From positions 558,001-622,000 of the forward strand of contig JAOVFP010000008.1 in assembly GCA_025738555.1 (NCBI GenBank): a stretch of DNA of 64,000 nt. Direction: 5' to 3'. The notes below the pieces were generated by a model. The model was given only the letters and a program-made list of their open reading frames with translations, ran no database searches and had not been told where the DNA came from. A program made the translations under genes and the position numbers. Shown in pieces: positions 1-64,000 of this stretch (positions within the stretch are counted from its first letter, which is position 1; each line of letters opens with the position of its first letter). Source of the stretch: Cyathus striatus (Eukaryota > Basidiomycota > Agaricomycetes > Agaricales > Nidulariaceae).

Positions 1-553
1 GCAACAAGAGCTTTCCTCCCAAAAAATCAGTGAAGCATTCCTTAATCAATCATTTGGACAACCTCCCCCAAACAACCAGTCCCCTCCTAACCCAGCCAGA
101 TCACCCAGCTACAACAGTGATGTCTATGACAGGGATCCACTCAACAATGAGGACACCCATATTGCTAAATGACAATGAGTCTCCGAGAAAAACCTCCCAT
201 GGTACAATGACTATCTGAAGGAAGCAGATAAACTCCATCCCGATCTCATTAAGACCCAAGAACTCCTTGAAATGTATGTGCAGGATTTCAGCAAAGCATG
301 ACAATCCATTGTACGAACCTCCAATATTCCCCACTTCCCAGAATCAGAATGGGATAATGTTCTCAGAGGCAAAGCTATCAATCTTGCCAATGTCTCAACC
401 AAAATCTATGCCACTACAGGACCTACCCATCACACACAGCGCATTGGAGACATTGAAATCACACTCCCAGGAACCTCTTCTTCAATGAAACAAATCTCTG
501 ATAGTGGAGAGTGGCACTCAGCTTGGCAGCTCTCCACTGAGGCCATGCTCTGC
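1..553 (+). pseudogene. Ngaro-like retrotransposon copy A, gag-like protein (5' part, cut by window edge)
   Basis: One reading frame, interrupted by TGA codons, matches copy B (19006-20694, minus) closely. Shared stretches include RTSNIPHFPESEWDN and GEW.(S/T)AWQL..EAML. The family role is a capsid-like protein of a tyrosine-recombinase retrotransposon. The start lies outside the window. Internal stops at the equivalents of K/R positions are TGA. The frame stops abruptly at base 553, where a solo LTR is inserted, and resumes at 2064. Homology to copy B is seen directly; the gag role is inferred from position upstream of RT and from the zinc knuckle in copy B. Confidence 0.75.
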
Positions 554-755
554 TGTCGTGGGTGAAACTTGATTAGTCACAAACACACACATATGGCTAT
601 ATGGCCCAATGTCTGGAATCCACATCATCCGGATCTTTCCAAATACACTACCAAATAATTTCCATGAGGCACTGCTTCTCAAGAAACAAATATATAGAAA
701 ACACAAGCCAATACCCAACTTCTTGGTGACCAATAATCAATACCGTTAAAAATAG

Positions 756-1060
756 GACACCATTGTTCTTCACACCCATTGTTCAAGAACAATGCCTATG
801 CATTTGATTACCAAGGACATGCCATTGTTTCTAATAATAGGACACCATTGTTCTTCACACCCATTGTTCAAGAACAATGCCTATGCATTTGATTACCAAG
901 GACATGCCATTGTTTCTAATAATAGAACCCCATTGTTCCTCACACCCATTGTTCAGAACAATGCCTATGCATTCGCTTACCAAGGTTATGCCATTGTTTC
1001 TAATAATAGGACTCCATTGTTCTTTTGCACCCATTGTGCAGAACAATGTCCTCCTATTCA
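756..1060 (+). repeat. 85-bp tandem repeat in solo LTR 1, rich in CCATTGTTC
   Basis: Units at 756-840, 841-925 and 926-1009 (85, 85, 84 bp) are nearly identical, followed by a decayed fourth. Each contains the palindrome CATTGTTC-AA-GAACAATG. The word CCATTGT continues singly to about 1215. Position upstream of the TATA-like box suggests an LTR enhancer. CATTGTT resembles the core bound by HMG-box factors; that link is inference. Confidence 0.85.
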
Positions 1061-1637
1061 CCCATTGTCTTCATGCCCATTATTTGCTGGGATCTATAAA
1101 TAGAATTCCATTGTTCATCACCAGAACAATGTGATACTATTTCTGTCACCATTGTTCAAGACCTGACTCATCTCCTTGAACACCATTGTTCTGCGCAGCC
1201 TCCACCTCAAGACAATGGATCCACCATTACCAAATTTGAAGGACAATGCAGGATTGGTTTTGGATAGGATTAGTCAGCAGTAGGAGGAAAAGAGCATAAA
1301 AGGAGAGAGGAATTGAGCCTTAGACAGTAGTTTTATCCATTTTACCACAGCTTGACAGCTAGGATTCTACTCACCAGAGTTTTTATCCATTACCAAATAG
1401 CCTGTCACTAGCTAGGATCTTACTCACCAGTCCATCCCCAGTAGTTATTCTTACACATTAGATACAGAATCTATTGTGCTTTTCTTCAGTTCTATTATTA
1501 ACGTAAATGATGCAGTGCAACTCATCATATAAATAAATTCACAGTAATATCAAAGTAACTCAACTCAACTCAATGTAACACAGCTCAACTCAACATATCA
1601 AATCTCAACGTCACTTTTTATCATATCTATTCAGTAA

Positions 1638-1941
1638 CAGCACATATTAGTTTATGTGCTGCAGCCACCAAGCTACAGTCAGAAACAACCAAGGCCCTCA
1701 ACTTCGTTTTGACCTTCACCACAGCACCAATCTTTATATACAGCCTTCGCTGTACATACAAGCTTTCCTAGTGTTTCTAGCAGTTGTTGTTACCATATAC
1801 AGCTTTAGCCGTATACTCTAGAAACTCCCACAGTTCATCTCTTATTTACAGCCTTCGCTGTACCACACCAGTCATGGGCCAAGTTCTAAGCAAACCTAGC
1901 AAAGCCCCACAGTTCATCACCCATTTACAGTCTTTACTGTA
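1638..1941 (+). other. Cluster of small perfect hairpins in solo LTR 1
   Basis: A 9-bp-arm hairpin lies at 1638-1661 (CAGCACATA / TATGTGCTG). Four copies of a second hairpin follow: TACAGCCTTCGCTGTA at 1739-1754 and 1847-1862, a variant at 1795-1814, and TACAGTCTTTACTGTA at 1926-1941, where both arms have changed together so pairing is kept. They lie downstream of the putative TATA box, so they would be in the transcript. Function unknown. Confidence 0.7.
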
Positions 1942-2063
1942 CATCCCATATCATAGAAGTTTGCAGGAATACATACGATCAGTATCCCTCAACCCCCAGG
2001 TGCTAGGTATGAATAAAGTCACTTCCTGCTGAACACCTAAGGTATCTATTACCTTGAATGACA

Positions 2064-2412
2064 CTGCACTTTCCCTCATTGACACACAGAGCTCACATTG
2101 TATGGACGTTATATCACCGGTCTGTTCAGAACTGTTGCCAATGACCTCAAAGTCATTGCCTTTGACCAAGCAGCAAGACACTATGCTGAGACTTGATGTG
2201 ATGTCAGGCTCTGTGACTTTGATCATTTCCACCAAATGGAATTCTTCTATCTCTCACCAGGTGGCACCAACTATGAGGTCAGAAGCAGCAAAATGCAAAC
2301 TGTGAAAACAAGCACAGGCCAAGTGAAATCCCAGGAGACATGTCAAAAATTTAATACATCCACTGGATGTGGATATAGAGAGTCTGGGCATGGCATGGCA
2401 GAATGCAAATGA
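2064..2412 (+). pseudogene. Ngaro-like copy A, gag-like protein (3' part)
   Basis: This resumes the gag-like frame after the solo LTR. It shows LYGRYITGLFRTVANDL, which aligns to LYTRYISGLFRTATNDI of copy B, then MEFFYLSPGG. The zinc-knuckle region is shortened: only the first part (STGCGYRE) and the end (SGHGMAECK, stop) remain, so copy A lacks the full CCHC motif present in copy B. Two internal TGA codons sit opposite Arg codons of copy B. Confidence 0.7.
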
Positions 2413-3490
2413 AGAATTTACTCCCTTTGGCCTCCACCCCTCCTGTTTGCACCAGCTCCAAAAATTTTCCTCTTCTTCATTTTCCTTGACTCCTGTATTA
2501 GCCTACACTTACTATGCTCCTCCTCTACCTCGCCCACCACCTGAGGTGTCTAATGATCCTTTCATCTGTTCTCTTATTTGCAAAAATCCTGATATCTTTA
2601 CAATTGTTACTCCTCTTCATGTTGAATATTTTGAGCACTATCTTTCCTCTCATCATAATCGTCCTTTAGTTGATTCATTTTGCTTGGGTCTTTGTGAAGG
2701 TTTCTGGCCCTTTGTAATCCACAGATCAGACTTCCCTCTCACTCATGATGAATCCAAGAATTGTCCTTCTCAGACCCCCAACCAAGAGGCCTTTTTATAT
2801 GCTCAAAGGGACATTGAAGTTGCATCTGGGCATTTTTCCCCTCTTTTTTTACCTTCCACATTTAAGTAAGGAACTTTCTCCATGCCCATCCACACTGTTC
2901 CAAAATCAGAACAAGGGAAGTTTCACATGATCACAAATCAGTGCTGGGGAGTATGCTCTGAATTGACTCATCTCTAAAAAAGTGATTGCAGGCCAGAGCC
3001 CTCTGGACTTGCTTAAGCCTCTTGCCAACTCCCTTTTAGCTCTTCAGAAGAAATATGGCCCACATGAACCACTGGTTCTCTTCAAATCAGATGTTAAGAG
3101 TGCCTATCACCTTGCTCCTATGGCCAAAGAGTGGCAGTGTTATCAGCTGACTACCTTTCTCAATGGGGATCGTCATATTGATAGGTGCAATGTCTTTGGG
3201 GGACATGGGTCAGCTCCCACCTTCATTCCCATTTTAGTCTTTGGCACCTGGATTGCTGTCTTCATCCTTATGGTGGAGGTTTTTCAGTATTCCGATGACT
3301 CATTTAGTGTCCAATGTGCCTCTGATGTCTCATGGTATGCTCCTTATGAACATTTTCTCCCTTCTGGCCAGACAAAGCTTCTTGAACTTTGGGATGATTT
3401 AGGCATTTCTCATGAGCCTGAGAAACAGCTTCATGGCACTCACCTCACTATCATTGGTTTTTTGGTTGATGCAGACCATCTCACCATCAC
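2369..3490 (+). pseudogene. Ngaro-like copy A, reverse transcriptase
   Basis: The translation matches copy B along its length, from FGLHPS.L through LPRPPPEVSN to the RT core. RT motif A (FKSDVKSAY) is near 3080-3110 and the YxDD box is FQYSDDSFSV near 3280-3305. A TAA at 2867 replaces a CAA of copy B, and a frame change lies at about 2930-2980. The frame is broken at 3490 by a second solo LTR and continues at 4231. Family: RT of DIRS/Ngaro-type elements, chosen because copy B continues into RNase H and a tyrosine recombinase. Confidence 0.8.
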
Positions 3491-4230
3491 TGTAAGGCCT
3501 GCCAGTGGCCTACACATGAAATCACCTATAATACGTAGCCCACGTCAGAGTCTTAACAACAATACAATTAAAATACGCACCAGACCGTTATGTGCAAATG
3601 CCGAACAGGCCAGATCAAAGATGGAGAGCGATGAAGTCAGCGAAATACAAAGTTATTCCACCAAAGTCGACGCGTTCCGAAACCAACGAATAAGTCATGT
3701 GCAGAACCAAACAACCCCGAAACCAAACATCCCGATTCGGCTCGGACGACACTCACGGAATCGGACACAGCAATCGACAACGGCAGAAAAGTGACAACAC
3801 TCAACACGCGTTGCCGCACGCATCTCCTCAAAGCTATGTCCTTCTTTACTATAGTTTACTATTTAAATTTTATATGACTCACTTAGATACTTACATATAT
3901 AAACCCCTCTGTAGCTAGCTACTCCTCTTCAGTGAAATACACCCCATTACATCTATTCCTATCCTCATCCAGTCGTGTTAAGGGTCAGTGGCTCTAGGAT
4001 TGAGCAGCCCTTAATCAGTTCTATTTCCCAAAGCTTATCGTATTCACTCTGGTTTACTCATATCTCTCTCTTGGTTGTAGTTTGATTCAGGTCTTCAAAG
4101 CTACAACTATCATCTCGTAACAACAAGCATAACTTCAAATCAAATCGACGAAGCGCAACGGTTGACGGATGCAACCGTGCTCGCAAACTAACTCAAGTCT
4201 ACATATCGACAACTGCACTTAACCTTACAT
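3491..4230 (+). mobile_element. Solo LTR 2 (740 bp) nested in Ngaro copy A
   Basis: The element starts TGTAAGG and ends CCTTACA (7-bp inverted ends) and is flanked by TCAC at 3487-3490 and 4231-4234. Excising it restores the RT frame exactly (HLTIT-MPPGKK against RLTIS-MPPGKK in copy B). A TATA-like ATATATAAAC precedes a CT-rich stretch at about 3895-3960, fitting an LTR promoter and leader. It differs in sequence from solo LTR 1 but shares the 4-base duplication size. The 270-codon plus-strand frame that runs into it (to 3794) is a read-through artefact. Confidence 0.75.
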
Positions 4231-4498
4231 CACTATGCCACCAGGGAAGAAATTGGAATTTATCCAGCACATTGAAGCTTTTTGCTCTCCAGGCTCTATC
4301 AAGCATTTGCTTCGAGAGTTTCAGTGCCTTGCAGGCTGAATCAATTGGTCACTTAATGTTTTTCCACTCCTTTGCCCTGGACTTTATTCTATCTATCATA
4401 AGACAGCAGTTCTTCATAGCTTAGACAAGCACATTTACATCACCAATGAGGTTCATAATGATCTTCAATGGTTGCTTCAACATGGTGTTGAAGCAACC
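4231..4498 (+). pseudogene. Ngaro-like copy A, RT continuation, truncated
   Basis: This continues the polymerase: MPPGKKLEFIQHIEAF, SIKHLLREFQCLAG, then NVFPLLCPGLYS. It aligns to the minus-strand stretch of copy B around 17930-17690. A TGA replaces a Trp codon of copy B. Similarity stops at a 12-bp-arm palindrome (4470-4498), after which sequence is unrelated tandem repeat. RNase H and recombinase are missing from this copy. Confidence 0.7.
4470..4498. other. Perfect fold-back palindrome at the truncation point of Ngaro copy A
   Basis: Arms GGTTGCTTCAAC and GTTGAAGCAACC enclose a 5-base loop. The left arm is retrotransposon coding sequence and the right arm is where homology to copy B ends. 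This suggests a templated fold-back event at the junction (inference). Confidence 0.6.
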
Positions 4499-5225
4499 AG
4501 TGACGTGTGTAAAGGCGTGACAAACATAATGCACAGGAAATATGGGGAGCGCGGGAATGATGTGACAGTTGTGACGCGCGTGAAGGCGTGACAAATGTAA
4601 TGCGCGGGAAATGTGTGACACACATCACAATTGTCACAAAATAGCATAGAGTGCCATATCATTTTAAAAGTAATATAGTTAGTACTGAAATGAGTGCAAA
4701 TGATCACTATCTAATATTCTTAAAATGATCACTTTTGAGTGCCCCCATATTCAACTAATACAATAGCCTAGTCATTACAAGTAATGCATAAATGAGTGTC
4801 AATGATTGCCTCATAATATTTCTCAAATGATCACTTTTGAGTGCCTCTATATTATAGTAATATAATAGCCTAGTAATCACAAGTAATATATAAATGAGTG
4901 CCAATGATTGCCTCATAATATTCCTGAAATGATCACTTTTGAGTGCCCCCATATCCAACTAATACAATAGCCTGGTAATCAAGTATGATAATTAAATGAG
5001 TGTCAATGATTGCCACCTAATATTCTCCAATTGATCACTTTTGAGTGCCCCCATATTCAGCTGACACAATAGCCTAGTTATCAGATATAATAATAAAATG
5101 AGTGCCAATGATCACCACCTAATATTCTTCAAATGATCACTTTTCAGTGCCCCCATATTCAATAATATTACAGCCCAATAATGAAGTATAATAACTAAAT
5201 GAGTGCCAATGATCACCATTACATT
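4499..5225 (+). repeat. Tandem repeat region: GTGACA-rich dimer, then about five 102-bp units
   Basis: 4499-4640 holds two diverged copies of a roughly 60-bp unit with AAGGCGTGACAAA. From 4728 a clear array follows, with GATCACTTTTGAGTGCC starting at 4728, 4829, 4931, 5033 and 5135 (spacing 101-102). A partial unit precedes 4728. 5226-5605 shows nothing I can name. Confidence 0.8.
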
Positions 5226-5994
5226 ACATTCACTCAATATGCCTTATAAAAACAGCACTCAATTTTGCCTGGAAAATATGATTGCTGGCACTCATATTTT
5301 CAGTCTAATTTGTGAATAAATTGGCTGACACCACTCCCATATGAGTCCAATATGCATCATACCCACTTGTGTCTCAATTTGAACTTCTCCCCTCATCCCC
5401 TGCTCTAATTAAATTATCCCTTTCATCTCCTCAAAATGTACTACACCAAACACCATCTCGAAATTGTACCCATATCCGAGGAATTTTAAATGTGTCAAGA
5501 CCATTCTGACAATGCCACGTTGAACTACTGATAATAAATAAAATCAGTAGCAAAAAAATATACATCAAATATACAACATGTACCTGGGCCTGCTTCTAGC
5601 CTTAGATTAATGAGAGCTCTTTACACTCCCCCCCCCCTTACATGTGAATTTCACATGAAATTCACGTGAACTGGTGAAGTTCATGTGAAGTTCATGTGAA
5701 ATTTAGGTGAACTTTTTCACATTATTTTTGCTGAATTTCAGTGAGAACACTGCTAATAATTTCACCTGAATTTCATATGAATTTCACATGAACTTCACCA
5801 ATTCATGTGAATTTCAGGTGAATAATTCACTTGATCTTCACATGAAATTTTTCACCAGATTTTCATGTCACTTAGTGAAGTTCACGTAAATTTCACCAGA
5901 AATTCACATGAAGCTTATACAATAGTAGTGAGCTTCAATTATATTTCATAGTGTTGCTTACTAATAATAAAAATAAATGTATGTAGTAAATAAT

Positions 5995-6085
5995 GACTTC
6001 AGTCAGAATTGAACCTACAGCCTCGGAGTGATGACTAATAGTTTTCCCACAGTACAACAATTAACCACTACACCATGAACACTTG
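5995..6085 (-). other. tRNA-like module inside transposon M1
   Basis: On the minus strand an A-box-like TGGTGTAGTGGTTA and a B-box-like GGTTCAATTC are separated by about 50 bases, as in tRNA genes and tRNA-derived SINEs. No clear acceptor stem or anticodon was found, so I call it a tRNA-derived fragment, not a tRNA gene. Confidence 0.5.
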
Positions 6086-6349
6086 TATAGAAAAAATATT
6101 TCCCACACTATATACCCCCATCAACCCTCCGCTTTCTAATACTTTGTCACATGATTGAAATATCACATGACCAAAACACGTCGCACCATTGTTGATTCTT
6201 GCTTCTTGCCACATCATCATCATTCATTCCCTTCTTCCCTCCCCCTCCCCCCTCCCTCTGTTCCACTCTTTGATCCCCCACCCTCACTCCTCCCCTATTT
6301 CACTCATTCCCTCCTCCTCTTTCTGCACCAAGAACAAACACAGTAACAA

Positions 6350-6720
6350 CAAGAGCGCGGGAAAGCGGGAGGCGCACAGCGAGCGCGAGGGGCGGGATGG
6401 CGGGGCGGGAGGGGCGGGATAACGAGCGCGTTAGGGCGCACAACGAGCACAGGGAGCGGAATAGCGAGCAGAGGGGTGGGATAGTGAGCGGAGGGGCGGG
6501 ATAGCGAGCGGAGAGGCGGGGTAACGAGCGGGATGGGGCGCACAGTGAGCGGAAGGGCAGGGATAGCGAGTGGGATGGGGCATGCAGCGAGCGGAGGGGC
6601 GGGATAGCGAGCGGGATGAAGCGCACAGTGAGCGGAGGGGCGGGATAGCGAGCGGGATGAAGTGCACAGCGAGCGGAGGGGCGGGAGGCGTGGGAAAGCA
6701 GGGGATGGGACATCAAGTGC
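6350..6720 (+). repeat. GC-rich minisatellite in the core of M1 (41-bp period at its clearest)
   Basis: Purine-rich units built from GCGAGCGG and GGGGCGGGATA. ATAGCGAGCGGGATGAAG recurs at 6604 and 6645. Unlike the rest of the window it keeps many CpG sites. Several long frames cross it on both strands; they are low-complexity artefacts. Confidence 0.75.
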
Positions 6721-7086
6721 AAGGGCAGGAAATTGGGGGACATTATGTAATACTATTGTTGCTTTGTAATATGTAAATTAGTCACATGATCAATAAATAT
6801 ATTCATTTTCTCCTTGTTTTTAAATAAATTTCACTCAATTTTTCATGTGAATTTCACTATATTTTCACTTTAATTTCACCTAAAATACATGAAAGTTCAT
6901 GAACCTATGCTTTTTAGAAAATATTCAAAATCACATGAAGTTCATGTAATTTCAGGTGAATTTCATGTGAATTTTATGTCAAATAGGTGATATTCATGTG
7001 AATTTCATGTGAATATGTGAACTCTTGGTGAAATTCACATGAATTCATGGTGAAGGGGGGGGGGAGTGTAAAGTACTGATTAATGA

Positions 7087-8407
7087 TGTTGAATCAGAGG
7101 CTGCCAGTACAAGTGAAAATGTGCAAAAGATATGTTTGAAGATTGTAGAACTATGCTGGCCTGCCACTGGTAGTGTAGTAAAGGCAGTGCAAAACATGCA
7201 GTCTTCCTTTCAACTTCTAACCTAGGTCAGTTTCGAAAGTGGACAGTTGCATCACACAGAAGTCTTAGTGCCGTATTACCAAGCAGGAAATGGGAGAGTA
7301 GGTTTGGGTATGATAATCACCCTACAGTTATCGAAATACCAGCCTTGAAGCTTGAAGGAAGAGAGTCTTGAAGAAAGTACATCTTAAGGGCGAGCTTACT
7401 TTGTTAAACCCTTGCTATTGAGCCATCCAGCATTCTCGATTTGTCTAGAGAGGCTTTATAATGTCTTATATTCTTTAGAAAAGCCATTTGAAGCATGGGG
7501 AATAAAAGGGAGGTGAAAAGCTGGAAAAAAGTGTGGAATATGAGCGATACACGTTGAAATGAACTTAGTTGTACATACTTCGAACACTCAACCACCCCGC
7601 GGGGTGCTGGCTGGGAGGGTTTAGAAACGAGTTGAGTAAAACACCATCATATACGACTAGTGCAGCATCCCACTTGAGTCACTGACTTAACTCAGAGGAT
7701 ATCCATATCTGTGGATAATGAACTTCATTCACAAATCTCATAGTCTCAAGTCTATTTTCCTTCCATTCACTTCATCACAGCACTAGAACTACCAGGCTAT
7801 TGTCCAGCAGCGGAGCAGTCTGCAGAACATATGGAATGGCAGAGGGAGCTCTGAAGATGACATTCTCATCAAGTTGTGGGCTGTTAAGTGTGCAGGTCCG
7901 TATCACTACCAGTTGCATTCAGGAGCCACAGAGAGAATATTTGTCATGTCCAGCCCATACCAAAAACTGATGATCACAAGGGTTACATAAATTCAGAAGC
8001 AACTCCAGCCAATCAGGTTGAGACCTTATCCAAGATCCCCATATTACCGTCGCCTTTTGACTCACATGTAGAAGGTAGTGACGAATACAACCGAGAAGGT
8101 GTATTAAGTTCCTGGAGTGTCGACATTGCATGCAGTGGATATGTCTTTATATCGTATGAACTGTAGCTTGTTGAAATGAGGGAGGATGAGGTATTAAGAA
8201 GCCATTACGTGCAATTACCTGTGGCCTTGGATGGAGTCACGGAGGGAGAAATCCAGGAGCTGTGAGATAGACAGACTGGATCTCACATAATATGGAATAT
8301 ATCACAATGTTGAATATATGGTCGAAAGAACGGAAGTACCTGGTTGTACAGCGCAATCACCATCATGATCATTCCATGACCTATGATACAGATATCAACT
8401 AACCTAT
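7087..8407. other. Interval without recognised gene
   Basis: No frame here shows a family I recognise. A 40-base stretch at 8011-8050 recurs at 12666-12705 with few differences, beginning CCAATCAGG(T/C)TGAGA. Otherwise it appears to be ordinary intergenic or decayed sequence. Confidence 0.4.
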
Positions 8408-8415
8408 CAAGAATG

Positions 8416-9660
8416 GAGCACTTTACGGTCCCCCACACGTTTACGTGGACTCCATGTGGACTTCTTGTAAATTTTCAGGAGCCTATGTGGACTCAACATG
8501 GAGGTTATGTGGAGTGATGAGTTATTGGCATTGAAAGATAGGCAGATTTTACATGGACTCCATGTGGACTCCACATGAAATCACTAAATTCCACATGGAG
8601 TCCACAGAGTTTAGGAGGACTCCACATAAATTTTCCATATAACATCCTGGTACACTCCACATAGACTCCATGTGTAATAACTGTGACAACTGTAATACTA
8701 TGTAACTCATAGTATCACAGTGTCATATTCATCACCTGTCACATATTGTCATGGTGTCACAGTCACTATAGTTGCCACAGTATAGCAATTGTCACACTTG
8801 TCACACAGTGTTGTCAAGTATAATACTGTGCATGAAGTGTGACACTATGTGTCAAGTGTGACACTGTGTGTCAAGTGTGACACTGTGTGTTGAGTGTGAC
8901 ACCGTGTGTTGAGTGTGACACCGTGTGTTGAGTGTGACACCGTGTGTTGAGTGTGACACCGTGTGTTGAGTGTGACACCGTGTGTTGAGTGTGACACCGT
9001 GTGTTGAGTGTGACACCGTGTGTTGAGTATGATATCATGTGTTGAGTGTGACACCATGTGTTGAGTGTGATACTGTGCATTGAGTGTGATACCATGTGTT
9101 GAGTGTGACATCATGCATCAAGCATGACACCATGCATTGAGTGTGAGTGTGTTGAGTGTGACATTGTGCATCAAGCATGATACCATACATTGAGCATGGC
9201 ACTGTGTGAAAAGTGTAACAACTATAACACCATAACAACTGCAATAGTAACATTGTCACAAAGGTGGGACAATGACAGACAAAATTAAATATGCTAAGAT
9301 AACTGTGACAACTGTGACACTGTGACAAATGAGATAATTTATGAATATATTACACCTGTAATTAGCAGTGACAACTGTCACATAAATATAAACATGGCAA
9401 AACAAAGCAATGTAACAGCTAATATCAATCCATACATGCAGTGTTATGTGAAATCTATATAATGTCTACATAGACTCCACATAGATTCTACATGGAGGAT
9501 AATGTGGACTACATGTGGAATTTACATGAAGATAAGATGGACTCCACATGGAGTATATATGGAAATTATGGACTCAATGTAGACTTTATGTGGACTCCAC
9601 CTAAAAAAAGAGGAGGTTATGTGGAGTCCACGTAAACTGGTGGGGGAGTGTAAATTACTG
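8416..9660 (+). mobile_element. Non-autonomous DNA transposon M2 (1245 bp), 8-bp target duplication
   Basis: Ends GAGCACTTTACGGTCCCCC and the complement of CAGTAATTTACACTCCCCC are flanked by the perfect duplication CAAGAATG (8408-8415 and 9661-9668). It belongs with M1 and M3 by its C-rich ends. Its subterminal word is different: GTGGACT/AGTCCAC (as ATGTGGACTCCACAT) in place of ATGTGAA/TTCACAT. The core is a 19-bp minisatellite. No transposase. Confidence 0.85.
8837..9200 (+). repeat. 19-bp minisatellite in M2
   Basis: Roughly 18 units of TGTGACACCGTGTGTTGAG, regular at 8901, 8920, 8939 and onward. Units differ mainly at one CpG (CCGTG, CTGTG, CCATG). Read on the minus strand each unit begins TGTCACACTCA, the same start as the 19-bp units inside M3. 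Confidence 0.9.
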
Positions 9661-9702
9661 CAAGAATGGTGCATGGCCATTTCGACATCATATTGTGCTG
9701 GT

Positions 9703-11865
9703 GGGCAGCAAGAAAATTCCGGGCATGCACAAAAGTGAGTGTGAGTTCAGCATGCATGCTCACCTATTGAGCGTGAAAATTCGACCCTGTGCGTGATGTG
9801 AGCGTGAATATTCTATACATGAGCGTGAATAATTCTTATATGAGCGTGAGCCAACTGGCTGTCTTATATCAACTACATACTGAATAATTGGCATAGTAAA
9901 GCATGTTTTTAATACAATTTGGTATATACTAAGCACTGTAATGTAATAATTGAAGAACACCAGTGGGTTTTATATATATTTCATTGTTATTGTCTTCTTT
10001 ATGAGTGTATATTGATTTAAAATGTATACCAATGATCCAGAGTGTTTAAATATGACTTAGAGTGTATATAAATGATTCAGAGAGTGTACATATGATCTAC
10101 AAGTTGAAAAAATGACTCAGAGAGTGTAGCAGTAATTCAGACTAACAGTTAAAAATTTATAGAGCTAGAGAATGGTATATATTGAACAGTAGAAACAGGG
10201 GAAGTTTATAATCAAACAGGTGGCTCAGAAAATTACAGGAAGCTTTACAATGAAGCAGGAAATTTCAGAACTAGGCAGGGGGATTCACAGTGAAGCAGAG
10301 ACCATGGGAAATTCAAAACAAAGAATGGGGCTTTACAGTGAAGTAGGGAACTTCAGAACAAGGAAGGGGGCTTAATAACAAAGCAGGGAAATTCACAACG
10401 AAGCAGGGAGAAATACAGGATAGACTACTACCTATCACACATATTTGCATAGTATAACTGCATGTCAGCATTATATTTACACTCATACTCAATGCCCCTT
10501 GATTTGAGCATGAGCATGATAGGTATTCTATCACATTTATAATACTTATTTACACTTGCACTCAATGTCCTTTAACTTGAGTGTGAGCATGATTGGCATT
10601 ATTGCTCATGCTCACAAATATTACACTTATATTTCACTTGAGCATGAGTGTGATTGGTATTCCTGTTCATGCTCACAAATATTAGACTCATGCTCAATGC
10701 CCTTTAACTTGAGCTTGAGTATAATTGGTATTCCTATTCATGCTCACAAGTATTACACTCACACTCAATGTCCTTTAACTTGAGTTTGAGTGTGGTATTC
10801 CTATTCACACTCACAAGTATTACACTCACACTCAATGTTCTTTAACTTGAGTGTGAGTGTGATTGGTATTCTTACTCATGTTCACAAATATTACACTTGC
10901 ATTCAACTTGAGCTTGAGTATAATTGGTATTCCTATTCATGCTCACAAGTATTACACTCACACTCAATATCCTTTAACTTGAGCATGAGCGTGATTGGTA
11001 TTCTTACTCACACTCACAAATATTACACTTGCATTCAACTTGAGCATGAGTATAATTGGTATTCCTATTCACGCTCACAAGTATTACACTCATGCTCAAT
11101 ATCCTTTAACTTGAGCATGATCGTGATTGGTATTATTACTCATGCTCACAAATATTATACTTGCATTCAACTTGAGCATGAGTATAATTGGTATTCCTAT
11201 TCACGCTCACAAGTATTACACTCACGCTCAATGTTCTTTAACTTGAGTGTGAGCATGATTGGTATTCTTACTCACACTCACAAATATTATACTTGCATTC
11301 AACTTGAGCGTAAGTGTGGTATTCCTATTCATGCTCACAAGTATTACACTCACGCTCAATATCCTTTAACTTGAGCATGAGCGTGATTGGTATTCTTACT
11401 CACGCTCACAAATATTACACTTGCATTCTCCTATTCACACTCACAAGTATTACACTCATGCTCAATGTTCTTTAACTTGAGTGTGAGCGTGATTGGTATT
11501 CTTACTCACACTCACAAATATTACACTTGCATTCAACTTGAGCGTGAGTGTGGTGTTCCTATTCATGCTCACAAGTATTACACTCACGCTCAATATCCTT
11601 TAACTTGATCATGAGCATGATTGGTACCTCATATCTTGATTAGAAACATCACTCACATTCACAATATGACACAGCCATACAAAACTAGTATGTACATTTG
11701 ATTTACACTTTTTTTGACCCACAAATGGGCCATTTAGAACTAAAATAAATACCTTGAGCGTGACATGCTCAATCACGCTCACTTTTGTGCATGAAAATTT
11801 GGCCTTGAGCATGGCACACTCAATCACGCTCACTTTTGTGCATGCCCAGAATTTTCTATGTGCCC
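9703..11865 (+). mobile_element. S1: satellite-filled non-autonomous MULE (2163 bp), 9-bp target duplication
   Basis: Ends GGGCAGCAAGAAAATTC (left) and the complement of GGGCACATAGAAAATTC (right) continue as matching inverted repeats through GCATGCACAAAAGTGAG. The flanks carry the perfect 9-base duplication TGTGCTGGT (9694-9702 and 11866-11874), the size typical of Mutator-like elements. No transposase. Inside, from the left: GAGCGTGA words, a 25-30-bp repeat built on AGTGTATATATGA (about 10000-10145), a roughly 33-bp repeat built on GAAGCAGGGAAATTC (10190-10430), then the main array. The ends match those beside the split MULE (23770 and 33448). Confidence 0.9.
10490..11620 (+). repeat. Main satellite array of S1 (67-71-bp units)
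   Basis: About 17 units of the form GAGYRTGAGTGTGGTATTCC, then TATTCACGCTCACAAGTATT, then ACACTCACGCTCAATGTCC, then TTTAACTT. Each unit has about four copies of GAGCGTGA in both orientations. Variants are GAGTGTGA and GAGCATGA, that is, change at the CpG. Frames across it are repeat translations, not genes. Confidence 0.9.
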
Positions 11866-11874
11866 TGTGCTGGT

Positions 11875-14080
11875 AACTTGTCTGCCACCTTAGAGCTTGA
11901 AGGTTGAATGCATCTGATCCTAGTTGCATTAGATAGTAAGTCAGAACCAAAGATCTTAGAGATGCGAAACACGCACCAGGGTGCCAATATCTATTTACTT
12001 CGTGCAACTGTGTGGCCAGTCATATACAGGAATATGAGTAGTGCAGGTTATTGTGGACACGTGGATGGCACTCCAGGAAACAATGGGAGAATCGTTAGCA
12101 TGTAAGCCTGTGCATTCACAGTATCGATGAGATCTTGAGAGGAGGTTTCGAGTACTTAGGGAATCGAGTGTGAGGTGAGGCTAATGCATGTTGGACACAT
12201 GCCATTGAGAAGTGAGCAGAATTGGGTAATGGACCAGCCAATTGGACCAGTCCGATTTTGGCTTTTGGGTGTTGTTCCAGTTCACCGGGAGATTCGACTG
12301 TAGGAAACTCAATTCATACTCAGAGCCCACATGGGCCATTGTCCGTACTCGAATATTTGTCACATCCAAGGTGACAGAGAGAAAAGAAATAGAACATGCG
12401 TGTGCATTTACAGAGAGACTTGATATTAATGGCAAGTAAACGAGGTTTGAAGTTGCACTATAATTCGCCAGTACAGCAAAGGGCAAACACTTGCTAGCGG
12501 CTTGCTTCTTGTGCAAAATTGAGTGATGAAAGAACATAAACTGCTGGTACATATATGATGTAATAACAGTAACAAAGAAGGGTGGTAATACTAGAGGGAT
12601 AGAAATTGATGGTATACGTAGTCTCACATTGCTCACAGGTTACAACAATTCGGAACGAGCATCAGCCAATCAGGCTGAGATCTTATCCAAGATCCTCAAA
12701 TTACCATATCCGGTGGCCCAAACGTCCCTAATACCCAACTACCTTAAAAGGTAGTGGGAATTACCATAAATTGAATTGCCAAGAAGTTCCAAGTCATTCT
12801 TTCCTTGTGAGCTGTCAATAATACCTTATTGTTCGTTGTTGACAGATGGCAGCTATACGAGTACTTCATTAATCTTGACCTCGAAATAAAATACATTTGG
12901 AAAGCCTGTTGGCCATATATAAAGATAATATATTTAACAGCGAGGTACCTCCCCTTTGTGCACAATGAATAAGTAATATTCTTTTTGTAAAAGACATGAA
13001 ATTGTACTTTCAGACTTAGCTATCTATCTATAATTGTAGTTGCACACATCATACCTAGACTTCGAGCTCGATAGCAAGGAACCAATAATTAAGCCCGAGA
13101 CTTAAGAGTTAGGTGAAGAAACCGTTAATGAATACATGAACCATGAACTTCAGTAAAAACGCTCAGTTAGACGCTGGTCAGATGTGGGCATCTACATGAC
13201 AACAGTTATTCAGAAGCTAGTCAACTCACAATCATTTACTTGTGCAAAGTCTCTGTAAATAGTCGGATATTAATCCGACAAGTAGTGTGTACCGGAACCA
13301 CACCCCTGCCCCTTCGCATCACCGAAGGCAAGGTCTAGGATACTCGCAGACTCGCACCTGTTCTCCGCTCTCCCTCCCTTGTCAATATCATGCATTCATG
13401 TATCATATGTTCTGTGTGCTCGTCATCGTTTTATATGTTCCCAAGAGAGGTGTAGGATTGTGCGAATGATTGGAAAGGTTCTTGGGATTGGTGGTAGTTC
13501 GAAGAAGCTGGAACAAGGGGTTAGATTGTGATTTGGAGGAGGGAGGAAGAGAAAGGGAGGTATGAAGATTGGACGTGGGTTCGGGAGCCGGGACATCACC
13601 GTCCCAAAGAGAAGCGAATTGGACAGATACGCAGACTAAAGACGAGAACAGGCAGAAGGCTAGCGGGACATGGACGCTCCCATTCAAACAAGGCCACTAT
13701 ACCAAAAAAGATAGAATGATAGATGAAAATAGGCCAGGAATGATCGGTACTCGAGTACTCCGGATAGCGGAGGCAGAGTCGTAGCGGGACCGCTGTACAG
13801 CTCACTATCAGAGGGGGCTGTAGCAGTCCTCATAAGAAGTGGGAGAAGCATCGAATGCGGAATGCTGAGGTGGCTCCCCAAATGGGGAGGGGAGGGGAAG
13901 AGAGGAGAGGAGAGGAGGGAGATCATGCTGATGTGAAGACAGACTCATGTACAGAGGGACACAATAAGGGCATTGAATGGACAGCTGGAGTGCAGCTGTG
14001 CGAACACCACACCATGCACACTGTGAGTACTCCTCTCTGCCACGCACACAAACACTCAAACTCACCTCGAATCCAAAATG
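11875..14080. other. Interval without recognised gene
   Basis: No supported coding region. A palindrome-centred motif, CCCAACTACCTTAAAAGG followed by TAGTGGG, occurs at about 12732-12757 and inverted at about 14675-14700, bracketing the BTB remnant. The 40-base stretch shared with 8011-8050 is at 12666-12705. Frames on both strands at 13400-13930 are compositional and match nothing I know. Confidence 0.4.
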
Positions 14081-14084
14081 GCCT

Positions 14085-14450
14085 TCAAAACCACCTAACC
14101 TCCCCGAGATCATCCCCCAAAAGCCTAACGACAACACACCCATCGACAACATCATTCCCCCCAGGCAGGGAGGGGAAACTCAGCATATTGTTGAATACGG
14201 CTGAGCGTGCTGCCAGAACGCTTGTGTATACTTTGAATTGCACCAGTGGGGCGCGGATTATCAGGTTGCCATCTGCGAATCGGAGGGACTTGCTGCGGAT
14301 TGGTTTGGGTTCGTCTTTTGAGGGGGAAGAGGAGGGGTACGGATGGGGAGAGGAGGCGGTGGGTGTGCTAACACTGCTGGGAATAGGCATGGGTGAGGAG
14401 ACGGTAGTGAACCAAGACAGTGGTGCTTTCCAGCTAAGTTCTAGAGACGT
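14085..14450 (-). pseudogene. BTB/POZ-domain protein remnant
   Basis: The minus-strand frame reads LRFADGNLIIRAPLVQFKVY, then TSVLAARSAVFNNMLSFP, then VVDGCVVVRLLGDDLGEVRWF. This is the first half of a BTB fold as seen in many basidiomycete BTB proteins (D-G-D/N, the F-x-V-H/Y segment, VLAARS-x-VF-x-x-M). A TGA follows RWF, where the domain should continue. A possible intron donor GGTGAGTTTG lies just beyond, but no later BTB helices were found. A likely start is the Met at about 14397 (MPIPSSVSTP). The 235-codon plus-strand frame (13855-14562) is its antisense shadow. Confidence 0.6.
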
Positions 14451-14576
14451 TGACATGGACATGAGTATGGGTATAGATAGGCAGGGTATAAACGTGAATG
14501 AGAGTAACAAAGCACTTAAGGTAAAGAAAGAGTGTGTCGAGGTCAAGGTCAAGGCGAGGTGAAAAAAAATTGACAT

Positions 14577-15051
14577 GGTCTGAATGAATGAATCTGATTC
14601 AGAACGACGAACGGGACATCTGACTGCTTCCCACGGAACCCGGCATGGCTGATCTCCGCATTTGGATTATTCCCACTACCTTTTAAGGTAGTTGGGTTAT
14701 AGGGTGGTTTGGATTCGCCAATTGAAGTACACTTTCACGAAGAGTAAGGAGCAGCCGTGGGGAGGTGGCATCCGTCAGAACCGTGATGCACCTCGACACT
14801 GCTATAAAGACAGATTCATTGCGCATGTAACGAGTAGAGCAAATGCGACAATAAAGTAGAGATGTAGCATAGACTAGATAGAAAGCGGGATGAAATAAAA
14901 TAAAGATAGAAAGGCTATTACAGTATTAGAAATAAAATTTTAGTGTGTTGTTAGTATTTTTTATTTATTTTTTTTGATTTGATTTGATTTTTTTTTTTTT
15001 TTGTGTTTGTGTGAAAAAAGGGAAGAAAGGAGAACGCTAAAAAATACACTA
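14577..15051. other. Interval without gene; poly-T tract
   Basis: No coding signal. Contains the inverted copy of the ACTACCTTTTAAGGTAGT motif and, at 14945-15003, a T-rich tract with TTTGATTTGATTTGATT. The tract lies just past the 3' end of the minus-strand recombinase remnant. Confidence 0.5.
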
Positions 15052-15085
15052 TTATACAAGTATCGTGGTTGAAGAAAGAAACATG

Positions 15086-15895
15086 TTAACGGAGCTCACG
15101 TGGCAGGTGTAGAGACGCAACGAGGCTAGGATGCTTTCGAATGTAAATTTGAAAAGCATCCGAATTCCAATGTCCAATCTGTTGGATGGCAGAGTACGAG
15201 ATACCATGCTCAGCAAGAGCAGTTGCTCTGCCTGAACGTATGGAGTGACCTGAGTAGGCCAGCCCTGCAAAACGATGGAGAAAGGAGAGAAAGAAAGTAC
15301 GTGAAGGTGGTGACCTATCCGCTCTCAGCCATAAAAGACGGTGGAAAGGGAAACACTCATCACGAGAGTTGAGATAGCGTGTAAAAATGAGATAGGGGTC
15401 TGGTCCCCTAGCAAAGAGCCGCTGGACAATAATAACGTCACCTTGAAAAGTTCTGTCAGCCTTGTGGGTTGGCAAAGTGAATTGATAGACGTCGTTAGGG
15501 TGAAATTTGACAGAGGAACGTGGAGTAAGTTTCCTATAGTCCCGAAGAGCCAAGTCATCCGGAAAAACCAATTCACCAAGATGCATTAGAGCGTAGAAGC
15601 CTGACACGAGAATAGCTAAACAAAGGAGTAGGTCGTGGTCAGTGCCGGGGAAAACGACGTGACAAACTCTGGATAGAAGGTGAAGTGGAAGGGGTGGTTT
15701 ACGGTTTGGATGAGAGAAATGGTGGCGACGACATCCCTGGAGCATATTGCGTACAATCGCAGAATTTCAGACACGTGTAACATCAGGAAAGTAAGGCGAG
15801 AGTAGCTTTACAATTCCAGAGAGGTAGGTGGTGAGAGTTGATGTTGACATGGAGGAGGCCATGAAGACGAGATAAAAGCTAAGAGAATTTTCGGT
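15086..15895 (-). pseudogene. Tyrosine recombinase (YR), catalytic part, of an Ngaro-like element
   Basis: Reads ENSLSFYLVFMASSMSTST, TYLSGI, then a TGA, then the catalytic domain. Active-site pieces: ALMHLGEL (the usual Arg before LGEL is His, CGT to CAT), GHSIRSG (H-x-x-R) and GHWNSDAFQIYIRKHP (second H/W box and the nucleophile Tyr). These are hallmarks of the YR of DIRS/Ngaro elements. The fragment repeats about 15 residues already present at the end of the copy B recombinase fragment (16890-17166), so it is probably from a different element copy. The lost Arg and internal TGA indicate an inactive gene. Confidence 0.8.
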
Positions 15896-15899
15896 TGTA

Positions 15900-16885
15900 A
15901 GAGGTTAGAGATGTTTACAGTGGGGTGATAGTAGCTAGATTATGTAATAATAACTACTTACTCCTAAAACAACGTAACGGGGTGGCGAGTTTGGAGGGAA
16001 TTTCGCAGAAGATCGGTATTAAGGATGCTTCCGGGCAAAAGGGGGTAGAAGGGGGATGTATAGGAAGGTGAAGGACTGTCCAAGTAGTGGGTAGGTAACG
16101 TCTCTGGCTATGTACGATGTAACACGCGATACTCTAGGAGTTTGCGGCTCTTCTTACTAGACTCAAATCAAATCACTTAATCAATAATCTTGGAAAGGTC
16201 ACTTTATTTCACTACACTACGTCAAGGTACTTTATAACGGAAGCTGCGCGGGGGATAGCTTCGTGTACATGGCAAAACTCGTCTACTTTATATACTGCTG
16301 GAAATATGGTGGCTGAAGGTACTGTATAGCTACTGTATAGTTACATTCGGGGTACTAGGCACGGTAAACGACGTCACTGCAAAGGGAAGGCCGTACGCTC
16401 ACGGAGCGTGCTGGATAGGGGTTGAGCGTCTGTCATAGGGAGTTGCGCGACGGAGAATATGGCGCCGCGCGCGTTCCTTCGGTCGATACGGGATTGGCTA
16501 TACGCGGATGTACTAAGAATAGCTCAGGTGTCGATCAGGGTTCAGGGTGCATCACTTAATCTAGCTATGTCTCGCTTTGCCGGTATCTCCGAGAGAAGTT
16601 GATCGGTTGACTCGGGACTTCGGGACTCGCCGAGGCGCCTGGAAAGGCGCCTCGTCATCGCTTGCTTCTCTTGGATATTGATCGCGTCTTGTCACGTGAC
16701 CTTCGCGTGTCGCTAGACGCGTTTCTGGCTGTTATCCATTTAGTCGCTGAGTTTCGCGCCGTCTTTATCTCTCCGCCTCTGTATGCAGTACTACCTTAGG
16801 CTTTATGTTAATAATACCCTTGGTGAGTGTACTTTTTAGTAGTACTATAACTGGCAGCTCGGGTCTCGACTCCAATCCTATGATC
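15900..16885. other. CpG-rich non-coding spacer between two recombinase fragments
   Basis: Visibly richer in CpG than the elements around it (for example GGCGCCGCGCGCG near 16460). Contains a perfect 8-bp-arm hairpin, GAGGCGCC-TGGAAA-GGCGCCTC, at about 16632-16653. No coding frame, no TG..CA ends and no target duplication were found. It may be a regulatory end region of an element or a younger insertion. Confidence 0.45.
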
Positions 16886-16889
16886 TAAC

Positions 16890-17166
16890 CCATGTTTGTT
16901 ACCGTTTGGTGAGTACTCGTATACATAATAGAAAAGCTAAAATCGACTGCTATAGGTAGTGTACGCCCGTCAGGCGTCTCAGTTGGTTCATAGGAGAAAC
17001 CATGTAAGTCGCAGAAGTGTAGAAAAGAATTTAGTGCACTTGAGTAGTTTAGTGCAGTGGACCGATCAATTGTGTATCCCAGCATAATGGCACGCTCTCG
17101 AAGAAGGCGCTCATAGGTCCAGGGAACTCGGTGGGGTTGCCTGGACCTGCGAAAACTGGGGATCAT
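16890..17166 (-). pseudogene. Ngaro-like copy B, tyrosine recombinase N-terminal domain, truncated
   Basis: Starts MIPSFRRSRQPHRVPWTYER and continues with the SAM-like helical N-domain of YRs (TALNYSSALNSFLHFCDLHG, then FSYEPTETPDG). Its start codon overlaps the stop of the RNase H frame as ATGA, a layout suited to coupled or reinitiated translation. The frame ends at a stop (TAG) after TVTNMG, where similarity to YR is lost; the catalytic domain is absent from this copy. Confidence 0.7.
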
Positions 17167-19091
17167 GACAGCAATGCCCCCAATGCATCCTGAGGGGGTG
17201 TAAAATTTTGAAATGAGATGTCAGGATCAAAGAGTAGAGCACGCTGAAAATTTTGGCATGAAAGTGCATCTGCAACATGATTCTGGTCACCTGGGATGTG
17301 AAAAACACATAATTGAAAACTTTCTTTTAGAAGAATGTCGACAGAGAGCTTTAAGAGGTGATTTAGAATTGAGTTAGAGGCTCTGAGGGAGTTAAAGAGT
17401 GCGACCGTGTTTCCACTATCGGAAAAAATGATCACTGTGCGAGTGAAAAGAACTCGAGAGACAAGAAGATCCAAGGCCGAAAAAACTGCAAGAACTTCAT
17501 AGAGAAAAATATCATGTCCTTTGATATTGGGTGGAAATAAAAAGTGATAGCCAACATGAAGAAGACTATCCCATATACCAATACCAGTGAGTGACGCATC
17601 AACATAGAGCGTCGTATCAACGACATCTGGATCCCAAGTGATATCCTCAAGAATGAGGATTTCCAACTCAACACGGAGGTGGTTGAGGAGCCAAGAAAGA
17701 TCTTGTTTGATGTCATTGGTAACATACAGTCATTCCTCCTCGTCAGTGGGACCAGTTGTCTTTAAGTATAGTGCACAGAGACCTGGTCGCAGGAGAGGGA
17801 ACACATTTAAAGCCCAGTTCACCCATCCAGCTAAGCGCTGAAACTCGCGAAGTGATCATTTAATAGTTCCTGGTGCAATGAAATGCTGGATATGCTGAAT
17901 GAGTTCACCTTTTTTCCCTGGTGGCATGGAGATTGTAAGGCGATTGGCATCAACAAGGAAACCAATGATGGTGAGTTGGGACCCATGAAGCTGTTTGTGA
18001 GCTTCGTGGGGAATTCCAAGATCATCCCACAGACAGAGAAGTTTGGTTTGTGAGGATGGAAGAAAACAGTCATATGGTGCATACCAAAGACTCTCAGAAG
18101 CTATCTGTACTCCAAAACAGTCATCTGAGTATTGGAAAACCTCAATCATTAGAATAAATACGGCAATCCAGGTAGCAAAGGCTAGTATGGGGATAAATGT
18201 TGGTGCAGAACCACGCCCACCAAACACGTTACACCAGTCAATATGCCTGTCTCCATTGGGAAAGGTAACCACTTGATACCATTGCCATTCTTTTGCCATA
18301 GGTGCCAGACGGTAGGCACTTTTAACATCTGATTTAAAAAGCACAAGAGATTGGTGTTCACCATAGCGCCTGCGAAGTGCAAGTAGAGAATTGGCAAGGG
18401 GTTTAAGGGAGTCAAGAGGACTGCGCCCCATGATCGCCTCACATGAGACAAGTAAGTTGAGTGCACATTTTCCAGCACTGTGATTCGTAATCATGCGATA
18501 TTCACCTGGATCCGATTTTGGAACAGCATGAATAGGCATAGAAAAGGTGCCCTGCTTGAAAGCAGAGGGGAGAATATTGGAGAAACGACCAAGAGCAACC
18601 TCTTGATCACACTGAGAATATAAGAAAGCCTCTTCATTAGGAGTCTGAGAAGGCCGGTTGCGTGATTCATTATGAGTGAGGGGAAAGTCATCTCTGTGAT
18701 GCGCAAAGGGCCAAAAGCCTTCACGTAAACCGAGACAGAAAGAATCAACAAGTGGCTTGTTGGGGTGAGAAGCTAAGTAGAACTCAAAACGTTCAACTCT
18801 GAGTGGCGTGACAATCTTAAAAATATCAGGATTGTTCCGAATGAGTGAGCATATGAAGGGGTGATTAGAGACCCCAGGCGGAGGACGAGGGAGAGGTGGA
18901 GCATACAAAGTGTATGAGAGTACAGGTGTTAGAGAGAAAGACAAGGGAGAAAAATTTTGCAGTTCACGTAGATAAGAGGGATGAAGCCCAAAAGGAGAAG
19001 TGTCTTCACTTGCAATCTGCCACAGCATGCCCCGATTTGAAACATTTATTACACTTGTGTTGATATCGGCATCAGTTCCCTCAATACCCAC
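17163..19091 (-). pseudogene. Ngaro-like copy B, reverse transcriptase and RNase H
   Basis: Frame from 19091 with RT motif A (LFKSDVKSAYRLAP), the YxDD box FQYSDDCFGV, then RNase H: LYVDASLTGIGIW (first Asp), YEVLAVFSALDL (Glu), IIFSDSGNTVALF (Asp) and GDQNHVADALS (last Asp). All acidic residues are kept. The frame is continuous through both domains except for two TGA codons, at 17856-17858 and 17730-17732. Order gag, RT, RNase H, YR without a methylase-like domain fits Ngaro more than DIRS1. The first ATG at 19091 lies within the end of gag, in another frame. Confidence 0.85.
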
Positions 19092-20694
19092 ATCCAGTGG
19101 ATGAATTGTATTTACGACATATCTCCCTTGACTTCATTCGACCTGAGCTAGTTTTCTCTTGGTGCGTTTGGCCGAGGATGAGATTGTAATCTGCCCCTCC
19201 TGGCGATATGAAGGAGAATTCCATGAGTCAGAAATGTTCAAAGTCACAGAAACAGACATCCCATCTTGTTTCGAGATTGAATCTAGCAGATTGATCGAAC
19301 ACGATGACGAGGATGTCATTGGTAGCTGTGCGGAAAAGTCCAGAGATGTATCGTGTGTACAATGCAAGTTCAAGTCTTCGGTGAGGGAAGGCTCGAAGCA
19401 TTGCCTCAATGGCGAGCTGCCAGGCAGTATGCCATTCACCACTGTTGGTGAGTTTTTTCGCGGAGGAGGTTCCGGGGAGAATGATCTCGAGCTCGCCAAT
19501 ACATTGTGTTCGACTGGTGCTGGCTGAGGTGGCATTGATGCCACTGGAGATGTTACCGAGGTTGATGGCTTTCCCTCATAGAATGTTGTCCCATTCAGAT
19601 TCTGGGAAGTGTGGTATGTTGGATGTGCGGATGACCGAACACTTTGCCTTCGTGATGTCTTGAGCATACTTGTCGAGGAGTCGTTGTGTCTCAACGACAT
19701 CAGGGTGCAGTTTGCTCGTCTCCTCAAGATACTCATTGAACCACAGGAAGTCTTCTTCAGAAACATGTTGTTTCTTGGTGACTCGTGATTCTTCTTCGTC
19801 GTCGGAGTCTCTGTCATGGAAGATAGCTGCTGGTTGTGAGGAATGTCGAGGAGAGGTTGGTCGAGGACGAGGTGAGGGCTTTCCAAACGATTCATTAAGG
19901 AAGGAAGCTCCGATATCTGCAGCTGAGGATTGTCGTTCTTCATGGTTGGTGATCTCAGCCAGATAGGCTGCGAAAACTCGGTCAGCAGGTGAGTCGTCTC
20001 CTGGTTCAAAGGCTGGGAGAAGTTTCCCAAGCGCTGCCAAAGCATACGGCTTGGAGAGCTTTCCATTGTGGACACGTTCAACGAGCTCGTCAAGTTTGTC
20101 GGATAGGTCAGATTCAAATACATAGCCAGAGCCTGGGGGGTGGAGCGACTGGATTGGATGTCGAGACGCTCTTGAAGGCTGAGTTTGAGTCGCTGAAGAA
20201 GCGGGAGCTCGATCTTTGTCTCTGTGAAATGTTGGGGAAGTGTTGGTGAATGAGGCTGGTGGGAAGGTGGAGAAACCAGGCGCTGGAGTAAAGGCAACTG
20301 AGCTGGCGTTGTCTTTTCCAAAGACAGACGTTTCTGCAGAGGAACTGCCAAAGGTTGGTGTTCCGATAGCGGTGGGGATGGTGCCTGGGGGCACTCGTCC
20401 ACCAGATTGAAAGATGCTGGATCTGGCTGTAGGTGAGTGATGAGGGATGGCGCCGGTGGGCGCTCCTCCCCAATCCTCTCCAGCAGTGAAAGTCGTGGTG
20501 CCTTGTGGTGCTCGCGACCCTGACTGCGGAGCTCGTCTGACCGAATCCTTCGACTTCCGAGTCTTGCTACCAGAGGATACGGTTTTTCGCGGGAGTTCTG
20601 TGATGGATGGTCCGTCATCAGGAGCAGATCCTGTGGTTCCTGAAGGGCCAGCATGTGCTCATTGTTCTCCTTCGAGTCTGTCACCATCAGACAT
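19006..20694 (-). pseudogene. Ngaro-like copy B, gag-like protein with CCHC zinc knuckle
   Basis: I choose the ATG at 20694 (MSDGDRLEGEQ) because this frame matches copy A. It runs 562 codons to a stop at 19006-19008, interrupted by TGA at 20659, 19576, 19228, 19081 and 19072 (lower coordinate of each). Landmarks: a Ser/Pro/Gly-rich N-third; SDLSDKLDELVERVHNGKLS; RTSNIPHFPESEWDN; and near the end a retroviral-type zinc knuckle CNKCFKSGHAVADC (CX2CX4HX4C), preceded by CRYQHKC. The knuckle implies nucleic-acid binding in a capsid-like protein. The 517-codon open frame in another register over the same DNA is a shadow. Confidence 0.8.
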
Positions 20695-20699
20695 GTCTA

Positions 20700-21420
20700 A
20701 GAAATGTTAACGTTAACGTAAAAGTACGAGCAAGACTATCTGTGAGACAACCTCAGAGCAAGAGAAGGAAAACAGTCAGTAAAGAGCAGATAACTTTGCC
20801 AGTACCTACCCAGCATGGGAGGAAAGGGAAAGTCGAGTTACTGACCCTATTTCCACCCGGATTTGCATAAGGAGATGTCAGAGATATTCTAGGCTTGCCA
20901 ATAACTGAATTGACATCTACGTATAGAGAAACCAGGTTGAAGCACCTCAGTTTTGAGACGCTGGCGTCAGCCACCCGAGAAGGTTACATAACACCTTCAC
21001 GGCCCATACTGAAACTGCTCTCGTTTATCTATTGGTCTGGTGCAAGTTAACAACTTGAACTTTAACCTATAAGGCAATTTGTGGATCGTGTTCGGGATCT
21101 CACATTCTGGCAATATGATTGGCTCAAGCCTTTTTACGGTATGTGATTGGCTGGTTATCAGATCACTTGTGACACTCTGTGACAAAGATTTGAGTAAGAT
21201 TTAATTGTAATTGATTGTTCATCATCCTCATGTTGCTCATCTCCCTCTTTTGATCCCAGCCATCCTTGTATACAAGCCCTACTGATTGCCATACCCCGAT
21301 GATCAGTTATTCTGGCTCTTCTGTTCTTCAACTTCTAGCTGACCTCTTCTCGAATCAGGTTTGACTGGCTTTAATTCATCGCCTTTATTCACTTACACAA
21401 CTTTGTAAAGTTTGGTAGCA
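20700..21420. other. Interval upstream of Ngaro copy B and of the SET remnant
   Basis: No coding region recognised. It should contain the 5' terminal region of copy B, but I could not find a second copy of it downstream, so the split direct repeats of an Ngaro element are not shown. GTTAACGTTAACG at 20708-20720 is a short palindromic repeat just before the gag start. Confidence 0.4.
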
Positions 21421-21422
21421 CA

Positions 21423-22103
21423 ATGATACAACCTACAAGTTCCGCAAACTGCAAATTACCGAGGTTTGTGACTACTAGTATCATGTGTCAGTACTCTGGG
21501 ACTTCCGAGGAGGATTTGTACATTGCTATTATGAAGGATATGTCGAAGGTTAACCATAGGTGCTTTACTTACATTTCTTACTACTTCTCATGACTTACTT
21601 ATTTGCCAACTTAGCTGCGAACAGAATTGTACCATCCTCTTTGACGAAGACTCATTCACGTTTCGTTTACGAGTTACAGTGCCTATCAAAAGGGTGAAGA
21701 GATCTTCTAGTGCTACTGCAACCCATACATAAGTGCAGAAAGGCACAAATCAATCTTCAAATACCTCTACAACTTCGAATGTTTCTGTCCCTCTTGCATC
21801 AACCCACACGACTACATCTGCACCTCCATTCCCCTGGTCATTAATGAGCTTTACATGGAGACGAACTTGATGGATCGTCAAGTGGCTCAGGAGCTATATG
21901 AAAGAGCAATGTGTATCAAATTTACTATGGAGCTTGAGGGCTCGAAGGGGACGAAGGAGTACTTTCATATGGTAGGGATTGTTGTGACTGCACTCACTGG
22001 GTTGTTGCCTCATGGCTTTGAAGAGGGAGGATTGGATCATATGCAGAAGATGATCCTTAAGGCGGAGAAACTTGTTTCGTTCTTTTTTTTTTTTGGCTAT
22101 TGA
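21423..22103 (+). pseudogene. SET-domain protein remnant (SMYD-like)
   Basis: A first exon from ATG 21423 ends ..DMSKVNH; after an intron of about 55 bp (21557-21614) it resumes SCEQNCTILFDEDSFTFRLR. This rebuilds the SET signature NHSC..N with the intron inside NHS. A one-base loss near 21685 then shifts frame to QKGEEIF, followed by a TAG where ISYC is expected, then ERHKSIFKYLYNFECFCPSC (post-SET Cys-rich part) and a helical tail (METNLMDRQVAQELYER.. to 22103). Family role: protein lysine methyltransferase. Frameshift and stop make this copy non-functional as sequenced; an assembly error could mimic the frameshift but not the TAG. Confidence 0.7.
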
Positions 22104-22160
22104 AACATACGCTGATAATGGATATACCGACTGGATTGATGGTACACGCTGAGGCTAAGA

Positions 22161-22775
22161 ATGTCGGTGTCAGTGATACTGGTGGTATGTTACTTCCAAT
22201 TCCTTACATTCTTCCCCACTCATTCTGTCTTCTTATTCTGCTGGTCCACTATGCTTTCCTTCACTCCTCCTCTTTCACTCAATCCCCATTCTCATATCTT
22301 TCATGATGCACCTACTAACCATAAGCCCATCCCAGAAGCCGTTAAACACCTGGGAAGTTCAAACTTTGCTATCCCTTCATCCTCAACAACTTATTTCCCC
22401 ATTATCGACACGGATACTCTTGTACACGCCCTTTCGCAGCCACAGCTTGCTACAGTCGACAATAGCACCCAGGTGGGAGAACTCCGAAACGGCGATATGT
22501 GCCAGGGAGTTGAGAGAGGAGACATTGGTTTTGAACGAGGAGCAGAGCCTGCACAGACGCAAGACAGGATGCATGCTGTGGTTGAGGATGTTGACCATAT
22601 GGTCACAGAGAACAGGAATTTAGCTATGTATGTGAGGTCGAACCGAGACAGTGCAGGGAATGGGTGTAGGGATTTGGTTGCATGGTTAAACTATTTGCCT
22701 GCTGCATTACTCTTCTTCGGCCCCATCAACACCTTCGTCACACCAGTGGCACATGACATTGTACATTGCTGGTGA
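22161..22775 (+). CDS. Hypothetical protein (doubtful)
   Basis: A 204-codon frame with no family I recognise. The N-terminal 35 residues look like translated intron or UTR (a GTATGT donor-like site is at 22184). The rest is polar with a possible amphipathic helix (VEDVDHMVTENRNLAMYVRS) and a short hydrophobic end. A run of ten or more G follows the stop. It may be the decayed 3' part of the SET locus or a chance frame. Confidence 0.25.
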   Translation: MSVSVILVVCYFQFLTFFPTHSVFLFCWSTMLSFTPPLSLNPHSHIFHDAPTNHKPIPEAVKHLGSSNFAIPSSSTTYFPIIDTDTLVHALSQPQLATVDNSTQVGELRNGDMCQGVERGDIGFERGAEPAQTQDRMHAVVEDVDHMVTENRNLAMYVRSNRDSAGNGCRDLVAWLNYLPAALLFFGPINTFVTPVAHDIVHCW

Positions 22776-22789
22776 AGGGGGGGGGGGAT

Positions 22790-23376
22790 AGAGCTGTCAG
22801 GGTATGGAAATGTTACGTTCTTGTATTTAGCTTTAGGCTTGTTGACATTGTTCCACTGGAGGCAACTATATGGTTAATTCTCTTTCTCTTTTCTTTGGGT
22901 ATTGAAACACACTGATAATCAATACACCTACTGGATGACAAACTCATATCATTCTGATCCTTCCAAGGCAGCACCAGAGTAAGTTTGTTTCTTGTCTTGC
23001 TTTTTACTACCACATTTATCATCTATTTCCATCTCAGACCTATGAACTTCAATTTCAGAGCATTTATCACTACAATTATTAATGTAGTTTTTCTCTCTAG
23101 TACTTTTTTCTCTATAATGAATTGTGTTTCTAATGGTAAATGTCTATTAAAGGAGGTAGTGGGCCCTGCCACTTGTCGGCCCTATTTCTTTATATCTTGA
23201 TCAATTGATGCCGTGCCGGTTATGATAGGTGCTTTATAAGCTGGTTGTGGAGCCAACACTTTGATACAATACATCTTTAGTGACTCCGCTGTTCAACTGC
23301 TGTTGGCCTCTGTGCGATAGGTAAATAGATACCCATCGAATTATTCTAGCTCAATGCAGACATCATGCATGAACTA
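22790..23376. other. Interval without recognised gene
   Basis: AT-rich sequence with no coding signal that I can support. Confidence 0.4.
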
Positions 23377-23516
23377 CAGTAGAAATTGTCATAATGAATA
23401 AGACTGGTTGTAGACTTTCTTATTCATTTCAAGCATTCATTCACTACCACAAGTTGTCACAGTGTGTCATGCAAGTTGGTTTTTGCAATCTGTATTCATT
23501 ATGACAATTTCTATTG
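23377..23516. mobile_element. 140-bp mariner-type MITE
   Basis: Terminal inverted repeats CAGTAGAAATTGTCATAATG (left) and the complement of CAATAGAAATTGTCATAATG (right), 23-24 bases in all with one mismatch. They are flanked by TA on each side (23375-23376 and 23517-23518), the target site of Tc1/mariner elements. No coding capacity. Confidence 0.8.
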
Positions 23517-23769
23517 TACCTAACATCTAACACGCTTCCTTCACGCCCCCTCTATGCAAAGGTAATACATACAACACCGTTCTTTACAATTTAGGAACTT
23601 TCCACAGCTCTGCAAATTAAAATAACACGTTGCCAGGTATGTCTGATAGACATGCCATAAGTCATACCAATCCTTTTTCAGCCATTGGAAATGGCAGTCG
23701 AAGCAAAGCAATTGCAAGAAGAGAAGGTGATTTCAGCGTGAGAGGGGTCCTGGCATATCTTTATTCCAC

Positions 23770-24440
23770 GGGCAGCAAGAAAATTCCAGGCATGCACAAA
23801 AGTGTGCGTGAGTTGAGCATGCACACTCAGGGTCGAATTTTCATGCTCACCTATTGAGCATGAAAATTCGACCCTGTGCGTGAATATCTTATTTTTGAGC
23901 ATGAATATTCTACACTTGAGCATGAAGAAATTTTAAATGAGCATGATAATAATATCTTATTAAGTTGACATAGTCCTGTATAGTATTTTCTTAAATGGTG
24001 TAAATATAACAGCGTGAAACCCATCACGCTCACATTCAAACTCAATTAAATTGAGCATGAATATGATAATAAATATGTATTTTACATCCACGCTCACTCT
24101 ACAGTAAATATGTGTGAGCGTGAATATGTATATACTAATCTTACAGTAAGTATGCGTGTGTGTGAACTTATTTCACATTCACGCTCACATTCAAAATTTT
24201 AATAGAGTGAGTGTGAGCATGAATATAATACATATCCATGCTCACGCTCACACTTATGGTTGTCTACATTTATATACATTCTCAATTGAAATTGTGCGTG
24301 AGCATAACACTTTTATGTTCACATTGACGTTGACAGTAGATACTATTATTTCTTTTAATTTAACAGCAAGTGTGAGCGTGAATGAGACATCACACTCACA
24401 TATCACACTCACACAATCGATTAGAGGATATATATGAATA
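23770..24440 (+). mobile_element. Left terminal region of the split autonomous MULE
   Basis: Begins GGGCAGCAAGAAAATTCC and continues GCATGCACAAAAGTG, like the left ends of S1 and S2. It carries dispersed GAGCGTGA words in both orientations to about 24425. The transposase gene starts 480 bp further on, in the orientation expected for an element whose left end this is. The flank is TTATTCCAC; I found no matching 9-base repeat at any right end in the window. Confidence 0.7.
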
Positions 24441-24830
24441 GGCCATCGATTCACCATTGCCAGACTGTGGCTTCACATGCTATATGCGAGACATTTCATT
24501 TTACCTGATCTTACTCGTATACATGCATCACGAAGGCCTTCTGCATATCTATAATTAGTGAAAACTAGACTTGTTTTCTATCATCTGATCAGTTGTGTGT
24601 GTGATGATCATGATACCTACCTTATCAAGTAGAATGATTTAATGATAATAAGGTTCCATACAAATCTGATGAATGATTTCAGGTCTGTGGCGTACACAAG
24701 CCACTAAAAATGATAGAAGTTCTGTGCTTTTGAATGTGATCAATATTGTGGCATACATGATACTTTGATGCACATGTTTTGCTTCATTCTATACTGATAT
24801 CGGATAGATATCAGTATTGTATATGCTCCA

Positions 24831-24838
24831 TATATAAG
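24831..24838 (+). promoter_or_regulatory. TATA box of the MULE transposase gene
   Basis: TATATAAG lies 81 bases before the proposed start codon at 24919, with a CT-containing leader and an A-rich ATG context (CTAAAAATGG). Confidence 0.55.
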
Positions 24839-24918
24839 AGAATGAATTTTTGAAATCTTCATCAGACCCTCTGACCTCACACTGTCAAGTTTTCAACCAT
24901 ATCAAACAACAACTAAAA

Positions 24919-26883
24919 ATGGTTCTGGTGAGTTACATGTTTGTTACTAAGTTGGGGGGTTCTTATCCTAATAAAAAATAAAGGGATTCTTCAAGCATAT
25001 GTATGCTTACTTTGTGCCAACTCAGAAGAGAAAGTGCTTGGGTTCACAAGGTACCAGAAGCTCAAGTGAGACTGAGCACCTACCATCCAAAAAGAAGCAA
25101 GTGGACATGCTGGATGATTTAATTTGTGAATATATATTATTATATGATAAAAGTATTCAGTCAATGACAGTTAAATTACAGCAACAGGAAAGAAGAATAA
25201 AATTAAGAATACTAAGCTTAAGCATCAACCAAAATCCTCAAAAAAATACCAGGAAGATAGTGATTCAATGTCTGAGACTGAGCTATATGAGTTGCTTCTT
25301 GCTGCAAAGAAAAAAAAGGCCAATCACAGGAAGGAATTGGCTGATAGTAGCAAAACTGTGAAAGAATTGTATGAGCGTACAGCAGATGGGAATTTCGTTC
25401 TTTGCACTCCTGCTTCTGGTGCAGCTGATACTCCCATGGATATCAATGATAGCAATGACACTGTCAATATTGAAGATTTAAGATCTTGGGATGGCTGGCC
25501 TAATGGTGATTGGGAAGCCAACTATAGTAATCAATTTGTTGATGCCACAAATAATTTGCATGTACACTGGGCAACAAGATTAAGTGGTGGGTATGGAGGT
25601 AGTGCAAAATCAAAACTATGGAGCAATGGGAAATGTGTTATGAAAAGATGTCTGGGTATTATCAAATGTGATAATGATGAGTGTAAAATAAGAACATGCC
25701 CAAAGACAAGAATGCCTGCTCTTACCAAACAACTTAAAGAATCATGTACCTGTGGTGCTAAAAAAATTCATATTGAATGTGGTGTAAATTCTAAAGCATA
25801 TACATGGTCTGGAGGAGTTCATTATGTTAATGGTGGATTTCATACCCATGATAGACCAGGAAACATTATCTCATTACTACCATATGAATTAGAAGATCTT
25901 GGAGATGTTGCTGAAGCACATCCTAATGCAGGACCATTACAGTTTGTTGTTGGGCCTAGGGGAGCTAATGGTCTCCCTGGGAAATCTGTTGCACTTATAT
26001 CAGAGGCTTTAACAAATGCTGACCGAGTAGGATATGAGCTACAGAAATTGAAGGGACAGACAGGAGATGCTGATGATTTTGTAAAGAACTTTGCAAGATT
26101 CGAAGAGGAACACCCTGGATTTATTATATATGAACAGTTTGGACAAGTAACAGTTATCTCAGTACAATCTTCATTTATGGCATCACAGCTCATTAAAGAT
26201 GAGGTAATTGATGGTCCTCTAAATGGTCTTGTTAGTGATGCAGCCCATGGCTGGTGGAAAGACCATAAATCCTTGCTTATTGTCTCTTCTGTATATTCTC
26301 CTGAGCTTAGGCGATGGGTTCCAGGCATTTTCTCATATAGTAATGGAGCATCAGCAAGTCATTATGAGCTACACTTCAGTGCACTATTATATAGTATGAA
26401 GGAGCAGCTTGAAAGAAGGGACATTGAAATTACTGATTCACTATTCTCAGGTGTAAGTATTTCATCTACAATGACTACATTACTTGACTAATTAAATATT
26501 AAAATTAGGTAATGGATTTTAGTGAAGCAGAGCATAAAGGATTTGTTGAAGCATTAGTTAAGTTTTATATTTGACGGAATGATTCTAGATCAGAGGAGGT
26601 TCTTCATGAGGTGGCTACAAATTCACTTCAGGGATGTCAAGAGCATTTTTGTGCTTCCCTTACAAGGGTAAAAAGAAACCATGGAGTTATTAGTCCAGAT
26701 AAAGCAGATATATTTGAGTCACGAGTTTTATCAGCTCTTAGAACAAATGATGCTGTTAAGTTCAAGGAAGAAATATGAATTATTATTCGTGACTTCCCAT
26801 TGGCAGAACTATGGATTAATTGGTATCTTTGAGATAGCATAGCAAAAATGCTATTTACATCACAAAAACGAATGCATCCAGAT
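24919..26883 (+). pseudogene. MULE transposase, N-terminal half (GCM-type zinc finger plus first part of the DDE domain)
   Basis: Start at 24919 (ATG GTT CTG), intron 24928-24983, main exon 24984-26452, intron 26453-26508 (GTAAGT..TTAG), second exon from 26509. Domains: Lys-rich N-terminus; a GCM/WRKY-like zinc finger (CLGIIKCDNDECKIRTCPKT, later CTCGAKKIHIECG and GGFHTH); then the MULE core with LVSDAAHGWW (first catalytic Asp) and VMDFSEAEHKGFVEA (second Asp). Defects: a one-base frame change around 25190-25230 and TGA stops at 26572, 26776 and 26830. Coding similarity ends at QKRMHPD, base 26883, exactly where the minus-strand half at 37860 begins. Third catalytic residue not assigned. Confidence 0.8.
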
Positions 26884-27690
26884 ATGAGAGTGGAGTATCC
26901 AATGTGCGATTTGTGCAGGCTGAGTTCCGAGATGTGATAGAAACTCGATCTTACTGGACAATGTCCAGATCACCATTTATTCCAGCTCATGGGCCATTGC
27001 AACAGCGTCGTTGATAAGTTGTGCAAAAGTAATCATCAACGGAACGTCGGAAACTGGGTGTTGGTCCGACTCGGAATCACGATGGCACGAAATTGTTTGC
27101 CGACCGTCGGGTAACTTGTATTTTATTTGAGAGCATTGGTCGATGGTTGGGGACTTGCGAATCGGTAATCTATGCACCTTAACCTGTGAAATATCGCCGG
27201 CCACTTTTTGGTACAAGTTCCCTGGGGGTGTTAATTACAGTTTAATATAACTGCTTGCTAACTTGCAGCTATTTAGTTGAAAATCAACACTTCCACAGGC
27301 TTCTGCGATCCTGTAAACGATGTTGGGTAAACCAGAGTGATGGAAGCACAGTTGGAATGTAGAATAAAACAAACGGAAGGAGTCAACTTATAAGATAATT
27401 ACAAGTAGGTTCGCCGGTGTAGGATTTTGAAGGTTTCATAAGCGACGTAACATATTATAATGAAATGATTACAAGTTATAATATGCATTATATCTGATAA
27501 AAGACTCACAAGCACTGATTTATAGAGTAAAACATGTCGAGGAGGGCATACTACGTTAGTCACATCATAATCACATTATAACCCAGTACAAGCGCTCATA
27601 ATTGCCTCACTACGTGATATTGAGCTCGTGATAGCTGTAAGGACATTTGAGGACATTTGAGTTTTCCACAGATTTAGTGATGCTATTACT
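26884..27690. other. Sequence beyond the inversion breakpoint; one short unidentified frame
   Basis: From 26884 the sequence is unrelated to transposase. A minus-strand frame at 26977-27216 (79 codons; KVHRLPIRKSPTIDQCSQIK..) has a plausible 3' splice site upstream (ACACCCCCAG at about 27220-27229) and could be an exon of a gene broken by the rearrangement. I do not recognise it. Confidence 0.35.
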
Positions 27691-28770
27691 ACTGTTTACA
27701 ATTAATCCTCATAAGATGTGCTTGTCTAGAGAAGAGTAACCGTGTCTTCTCAATTTGTCTAGCATGTAGGCGCATACCCCATGGACCAAAAGAACAAAAA
27801 GGAGTACATTTATGTACTCTAATGACCGTGTACTTTCGAAGGAATCGAACTCTCGTTATATAGTTCACTTCGAGGAAGGCTACCATTGCACCAGTAAGTC
27901 TGCTGTAAATTATTTCGACTATGAAGTAAACTGTTACTCAATCCGTAGCTACACTAGAGCACATACTTATTCAGAATTCCGCAATGCACGTTTGGGAAGA
28001 ATTGAACCCCTACTACAAATTGTGGCAACGTATCGTTCCCACTACGTCAACAACGCACATACTAGTAGTAGTTGCATTGTATTACTTTTATGCTGAAGTA
28101 GCTATTCTAATGGAAAGTTACTACATGAGATGAAAACAAAAGATTATTAATGATAGCTTACCACTCAGTGCATTTAGAAGGAATCGAACCCTCTTTAAGG
28201 CATTATTCAACCTTATCTTTGAGGAAGGCTACAGCTTCCATTACACCAGGAATACTTAGTTTTCCAGTGTCATTAAGTCAATATAACGAATTACTTGGTG
28301 TATAGATCAAAGAGCTTTCAGATAAAAGAGTTACGAAATGATCCTGCTACTGGAGACTTTCGACCGATTGTTCGGCGATTTTTCAGCGTGACACAAAAGT
28401 TCATTCATTGTTCTGTTCACCTCCCGGTTTGAAGCGTGACTAGCATAAAATTTATTCACATCTCACGGTGATCATAAAAATTTTCTACAATCTAGGAAGA
28501 CTTTGAAGGGAAATTAGACCATTCTAATGTAACAGAGCACTTGTATTTTGTGAAAAATAATTGAAGTTTTTCGGAAAAAAAATCAGTCTTTTAGTTTCAC
28601 AGAACCTTTGTTCGCGGCTGCCTGTGATGCGTGACAACCGGACTAAATTGTTCTGTTCGGAGGCCCTGCATGACGCGTGACCGAACAATCGGTCGAAAGT
28701 CTCCAGTATTATGTATTCTGAGGGAATCGAAACTCAACCGCGTACCTAACTACTACGCCAAGAACACAGT
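27690..28770 (-). repeat. tRNA-like module array, block Z (minus strand)
   Basis: Four modules, each with a Pol III-type A box and B box on the minus strand: 27832-27897 (TGGTGCAATGG .. GTTCGATTCC), 27980-28060 (ACGTAGTGG .. GGGTTCAATTC), 28170-28260 (TGGTGTAATGG .. GGTTCGATTCC) and 28715-28770 (TGGCGTAGTAG .. GTTTCGATTCC). They match modules T4, T3, T2 and T1 of block Y (46990-48090) one by one, including the spacers. T1 and T2 are pushed apart by a 357-bp MITE. Confidence 0.7.
28350..28706. mobile_element. 357-bp mariner-type MITE
   Basis: Perfect 26-base terminal inverted repeats beginning CTGGAGACTTTCGACCGATT, flanked by TA (28348-28349 and 28707-28708). Block Y lacks this insert between the corresponding modules, which serves as an empty site. 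No coding capacity. Confidence 0.85.
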
Positions 28771-29149
28771 ACTAATTCATTCATTACATCCCTCACATCC
28801 ACACTATCGCAACAGATACGAAGAAATCTACAAGATAATCTACGCAAACAAAACAAAACAGATAACATATACAATTCAGCGTCCCCATCTATCATGCATG
28901 CATGCATTCAATCTTAGTTAAAGCCATAAATGAACATCGATATATAATATTCCCATCAATTAAAAATTCGCAGCAGCCCTCCGCCTTGCCTCCAATACAT
29001 CCTACCCCTCTAGCCCACAATGGCCCAGAAGCACATCCCACATTCCCCCCACCACGCACTCACATTCTCTATGAAATGTTTCGCGGAAGGGGGGACATAG
29101 GCTCCTAGTGAACACGAAGCGGTTGCCTGCGTGAAAGTCGAAGAATCCA
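28771..29149 (-). pseudogene. Fragment of decayed gene P (block Z)
   Basis: On the minus strand this matches the end of the P unit of block Y (46655-46960), including GGATTCTTCGACTTTC. It ends at GAAGAATCCA (29140-29149), one copy of the target duplication of S2; the continuation of the same gene remnant is now at 33447 and below. Product unknown. Confidence 0.6.
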
Positions 29150-31950
29150 GGCAGCAAGAAAATTCCAGGCACACACAAAAGTGAGCATGAGTTGAGCATG
29201 CACGCTCACCTATTGAGCATGAAAATTCGACCCTGTGCGTGATGTGAGCGTGAATATTCTATACATGAGCGTGAATAATCCTTATATGAGCATGAGCCAA
29301 CTGGCTGTCTTATATCAACTACATACTGAATAATTGGCATAGTAAAGCATGTTCTTAATACAATTTGGTATATACTAAGCACTGTAATGTAATAATTGAA
29401 GAACACCAGTGGGTTTTATATATGTTTTCATTGTTATTGTCTTCTTTATGAGTGTATATTGATTTAAAATGTATACCAATGATCCAGAGTGTTTAGATAT
29501 GACTTAGAGTGTATATAAATGATTCAGAGAGTGTAGCAGTAATTCAGACTAACAGTTAAAAATTTATAGAGCTAGAGAATGGTATATATTGAACAGTAGA
29601 AACAGGGGAAGTTTATAATGAAGCAGGGGGCTCAGAAAATTACAGGAAGCTTTACGATGAAGCAGGAAAATTCAGAACAAGGCAGGGGATTCACAGTGAA
29701 GCAGAGACCTTGGGAAATTCAAAATAAAGAATGGGGCTTTACAGCGAAGTAGGGAACTTCAGAACAAGGAAGGGGGCTTAATGACAAAGCAGGGAAATTC
29801 ACAACAAAGCAGGGAGCAATACAGGATAGATCACTACCTATCACACATATTTTCATAGTATAACGGCATGTCAGTTTTATATTTACACTCATGCTCAATG
29901 CCCTTTGATTTGAGCATGAGCATGATAGGTATTCTATCACATTTATAATACTTATTTACACTTGCACTCAATGTCCTTTAACTTGAGTGTGAGCTTGATT
30001 GGCATTTTTACTCATGCTCACAAATATTACACTTGTATTTCACTTAAGCATGAGTGTGATTGGTATTCTTACTCATGCTCACAAATATTACACTTGCATT
30101 CAACTTGAGCATGAGTATAATTGGTATTTCTATTCATGCTCACAAGTATTCCACTCACACTCAATGTCCTGTAACTTGAGCATGAGTGTGGTATTCCTAT
30201 TCATGCTCACAAGTATTACACTCACACTCAATGTCCTTTAACTTGAGCATGAGTATAATTGGTATTCCTATTCATGCTCACAAGTATTACACTCACACTC
30301 AATGTCTTTTAACTTGAGCATGAGTGTGGTATTCCTATTCATGCTCACAAGTATTACACTCATGCTCAATGTCTTTTAACTTGAGCGTGAGTGTGGTATT
30401 CCTATTCACGCTCACAAGTATTACACTCATGCTCAATGTCTTTTAACTTGAGTGTGAGTGTGGTATTCCTATTCACACTCACAAGTATTACACTCATGCT
30501 CAATGCCTTTCAACTTGAGTGTGAGTGTGGTATTCCTATTCACGCTCACAAGTATTACACTCACACTCAATGTCCTTTAACTTGAGTGTGAGTGTGATAT
30601 TCCTATTCATGCTCACAAGTATTACATTCATGCTCAATGTCTTTTAACTTGAGCATGAGCATAATTGGTATTCCTATTCATGCTCACAAGTATTACACTC
30701 ATGCTCAATGTCCTTTAACTTGAGCATGAGTGTGGTATTCCTATTCATGCTCACAAGTATTACACTCACGCTCAATGTCTTTTAACTTGAGCATGAGCAT
30801 AATTGGTATTCCTATTCATGCTCACAAGTATTCCACTCATGCTCAATGTTCTTTAACTTGAGTGTGAGTGTGGTATTCCTATTCACACTCACAAGTATTA
30901 CACTCATGCTCAATGTCCTTTAATTTGAGCATGAGCATAATTGGTATTCCTATTCATGCTCACAAGTATTACACTCACGCTCAATGTCCTTTAACTTGAG
31001 CATGAGTGTGGTATTCCTATTCACACTCACAAGTATTACACTCACACTCAATGTCCTTTAACTTGAGTGTGAGTGTGATATTTCTATTCATGCTCACAAG
31101 TATTACATTCATGCTCAATGTCTTTTAACTTGAGCATGAGCATAATTGGTATTCATATTCACACTCACAAGTATTACACTCATGCTCAATGTCTTTTAAC
31201 TTGAGGATGAGTGTGGTATTCCTATTCATTCTCACAAGTATTACACTCATGCTCAATGTCTTTTAACTTGAGTGTGAGTGTGGTATTTCTATTCATGCTC
31301 ACAAGTATTACATTCATGCTCAATGTCTTTTAAGTTGAGCATGAGCATAATTGGTATTCCTATTCATGCTCACAAGTAATACACTCATGCTCAAAGTCCT
31401 TTAACTTGAGCATGAGCATAATTGGTATTCCTATTCATACTCACAAGTAATAAACTCATGCTCAATGTCTGAGTGTGATTGGTATTCCTATTCATGCTCA
31501 CATATATTACACTTGCAACTTACTTTTCCTCCCATGTGTGAGTGGAGCCAAAATATAAATGTAACATATAATTTTTTTGTGAGCATGAAGTAAAAACTTT
31601 GAGTGTGAGTTGACAGACCTTGAGCATGAGTTGATGACCTTGAGTGTGAAAACTCAGACCCTGTGCATGAATGTATGGACCCTGTGCGTGAGATGTTGAC
31701 CCTGAGCATGAAGTAAAATCTTGATTAGAAACATCACTCACATTCACAATATGACACAGCCATACAACACTAGTATGTACATTTAATTTACACTCTTTTT
31801 GACCCACAAATGGGCCATTTAGAGCTAAAATAAATACCTTGAGTGTGACACGCTCAATCACGCTCACTTTTGAGCATGAAAATTTGGCCTTGAGCATGGC
31901 ATGCTCAATCACGCTCACTTTTGTGCATGCCTGGAATTTTCTATGTGCCC
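29150..31950 (+). mobile_element. S2: satellite-filled non-autonomous MULE (2801 bp), flanks rearranged
   Basis: Left end GGCAGCAAGAAAATTCC, right end TTTTCTATGTGCCC, internal structure as S1 (AGTGTA repeats, GAAGCAGGG repeats, main array). Its left flank is GAAGAATCCA inside gene remnant P. Its right flank is not P but a MGQFW-family fragment. The missing flank, with the same 10 bases in reverse complement, sits at 33438-33447 next to the right end of the split MULE, showing that recombination between the two elements exchanged flanks. Confidence 0.85.
29880..31480 (+). repeat. Main satellite array of S2 (67-71-bp units)
   Basis: About 23 units of the same type as in S1: GAGCATGAGTGTGGTATTCC, TATTCATGCTCACAAGTATT, ACACTCATGCTCAATGTC, TTTTAACTT. 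A second unit form has GAGCATAATTGGTATTCC. Frames here are repeat artefacts. Confidence 0.9.
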
Positions 31951-32480
31951 TCTCAAATCAATGACATCCCAAGAGGCATTCCTACCAAACATGAACTTGT
32001 ATCTCTCGGTTTCAAGAAAGAGGTTTTCACATGGCACAAGGATGAATACGGAGAAGAATGTTATATACAGTCGAAACTGAATGAGAAATTTAAGCATGTA
32101 TCACTAACCAATGATGTCACTCACAATGATACACAATACATCCTCTGGAATCTGTCAAAGAGAGTGTATGTTCGAGGATCGAATCCACCTTGGCATATTG
32201 ATGGACAGTGGACATTCGGACAAATGCTCTTTGCACGTATATGCTGGTTGTCAGATTCATCTGCGAGTATGGGTATGCCGGATGGTGTCCCGGAGATAAC
32301 AAGGGGCATATGGGCTGGGGATCAGCTCGATCTTGTTCATGTTGATGACGTAGAGGCATTCTTGGAGAAGGAGAACTAGGTGGACGTTATGGAAGGGCTG
32401 AAGAAGCAAGTTGAAGTGATATTTGCAGAAAATCATATGTTTGAAAGTGAGGCTCCGCCCCCACCCTGGAGAAATTGGTA
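31951..32480 (+). pseudogene. MGQFW-family protein, 5'-truncated copy (C1)
   Basis: Starts directly at the right end of S2. Reads INDIPRGIPTKHELVSLGF .. YILWNLSKRVYVRGSN .. FGQMLFARICW .. GVPEITRGIWAGDQLDLV and stops at a TAG (32377) where copy C5 has a coding codon, then continues out to about 32450 (KQVEVIFAENHMFESEA). It aligns along its length with C5 (51748-52352). The N-terminal third is missing. Another short scrap, HTQFILLNLLRNIYLRG, is at 32604-32654. Confidence 0.7.
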
Positions 32481-32659
32481 AATCCAACATCCAACCTGCA
32501 GATGTGAAACTTGTAGTTGAAGAGATGATTCATAACTTCTTGGAAGGCTTTGAAATTGATATTGATATATTTTAAATACTTATATCGTCGTCGAGTTCAC
32601 GATCACACCCAATTCATCCTCCTTAATCTATTGAGAAATATATATCTTAGAGGATTGAG

Positions 32660-33447
32660 CACTCCTTTGGAAATGAGCTTTGAGCGTAGCATAGTGAAGA
32701 AATGGGTATTTTTGAGAATAGCAATAGGTATTTAGCATAGCGAGCCCAGAGGACACCATTGAGCAGTAGGTCAGCACCCTTGAGGAGAGGAGAAACTTCA
32801 CAGATCTTTGAGCATAGTGATCTTAGAAAGAGGCCAGGGCACAGCTTGTGTCAATGAGTAAGAGGTTCCCTGGTCTATCAAATGTAGAGCAAGCACTCCG
32901 CCTGCACTGCAAAACTCGACATGTAAATGCTTATGGCAATGATGGGCCCCACTATGAAAAGTCTAGTGACCATGCTCAAACACATCAAATAAAATTAGGC
33001 TCTGGTGTCCGGCACCATGGCACCAACCCAAATTATGGTTCGCATCTGCTTGAGAACACTTAGTGTGGGGCTGTTTGGGACCCAGAAGGAAGGTGAGATG
33101 GAGGGTGAGGAAGAGAAGGGAGAGTGGAAAGAAAGGGTAAAAGTGTTGTTGGAAGAGGACAATAAAGATATCGCAGCCCCTGTCACATTGAACTTATGCT
33201 CATGATGAATTGACTGGGTGTAGGAATGGCCGTTAGTGCGCATAGTGGGGAACACTGTCTATACCTCTTCACACCCCTACCACAACCAACACTGAAACTC
33301 CCGTTCACTCCAGCCCAATAACACCCAACCAACCACCAAATGAAACAAATACCAACCACCTCCAACTGCACTTCCCACCAAACACATACCCCCACACGCC
33401 ACTGCTGCTCTGAAATAATCTCCTCATGGGATGTCATTGGATTCTTC
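32660..33447 (+). pseudogene. Intergenic scrap and fragment of decayed gene P
   Basis: 32660-33000 shows nothing recognisable. From about 33060 the sequence follows the P unit of blocks X and Y (purine-rich start, then GTGGCCGTTAGYGYGCATAG-like sequence, CA-rich stretch, and TCTCCTCATGGGATGTCATTGG). It ends at TGGATTCTTC (33438-33447), next to the right end of the split MULE. Joined to 29139 on the minus strand it continues P without a gap. Confidence 0.6.
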
Positions 33448-34395
33448 GGGCACATAGAAAATTCTGGGCACACACAAAAGTGAGTGTGATTGAGCATATC
33501 ACGCTCAAGGTATTTATTTTAGCTATAAATGGCCCATTTGTGGGTCAAAAAGAGTGTAAATGAAATGTACATACTAGTGTTTTATCACAGTGTCATATTG
33601 TGAATGTGAGTGATGTTTCTAATCAAGATATGAAGTCAAATCTTGAATAATAATATTTATACTTCATGCACACATCATGCTCAAGATTTTACTTCACACT
33701 CAGGGTCAACATCTCACGCACAGGGTCCATATATTCACACACAGGGTCTGAGTTTTCACACTCAAGGTCATCAACTCACGCTCAAGGTCTGTCAACTCAC
33801 GCTCAAAGTTTTTCCTTCACACTCACAAAAAAATAATATATGTTACATATATATTTTGGCTTCACTTACATGTGGGAGGAAAAGTAAGCTGCAAGTGTAA
33901 TATATGTGAGCATGAATAGGAATACCAATCACACTCAGACATTGAGCATGAGTTTATTACTTGTGAGTGTGAATAGGAATACCAATTATGCTCATGCACA
34001 AGTTAAAGGACATTGAGTGTGAGTGTAATACTTGTGAGCATGAATAGGAATACCACACTCACACACAAGTTAAAAGACATTGAGCATGAGTGTAATACTT
34101 GTGAGTGTGAATAGGAATACCAATTATGCTCACGCTCAAGTTAAAGGACATTGAGTGTGAGTGTAATACTTGTGAGCGTGAATAGGAATACCACACTCAC
34201 ACTCAAGTTAAAAGACATTGAGTGTGAGTGTAATACTTGTGAGCATTAATAGGAATACCAATTATGCTCATGCTCAAGTTAAAGGACATTGAGCATGAGT
34301 GTAATACTTGTGAGCGTGAATAGGAATACCACACTCACACTCAAGTTAAAAGGCATTGAGTGTGAGTGTAATACTTGTGAGCATGAATAGGAATA
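33448..34395 (-). mobile_element. Right terminal region of the split autonomous MULE
   Basis: On the plus strand it begins GGGCACATAGAAAATTC, the right-end sequence of S1 and S4. Going inwards it has the same single-copy stretch as S2/S4 (GGCCCATTTGTGGGTCAAAA), then about seven 67-71-bp satellite units, which stop at 34395. About 280 bp later lies the 3' end of the MULE gene (34674), in the matching orientation. I therefore read it as the right end of the autonomous element and not as a truncated S copy. Confidence 0.7.
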
Positions 34396-34673
34396 TGGAC
34401 ATTGAGTGTATATTCTCATGTTCAAATGAAAATATGTGTGAGCAAGAAATATCATTCAAAACATAGATTTTATTACAATTTTAAACTTGCCATAAAGTGT
34501 GTATGTGTCTATTGCAGTACTTACTACTCTAACCACACCCATCCCTTTGTTACAGGTCTTGGTTTTGGCTTGGGTTTGGATGGCTTTGGGGAGTCATTGG
34601 TTGGTGTTTCTGAGTCTCTGTAATGCTCTCCAAACTATAAATGGATTCCAATTACTCACTAATACTAATGTAA

Positions 34674-35640
34674 TTATAAATTACTCACCTCTAAATCACT
34701 ATCATTTCCATTTACATTGGTGTCAAACCAGGTTTCTGGAAGACCATCATATGGATCCCACTTATTTTGTGTAGGACCAACATCAAGACCCCACACATAA
34801 TTTCCAGCCCTTCCAGCTCGAACTGATCTCTCAAACATTCTTCTTTCAAAGTGGCTGAGGCATTCTCTGTCCACATCAGTTGTATGTCCCTTTACCCATA
34901 TATTTTCAGTTTGATATTTCCATGCTGCTTCCAATCCATTGGTACTATCACTACTTTGAATAAGACTGCTTCTTGTTGATGCAATAAAGATAGTGTATGC
35001 ATGAGCCAGAGGTGCTGTTCCAAACCATTGATGGGTTGGTATATCACTTGCACCTGGGACATTGTCTGAAAACCAATGTGCAATCTCTCCTTTTTCCAAA
35101 GGTGTCAAGTCACCAGAGTATGGAACTGTCCCTGCAGGTATGTACTTTTGAATTCCATTTTTTTTCTTGGACATATTTCGGATATATTGGAGGGCTGGTA
35201 TGTCATTGTATTCTTCAATACATTTGTCAAAAGGATCTATAGTTAACAATGCCTTCAAAATTTGAATATGTGGTGTTAAAATCTTAATGGTTTCTTGAGT
35301 GATAGGTATCTTATGGAACTCTACTATAATATCTTCTTCTGTATGAACTTCATGTGCATGTGTCCATTCTCCAAGCTAGAATATAATAAGTATGAAAAGA
35401 TATGTATGTAACTGAATCTTACCCGAATTTTCCTTTGGCTTTCTAAATCTTCCCACAATTCATCAACTATATCTTCCTTATTGATCCAAACTAAAAGTGA
35501 GTCTGGTTCCATATTAGGTGAAAAGCAGCATTCTCTCCAGAATTTGACTCTCCATTGATCTTCATGTGCTATAATTAATCTCACTGGATACCAGAACTTA
35601 TCCACCTGAGCTAGGGCTCCTTTTCCTGACTTATAAAATA
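34674..35640 (-). CDS. MULE-encoded protein, C-terminal exons
   Basis: Two exons. 35640-35388 reads SGKGALAQVDKFWYPVRLII, then AHEDQWRVKFWREC, resembling a small Tudor/PWWP-like barrel. Intron 35387-35377 region to about 35375 (GTAAGATTCAG .. TATTCTAG on the minus strand). The next exon reads LGEWTHAHEVHTEEDIIVEF, then a helical region ending NGNDSDLEVSNL, stop at 34674. The barrel assignment is by residue pattern only. No stops interrupt these exons. The join to the PHD exon upstream is not resolved; at least one intron of 100-150 bp lies between. Confidence 0.55.
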
Positions 35641-35779
35641 TTTAGATATATTGTTAACAATTTACATAGTAGTTATTCACATACATTAGCCACTTGCTAA
35701 GTGGCTTTTGAGAAAACCCCTGACTGATTCAATGACTGTAAGTAATATTAGAATGGGAATTTCATATATTATGAAAATA

Positions 35780-37040
35780 TATACCTTGGGTATTGGAATG
35801 GTGAGAAGGAAAGAGCAGCCTTTGGATATAAACATATATCACAGGTATATTTTGCCTTCTTTGATAGGTCTGATGCCCTTTCATGTCTTTGGCATGCAAC
35901 ATGCATAAAACTTTTACATCTGTTACATTGTATCAATGTAGATCCCTCTTCATCCATATTATTATCTTGCTTTCCACATCTACATTTGAATAGAGAGCTC
36001 TGTTTCTGTTTTTGAGAACTTATAATGGTTTCAAATTCTTTTTCAGATGCTGATGATTCTGGTATACAAATGGTTACTTTCTTCTTAGGCTTTGCAAGCA
36101 CTTGTATTTGACTTTGACTGTCAGATGATAATTCACCCTCACTATTCTTGACTTTATAGGATATATATTCTACTGTTTTTGCATTTAAAGGATCACGAAG
36201 CCAGACTCTGTCATTTGGTGTCATTATGATCAGATCAGATTTTCTGTATGACAATATTGATGCAGTAGAGATTGTATTTAAACCAGAAACTTGGATACCA
36301 TACTGAGAACTTAGGGTTTTAGTTTGCTTCTTAAAAAACTGCTTCTGAGAAGATAGACCACCTCTAAGACAGTAGACAACAGAAGATGTTTTATAACCAC
36401 CTGGAGGGTTTTGAATATTACATCCATGAAGAATATTTTGACTAGAATCAATATCAAGTGGAATGCCATAACTAGCTGTCAAGCCATCATAGTGATATAT
36501 GCCTTCAGATGTTTCATAGCATGTAACAAAATGATTTCTTGACTCTGAATGGAATACATGCCCAACAATATCATAAATCAATCTACTATTTTTATTTTGT
36601 ACTGTACATGGTCTGAGCTCCTTTGGAAATGTCCACAGTTGTTCTGGTTCTGTGGAGGCAGTATTTTCTCCAACATTTAGAATTAAAATTACAGGCAATG
36701 TTAACCAGATATTATATGTCTCATTTTGAGCTCCTGAGCATAAGACTTCTCCTTCACAAACTCGCCAGCAAGTATTTGTTGTTCTAGAAGGATTATTATT
36801 ATTATTTTGTGACTGATGTCTGACCCATAATTCTGCATGACCAAAACAAGATTCTGTATCTGTATCTCTAAGGTCATGATACTTCTGACTCTGAGGTGTT
36901 TCCCTAATTTGCATATGACGACCACCTGTAGATTCACAGCCTTCACAAATATTAAACTGAGCTTCAAGTCGCTCAAAGTATGCATGTGCTAGATATTCTT
37001 CCTCAGTACTTTCTTTTGATACAATTGAATATAGCCAGCC
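35780..37040 (-). CDS. MULE-encoded protein, second half of USP domain and PHD finger
   Basis: Exon starting GWLYSIVSKESTEEEYLAHA at a good 3' splice site (37041). It contains a Cys-pair finger (NICEGCESTGGRH and CWRVCEGEVLC) as in many USPs, then the His box HFVTCYETSEGIYHYDG (His near 36532, Asp near 36487), and a PHD finger: CRC, CNRC, HVAC, CDIC (about 35990-35840). Family knowledge: USP (peptidase C19) enzymes cleave ubiquitin or SUMO-like tags; PHD fingers often read histone tails. The frame is open for about 420 codons without a stop. The exact donor after the PHD finger is uncertain (GTATAT at about 35785). Confidence 0.7.
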
Positions 37041-37098
37041 CTGTTAAATAAATGAGAAGATGAGAAGATAGGAAAATTAGCAAACCAGGACTGCTTAC

Positions 37099-37860
37099 CC
37101 ATGTATCACTACATCTGTATTCATCAACATAGCATAGTTTATTTTTCAATAGATAACTTCGAAATTTATCTCGCTGTGATGATAATTTCTTAACAGATGA
37201 TTCTCCTTCAGGATTAGTTTGAACTTCCGACCAATGATTGAATAATTGTACCAGTTCATAAAATGCTTGTGTTTCACTTTTTGAGACATTGCCATTACAA
37301 GCTGTATGAAAATCACTTTCACATTTTTTAAGAGCAGTGAACAGTAGCTGTAATGATACATCAAGCCAACAGGAGTTGCTTCCCCACTTAAAGCTTGGAG
37401 TTCTCATACTTTCACTACCCACAGGATCTTGATTTTTAACTACTTGATTTGGTACTGTTATTTCCTCATTCACTGCTTTTTTCTCAGTTGTAGCTATAGT
37501 CTCACAAGTTTTTGATTGCTTCTTTGGTTTTCTACTATTCTTATTTGGCTTAGGAATTAACTCTGCAGATGTATCTGGTGGTCTCCCATCATTCTTTTTC
37601 TTTGAGTGATTTCTTCTTGGATCTCTTGATGGTTTTGTCCTACCATACTTCTCTATATTTGCTTTCCAGGGCTCAGGTCTTCCATATTTTATTAATGTTC
37701 CATGTGAAGCAGCCTCATAAATTCTCTCATAGTACTTTGCAACTGCAAACAATCCATGAAGCCCATCAAGAAGGCCATGGTCTTTGCCACCAGCACTGTA
37801 TAACTTCCAATGCATTGCCTCTTCTGCATTTGTAGTAGATGGTATAGAGTCCCATATATC
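37099..37860 (-). CDS. MULE transposase C-terminal part fused in frame to USP Cys box
   Basis: Open from 37860: IWDSIPSTTNAEEAMHWKLY, SAGGKDHGLLDGLHGLFAVA, KYYERIYEAASHG is the conserved C-terminal segment of the transposase. After a Lys/Pro-rich linker the same exon reads PSFKWGSNSCWLDVSLQLLF, the Cys box of a ubiquitin-specific protease (nucleophile Cys near 37370). Exon ends YVDEYRCSDTW at donor GTAAGC (37098); intron 37098-37041 (58 bp). Because transposase and protease share one uninterrupted frame, the fusion is not an annotation artefact. The start of this half coincides with the end of the plus-strand half (26883). Confidence 0.8.
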
Positions 37861-38899
37861 CCATACCTCAGTCGATATGGAACTTCAGCAACGATAGAGT
37901 GTGACAAGTCTTGGCAAACTTGGGTACATAAAGTACCCTGGATCCACTCTTCCATTTTTGCTTCCATGTGCCCGCTACCTTACACACTTCATTTGTCCAG
38001 AAGTCCACCTCTTCCCCTTACAAATAAGCAGTCCCACTATGGCTCTATATAATGGATATACAGGTATACGAGTGTAAGTGGTATCAGTATCATGTTAAGT
38101 AAATAATACTGGTTAACTGACAGTTCTTTGCGTTCATTGACAGAAGTAGTTGCAAGGCGTAGTTCAGTGCAGGTTTGAGTGAATAGCCTATAGGTATCTG
38201 CTCATGGTATGTTGAATAAATTTCTGTGATTCTGCGTGTTATTCTAACAAAATGTTGGTGCAGGGACTCCAAACTCGTTCGCTTGTTCAAGATCCATAAC
38301 GACTAGCAGTAGTGGATCCGGTATGAATATCGCCATTCTTTGTTGTAAATTTATAGTTAAAGTTACATATTTTCTCATTTATAGCTCGCTTTGTACTTGC
38401 TCAGAATAGTTGGGAAAAGGTGACGCCACGAGAGGTAATAAGTGAGTTTGACTGTATAGTCTTAGTATTATTATGCTGCGTGTAAAATTGTATTAGTACC
38501 TTATAAATATAGTACTGTTATATCGTACGCTTCGAGTGAAAGTATAAACATCTTATCAGACCAAGCAGAAGTTGTAATCACACTCTCAGATTATCATACA
38601 TTCACAACGGAGCTTTGATATTATCGCTCTCTCATAGTTTTGACATTATGTTACAACATTCTCATGATTGTCGCTGAGCAGCACGGAAACTTATAATCTG
38701 TCGCAAATCTGTCGTACCAATTATGAAATTTGGTGCTACCACGTACTCCGTTATATGTATGGTAGTATAATTTTACACAAGCATTATGTCCGCTCATACC
38801 ACTTACGGCGAATCATAATACGGTATACGGGCTTATAAAAATTTTCAAAATTTAGTGATGAGCTAGTAGATATGCGCGAAGGGAACATCTTAGAAGTAC
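37861..38899. other. Sequence beyond the second inversion breakpoint; no recognised gene
   Basis: A minus-strand frame (37967-37861; MEAKMEEWIQGTLCTQVCQ..) runs into the breakpoint in a different register from the transposase; it may be an exon of the locus broken by the inversion. The remainder is AT-rich with no coding signal. Confidence 0.35.
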
Positions 38900-39480
38900 C
38901 TGCACTACTGGCGTAGTGGAAACAGATGTTATAATTGGTACCTCGGGACGTCGGTTTGGATTCGATTCCCCAACACGTATATTTAACTTCTTACTTGAGA
39001 GTTCCTCCATGTCAAATTCGGATTTACCACAGTAGCAATATTCACAGTGGTTTAAATTTCTTCTTATTCACTATTTTTATTCAGAGATCAGCGCGGGGAA
39101 GTTTCCAGTGTTGATAATTACGCACGCGTCGAGCTAAGAAGTACATTTATTCGATAATAACTTACAACGTAGTATAGAATTACTGGTGTACTGGTAACCA
39201 TCCTCGATGTGAAATACCATGATGTGGGTTCGATTCCTTCTGAAGCAATTTTATATCTGTTTTCAAATTTTTTGTTTTTGTTTTATTCTAATACGAAATG
39301 CCAAGTGCATATGGTAGGTAACATTTGCTTCCGGTGTTCTGAATCTCAGTGTGGAGTGAGTGGATTGGTTTCCTAATTTTACAACTTCATCAATAAGTAC
39401 GTGCGTTGCTGGTCTAGTGAACTAACGACGTGTTACCTCGATTTGTAACGGGCCTCCAGAACGTGAGTCGTACGATCGGG
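38900..39480 (+). repeat. tRNA-like module array, block X, first part
   Basis: Modules at 38900-38978 (A box TGGCGTAGTGG 38909, B box GATTCGATTCCCC near 38960), 39175-39248 (TGGTGTACTGG 39184, GGTTCGATTCC 39227) and a decayed one at about 39398-39460. The first two match T5 and T6 of block Y including spacer sequ ence such as GTTGATAATTACGC. The B boxes are close to the tRNA consensus. No proper acceptor stems were found. Confidence 0.7.
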
Positions 39481-39549
39481 TGTTACCGACTTTAATGCAA
39501 CCTTTTATTTTATACAATTTGTACGTGATGTACGGGAGGATAAAGTGGA

Positions 39550-40950
39550 AGGAGAAGAGGGGATGAACGTGTTGTCGGAGAGCGATAATGTGGATATGGC
39601 TGTCTTGTGCCGGATAGAGCTTGTAGAAAATACTATAGCTGTGGAGATGGCCATTAGCGTGCATAGGCCGCAACGATCACCGGCCCGTTCCTGCCGGCAG
39701 CTTCTAGCTTCCCGACGCTCGTAGGCGGTAGGTCCACAACCCAACCCAACAACAAATAACAAAACCAAACTCTGCGGCACACCAACCACCGCCAAGTCCA
39801 AGTCCACTAACCCTCGCAAACCTCCCGTGAACACATGTCCCATGCACATCCCCGCTGCACCGAAAATATCTCATGGCACGTAGTCGGATTCCTCTACTTT
39901 CACGCGGACAACCGCTCCATTCGCAGGGGGCTTATGTCCGCCCTGCCGCGAGGTATTTCGGAGAGAATGTGAGTGCTTGGCAGGCGAGAAGTAGGACGCA
40001 CTTCCACACCTGCGTGGGCTTGAGGGACAGTACCCATCCGATATCCAAATCTCGCTGAGTACGCTTTTCTTCGTTGAGCCAGCGTGTACCCCACATTCAT
40101 ACTCCTAGGCCTCATCGACATCGTCCAACCCTCCCTCCGCCTTCCACAACTTACTAACACCCCCACAGCTTCTTCGAACTACCACCAACCCTAATAATAT
40201 GTTCAATCCTCCTCCTCTCCCGAAAATATATCGTCCCATACCTCTACATCCACGCTTTCATGCACATACACTCCACATTCCACACGACATTTCTAGAATG
40301 GCATCTGCAGGACCAGCACGCACGATCCCGCCCATCGACAATACCCCTTTGTCGCGCTGCAATTGGCCCACTAGTTCAGGTTGGAGTGGATCATGCTGAG
40401 CGTTGTGTATTGAATTTGTTCACATCCGCTTTAGAAGACACAGTGATGGGCCATTTGAGATCCGACGAATGAGGGGAGGAGGGGTGGGTTCGTGAGGCGA
40501 AGGGTTAGTGAGGGGAAATGGGGCGAAAGGAGGAATGTATTGTTGCACGGGGACGTTACTGAGTGATATAGCCGCCTCACCGTATAGATCTTATGCTCGT
40601 CAAGCTGCCCACTCAACCACCTCCATACCCACCCCCCGCAGGCTTCCAACATTAGACCCACAAACATCCAGCCCACCCACAAACAACGCCGACCACATCC
40701 AACTCACTTACCATCTCCCCTTCTCATCCCCCTCGCACCAAACAGATGCCCCCTCACACGCTTCCCCTGCGCAGAAATAACCTCATTGGACGTAGTTGAA
40801 TTTCTAGACTTTCGAGCGGACAATAGGTCTATATTCGCTGGTAGCCTATGCGGGGGAGATGTGTTGGAGAGCCAGTGGAGGGCTCCTGCTAGTTTTTAGT
40901 GGGTAGCTGGTGGTAGGGTAATTATCGATGTTCATTCGTAGTTTTACGAT
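39550..40950 (+). pseudogene. Decayed gene P, block X copy
   Basis: Two tandem, diverged halves (about 39600-40450 and 40500-40950), both matching block Y at 45430-46960. The clearest reading is GFLYFHADNRSIRRGLMSAL, then PRGISERM, in the first half; the second half repeats the motif as FLDFRADNRSIFAGSLC-like sequence. Introns and frame are not recoverable. I do not recognise the family. Confidence 0.5.
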
Positions 40951-41034
40951 TGATTATTATTATATATTTCTCTTTCCGGCATTCTCAGTAGTATTGCGTT
41001 GGTGTAGATACGAAAGCCGTAATGAATGAACTAG

Positions 41035-41280
41035 ACCGTGTGTTGGTGGCGTAGTAGTAATGTACGCGGTGTGGGTTCGAATCCCTCAGAGTGCATATGG
41101 GGATCGTCCGGATATCGCAACTTCTCTTATCTCAGAGCTTTTCGACCTGTACACCAACACTAACTCAATATATCGGCTTAATGATGCATGAAAGCTAAGT
41201 ATTCCTGGTGTTATGGTACACAGTAACCTTCCTTAAAGGTTGACTTTAAAGTGGGTTCGATTCCTCCTAAATGCTTATAT
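41035..41280 (+). repeat. tRNA-like module array, block X, second part
   Basis: Modules at 41040-41095 (TGGCGTAGTAG 41047, GGTTCGAATCC 41074) and 41197-41274 (TGGTGTTATGG 41206, GGTTCGATTCC 41254), matching T1 and T2 of block Y. They lie after the P copy here, as in block Y, while T5 and T6 precede it; the block therefore looks like a piece of a longer tandem array of P-T1..T6 units. Confidence 0.7.
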
Positions 41281-41365
41281 ATGCATCTTATTTTATCTCA
41301 TGTAGTGACTTTCCATTAGAATAGCTGTTTCAGCATTAAAGTAATACAATACAGCGACCAGTACG

Positions 41366-41620
41366 TGCTTCTCTCGCATTTGTACGTCTAATGATCCGTT
41401 TGCAAGTATCCTTCACCCAAAAGGTGTTCCAAATATCACCCGCGGCATGTGGCGCTGTAATCGGTTCGACATTGTTTCTCTTGATGATGCAGAGGAGTTT
41501 GTGCAAGGGGAAAGATGGGAGGATGTTACTAGTGAGCAGTTGAAGAGAGATGTTGAAGCGATATTTGCCGAACATAACATGTTTGAGTGAGGCTCCGGAA
41601 GTTCTCATGTGGCTAAACGG
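41366..41620 (+). pseudogene. MGQFW-family protein, C-terminal fragment (C2)
   Basis: Reads SNDPFASILHPKGVPNITRG, then RFDIVSLDDAEEFVQGERWE, then DVEAIFAEHNMFE and a TGA where C5 has AGA context. Continues into a 3' flank (CTAAACGG at 41613-41620) that is the empty target site of transposon M3. C2 and C3 together are a duplicate of the C5-C6 pair at 51748-54700. Confidence 0.7.
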
Positions 41621-42237
41621 TGGACTTCCTTGGGACGGTCGATAAGATATGTAAAATAAAATGAGGTTTTGATAGTATAGTTGAATGCTGCGGCGAGTCA
41701 AGCACATGTCACTAATAGATGAAATAGTTTAGTGGCAGAAAGTGTATGTTCGATCGTTGAAACCATCTTGACCTATTCCAAGAGAATGCACACTGCACCA
41801 CTCGCTGAAAATGTCTGAATCACGCGTATCGGCGTATAATTCGTAGGCAATGATATAACCAGACAGAAACTTGCTGGCCTAATCAGATAAAACAGTGGGA
41901 CTATCGTCATATTTACTGAGACGCTAAAATATGTGCATGTAAAGTGACGTGTATTGGTAACTTTGCTCGATGTGAACTACCATGAGGAGCACTTTATCTC
42001 TTCTATTTCAGAATCTCCAGTATTATTTTTGTTCTATAAATTTTTTCTTGAAGTCTCTCCAACTTTCTAGAAGATCGTCGAAAAATCTAAGCGTCGTCAT
42101 TCAATACAATTGGCTTATAGAGTCCATTTCGAGTCACTGACTCACCTCCACCCATGCGATTCAATAAGACTAGCTGTATAAACCACTCAGTTCCTTTTCC
42201 TCACAACACAAACTTCAAGCATCTTCAATCCTGACAA

Positions 42238-42917
42238 ATGGGTCAGTTCTGGCGCCTTCACAATCTCGATAATAGATTATATATGGATTTCTCTCACGGA
42301 CTTTTTAAACTTGGGGAATGGTTCTTAGCACACATTCTCACCACACTTCGCTCAGGGGGGAAATCTACCCACAACTGGGCCGGAGATCGAATAATATGTT
42401 TGGGAAGCTATACAGAAGAACTTCCTAAGAGCGTTCTGACAAACGAAAAGCTTGTAGAGCTCAATGCCAAAGGACATTCGTGACCATTAAAATTGCTGAA
42501 AAGGATAAACAGATGAAATCTACCCAGTTCCTTTCAAGAAGGTCTCGACTCAATGGATACCGAGGTTAAAGTCCCCGAGGAGGAAAACCTCGACTACCCC
42601 AAATATATCCCGAGAAACCCACCGAAGAAGGAGTACATTCAAGGAGCCAATCCCCCACGGCATATTACTAAGTAGTGCCGCAATTTATTTGGCCAGACCC
42701 TCTTTTCTCGCACTTTTGGTCTGATGATCCATCTGCAGCTATCCTATGCCCTAAAGGTGTTCTAGCTACCACCCGTGGCACGTGGGCTGGAGATAGATTC
42801 GACATCATTCTCCGTGAATCTGTTAAAGACGAACTGCTGGCGAATGATGGATGGAAAGACGTTACAGGGGAAATAAAAGGTCAAGCGGAGAAAATATACA
42901 ATGAAAACGGTTATTAA
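42238..42917 (+). pseudogene. MGQFW-family protein, broken copy (C3)
   Basis: ATG 42238, reads MGQFWRLHNLDNRLYMDFSH, then STHNWAGDRIICLGSYTEEL as in C6. A TGA at 42481 follows KGHS where C6 has TTG, with small length changes soon after; later parts (VKVPEEENLDYPKY, IQGANPPRHITK, stop, FGQTLFSHFWSDDPSAAIL, GTWAGDRFDIILRESVKDEL) lie in changing frames up to a stop at 42915. It lacks a few residues after GEWF that C6 has. Clearly a pseudogene of the C6 type. Confidence 0.8.
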
Positions 42918-43924
42918 TACAGTGGTCAGTCTAGAATAAGAAGTTTTCTGGCAGGAGTAGTAGCGACATTCTGGAACGACCTTTCTCTTCGAACCTACAG
43001 TAGACGTCTACTCCAAGAATTGGTCAATGTGTAGTATGTATACCAGTAACTAAACAACAACAACACTAAAATGTGCAGCAGCGCCGACTTTTTACCTATA
43101 AATGAAGTATACACATACTTAAATTTCATATCGAGTACAATGAGAGTAGGAATATGTACGTCTACCTCTTCACCAGTGATTCAGAAACCACCACCTCCAA
43201 CCCTTCACTATATCACGAAACCCTCACCCTCACTTCGAAAAAATCACATGCCCATGCACTCCGGAGCATACATTATAGCTTCTGTAGTGTTCACAAATAA
43301 TATTCTGGTTGCGGAATGAATATCACATCGTGTTAGTACTAAGTTTTACGTATTACCCGAAGAAGTGCCCATTTCCTACGTAATGGCTTACCTCAAGGCT
43401 TGCGACGATTCGTCGACAATGTGTGCTATGGAACTGTTTCCTGATCTATAACGCTCTATATCGACTACGCAGAGATCTTGGCGCTTACCTATGTCGCCAA
43501 ATCTGTGTTTTCTGATAATGGAATAACACTCTCGGTGATGACCGCCTACCCCCGCAGAGGGTGCACCAGGAGGTAAGAATGAGAGGACTCCGCGATGCAG
43601 GTGTGAACTCTGTTGGTGTGCAGGCCGAGCCTGTTTCAGCGGCACCAGTAACACTGTCGCTGGTGTGTAACTGCGCAGTAAATCCGACTTCTTCAGCTGT
43701 CCTCAGGGGGACTTCAGGGGGGAATAAGGCCAAAAACCTGATGAAGGCGGCCAGTGGCGTTAATATATGCAATAAAGGATGGGATGGACCATAGCCTTAA
43801 CAGAACTCGCACTTACTTCCGATGCGCATTGAATATCGGATACATATAAAATGCCTACTCAGAATCACCCCTGATTGGATTCCTCATCTATCCTCTTCCT
43901 TAGAGTTGGTATCTTGATTTCAGC
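42918..43924. other. Interval without recognised gene
   Basis: The first part is 3' flank shared with C6. From about 43300 no coding family is recognised. A TATA-like ACATATAAAATG at 43842-43853 is a plausible promoter for the gene that follows. Confidence 0.4.
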
Positions 43925-44842
43925 ATGATTGCTTCTGTCACTGTTTTCATCCTTGGAATTTATCTTCCGTTAGTGCTAGTGTCGGGATCCATTATTCCGC
44001 ATTCAGGATGCGATATTAGTCGTGCAAAAATCCCTGATCTTCCGTCCACTCTCCCGACACCAGATACCACCCCTTCTTTCGTGGCCGTGGCTTTTGGAAC
44101 CCAGAATTACACCTGCGGAAGTACTGGAACATACACGTAAGACATACACCGGGGTGAATTGATATTTTCTGATGTCAATTTCTTCAGCAATATTGGTGCT
44201 TTTGCGGAACTCATCGATATTTCCTGCATATATGGCACTCCCCTTTTCTCCGGAGTGCAGGATATATTGTACGACATCTGGCATGCAGCACCTCCTAACA
44301 TTACCACTGCAGAAATCGTCAATACATTGCAAAGTTTCGTGAAGACTCGTGCTATTCTCGGTAGGTTGCATTGTTGTCGTATTCGCGGTGATGATCCCAA
44401 TAACTGACTTGGCTAACATAGGTCAGCATTATTTTGTCCAGAACCCTATTACTGGGCAAGGTATCAACCCGAAATGGGACTTCACATCAGCAGCGTTCGC
44501 AGGAAATCCAAATGCCTTTGTAGTTGGTGCAAAAGTTGGAGATATTCCTGCTCCAACAGGTAGTCAGGATATTGATTGGTTGGCTTTAACAAAACTCGTG
44601 GGCGCTCTGGCTGATCAGGTCTACCGCACGGACACTCACAAAGGACAACCTCCAAGCTCTGTAAGTACATTTAATTTATGGCACGTTGTCTAACTCAACA
44701 TTGGTAAGTGCACGCCTGGATCGCCAGATATTTTTGTCAAGTATACTTCCAAATACTGTGAGTTCATTCATACAACTCTGCATTACCTGCTGTTTCTTAT
44801 ACGTCTTTTTTAGGGCTCTTTGGTGGATCTGTAAAGCACTGA
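43925..44842 (+). CDS. Secreted DUF3455-family protein
   Basis: Five exons: 43925-44136, 44188-44360, 44422-44660, 44709-44757, 44814-44842; 702 bases, 233 residues, every phase checks. A hydrophobic N-terminus (MIASVTVFILGIYLPLVLVS) predicts a signal peptide. Then VAFGTQNYTCGSTGTYTNIG, GAFAELIDISCIYGTP, GQHYFVQNPITGQGINPKWD, FVVGAKVGDIPAPTGSQDID and the ending VKYTSKYWLFGGSV. These are landmarks of the DUF3455 family of fungal secreted proteins, function unknown. One acceptor (TAAG at 44708) is weak but the frame supports it. Intact, and isolated among repeats; orientation is opposite to the GH5 gene. The family name is from memory of the motif pattern. Confidence 0.8.
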
Positions 44843-44849
44843 GGTTGAT

Positions 44850-45425
44850 GGCATGTATATGAAAAATCTTTTCAGATCTCGCCGTCAGGTTTTATCCCAG
44901 CTATTTACCGTGTTTAGTGACTACATGATGATTATATTCACTTCCAAGAATGTCAGAATCTGAATCAATGACAAGTCACTTTAAATAATTTATGAGTGTA
45001 GAATTCAGTCCGCAGTACAATGAACCGGTGGATAGCGTGAAGCCGTTTCATAATCATGATACTGTACCATTTCGTTCAATTCGACACAGGGAGAGCACCG
45101 TGACAGAAAAATCCACCATGAGCATTCAACACTCCTACGGATCTCACCGTGACATTTGATCAACTTCGACAGCCCTCAACAAAATTCAACTAATAACAAC
45201 TGAAAATAACACACATGAACAAACCCAAATAGCATTATAAGAACATTTTATTACAGGCTACATGAATTCCATGAGGTTTAAGCCTATTTTATGCTAGAAA
45301 AACCTTTGGCGTCTTGCGCTACTATCCGTCACGCGGAGTACTATTGGCTTCACTGCCTTGTGACTTACTACTTAGTACTTATCATCTACTCCGCTCTAAC
45401 TCTAGTTAAAGTAGCGGATCCTCAG
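44850..45425. other. Interval without recognised gene
   Basis: AT-rich 3' flank of the DUF3455 gene; nothing further seen. Confidence 0.4.
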
Positions 45426-45429
45426 ACTC

Positions 45430-46960
45430 ATATTTGGCTCGTGCCGGATAGAGCTTGCAGAATATACTTAGCTGTGATGGCCGTTAGCGTGCATAGACCA
45501 CAAAAACCACCGGCCCGTTCCTGCCGGCGGCTTCCAGCTTCCCGTAGGAGGTTGGTCCACAACCCAACGGTCCAAACCCAACAATAAATAACAAAACCAA
45601 ACTTCGCGGTACACCAACGTGACCAACCACCAACCACCGCCAAGTCCAAGTCCACTTTCATCCAACCTACCTCGCAAACCTCGCAAACCTACCTGACCCA
45701 CGCATACCTCCGCCGCACCGAAAACATCTCCTCATGGGACGTAGTCGGGTTCCTCGACTTTCACGCGGACAACCGTTCGATTCGCAGGGGGCTTATGTCC
45801 GCCCTGCCGCGAGGTATTTCGGAGAGAATGAGTGCTTGGCAGGCGAGAAGTAGGATGCACTTCCACGCCTGCGGGCTTGAGGGACAGTACCCATCCAATA
45901 TCCAAATCTCGCTGAGTACACTCTTCTTCGTTGAGCCACCGTGTACTCCACATTCATGATGCATGATGCATGTGTATGAGGCCTCATCGACATCGTCCGA
46001 CCCTCCCTCCGCCTTTCACAACTTACTACTACCACCCCCACAGCTTCTTCGAACCACCATCAACACCAATAATCCAATAATACACTCAATGCTCCGCCTC
46101 TTCCGAAAGTATACCTTCCCATACAGGCTCTACATCCGCTCCCTCACGCGCCCCCACCCCACACCCCCCACAACTATCACGGCGTTGCGCTTGCTGGACA
46201 CAACACGCACGATCCCGCCCATCGACAATACCCCTTCGTCGCGCTGCAATTGGCCCGTTATTTCAGGTTGGAGTGGATCATGCCGAGCGTTGTGTATTGA
46301 ATTTGCGCTTTAGGAGACACAGCGATGGGCCGTTTGAGATCCGACGAATGAGGGGAGGAGGAGTGGGTTCGCGAGGAGAAGGGAGGAATATATCGTTGGA
46401 CGGGGACGATACTGAGTGATATAGCCGCCTCGTGCCGTATAGATCTTATGCTTGTCAAACCCCCCACTCAACCACCGCCACACACACACACCCGCAGGCT
46501 TCCAACCGCTAGGCCCACAAACACCTAGCTCACCCATAAACAACGCCAACCACATCCAACTCCACATCCCACCTCCCCTTCTCATCTCCCTCGCACTAAA
46601 CACATGCCCCCTCATACGCTTCCCCCGCGCAGAAATAACCTCCTCATTGGACGTAGTTGGATTCTTCGACTTTCGCACGGACAATAGGTCCGTATTCGCT
46701 GGTAGCCTATGTCTGTCCCACCACGAGGTGTTTCGTAGATAACGTAATCAGTGGGCGCCTGGCGGGGGAGATGTGGAATGTGCTCCCATGCCTGTGTGTT
46801 TAAGGGGTGGGATGTGTTAGAGAGCCAGTGGAAGGTTACTGCGAGTTTTCAGTGGGTAGCTGGTGGTGGGGTAATTATCAATGTTCATTCGTGGTTTTAC
46901 GATTGGTTATTATTATATATTTCTCTTTTTTGCGTTCTCAGTAATATTGCACTAGTGTAG
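45430..46960 (+). pseudogene. Decayed gene P, block Y copy (two tandem halves)
   Basis: Homologous to 39550-40950. First half reads HAYLRRTENISSWDVVGFLD, then FHADNRSIRRGLMSAL, then PRGISERMSAWQARSRMHFH. The second half, from about 46320, repeats the region as ISSLDVVGFFDFRTDNRSVF, AGSLCLSHHEVF. The repeat of SS(W/L)DVVGF(L/F)DF shows an internal duplication. High GC and still CpG-rich compared with nearby satellites. Family not recognised. Confidence 0.5.
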
Positions 46961-46989
46961 GTATGAAAGCCGTAATGAATTAACTAGAA

Positions 46990-48300
46990 CGTGTGTTGCT
47001 GGCGTAGTAGTAAGGTAGGCGGTGTGGGTTCGAATCCCTCAGAATGCATATGCAGATTTTCCAGAGATACCGCAACTTCTTTGATTTCAGAGCTCTTCGA
47101 CCTGTAAACTAGCTAACTCATTATATCGACTTAATGATACATCAAATCCAAGCATTCCCGGTGCTACGGTACGCTGTAACCTTCCTCGAAGGTTAACTAG
47201 TACCTTAAAGAGGGTTCGATTCCTTCTAAATGCTTTATGAAGTAAACGGCCCCTTGTTTATCCCATGTAGTGACTTTCCGTTAGAATAGTTGCTTCAGCA
47301 TTAAAGTAATGCAATACAATGATCAGTACGTGCGTCGCTGGTGTAGCGGGACCGACGCGCTGCCACGATTTGTGGTGGGGGTTCCATTCCTTCCGAACGT
47401 GCATTTGCTATTGCCATTTTCCAATTCGGGATGTTCAATAAGTATTGTAACTTGTTATGAATGAGTACATATGTACTCTCGTGTAGCTAGGGGGTGGGTA
47501 ACAGTATACTTCATAATCATTTACAGTAGAGACTTAATGGTGTGATGGTAGCCTTCTTCGAAGTGAACTACTTACATAAAGAGGGTCCGATTCCTTCGAA
47601 AGTACGTGTAGGAATTCCGGTATTACAAATATATTCCTTTTTGTTCTTTAGGTGCATGGGGGCATGCACTTACATGCTAGATACTTTGACAAGACCCATA
47701 TACATTCTGGCTAGATTCTCTTCTCTAGACAAAGCACATTTTACGAGATATAGTAAATAGTAATTGTAGATATGTACCAAAGCAACATCTTCGAAATACG
47801 TGCACTAATGGCGTAGTGGAAACGGACCATGTATTTGCTAATATTATTTGTGTTTCAACTTTTTACATGAGAGCTCCATGGGGGTAATAATGTATGTAGA
47901 GGATTAAATTTCTTCTTATTGTTTGTTTTATTCAGAGTTCGCGGGGAGCTTGCCACGTTGATAATTACGCGCACATCGAGATATTAAATCTATTCAATTA
48001 TAAAACGTAGATAGCATTACCGGTGTATTGGTAGTCTTCTTCGATGTGAACTACCATGAAGGAGGCTCGATTCCTTCCGAAGCAATTGGGGAAGAAATTA
48101 TGTAACTTTTTTATCCTAGTACGAGGTACGGTATGCATATGGTAACATCCCGTTAGAATGGCTGCTTCAGTTTCTTTTTCCGACAACAGATTTATAACGG
48201 GCGCATCGTCCAATTTGGTATTCCGAATTTTAATGCAACCTCTTATTGCATACAGGTATTTTTGACCTCTACAGAATGCTCAAATTGACTACGGAAAAAA
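46990..48300 (+). repeat. tRNA-like module array, block Y (T1-T6)
   Basis: A box and B box pairs: T1 47000 TGGCGTAGTAG / 47027 GGTTCGAATCC; T2 47159 / 47213 GGTTCGATTCC; T3 47339 TGGTGTAGCGG / 47380 GGTTCCATTCC; T4 47538 TGGTGTGATGG / 47584 GGTCCGATTCC; T5 47809 TGGCGTAGTGG, B box lost; T6 48021 CGGTGTATTGG / 48064 GGCTCGATTCC. Spacing is 155-270 bases. Modules differ more from each other than from their counterparts in blocks X and Z, so the array spread as a unit. Confidence 0.7.
47152..47233 (+). other. tRNA-like module T2, best folded example
   Basis: 82 bases. Ends GCATT and AATGC can pair like a short acceptor stem; A box CGGTGCTACGG, a CCTTCCTCGAAGG mini-hairpin in the middle, and B box GGTTCGATTCC. 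Stem too short and anticodon arm irregular for a functional tRNA; closest description is a tRNA-derived element. Confidence 0.5.
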
Positions 48301-48697
48301 TTCAAATTTTTGCCCCACCGGTGAGACACGCCGGTAGTATCCTTCCTAGAAGCGAGCTACCAGCAATACGATTTATCTCTTGTTATCTTGTTACTTACAT
48401 TTTTCATACATATACATTACCTACTGGCGAAACGGCATGATTTTTGCTTCTTCCTCAAACGAATCAAACCCTGGGAACATCGAATATATAGATTAAGCTC
48501 CCGAAGCCTCTAGAACACCTTCGAAAAGTATTAGCTTATTCAAGTTCCATACCAACTGAATTACACCGATACCAATATTGAGTTTTCGAGTCACCTCCAC
48601 CCATGCGATTAGATAAGACTAGCTATTAAAACTACTCAGTACCTCTTCCTCACCACACAACTTCAAGCTCACTCCAAGCATTGCATCATCCACACAT

Positions 48698-50774
48698 GCG
48701 CACATAGAAAATTCCGGGCACACACAAAAGTGAGCATGATTGAGCGTGCCACGCTCAAGGTCAAATTTTCACACACAAAAGTGAGCGTGACTGAGCGTGT
48801 CACACTCAAGGTATTTATTTTAGCTCTAAATGGCCCATTTGTGGGTCAAAAAGAGTGTAAATCAAATGTATATACTAGTGTTGTATCACTGTGTCATATT
48901 GTGAATGTGAGTGATGTTTCTAATCAAGATACAAAGTCAAATCTTGAAGAATAATATTTATACTTCACACTCAAACATGTGTGTGCATGCTCATGTTCAC
49001 ACTCAAGGTGTGAGCATGGATTGAGCATGCATGCACACATCACGCTCAAGATTTTACTTCATGCTCAGGGTCAACATCTCATGCACAGGGTCCATATATT
49101 CACGCACAGGGTCTGAGTTTTCACACTCAAGGTCATCAACTCATGCTCAAGGTCTGTCAACTCACACTCAAAGTTTTTACTTCATGCTCACAAAAAAATT
49201 ATATGTTACATTTATATTTTGGCTTCACTTATATGTGGGAGGAAAAGTAAGCTGCAAGTGTAATATATGTGAGCATGAATAGGAATACCAATCACACTCA
49301 GACATTAAGCATGAGTTTATTACTTGTGAGTGTGAATAGGAATACCAATTATGCTCACGCACAAGTTAAAGGACATTGAGTGTGAGTGTAATACTTGTGA
49401 GCATGAATAGGAATATCACACTCACACTCAAGTTAAAAGATGTTGAGCATGAGTGTAATACTTGTGAGCGTGAATAGGAATACCACACTCACACTCAAGT
49501 TAAAAGACATTGAGCGTGAGTGTAATACTTGTGAGCATGAATAGGAATACCAATTATGCTCACGCTCAAGTTAAAAGACATTGAGTGTGAGTGTAATACT
49601 TGTGAGTGTGAATAGGAATACCAATTATGCTCATGCTCAAGTTAAAAGACATTGAGTGTGAGTGTAATACTTGTGAGCATGAATAGGAATACCAATTATA
49701 CTCATGCTCAAGTTAAAGGACATTGAGCGTGAGTGTAATACTTGTGAGCATAGAAATACCAATTATACTCATGCTCAAGTTGAATGCAAGTGTAATATTT
49801 GTGAGCATGAGTAAGAATACCAATCACACTCATGCTCAAGTGAAATACAAGTGTAATATTTGTGAGCATGAGTAAACATGCCAATCAAGCTCACACTCAA
49901 GTTAAAAGACATTGAGTGCAAGTGTAAATAAGTATTATAAATGTGATAGAATACCTATCATGCTCATGCTCAAATCAAAGGGCATTGAGCATGAGTGTAA
50001 ATATAATACTGACATGCAGTTATACTATGCAAATATATGTGATAGGTAGTAATCTATCCTGTATTGCTCCCTGCTTTGTTGTGAATTTCCCTGCTTTGTT
50101 ATTAAGCCCCCTTCCTTGTTCTGAAGTTCCCTACTTCGCTGTAAAGCCCCATTCTTTGTTTTGAATTTCCCAAGGCCTCTGCTTCACTGTGAATCCCCCT
50201 GCCTTGTTCTGAATTTTCCTGCTTCATTGTAAAGCTTCCTGTAATTTTCTGAGCCCCCTGCTTCATCATAAACTTCCCCTGTTTCTACTGTTCAATATAT
50301 ACCATTCTCTAGCTGTATAAATTTTTAACCGTTAGTCTGAATTACTGCTACACTCTCTGAGTCATTTTTTCAACTTGTAGATCATATGTACACTCTCTGA
50401 ATCATTTATATACACTCTAAGTCATATCTAAACACTCTGGATCATTGGTATACATTTTAAATCAATATACACTCATAAAGAAGACAATAATAATGAAACA
50501 TATATAAAACCCACTGGTGTTCTTCAATTATTACATTACAGTGCTTAGTATATACCAAATTGTATTAAGAACATGCTTTACTATGCCAATTATTCAGTAT
50601 GTAGTTAATATAAGACAGCCAGTTGGCTCATGCTCATATAAGGATTATTCACGCTCATGTATAGAATATTCATGCTCACATCACACACAGGGTTGAATTT
50701 TCACACTCAATAGGTGAGCATGCATGCTCAACTCACGCTCACTTTTGTGCATGCCCAGAATTTTCTTGCTGCCC
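48698..50774 (-). mobile_element. S4: satellite-filled non-autonomous MULE (2077 bp), no target duplication
   Basis: Same structure as S1 and S2 in opposite orientation: GCACATAGAAAATTCCGG at its left, TTTTCTTGCTGCCC at its right. Its left flank is the 5' region of one MGQFW-family gene (compare 48598-48670 with 42130-42215); its right flank begins inside the coding region of another (50775). No direct repeat flanks it, so it is a recombinant between two insertions or the scar of a deletion. Confidence 0.85.
49270..49990 (-). repeat. Main satellite array of S4 (67-71-bp units)
   Basis: About ten units, reverse complement of those in S1 and S2, e.g. AGGAATACCAATTATGCTCA, CGCTCAAGTTAAA, GACATTGAGTGTGAGTG. 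CpG variants as in the other arrays. Confidence 0.9.
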
Positions 50775-51110
50775 CATCCTGAGAAACCTATCGAAGAAGG
50801 AATATATTAGAGGAGACAGTCCCCCATGGCCTATCAATGATTGGTGCTGAAATTCATTTGGCCAGACCCTCTTCTCTCACATTTGTTGGTCTAATGATCC
50901 GTTTGCAAATATCCTTCACCCTAGGGGTGTTCTGGATATCACCCGCGGCATGTGGGCTGGAGATAGATTCAATGTAATTCTCTGCAAAACTGTGAAAGAT
51001 GAACTGGAGAATGATGGATGGAAAGATGTTACAGGTGAAGTTAAAGGCCAAGTAGAGAAAATCTACAAAGAAAATGGTTATTATAGTCCAGGAAAGGAAG
51101 TCTCCTGAAT
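50775..51110 (+). pseudogene. MGQFW-family protein, 5'-truncated copy (C4)
   Basis: Begins at the right end of S4: ILRNLSKKEYIRGDSPPWPI, then a TGA for the Trp/Cys region, NSFGQTLFSHICWSNDPFAN, ILHPRGVLDITRGMWAGDRF, VKDELENDGWKDVTGEVKGQ, KIYKENGYYSPGKEVS, stop at about 51106. Otherwise close to C6. The N-terminal half was lost in the S4 rearrangement. Confidence 0.75.
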
Positions 51111-51747
51111 GGAGTGGTACAGTACAGTAGGAATTCTCAAGTATAGGGCCCAGATGGAAACGTACTTCAGTATGTAACAACATTCTAGTATGACCTTGCT
51201 CTTCAAGAACATGTACACATCTACTACAAGAACTTATCATTATGTGTACCAGTAACTTAACAAGCTTGTAACTTAGTAAAATACTATTCACAGCAATCTA
51301 CACATGCAGCTACTTGCCATCAATGAATTACATATCAAGAATGCTGAGTGTGGGAGTATGTATACCTACCTCAGGCTTCCGGTGATTCATTGACATCGAT
51401 AGACAAGAGTTCATATCAATCATAATCAAAATACCTAGAGTCGGCTAGGGTAGCATGTCCATCTATCACCAGGTCCTAGTGAAGTTTCATGAAAGTGAGA
51501 GAAGGGGGAGAAAGTAAACTGTTTTCAAAGAATGTAAACTACTATACTTAAGTGGGTAATAGAACAATTGTAGCGAGCAGAGTAATAAAAGAAATCAAAC
51601 ACAAGGCTGATTCTACAGTACAGGCAAATAGCCTGCTCTACAGGTTGCAGTGCTTTCTCCAAGCCTTTCCACTCAGCTGCTCAACGTCAATGCTCTTATT
51701 CTACCCAAACTCTCTACCACCCAGTCTTGAATGACACCACAACCAAA
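51111..51747. other. Interval without recognised gene
   Basis: 3' flank of C4 (similar to the flank after C3 and C6), then unassigned sequence leading to C5. Confidence 0.4.
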
Positions 51748-52352
51748 TGGGTCGATACTAGTGCTTATATAACCTCAATCAATGCTAAACTATAAGCTTC
51801 TATGGCGGCAGTCTCAAACTAGGAGAATGGTTCTTTGGCCCCGAACCAACACAATTCCTCATCATGCTCAGCACTAGTATGGGACCCCAAAACTGGGCAG
51901 GGGATCGTATCATCTGCTTAGGTGATCACTCCTGAATCAATGACATCCCAATGGGATTGTTTACCAAAAAAGAGCTTATATCGCTTGGCTTTGAGAAAGA
52001 GGAGTTTCCCAGTTTCATCCTCCGGAATCTGTTGAAGAAAGTGTATGTTCGGGGGTCGAATCCACCTTGGTCAATCAAGGGGGGATGTACATTTGGCCAA
52101 ATGCTCTTTGCGCGCATATGCTGGTCTTTGGACAAATCTGTGAGTATGGCTATGCCTGATGGTGTCCCGGAGATAACAAGGGGCCTATGGGCCGGGGATC
52201 AGTTCAATATTGTTTCTCTTGATGATGCGGAGGAGTTTGTGCAAGGGGACAGATGGGAGGATGTTAGTACGGAGCAGTTGAAGAGAGATGTTGAAGCAAT
52301 ATTTGCCAAAAATAACATGTTTGAGAGTGAGGCTCTGAAAGTTCCCATGTGG
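51748..52352 (+). pseudogene. MGQFW-family protein, broken copy (C5)
   Basis: ATG 51748, MGRY then a TAG, CLYNLNQC; a further stop follows; SLKLGEWFFGPEPTQF, NWAGDRIICLGDHS, TGA, INDIPMGLFTKKELISLGFE, FILRNLLKKVYVRGSNPPWS, FGQMLFARICWSLDKSVSMA, GVPEITRGLWAGDQFNIVSL, DVEAIFAKNNMFESEA. The 3' flank is split by transposon M3 at CTAAACAG (52353). Open for the last 130 codons, but the early stops make it a pseudogene. Same subtype as C1 and C2. Confidence 0.75.
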
Positions 52353-52554
52353 CTAAACAGCAGTACTTTACACTCCCCCCCCCTTTCACCATGAATTCAC
52401 ATGAAATTCACATGAAAATCACATGAAATTACATGAACTTCATGTGATTTTAAATATTTTCCAAAAAGCATAGGTTCATGAATTTTCATGTATTTTAGGT
52501 GAAATTTAGGTGAAAATATAGTGAAATTCACATTAAAAATTGGAGGTCATTACA

Positions 52555-52915
52555 CTACTGAGTGTGACACCCAGGCCTGAGTGCAGTTATCAAACTTGTC
52601 ACACATGTGTGAAAGTGTGACATATTGGAAAATGTTGGAAAAAGCGTGACATGTGTGACATGCGTGGGGAAAAAATGTGACATGTTGGAAAATGTTGGGG
52701 GAAAAAGCGTGATATGTGTGACAAGCGTGAGGAAAATGTGACATGTGTGACAAGCGTGGGAAAATGTGACATGTCGGGAAAAGTGTGGCAAATGTGATGA
52801 TTATGGTATGTGACACTTTTCCAAATATATCACATTTTTCCCACGCATGTCACACATGTCACGCTCTTTCCAACATTTTCCAATATGTCACACTTTCACA
52901 CATGTGTGACAAATT
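52555..52915. repeat. Inverted GTGTGACATG / CATGTCACAC block in M3
   Basis: 52555-52790 carries repeated GTGTGACATG and GGAAAATGTTGGAAAA; 52805-52920 carries much of the same in reverse complement, so the core can fold back on itself. Both sides include ACACATGTGTGA. Confidence 0.7.
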
Positions 52916-52919
52916 TGAT

Positions 52920-53165
52920 GACTGCACTCAGCCCTGGGTGTCACACTTAGCCCTTGGTGTCACACTCAGCTCTGGGTGTCACACTCAGCCCTAGGTGTCA
53001 CACTCAGCTCTCAGTGTCACAATCAGCCCTGGGTGTCACACTTAGCCCTTGGTGTCACACTTAGTTCTATGGTATCACACTTAGCCCTGGGTGTCACACT
53101 CAACATGCAGTATCACATTAAGCACATGGCATCACACTCAGCATGCAGTATTACACTCTACTCTT
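52920..53165 (+). repeat. 19-bp minisatellite in M3
   Basis: About twelve units of TGTCACACTCAGCCCTGGG and variants (TTAGCCCTTGG, CAGCTCTGGG), later TCAACATGCAG forms. The first 11 bases equal those of the 19-bp unit in M2 read on its minus strand. Confidence 0.9.
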
Positions 53166-53373
53166 GTATAAGCTTCACATGAGTATCACATGAATTTCAC
53201 ATGAACTTCACTGAGTGACATGAATGCCAGGTGAAAAATTCATGTGAATTTTCACTTCATCTTCACATGAAATTATTAGCAGTGTTCTCACTGAAATTCA
53301 GCAAAAATAATGCAAAAAGTTCACCTGAAATTCACATGAAAGGGGGGGGGGAGCGTAAAGAGCTCCTAAATGG

Positions 53374-54007
53374 TGGACTTCCTTGGGACAGTTGATAAGA
53401 TATGTAAAATAAAATGAGGTTTTGATAGTATAGTTGAATGCTGGCAGCGAGTCGAGCACATTTCAATAATAGATGGAATAGTTTAGTGGCAGAAAGTGTA
53501 TCTTCAATTGTTGAAACCACCTTAACTTATTTCAAGAGAATGAACACTGCTCACCACTTGGTGAAAATGTCTGAATCGTGCGTGTCAGCATATAACTCGT
53601 AAGCAATGATATAACCAGACAGAAACTTGCTGGCATTATCAGATAAAACAATGGGACTATCGTTATATTTACTGAGACGCTAAAATATGTGCATGTAAAG
53701 TGGTGTGTATTGGTAACTTTGCTCAATGTGAACTACCATGAGGAGCGCTATATTTCTTCTATTTCAGAATCTCCGGTATTGATTTTGTTCTATAGAATTT
53801 TTCCTTAAGTCTCTCCCACTCTCTAGAACATCATCAAAAAGTATAAGTGCTGTCATTCAATACAATTGGCTTATAGAGCTCCATTGCAACTGAATTACAC
53901 TGATACCAATATTCACCTTCACCCATGTGATTCAATAAGACTAGCTATATAAACCACTCGGTCCCTTTTCCTCACAGCACAACTTCAAACATCTTCAATC
54001 CTGACAA
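53374..54007. other. 5' flank of C6, duplicated from the C2-C3 interval
   Basis: Matches 41621-42237 over its length (TGGACTTCCTTGGGAC.. to the start codon). The last 70 bases before the ATG hold a TATA-like CTATATAAACCACTC (53944-53958) conserved before C3 (CTGTATAAACCACTC). No other gene. Confidence 0.6.
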
Positions 54008-54700
54008 ATGGGTCAATTCTGGCGCCTCTACAATCTCAATAAGAGATTATATATGGATTTCTCTCACAGACTCTTTAAACTTGGGGAATGGTTCTTTGGC
54101 AACGATCCAACACGCATTCTCACCACACTTCGCTTGGGGGGGAAATCTACCCACAGCTGGGCCGGAGATCGAATAATATGTTTAGGAAGCTATGCAGAAG
54201 AACTTCCTAAAGGCATTCTGACAAACGAAGAGCTTGCAGAGCTCAATGCCAAAGGTCATTCATTGGCCATTAAAATTGCTGAAGAAGATAAGACAGACAA
54301 AATCTACCCAGTTTCTTTACAAGAAGTTCTCGACTTGATGGATACTGAGGTTAAAGTCCCCAAGGAGGAAAACTTTGATTACTCTAAATACATCCTAAGA
54401 AACCTATCAAAGAAGGAGTACATTCGAGGAGACAATCCCCCACGGCATATTAATAAGTGGTGCCACAATTCTTTTGGCCAGACCCTCTTTTCTCACATTT
54501 GTTGGTCTGGAGATTCATCTACAGCTGTCCTACACCCTAGTGGTGTAGCTATCATCCATGGCAAGTGGGCTGGAGATAGATTCAATGTCACCCTCCACGA
54601 ACCTGTTAAAGATGAACTGCTGGAGAATGATGGGTGGAAAGACGTTACAGGGGAAGTAAAAGGTCAAGTGGAGGAAATCTACAATGAAAACGATTATTAG
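54008..54700 (+). CDS. MGQFW-family protein, intact copy (C6)
   Basis: Single exon, 230 residues, unbroken. Starts MGQFWRLYNLNKRLYMDFSH; core repeats of the family: KLGEWFFGND, STHSWAGDRIICLGSYAEEL, SKYILRNLSKKEYIRGDN, FGQTLFSHICWSGDSS, GKWAGDRFNVTLHEPVKDEL, DGWKDVTGEVKGQVEEIY. WAGDR occurs twice, about 115 residues apart, each followed by a hydrophobic strand, suggesting two related halves. I know this pattern from uncharacterised basidiomycete proteins of similar length; no function is established to my knowledge. No signal peptide or membrane segment. The ATG is fixed by the TATA-like box 60 bases upstream and by agreement with C3. Confidence 0.8.
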   Translation: MGQFWRLYNLNKRLYMDFSHRLFKLGEWFFGNDPTRILTTLRLGGKSTHSWAGDRIICLGSYAEELPKGILTNEELAELNAKGHSLAIKIAEEDKTDKIYPVSLQEVLDLMDTEVKVPKEENFDYSKYILRNLSKKEYIRGDNPPRHINKWCHNSFGQTLFSHICWSGDSSTAVLHPSGVAIIHGKWAGDRFNVTLHEPVKDELLENDGWKDVTGEVKGQVEEIYNENDY

Positions 54701-55207
54701 TATAGTGACTGGTCTAGGATAGGAAGTCTCCTGAAAGGAGTAGTAGCAACATTCTGGTACCACCTTTCTCTTCGAACATACAGCATACATCTACTCCAAG
54801 AATTTGTAGTATGTGTACCAGTAGCTAAACACTAGGCTTGTAACTAAGTAAAATACTATTTACAACAGTATTTTTTACATATTCGACACCACTAAAACCT
54901 GCAGAAATGCCAACTTCCTACCTATCAATGAACATATGTAAATGATTACATATCGAGTACAATGAGAGCAGGAATATGTATGCCTATTAAAATTTAATGC
55001 TGTCTTTGAAGTCTCCTTTACTCATTTACTCCACTGCAGCCATTTTCTCTCATTTCATTTTACTTCAAAGTTTCTCTACTCATACAGTTCTACTTTCGAA
55101 TTGTGTCTACTCATCTTGTTACATGCACAATGTGACTTCATTGCAGTGTTGGGGCACATCATGCCATCGGATGGCACCCCCACTTGCTGCTTCTTGATTG
55201 GAACTGA
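54701..55207. other. 3' flank of C6; no recognised gene
   Basis: Resembles flanks of C3 and C4 for the first 250 bases; the rest is CT-rich with no coding signal. Confidence 0.4.
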
Positions 55208-55414
55208 TACAGTCAAACTTGTCCTATCCTATACCCGTAGCAGTCCATAACCATGAACAACCCATGGGTGGTGGGCAGGAGAAATGGGTCCGTAACCCAT
55301 ATTCCTATGATACCCTATAGACCATAGGTTTGAGAGAGATCTGTAACCCATACTTACATTCTAAAAAGGAAATATGACATAACTTATGCTTCCATGTCAT
55401 GCTGTAGGCTCATC

Positions 55415-56084
55415 TAGTGTTGTCACGGTTCAACTCCACTCTGCTTGGTTTGACTTTTACCGGTTTTATGGAGTTGACAGCAGAAGGGTCAAGTCAAGTT
55501 GTGCCTGGGTCATGCACTTGGCTTAACCTGCGACTAAGTCATCAACTTACATATAACTCAGGTGTTATTGAGACATTTACTAGTAAAACTCCCTCTGAAA
55601 AAAAATATATAAATGATATATCCTATTTTATACACATGTGCAGAAACTTACAATGATTTTTGTGATATGGTTCATCTTTAAAGTCACAACTGTTGCAGAG
55701 AAAGTTGAAGGAATATAAGCACTTATTGCACAAAGCTGACATTGCATGTGTACACTTGGTGGCAGGTGCCTACCAGTAAGCCACTAAAGTAAAGATATGA
55801 TTCATGGCACAATATTTGTAAAACACCATAATTAAAGCTAAGATTGCATAGAAATTATCCCTCAATTAAAATGTGTGCTATATTGACTTGATATACAGGA
55901 CATGCCGCTGTACAGGGCAGGCTGCACTGGAAAGCTGATATATTAGACTTTTGTATGACTTCACATTGACCTCATCTGGAAGTTGGGTCATAAGAACTGG
56001 AAGTCAACATTGTGGACTTGGCTTGACTTTTTTTGGTCCCACTTGTACAGTTCGCAGTTTTTGAGTTGAACCATGGCAACACTA
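55415..56084. mobile_element. hAT-like non-autonomous element (670 bp)
   Basis: Ends TAGTGTTGTCACGGTTCAAC and the complement of TAGTGTTGCCATGGTTCAAC, flanked by a perfect 8-base duplication GGCTCATC (55407-55414 and 56085-56092). Eight-base duplications with TAGTG-type ends are usual for hAT elements. The two end mismatches are CpG-type changes. No coding capacity. Confidence 0.85.
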
Positions 56085-56479
56085 GGCTCATCAAATCCCC
56101 TCCCACAATTTCATGTGGTCTATTCTGGATATAGACTGACCACGAAATGTGAGAGAGGCTTAGATGAAAGTAGAAAAAGTGAAGGGCAATGTAAAATAAT
56201 GACATAAATTGCACCTCAATTATTTCATTGCATTTTATCACTTTCATTGCTTGAATTCAATCCACATATATATATAAATCTGGAAAGCAATGTAAGACAT
56301 AGCATGCTATTCCTACATATTATATATTTGAAGCATTACAGTAAAGCTAACCATACAAAAAGTGCTCTATAGAGCAATTTTTCATGGACAGGGAGGAGTG
56401 AGTGGGGAGCTGAGGATAGGTTGAGATAAGTACAAGCGGAATGCATACAGATGTGCTCAGTCTCCGACCTTTAATTTAT

Positions 56480-56840
56480 ATGCCTTACAAATATGAAAAA
56501 TGCCAGTATCTTGGTCTGAAAAGCGCTTGAATAGTTATGCACAAGCACACACAGTCGTAACCCTGATGAATGTGCCTGACTCCTGACTCCCGAGCACACT
56601 AACCAAACATCATAACCGAAGTCCATAGCAGCCTTAACACCAAAATTTTTTGTGTACTTGAAGCACTTCAAATCATTTGAATGGAAAAATCGTTTGAATT
56701 GCCAGGTTGATGGGAAATGTCACAGAAACAAGTCGCATCAAAATAACGTGTTGTCACATGCCTTAATATTCTTCATGCTTGTGACATCAATGGCAATGTG
56801 TTCCTCCAGATTCCCCCATAAACTTGCTTCCCCACTTCAC
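56480..56840 (-). other. Possible decayed coding fragment
   Basis: Minus-strand translation HIAIDVTSMKNIKACDN, stop, CDLF.., then LKCFKYTKNFGVKAAMDFGY, DVWLVCSGVRSQAHSSGLRL. The composition looks protein-like, with TGA stops. I do not recognise it; it could be transposase remnant of the surrounding element. Confidence 0.3.
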
Positions 56841-57373
56841 TGACTTGGTATGGCACACAAGAAGTTGACCACAGATTAGAAACTCACTCAAGCAGTCAAG
56901 TCACTTACAGGAATTGGGTTTAGGTCTCCCAATGTCATATCCTGTATCACCTACCTCTGGACCTCTAGTATATTACTCCACCTTTTCCTTTTGTTACTCC
57001 AGACTTTGATTACACTCTTAATATTACTTATTGCTTACTGTACATAGATTACTTTCATTTCCTTTCTTCTGCCCTACTGAGCTATCCCCTTAGTATTGTA
57101 GTATACATCTCATAGTGAGTCACTTATCATTCTTAAGTGCACCACTATCAGTTTCACTTTACACCGCCATACACACTCACTTCTCCAACATGTTTTATTA
57201 TTTTTAATTAGTTATAGTATTCATTCTACATATGCCTACCCTGACCATACTTCTCCCAGTGGCCTTTACTTACTCTGAGTCTCTAGTATTTAAGTAGTAC
57301 TCAATTTGTACTTTAGTCTTCAGTTTCATATTGAACTACATCCTCTCCCTTATAGTCTGACTTGAGTTATACC

Positions 57374-57430
57374 TCTTGTCTTCTTGTCTCTTGTCTTCTT
57401 GTCTCTTGTCTTCTTGTCTCTCATCTTGTC
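57374..57430 (+). repeat. 15-bp microsatellite-like repeat CTTGTCTTCTTGTCT
   Basis: About four units of CTTGTCTTCTTGTCT in a pyrimidine-rich stretch. Confidence 0.85.
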
Positions 57431-57713
57431 TGAAGGGCTTGCCCTTACTCTGAAATCCAGGACCTGTAGTCAGGTATAATAGTAAGTGGTTTCTACCAAA
57501 TATATGAAAGTAGCTACATTCTATTCTGTACTGACACTATATGGTACCCCAGCACATGAGGTGGGCCCTGTAAAGGCCAAAGTACCTCTTGAATGTCACT
57601 GCACCCTATACCAGAAAGGTTGAGCAGAGCCTTGTGAGCTTTAGGTGTGAATCACTGTGATCACACAGTTCCATAAGTAGCAATTTTAATTATGTAATCA
57701 ATCTTTGTATATA

Positions 57714-58399
57714 CAGTCATCCATTGCCTAATGAAACACAACCATACAATGAAACAGCACAAAGCATTTTGCATATAGCTCATTGAAACCATAGCCAATT
57801 TGGTTCATTCTTTTTCTGTTTTACACAAGCATTATGCTAAAATCTGTCTGTTGAATTATAAATTACTGTACATTATTCTTCATTATATAAAATGCATTAC
57901 AATGTGCAGAGACAACACCAAAAGCACCAACATCAAAAAATAAGTGACCTAAAATCTGACATTCTTAAAATTGCTGTGCATATTTAAACTCATATATAAG
58001 TATCCACAGTCTATATCAACAGCTCAGAAAAAGTTTCATTGGAAAGCAACTGTTTTTGTGGAAGATATTCATACATATGTGGTATGGTGTGTTGCTACCA
58101 GAATGACCAAATCTAGATGATTAGTTTACATAATATGGTCCGGACCAACATTACTTGATTAATCATTATGATGCCTTAATTCGGCTCAGTGTTGCATTAT
58201 GTGATAATTACCTAAAATCCAACATTTGGAAAGATATTTATGTGGAGAGCGCAAATCTAACCGTAGAGCATTTAAACTTCACACAAGATGAATTAATATA
58301 TCTGGTAATATGTATGTAAACTTATAGAGCGAACGGAGCTTTACAATGTGTACAATTTATGGAACAAGATTTAGTGTTTCATTTGATGATGGATGACTG
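57714..58399. mobile_element. Mariner-type non-autonomous element (686 bp)
   Basis: Ends CAGTCATCCATTGCCTAATG and the complement of CAGTCATCCATCATCAAATG, continuing AAACAC, bordered by TA (57712-57713 and 58400-58401). No coding capacity. Nested in the 4-kb mariner-like element but with different ends. Confidence 0.8.
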
Positions 58400-59568
58400 T
58401 AGCAAAAGTCATATTTAGTAAGCAGCTCTCTATCGTAGCAGCCCATACTATCATGTAACAAGAGTTTAATAATTTTTTAAATCTGTATTATCTCTTCTCT
58501 CGTTCATGATATTACGACGACACTTTGCATACCAATGCAATACATTGCTATCAATGTATTTCCCAGCTTATATGTTGATTGGATGTATACTTGGTTTTAA
58601 AATGTGGAATTACTGCAGAACTCTCTCAAAATCGGTCGAATATGCGACATCAAATGCAAGATCTATTCCGATCCTGTTGACATATCCTTACGAAATTTGA
58701 CAAGTGCATATCATACATGTAGCCCTACCATATTGCAAACTTTCATAGCAAATAACTAAGCCTGTGCAGCAATAGAGCGTGAATGCGAGTTTCTATGGAT
58801 TCTGGGCGTGACAGGGAAAGGAAAAATAGATCTCCGCTTCAAACCCTATTATGTACGTTGCGCTTAAAAATTAGCCGGTGACGCTAGGGACTGGGAGCAA
58901 GGCGACAGACTAGCGACCGATTTGCCGGTGTTCTGAGTCTTAAATCTTACCGTGACAATGCGTGACAAAAGCTGTTAAACTCTAAGAGGCAGCCTCCGGA
59001 AGTGCTCCGCTACGACAATAAAATAAAATATCAAAGATCTAAGTTCATATTTGTAAAGGTAAGATGTTTTGCAATGTAACTGCAAAAGAAGAAGCTCTCA
59101 AGTTGAGTGGTTGGGGAGGAATTGGCGAAATACCGAAAAGTTATTAAACTCTTGTTACATGATAGTAACCCAGAGTAACCCATAGGTATTTATGTCCACC
59201 AACCCCTATGGGTTAAGACAAGTTCGACTGTATTCTGGACAATGAATAACTAGCAATAATCAAACTAAAATAGCATTCCAGATAGATAGTATACGAAATA
59301 GCGAAATAGCAGAATGAACAGTCCATATAGTAATAATGTCCATAACCAAATCGTTCGTAACAAAGTTTAATCGAAGTCCCCCATCGCCGGGAGCATAGGT
59401 AATCCTCCACCCTTACCCTCGCCTCAGCACTGGTCTACGATGAACGACCCATCCAAATAACTCACGCCCCAAGAACCTACGTAATCCTCGCCTCCAGCTG
59501 CACAAACGCCCCCTGACCTGACTCCCTACTCCCCGCAGCACTCTAACGCACATCCCCCTATTCACAAC

Positions 59569-62501
59569 TCACGACCCCGGAGCCTGAGTAATCCCTGCCT
59601 CTGGCGGGCCAACAACTCCCCTTACACCCCTCTTCGCCGCAGCAGTACACAAAGGCGAAGGCGGCGAAGACGCCGGATCAACCCACGGATCCAAATAGCT
59701 ACACGTCGGAATAGGAACAAACACACCCTGTGCATCCTGTGCATTTGCCCATCCGCTCCCGACATCCACACTCGCCGTCGCGGTAGCTGTAAACGTAGGC
59801 GCAGGTAGAGTGGGTATAGCCCCTGTAGGTGTGTAACTCGGTAACAGCGACACAGCGCCCCCGCTCGATATAGACGTGGGCGGCCATGAAGCGGCGGAAG
59901 AAGCGGAAGCAGGGATGTCGCCGGCACCTGCGCCGCCTGTTTGCCATGCTTGCAGGGGAGGTGCCCAGGGAGCGCTGTTCTGGCATGTACCAATTGCCGC
60001 TCGGGGATCTTTAGGCATCCATCCTTGTTCCAAGCCGAGCTGGTACGACCATGCTGGAGACTCTACTTTGCCCGTAACGCTCGAGTTGCCGATTTTCCAA
60101 GTCCAGAAGAAATAGTCCTATCCTCCAATCAGCACCCACTCCCACCATAGGAGTAAAAAGAAACGAACCTGAAGAGCATCCATACTAGCCAACGCAAAAT
60201 TCATAATATCCCTCTTCATACCCGCATTATAACTCTGCCAATCCGTCCACTCATCACAACTCCCCTGACTACTCGTCACACCAGGAAATGTACCCTCATA
60301 CCGTGTCCCACTACCCACTCCATTCAAGAACAATCCGCAATCAGTGACTGCATTACTCCATTCTCCGGCATTCGTCAATCCGAAATTCGCCATTGAGGTG
60401 TTTACGAGGGAGCCCCATGCATCGCAGGGGGCGGTGGCGTATGTCGACATTGCAGCGTCCGATTGGCCCTGGAAGCACATGTACGGATGCGAATCGAGGG
60501 TGATCCTATCTGCGTTAGGGAAAACGTCGACCCAGGACCTCCGAGGCAGAAACGCATCATGCAACGACACCCAAGGTCCATTCCCTTCCCCGACACCACC
60601 AGCATTCCTTATAATATTATATGCTTCCATCGAAAACCTAGCTATGTTATCCTGTCCGATATTTTGCGCTCTAGGTTCATTAACAATACCAAAGAGAGTA
60701 ACAACATCCTTATACTGAGGCTGCGACACGAATTCAGCTATAATCCTTATATAGTCGAGGGACCGCTGGGCGTTCGCGTAACCCATAGGGCCGTTGAGGA
60801 ATCCGATGGTGCCTAGGCGGCCAGAATGGTTCCATCCGTTTTGGGAGCCGGGGAGGGCGTGGAGATCGAGGTTTATGCGGATGCCGTATTTGCGGGCCCA
60901 GCGGATTGCTTTGAGGAAGTATCTGGGGTGGGGGTTAGTTAAGTTGGTTACGGGAGGAAGAAAGGGAGTGAAGAAGGGGGAGAAGGGGCAGGGACGAAGG
61001 AAAGAGGGAAACGTGAAGAAGGTGGATGAAGGAACCGTGAAAGGAAAGGGACGAAAGTGAAAGTGAAGGGCGGTAGCACGGTAGGAAGGTAGGAGCGGGG
61101 TAAGTTATGCGGAGCAAAGATGGCGCACGAGCGAAGGGGAGGAGGATGATGAGAAACAGTGAGGGTGGTTCAGGGAAAGGAGTAGGTAGAAGAAATATAA
61201 ACGTGAAAGAAAAGAAGTGAGGGAAGTAAAAGAGAAAACGACGTACGTCCATGAAACCTTAGCCAAAAACGGCTCCCCCGCCCATGTCTCAATGGCCCAA
61301 TAACCAATGGGTATACGGACAAAGTTGAGTCCTGCACCTGCGATCTCTGCGAAGTCTTTCTCTGTCTAGATTGAGTATCAGTACGCATTGTATAGGAGTA
61401 TAAGAAGTGAATCAGGGAGGGGAGGAAGAAAGAAACGTACAATGAACGTATTGTAATGGTCCTCTAACTGATTAAGCCCACCACTAGCTGTATCAGCAGC
61501 CATCGCCTCGCTTAATGTCCATTCGTCGACGGCAGGTGTACTTGCGTTCATGTATTTCTCGTATAGAGCGGGTGCACTGCGTGTTGTTAGATTGTATCTT
61601 CAAGTGGAATAGGCAGACGTACATGAACTAGTAAAGCGTCAGTAATAAGAAAAACGGTAGGAAGAATGGAAGACGTACAGGCTCAGTATTCAACCATCCA
61701 CCCAAATTCACTCTACCCAACCAATCAGCCCAACCCCACAAAAAGAAACAAGAAAACAACCCACCCACGCATCTTATCAATCCCGTACCGAAACGTCTCA
61801 TTCAGAGCCGGACTCCAACTCTGTGCCCTCGCACCATTATTAAACGGATCATTCTCATCCCAGTACCAACTCCCCCCGAACGAATTGGAATAAACGAAGG
61901 TAGAGCCGTCGTCCATCGTAACAGTGCTTCCGTCGCCGCCTGTTACTGCGATTTGGGCTTTTGGCGTACTTGATGGCTGCGCCGCGGAGCCTGAAGAGGA
62001 ACCAGAGGTGGAAGAGGAGGAAGAGGGAGATGATGATGTGGAGAGGTTTTTGGGTTTTATGACTTTGAAGTAGACGGGAAGGATTACGGCGAGGATTATA
62101 ACTGCTAAAGCAGCTAGAACGCCTAGAATGATCCATTTCCTCTTCCCTTTCCCTTTCCCTGTTCCACTCCCACTTGCACTTGCACTTACACCCGTAGCAC
62201 GCTTCTCATTGAACGCCTCCGCAGAATCAAAAGGGTTGTTCTGGTAGTTACTATCCGGGCGTTCTCCTGCGCCAGTGAGGGGATTCAAAGCGCGCACGGA
62301 AGAGTTAGGTGTGCCTGGAGCAGTCGTGTTCGAGCTTGACATGAGGGAGTCTCTGATGCCCGGTGAGCCGGGGTCGGTGTAGAGTGCTGCGCCCATGAAG
62401 CGCGGTTGGGCGTGTGTGGCGCCTGTAGGGAGGAAGGGGAGGGCATCGGGGTCGTCTGGGAGGGAGGGGTGTGTTGATGCCGGGGTGAAGTATGTTGACA
62501 T
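59569..62501 (-). CDS. Glucan 1,3-beta-glucosidase, GH5, membrane-anchored
   Basis: Seven exons on the minus strand: 62501-61765, 61712-61679, 61627-61623, 61576-61441, 61365-61247, 60922-60169, 60117-59569; 777 residues, all phases consistent, all introns GT..AG. A cytoplasmic N-terminus of about 120 residues, a single membrane helix (WIILGVLAALAVIILAVILP, near 123-147), a Ser-rich linker, then the GH5 domain. Acid/base Glu426 is in LFGIVNEPRAQ; nucleophile Glu531 is in NAGEWSNAVTDC. SHPYMCF and LHALPGSQNGWNHSG are further landmarks. Family role: trimming beta-1,3-glucan in the cell wall as a type II membrane or shed enzyme. An extended C-terminal Ala/Pro-rich tail ends in PGS. Intact gene. 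Confidence 0.92.
61623..61627 (-). other. Five-base micro-exon of the GH5 gene
   Basis: TTCAT lies between TTTACTAG and GTACGTCTG. With it the protein reads LNTEPFIAPALYEKY, the conserved GH5 sequence; without it either frame or the PFI residues are lost. Flanking introns are 51 and 46 bases. Confidence 0.75.
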
Positions 62502-64000
62502 TGTTGTGGGTGACTAGAATCAAACGAAAGGGGAAAGAAGAAAAGATGAAAGGAAGGAGGGATGGGGCCGCGTGCTGTGGAGCTATGTTAGTTCGTACGC
62601 GTGATATGTCGTAGGGTTATGACATACCGTGCACGGGCTAAGGAGGGGAGGGAGAAGGAAAGAAGGGGGAGGGAGAAGGAAAGAAGGGGGAGGGAGGGGG
62701 ACAGCGGGCTCAGGAGGGGTAGAAGAAGAAGAGGGAGAAGGAAGGCGTCAAGCATGTCTTGGAATGATATATAAGAGAGGGTCCTGGACGGAGAGCACAA
62801 GCCGACCAAACCAGGTCTTTGCATGTCCCGTGAACCCCGCAGCACGACATGAGCACATATCAAAAATGATATCAACCATCTTTGCCTTATTTGGTTGTGT
62901 GGGTATATTTGGTATTAGCCCTAGGATGATCATTCAATGACATGTGGCGCCGTAGTTCGGCTGGAAGTGGTTTTGTGCGTTGAATATGAATGTATGAATC
63001 TTTGTGTCTGTCAAATGTCTGTGTGCATTGTGTCTCATTGCGACGAGGATATGGCATGGAATGAAAGCTGCATACCATACACGCGTCTATCAATCATATA
63101 GCCGCAATTGCACACGATTATTGCCAGCCTCGTGCCCGCCACCCCACAAAGCTTATATGAATGATGCTATCTGATTGAGCATACAGCCTAGTAATAGTAC
63201 CATCACTTCCACTCAACTTCCACTGCTAGAATCAAGGGCTGATATATAGCAACGAAAGTCGTAGTTAGATTGACAGAAAGTATTGTACTTTTCTACTTAC
63301 CGCACAACCATTTCCCCAATCACACAACAGTCAACTTGAGTCAAGACGCTCAGTGTACTATTAGTATGTACTACTATGTAGGGGTGAAAGGACCAGCGCC
63401 AATCAATTACATTTCCCTGTCAAATGCAAATGTCAAGCGAATTAGAGTAAGTCTTGGCATCCTGGGCGTGCTGTTCGGAGTCCTCGTCCGGCTTGTGCGC
63501 CGATTGTTAGTTTGCTCTCTGGACAGCTTGTTTAGATTAGATCGATATCAAGTAGGGATTTGCGACGGGGGCGATTTCATTGTGTGTTAGTACAGTTAAA
63601 ACACGATTGTAAGAATTATGAAAACAGGAGAGTTTGCACTGTGCAAGATGCTACAAGTTTCACTTTTGCAGGGACCCTAGGCAAAACACTGCAACATTGC
63701 AACCGCAAGGCCTAGTTTCGTTGCCGAACTCCTGAGAGGAGCAGGTATGTTACTAATACAAACATTGTACTGCTACATACATACGCACATGTGGTACACA
63801 TGCGCTCCTGAGCGCATTTGGAGCGCATTGTAGTCTACAAATTTACAACGACGTTCATAACGATAACATCAATCAAACACGTATGTATTTAAATATAGTT
63901 GTCTTATTTTTATGTTCAGTACAATCGATACTATTGATTTCACAGTACCATAATCACACTATAGATAGCCTGATAGATTAAGTACATGAGTCTTAGCGAG
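62502..64000. other. Upstream region of the GH5 gene and window end; no supported gene
   Basis: 62640-62740 is a purine-rich tract (GGAGGGAGAAGGAAAGAAGG repeated) on the plus strand, that is pyrimidine-rich upstream of the GH5 start. A 106-codon frame at 63270-63590 has no recognisable family. A GCGCTCCTGAGCGC palindrome with a third GAGCGCAT is at about 63803-63828. Confidence 0.45.

Follow-up and report, generated by a model that had tools for sequence, protein, structure and literature searches.

A stretch of the Cyathus striatus genome probably carries part of an autonomous DNA transposon of the cut-and-paste type, belonging to the Mutator/Rehavkus assemblage. Its single protein of ~1,600 residues would combine a GCM-type zinc domain, a DDE transposase, a basic linker, a USP-fold isopeptidase, a PHD finger, an SH3-like barrel and a conserved C-terminal domain, parts that may serve to dock on chromatin and to remove SUMO or ubiquitin-like tags. 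Computation shows the order of the domains and that it is conserved across fungi, that the catalytic residues are intact, that selection preceded decay and that inverted repeats and 9-bp duplications are present. The DNA analysed, here called the window, is a stretch of 64,000 nucleotides (C8:558001-622000), and the genome searched comprises 107 Mb in 24 contigs.

The element is broken in the window, with the 3' half at 34674-37860 on the minus strand. The first exon of this half (37854-37099, 756 nt, minus strand, read and translated) holds the transposase C-terminus with its glutamate motif, the linker and the start of the USP-like domain. An initial annotation had described the transposase C-terminus running into a USP Cys box within one uninterrupted exon, and the frame is indeed continuous from the transposase glutamate motif WDSIPSTTNAEEA, read as STTNAEEA, to the Cys box FKWGSNSCWLDVSLQLLF; the Cys box of the USP-like domain reads NSCWLDVSLQLLF. 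The linker between the two domains is basic and contains DGRPPDT, which is strongly conserved among relatives (alignment A4). The 58-bp intron proposed behind this exon is exactly 58 nt long (37098-37041, minus strand, GT..AG), and the Cys pairs, the His box NHFVTCY..GIYHYDG and the PHD finger expected beyond it are all found in the translation of the next exon (37040-35785, minus strand). The protease domain, split by the intron, covers 36297-37395 (minus strand), its fold being taken from the model of the relative P0029. The predicted catalytic Cys codon is at 37371-37369 (NSCWLD), the predicted catalytic His codon at 36533-36531 (NHFVT) and the predicted third catalytic residue, the Asp of YDG, at 36488-36486, and the domain ends with LRGG (36357-36368), all on the minus strand. 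The PHD finger follows at about 35990-35826 (minus strand), and then, as had been noted, a Tudor/PWWP-like, SH3-barrel-like piece, which the translation places in an exon of its own (35629/30-35423, minus strand). A conserved C-terminal domain (34689-35375, minus strand), delimited by a comparison of three subfamilies, and a last exon translated up to the stop codon (34524-34634, minus strand) complete this half.

Positions 24694-26885 on the plus strand hold the 5' half of the gene, for which alignment to sister copies gives four exons (24919-24927, 24984-25050, 25182-26452 and 26509-26885). The two gene halves are contiguous in the alignments of the sister copies L008 and L010, and since they meet at the same element point, with a five-base overlap in L008, we infer an inversion of about 11 kb. 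Position 37860, where the interval of the initial annotation starts, is the rearrangement breakpoint as assembled and may be an assembly error. The last exon of the 5' half (26509-26885, plus strand) contains three in-frame TGA codons and the splice acceptor before the Tudor-like exon differs between the window copy and L010, so the window copy is regarded as dead. At the TGA positions, some sister copies have Arg or Gln, a pattern that would fit decay at CpG. Close copies of the stretch, at 92-99% identity, lie on contigs C5, C11, C1 and C15. In the C5 copy L007 (C5:1355500-1365400), a left-type element end sits inside the gene at plus-strand position 5646, and the absent N-terminal part reappears past a right-type end at C5:1365650, a disruption that is probably a nested insertion.

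A GCM/WRKY-GCM1-type zinc domain lies at 25487-25858 (plus strand). The family profile A6 matches mGCM1 in the PDB (E 1.3e-5) and the predicted structure of the relative P0081 matches 1odh (E 3.1e-7). The first catalytic Asp motif, SDAAHGWW, lies in the exon preceding 26509-26885 and the second, VMDFSEAE, at 26509-26532 (plus strand, from the translation). The RNase H-like DDE core, nearest to the ISCth4 transposase among the fold matches listed, the terminal inverted repeats and the 9-bp target duplication are all as in Mutator/MULE (IS256-related) transposons. The Pfam MULE profile PF10551 has no match at these transposase loci (E<=1), a missed profile being no proof of difference, and in the genome it matches two other loci only, both below the cut-off. 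Among the 108 hits of a transposase search, six have a precomputed GCM domain, none has a precomputed MULE domain and none is named Rehavkus; no solved MULE or Rehavkus structure is among the fold matches listed, where an absence shows nothing.

The outer side of the 5' half ends in the terminal inverted repeat GGGCAGCAAGAAAATTCCAGGCATGCACAAAAGTG (23770-23804, plus strand) and that of the 3' half in a repeat of the GGGCACATA type (33448-33482, minus strand). In general, element ends start with GGGCAGCAA or GGGCACATA, followed by GAAAATTCYRGGCAYRCACAAAAGTG. Eight such ends lie inside the window (chance mean 0.00), and with up to 3 mismatches the end pattern has 338 genomic matches (179 + 159) against 0 for the reversed control. 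Many copies are probably non-autonomous, since opposite ends are often only some 1-6 kb apart among the genomic matches listed. A gene-bearing copy at C1:7816123-7826996, the transposase part of which is interrupted, has the 9-bp duplication ATATGAATG at both sides, and the short window element alpha (9703-11865) has the perfect 9-bp duplication TGTGCTGGT; for the three other pairs of ends assumed in the window, the flanks disagree. Shorter stretches at 9703-11865, 29149-31950 and 48698-50774 are bounded by the same terminal repeats and gave no match in the transposase or protease search. We rejected a reading of the window as a single element, since the sequences flanking its would-be ends, 23770 and 33448, disagree. 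Those next to the ends at 29149 and 33448, by comparison, are reverse complements (GAAGAATCC), and the two observations together point to more than one rearrangement; from their sequence, the latter two ends look as if exchanged via inversions between inverted minisatellite arrays. Just 3' of the gene, at 33937-34395 (no strand assigned), is a 67-bp minisatellite with a double unit of 138 bp in 3.3 copies. L008 and L010 likewise have arrays on the 3' side of the gene, and the third subfamily has a 125-bp array of 2.2 copies in this place; in L042, of the second subfamily, about 1 kb past the gene is covered and contains no minisatellite.

The fusion is common in this genome. Protein searches with the 363-residue protease domain and with the N-terminal transposase gave at least 70 and at least 58 matches, respectively, which merge into at least 48 protease and at least 48 transposase loci. 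A protease lies within 6 kb downstream on the same strand at 42 of the 48 transposase loci found, with a gap of 892-1257 bases at 36 of those 42, so the two are not joined only here, as the initial annotation had allowed for. Six protease and six transposase loci are unpaired; each six includes one half from the window, where the inversion has separated them. Two more subfamilies of the same genome, whose C-terminal 969 residues are 41 and 38% identical to the window copy, retain the Cys box, His box, LRGG, PHD finger, barrel and C-terminal domain, and the domain series is taken to be more than chance because these subfamilies and relatives in other fungi keep its order and key residues. A three-subfamily profile found 76 relatives among 3153 candidate proteins, and 2 more came from a first search. 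The named relatives, among them the intact P0006 of Panaeolus cyanescens and P0010 of Agrocybe pediades, are from mushroom-forming fungi as far as the names are known, and four relatives are Agaricomycetes by taxonomy, from four orders. With strict patterns, the Cys box is found in 58 of the 78 proteins, the PHD finger in 31, the barrel in 25 and all motifs in 12, figures that are probably too low, many of these 78 being partial or wrongly spliced predictions. All 12 proteins passing the DDE, Cys box, PHD and barrel patterns have the order DDE, USP, PHD. Transposase and protease trees, each of 22 proteins plus two sequences from this genome (24 in all), agree (r 0.73, reached by 0 of 2000 permutations; 9 of 21 splits common), which argues for one old fusion. 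Judged by these sequence comparisons, the architecture is real, ancient and widespread in Agaricomycetes.

The PHD finger is clearest at the family level. Profile A3, built from 36 relatives, matches Bye1 in the PDB (E 4.7e-11) and the C4HC3 zinc pattern is present, with Phe instead of Trp at the cage position of the window copy. With Pfam, the PHD finger named in the initial annotation is recognized above the cut-off in P0001 and in two of six full-length relatives (P0005 and P0006) and stays below it in the window copy, where the match is weak (E 4.5e-4); P0009 has no Pfam PHD match. The barrel-like piece corresponds to five predicted strands in the P0029 model (residues 783-842). In the C-terminal domain, conservation among the three subfamilies is good, and Pfam gives no match for the piece that holds it. 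Between the window copy and L010, which are about 92-93% identical, dN/dS is 0.40 in the transposase C-terminus, 0.18 and 0.30 in the two USP exons and 0.16 in the linker plus PHD finger, low values which indicate that the module was constrained while the family was active. Comparisons with the recent copies L007-L009 give dN/dS from 0.41 to 2.99 or undefined, and two of these three copies contain stops. Selection on them looks relaxed, with few changes (1 to 12) per comparison.

Two things underlie the protease call, the fold predicted for P0029 and the conserved triad. The fold prediction suggested by the initial annotation, run on this relative, gave a clear USP fold for which Foldseek places human USPL1 first among the matches listed; VIA-align ranks USP18, USP30 and USP46 above USPL1, the best by 1.8 Z units, and identity between USPL1 and this protease is 12-14%. 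A viral structure library gave 13 matches at E<=0.001 with the predicted structure, several of them annotated giant-virus USPs. No ULP1/C48 chain is among the fold matches listed, an unlisted fold not being thereby excluded. In alignment A4, the catalytic Cys is present in all 55 rows with a letter at that position, the His in 60 of 60 rows and the third residue is Asp in 56 and Asn in 4 of 60. No sequence profile matched the protease: the proposed Pfam UCH/C19 search came back without a protease match in the window copy or the relatives tested (E<=10), and the UCH profile has no match at these loci in a genome search that works, given that host USP genes elsewhere are found. The C98 profile PF15499 has no match in the genome (E<=10), a PDB search with profile A5 has no USP chain among its hits (E<=10) and profile A2 reaches USP54 only at E 0.27. 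Taken together, the P0029 fold, the triad and the PHD profile support the earlier proposal of a USP-type domain and a chromatin reader in a fungal DDE element.

MULEs pick up gene pieces, and KI-MULE is described with a ULP domain in reverse orientation (PMC2528002), so the protease might be a chance capture of a host fragment, as in Pack-MULEs, with no role in the element. We consider the chances of this negligible: frame and order are the same in three subfamilies and in other fungi, the domain was under purifying selection, it co-diverges with the transposase and it is found at 42 of 48 transposase loci of the genome. The domain could also have a role without catalysis, as a scaffold like the pseudo-USP of Pan2. 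This is very improbable, since Cys, His and Asp or Asn are retained in effectively every aligned row of a domain that, taken whole, has diverged more quickly than the transposase has (mean tree distance 2.51 versus 1.43).

USPs contact ubiquitin through the motifs QQDAxEF and GGHY. None of the 78 proteins found with the protease region contains either pattern, nor does any other in a scan of 180 proteins (these 78 and 102 from the transposase search); the domain is therefore best described as having a USP fold without being a canonical USP. A near-invariant Trp (56 of 59 rows) lies in a helix equated by position only with the USP QQDAxEF helix, and in the P0029 model two strands (502-513 and 519-524) are linked by five residues ending with His. 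Human USPL1 is described as a SUMO isopeptidase of peptidase family C98 which differs from ubiquitin USPs in having Phe, not Tyr, after the active His, in a Phe replacing the Glu that holds ubiquitin Arg72 and in being without blocking loops (PMC8983731). The residue after the active His is Phe in 50 of 60 rows here (Tyr in 9, Trp in 1; alignment A4) and in all three subfamilies of the genome, which makes SUMO the likelier substrate by analogy with USPL1 (PMC8983731); we would give SUMO about an even chance. An ordinary deubiquitinase, removing ubiquitin, for example, from histone H2B or from the transposase against the proteasome, with the likeness to USPL1 no more than shared divergence, is a less probable reading that still deserves weight. 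It would agree with the VIA-align scores of other USPs above USPL1 and with the ten rows in which another residue follows the active His, and is opposed by the missing QQDAxEF and GGHY motifs, the Phe in the other 50 rows and the first rank of USPL1 in Foldseek.

The L-x-G-G directly after the last protease strand is found in most relatives (L in 57 of 59 rows, G in 54 of 60 and G in 59 of 60; A4), with a varied second position (Arg in 34 of 59) and a Gln four residues past the motif in 59 of 59 rows. It resembles the ubiquitin tail and may be a pseudo-substrate. Nidovirus papain-like proteases cleave at LXGG sites, and a cut after GG would free the transposase-protease half from the PHD half. 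The near-invariance of L, G and G around a varying residue is expected of a cleavage site with that residue at P3, and the motif lies between protease and chromatin module in all three subfamilies of the genome. We nevertheless think such self-processing improbable: the P0029 model, at high confidence, runs the motif from the end of the last strand straight into a helix, a position that is normal in the USP fold, the first G is absent in P0016, P0017, P0022, P0035, P0042 and P0043, and the motif is ubiquitin-like whereas the domain looks like a SUMO protease. A structural role as a strand-to-helix turn is, given the model, the likeliest.

For the element as a whole, the GCM domain and DDE core would bind and cut the element ends, and the PHD finger and barrel would dock the protein on host chromatin. 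A ubiquitin-like modifier, with SUMO favoured over ubiquitin, would be removed by the USP-like domain, either from the transposase or from proteins of chromatin or repair close to the element, and this could let the element escape tag-dependent silencing or turnover. The element thus seems to bring along its own means of editing such tags, whether on itself or on the chromatin of its host. A bolder version, which we think improbable, is that a USP turned SUMO protease in a mushroom transposon lineage, independently of plant ULP1 and with another fold, that the PHD finger and Tudor-like barrel tether it to chromatin, that it undoes SUMO-dependent silencing around the copies and that LxGG is a self-cleavage or self-inhibition site timing its activity.

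Several known systems share parts of this design. Rehavkus elements, described from insects and annelids only, are MULE-like; their protein has a PHD finger, a minisatellite precedes the 3' repeat and the duplications are 9 bp long (PMC6446971). Compared by description only, the present element shares with them a MULE-related DDE core, the PHD finger within the transposase, a minisatellite ahead of the 3' inverted repeat and the 9-bp duplication (PMC6446971), and differs in its host, Agaricomycetes, in its GCM zinc domain and in its protease of USP fold. Neither the word protease nor the word peptidase appears in the main text of that report. Plant MULE and CACTA elements, for example KI-MULE, carry a ULP1 domain (PMC2528002), of the C48 class (PMC8983731), and are likewise transposons with a protease for ubiquitin-like tags, an activity predicted here. 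The plant domain is reported in reverse orientation in KI-MULE and in both orientations in melon and rice (PMC2528002), in contrast to the element described here, in which a protease of USP fold is in the same reading frame as the transposase and accompanied by chromatin readers. Human USPL1 is alike in being the best Foldseek match and in its Cys-His-Asp triad and Phe after the active His (PMC8983731); the protease described here departs from it in its low identity, in having no C98 profile match and in being fused to a transposase. VTD deubiquitinases are reported from Helitrons, with which they travel, and from herpesviruses and, in Agaricomycetes, to be fused to an RBR ligase (PMC9741609). 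They too are isopeptidases spread by transposons, also in Agaricomycetes, if the activity predicted here holds, and they differ in protease class and in the rolling-circle type of element (PMC9741609); the word PHD does not occur in the main text of that report.

The initial annotation knew of no description of this architecture, and we found none in the open-licence literature among the matches listed, where an earlier mention is possible. As far as could be seen, the architecture is new and the theme of transposons with tag-removing proteases already known. If the activity is true, this would be a further independent case of a protease-armed transposon beside ULP1 and VTD, and a strong sign that DNA transposons need SUMO or ubiquitin removal, a need that becomes testable in one polypeptide. 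The analysis also provides a domain-level description for mushroom proteins now filed as hypothetical or PHD-type.

Elsewhere in the window, frames read by eye at 15089-20696 (minus strand) resemble a reverse transcriptase, an RNase H and a tyrosine recombinase, a combination reminiscent of a DIRS-type element. At 60121-62513 (minus strand), frames resemble, again by eye, a membrane-anchored GH5 exo-glucanase.
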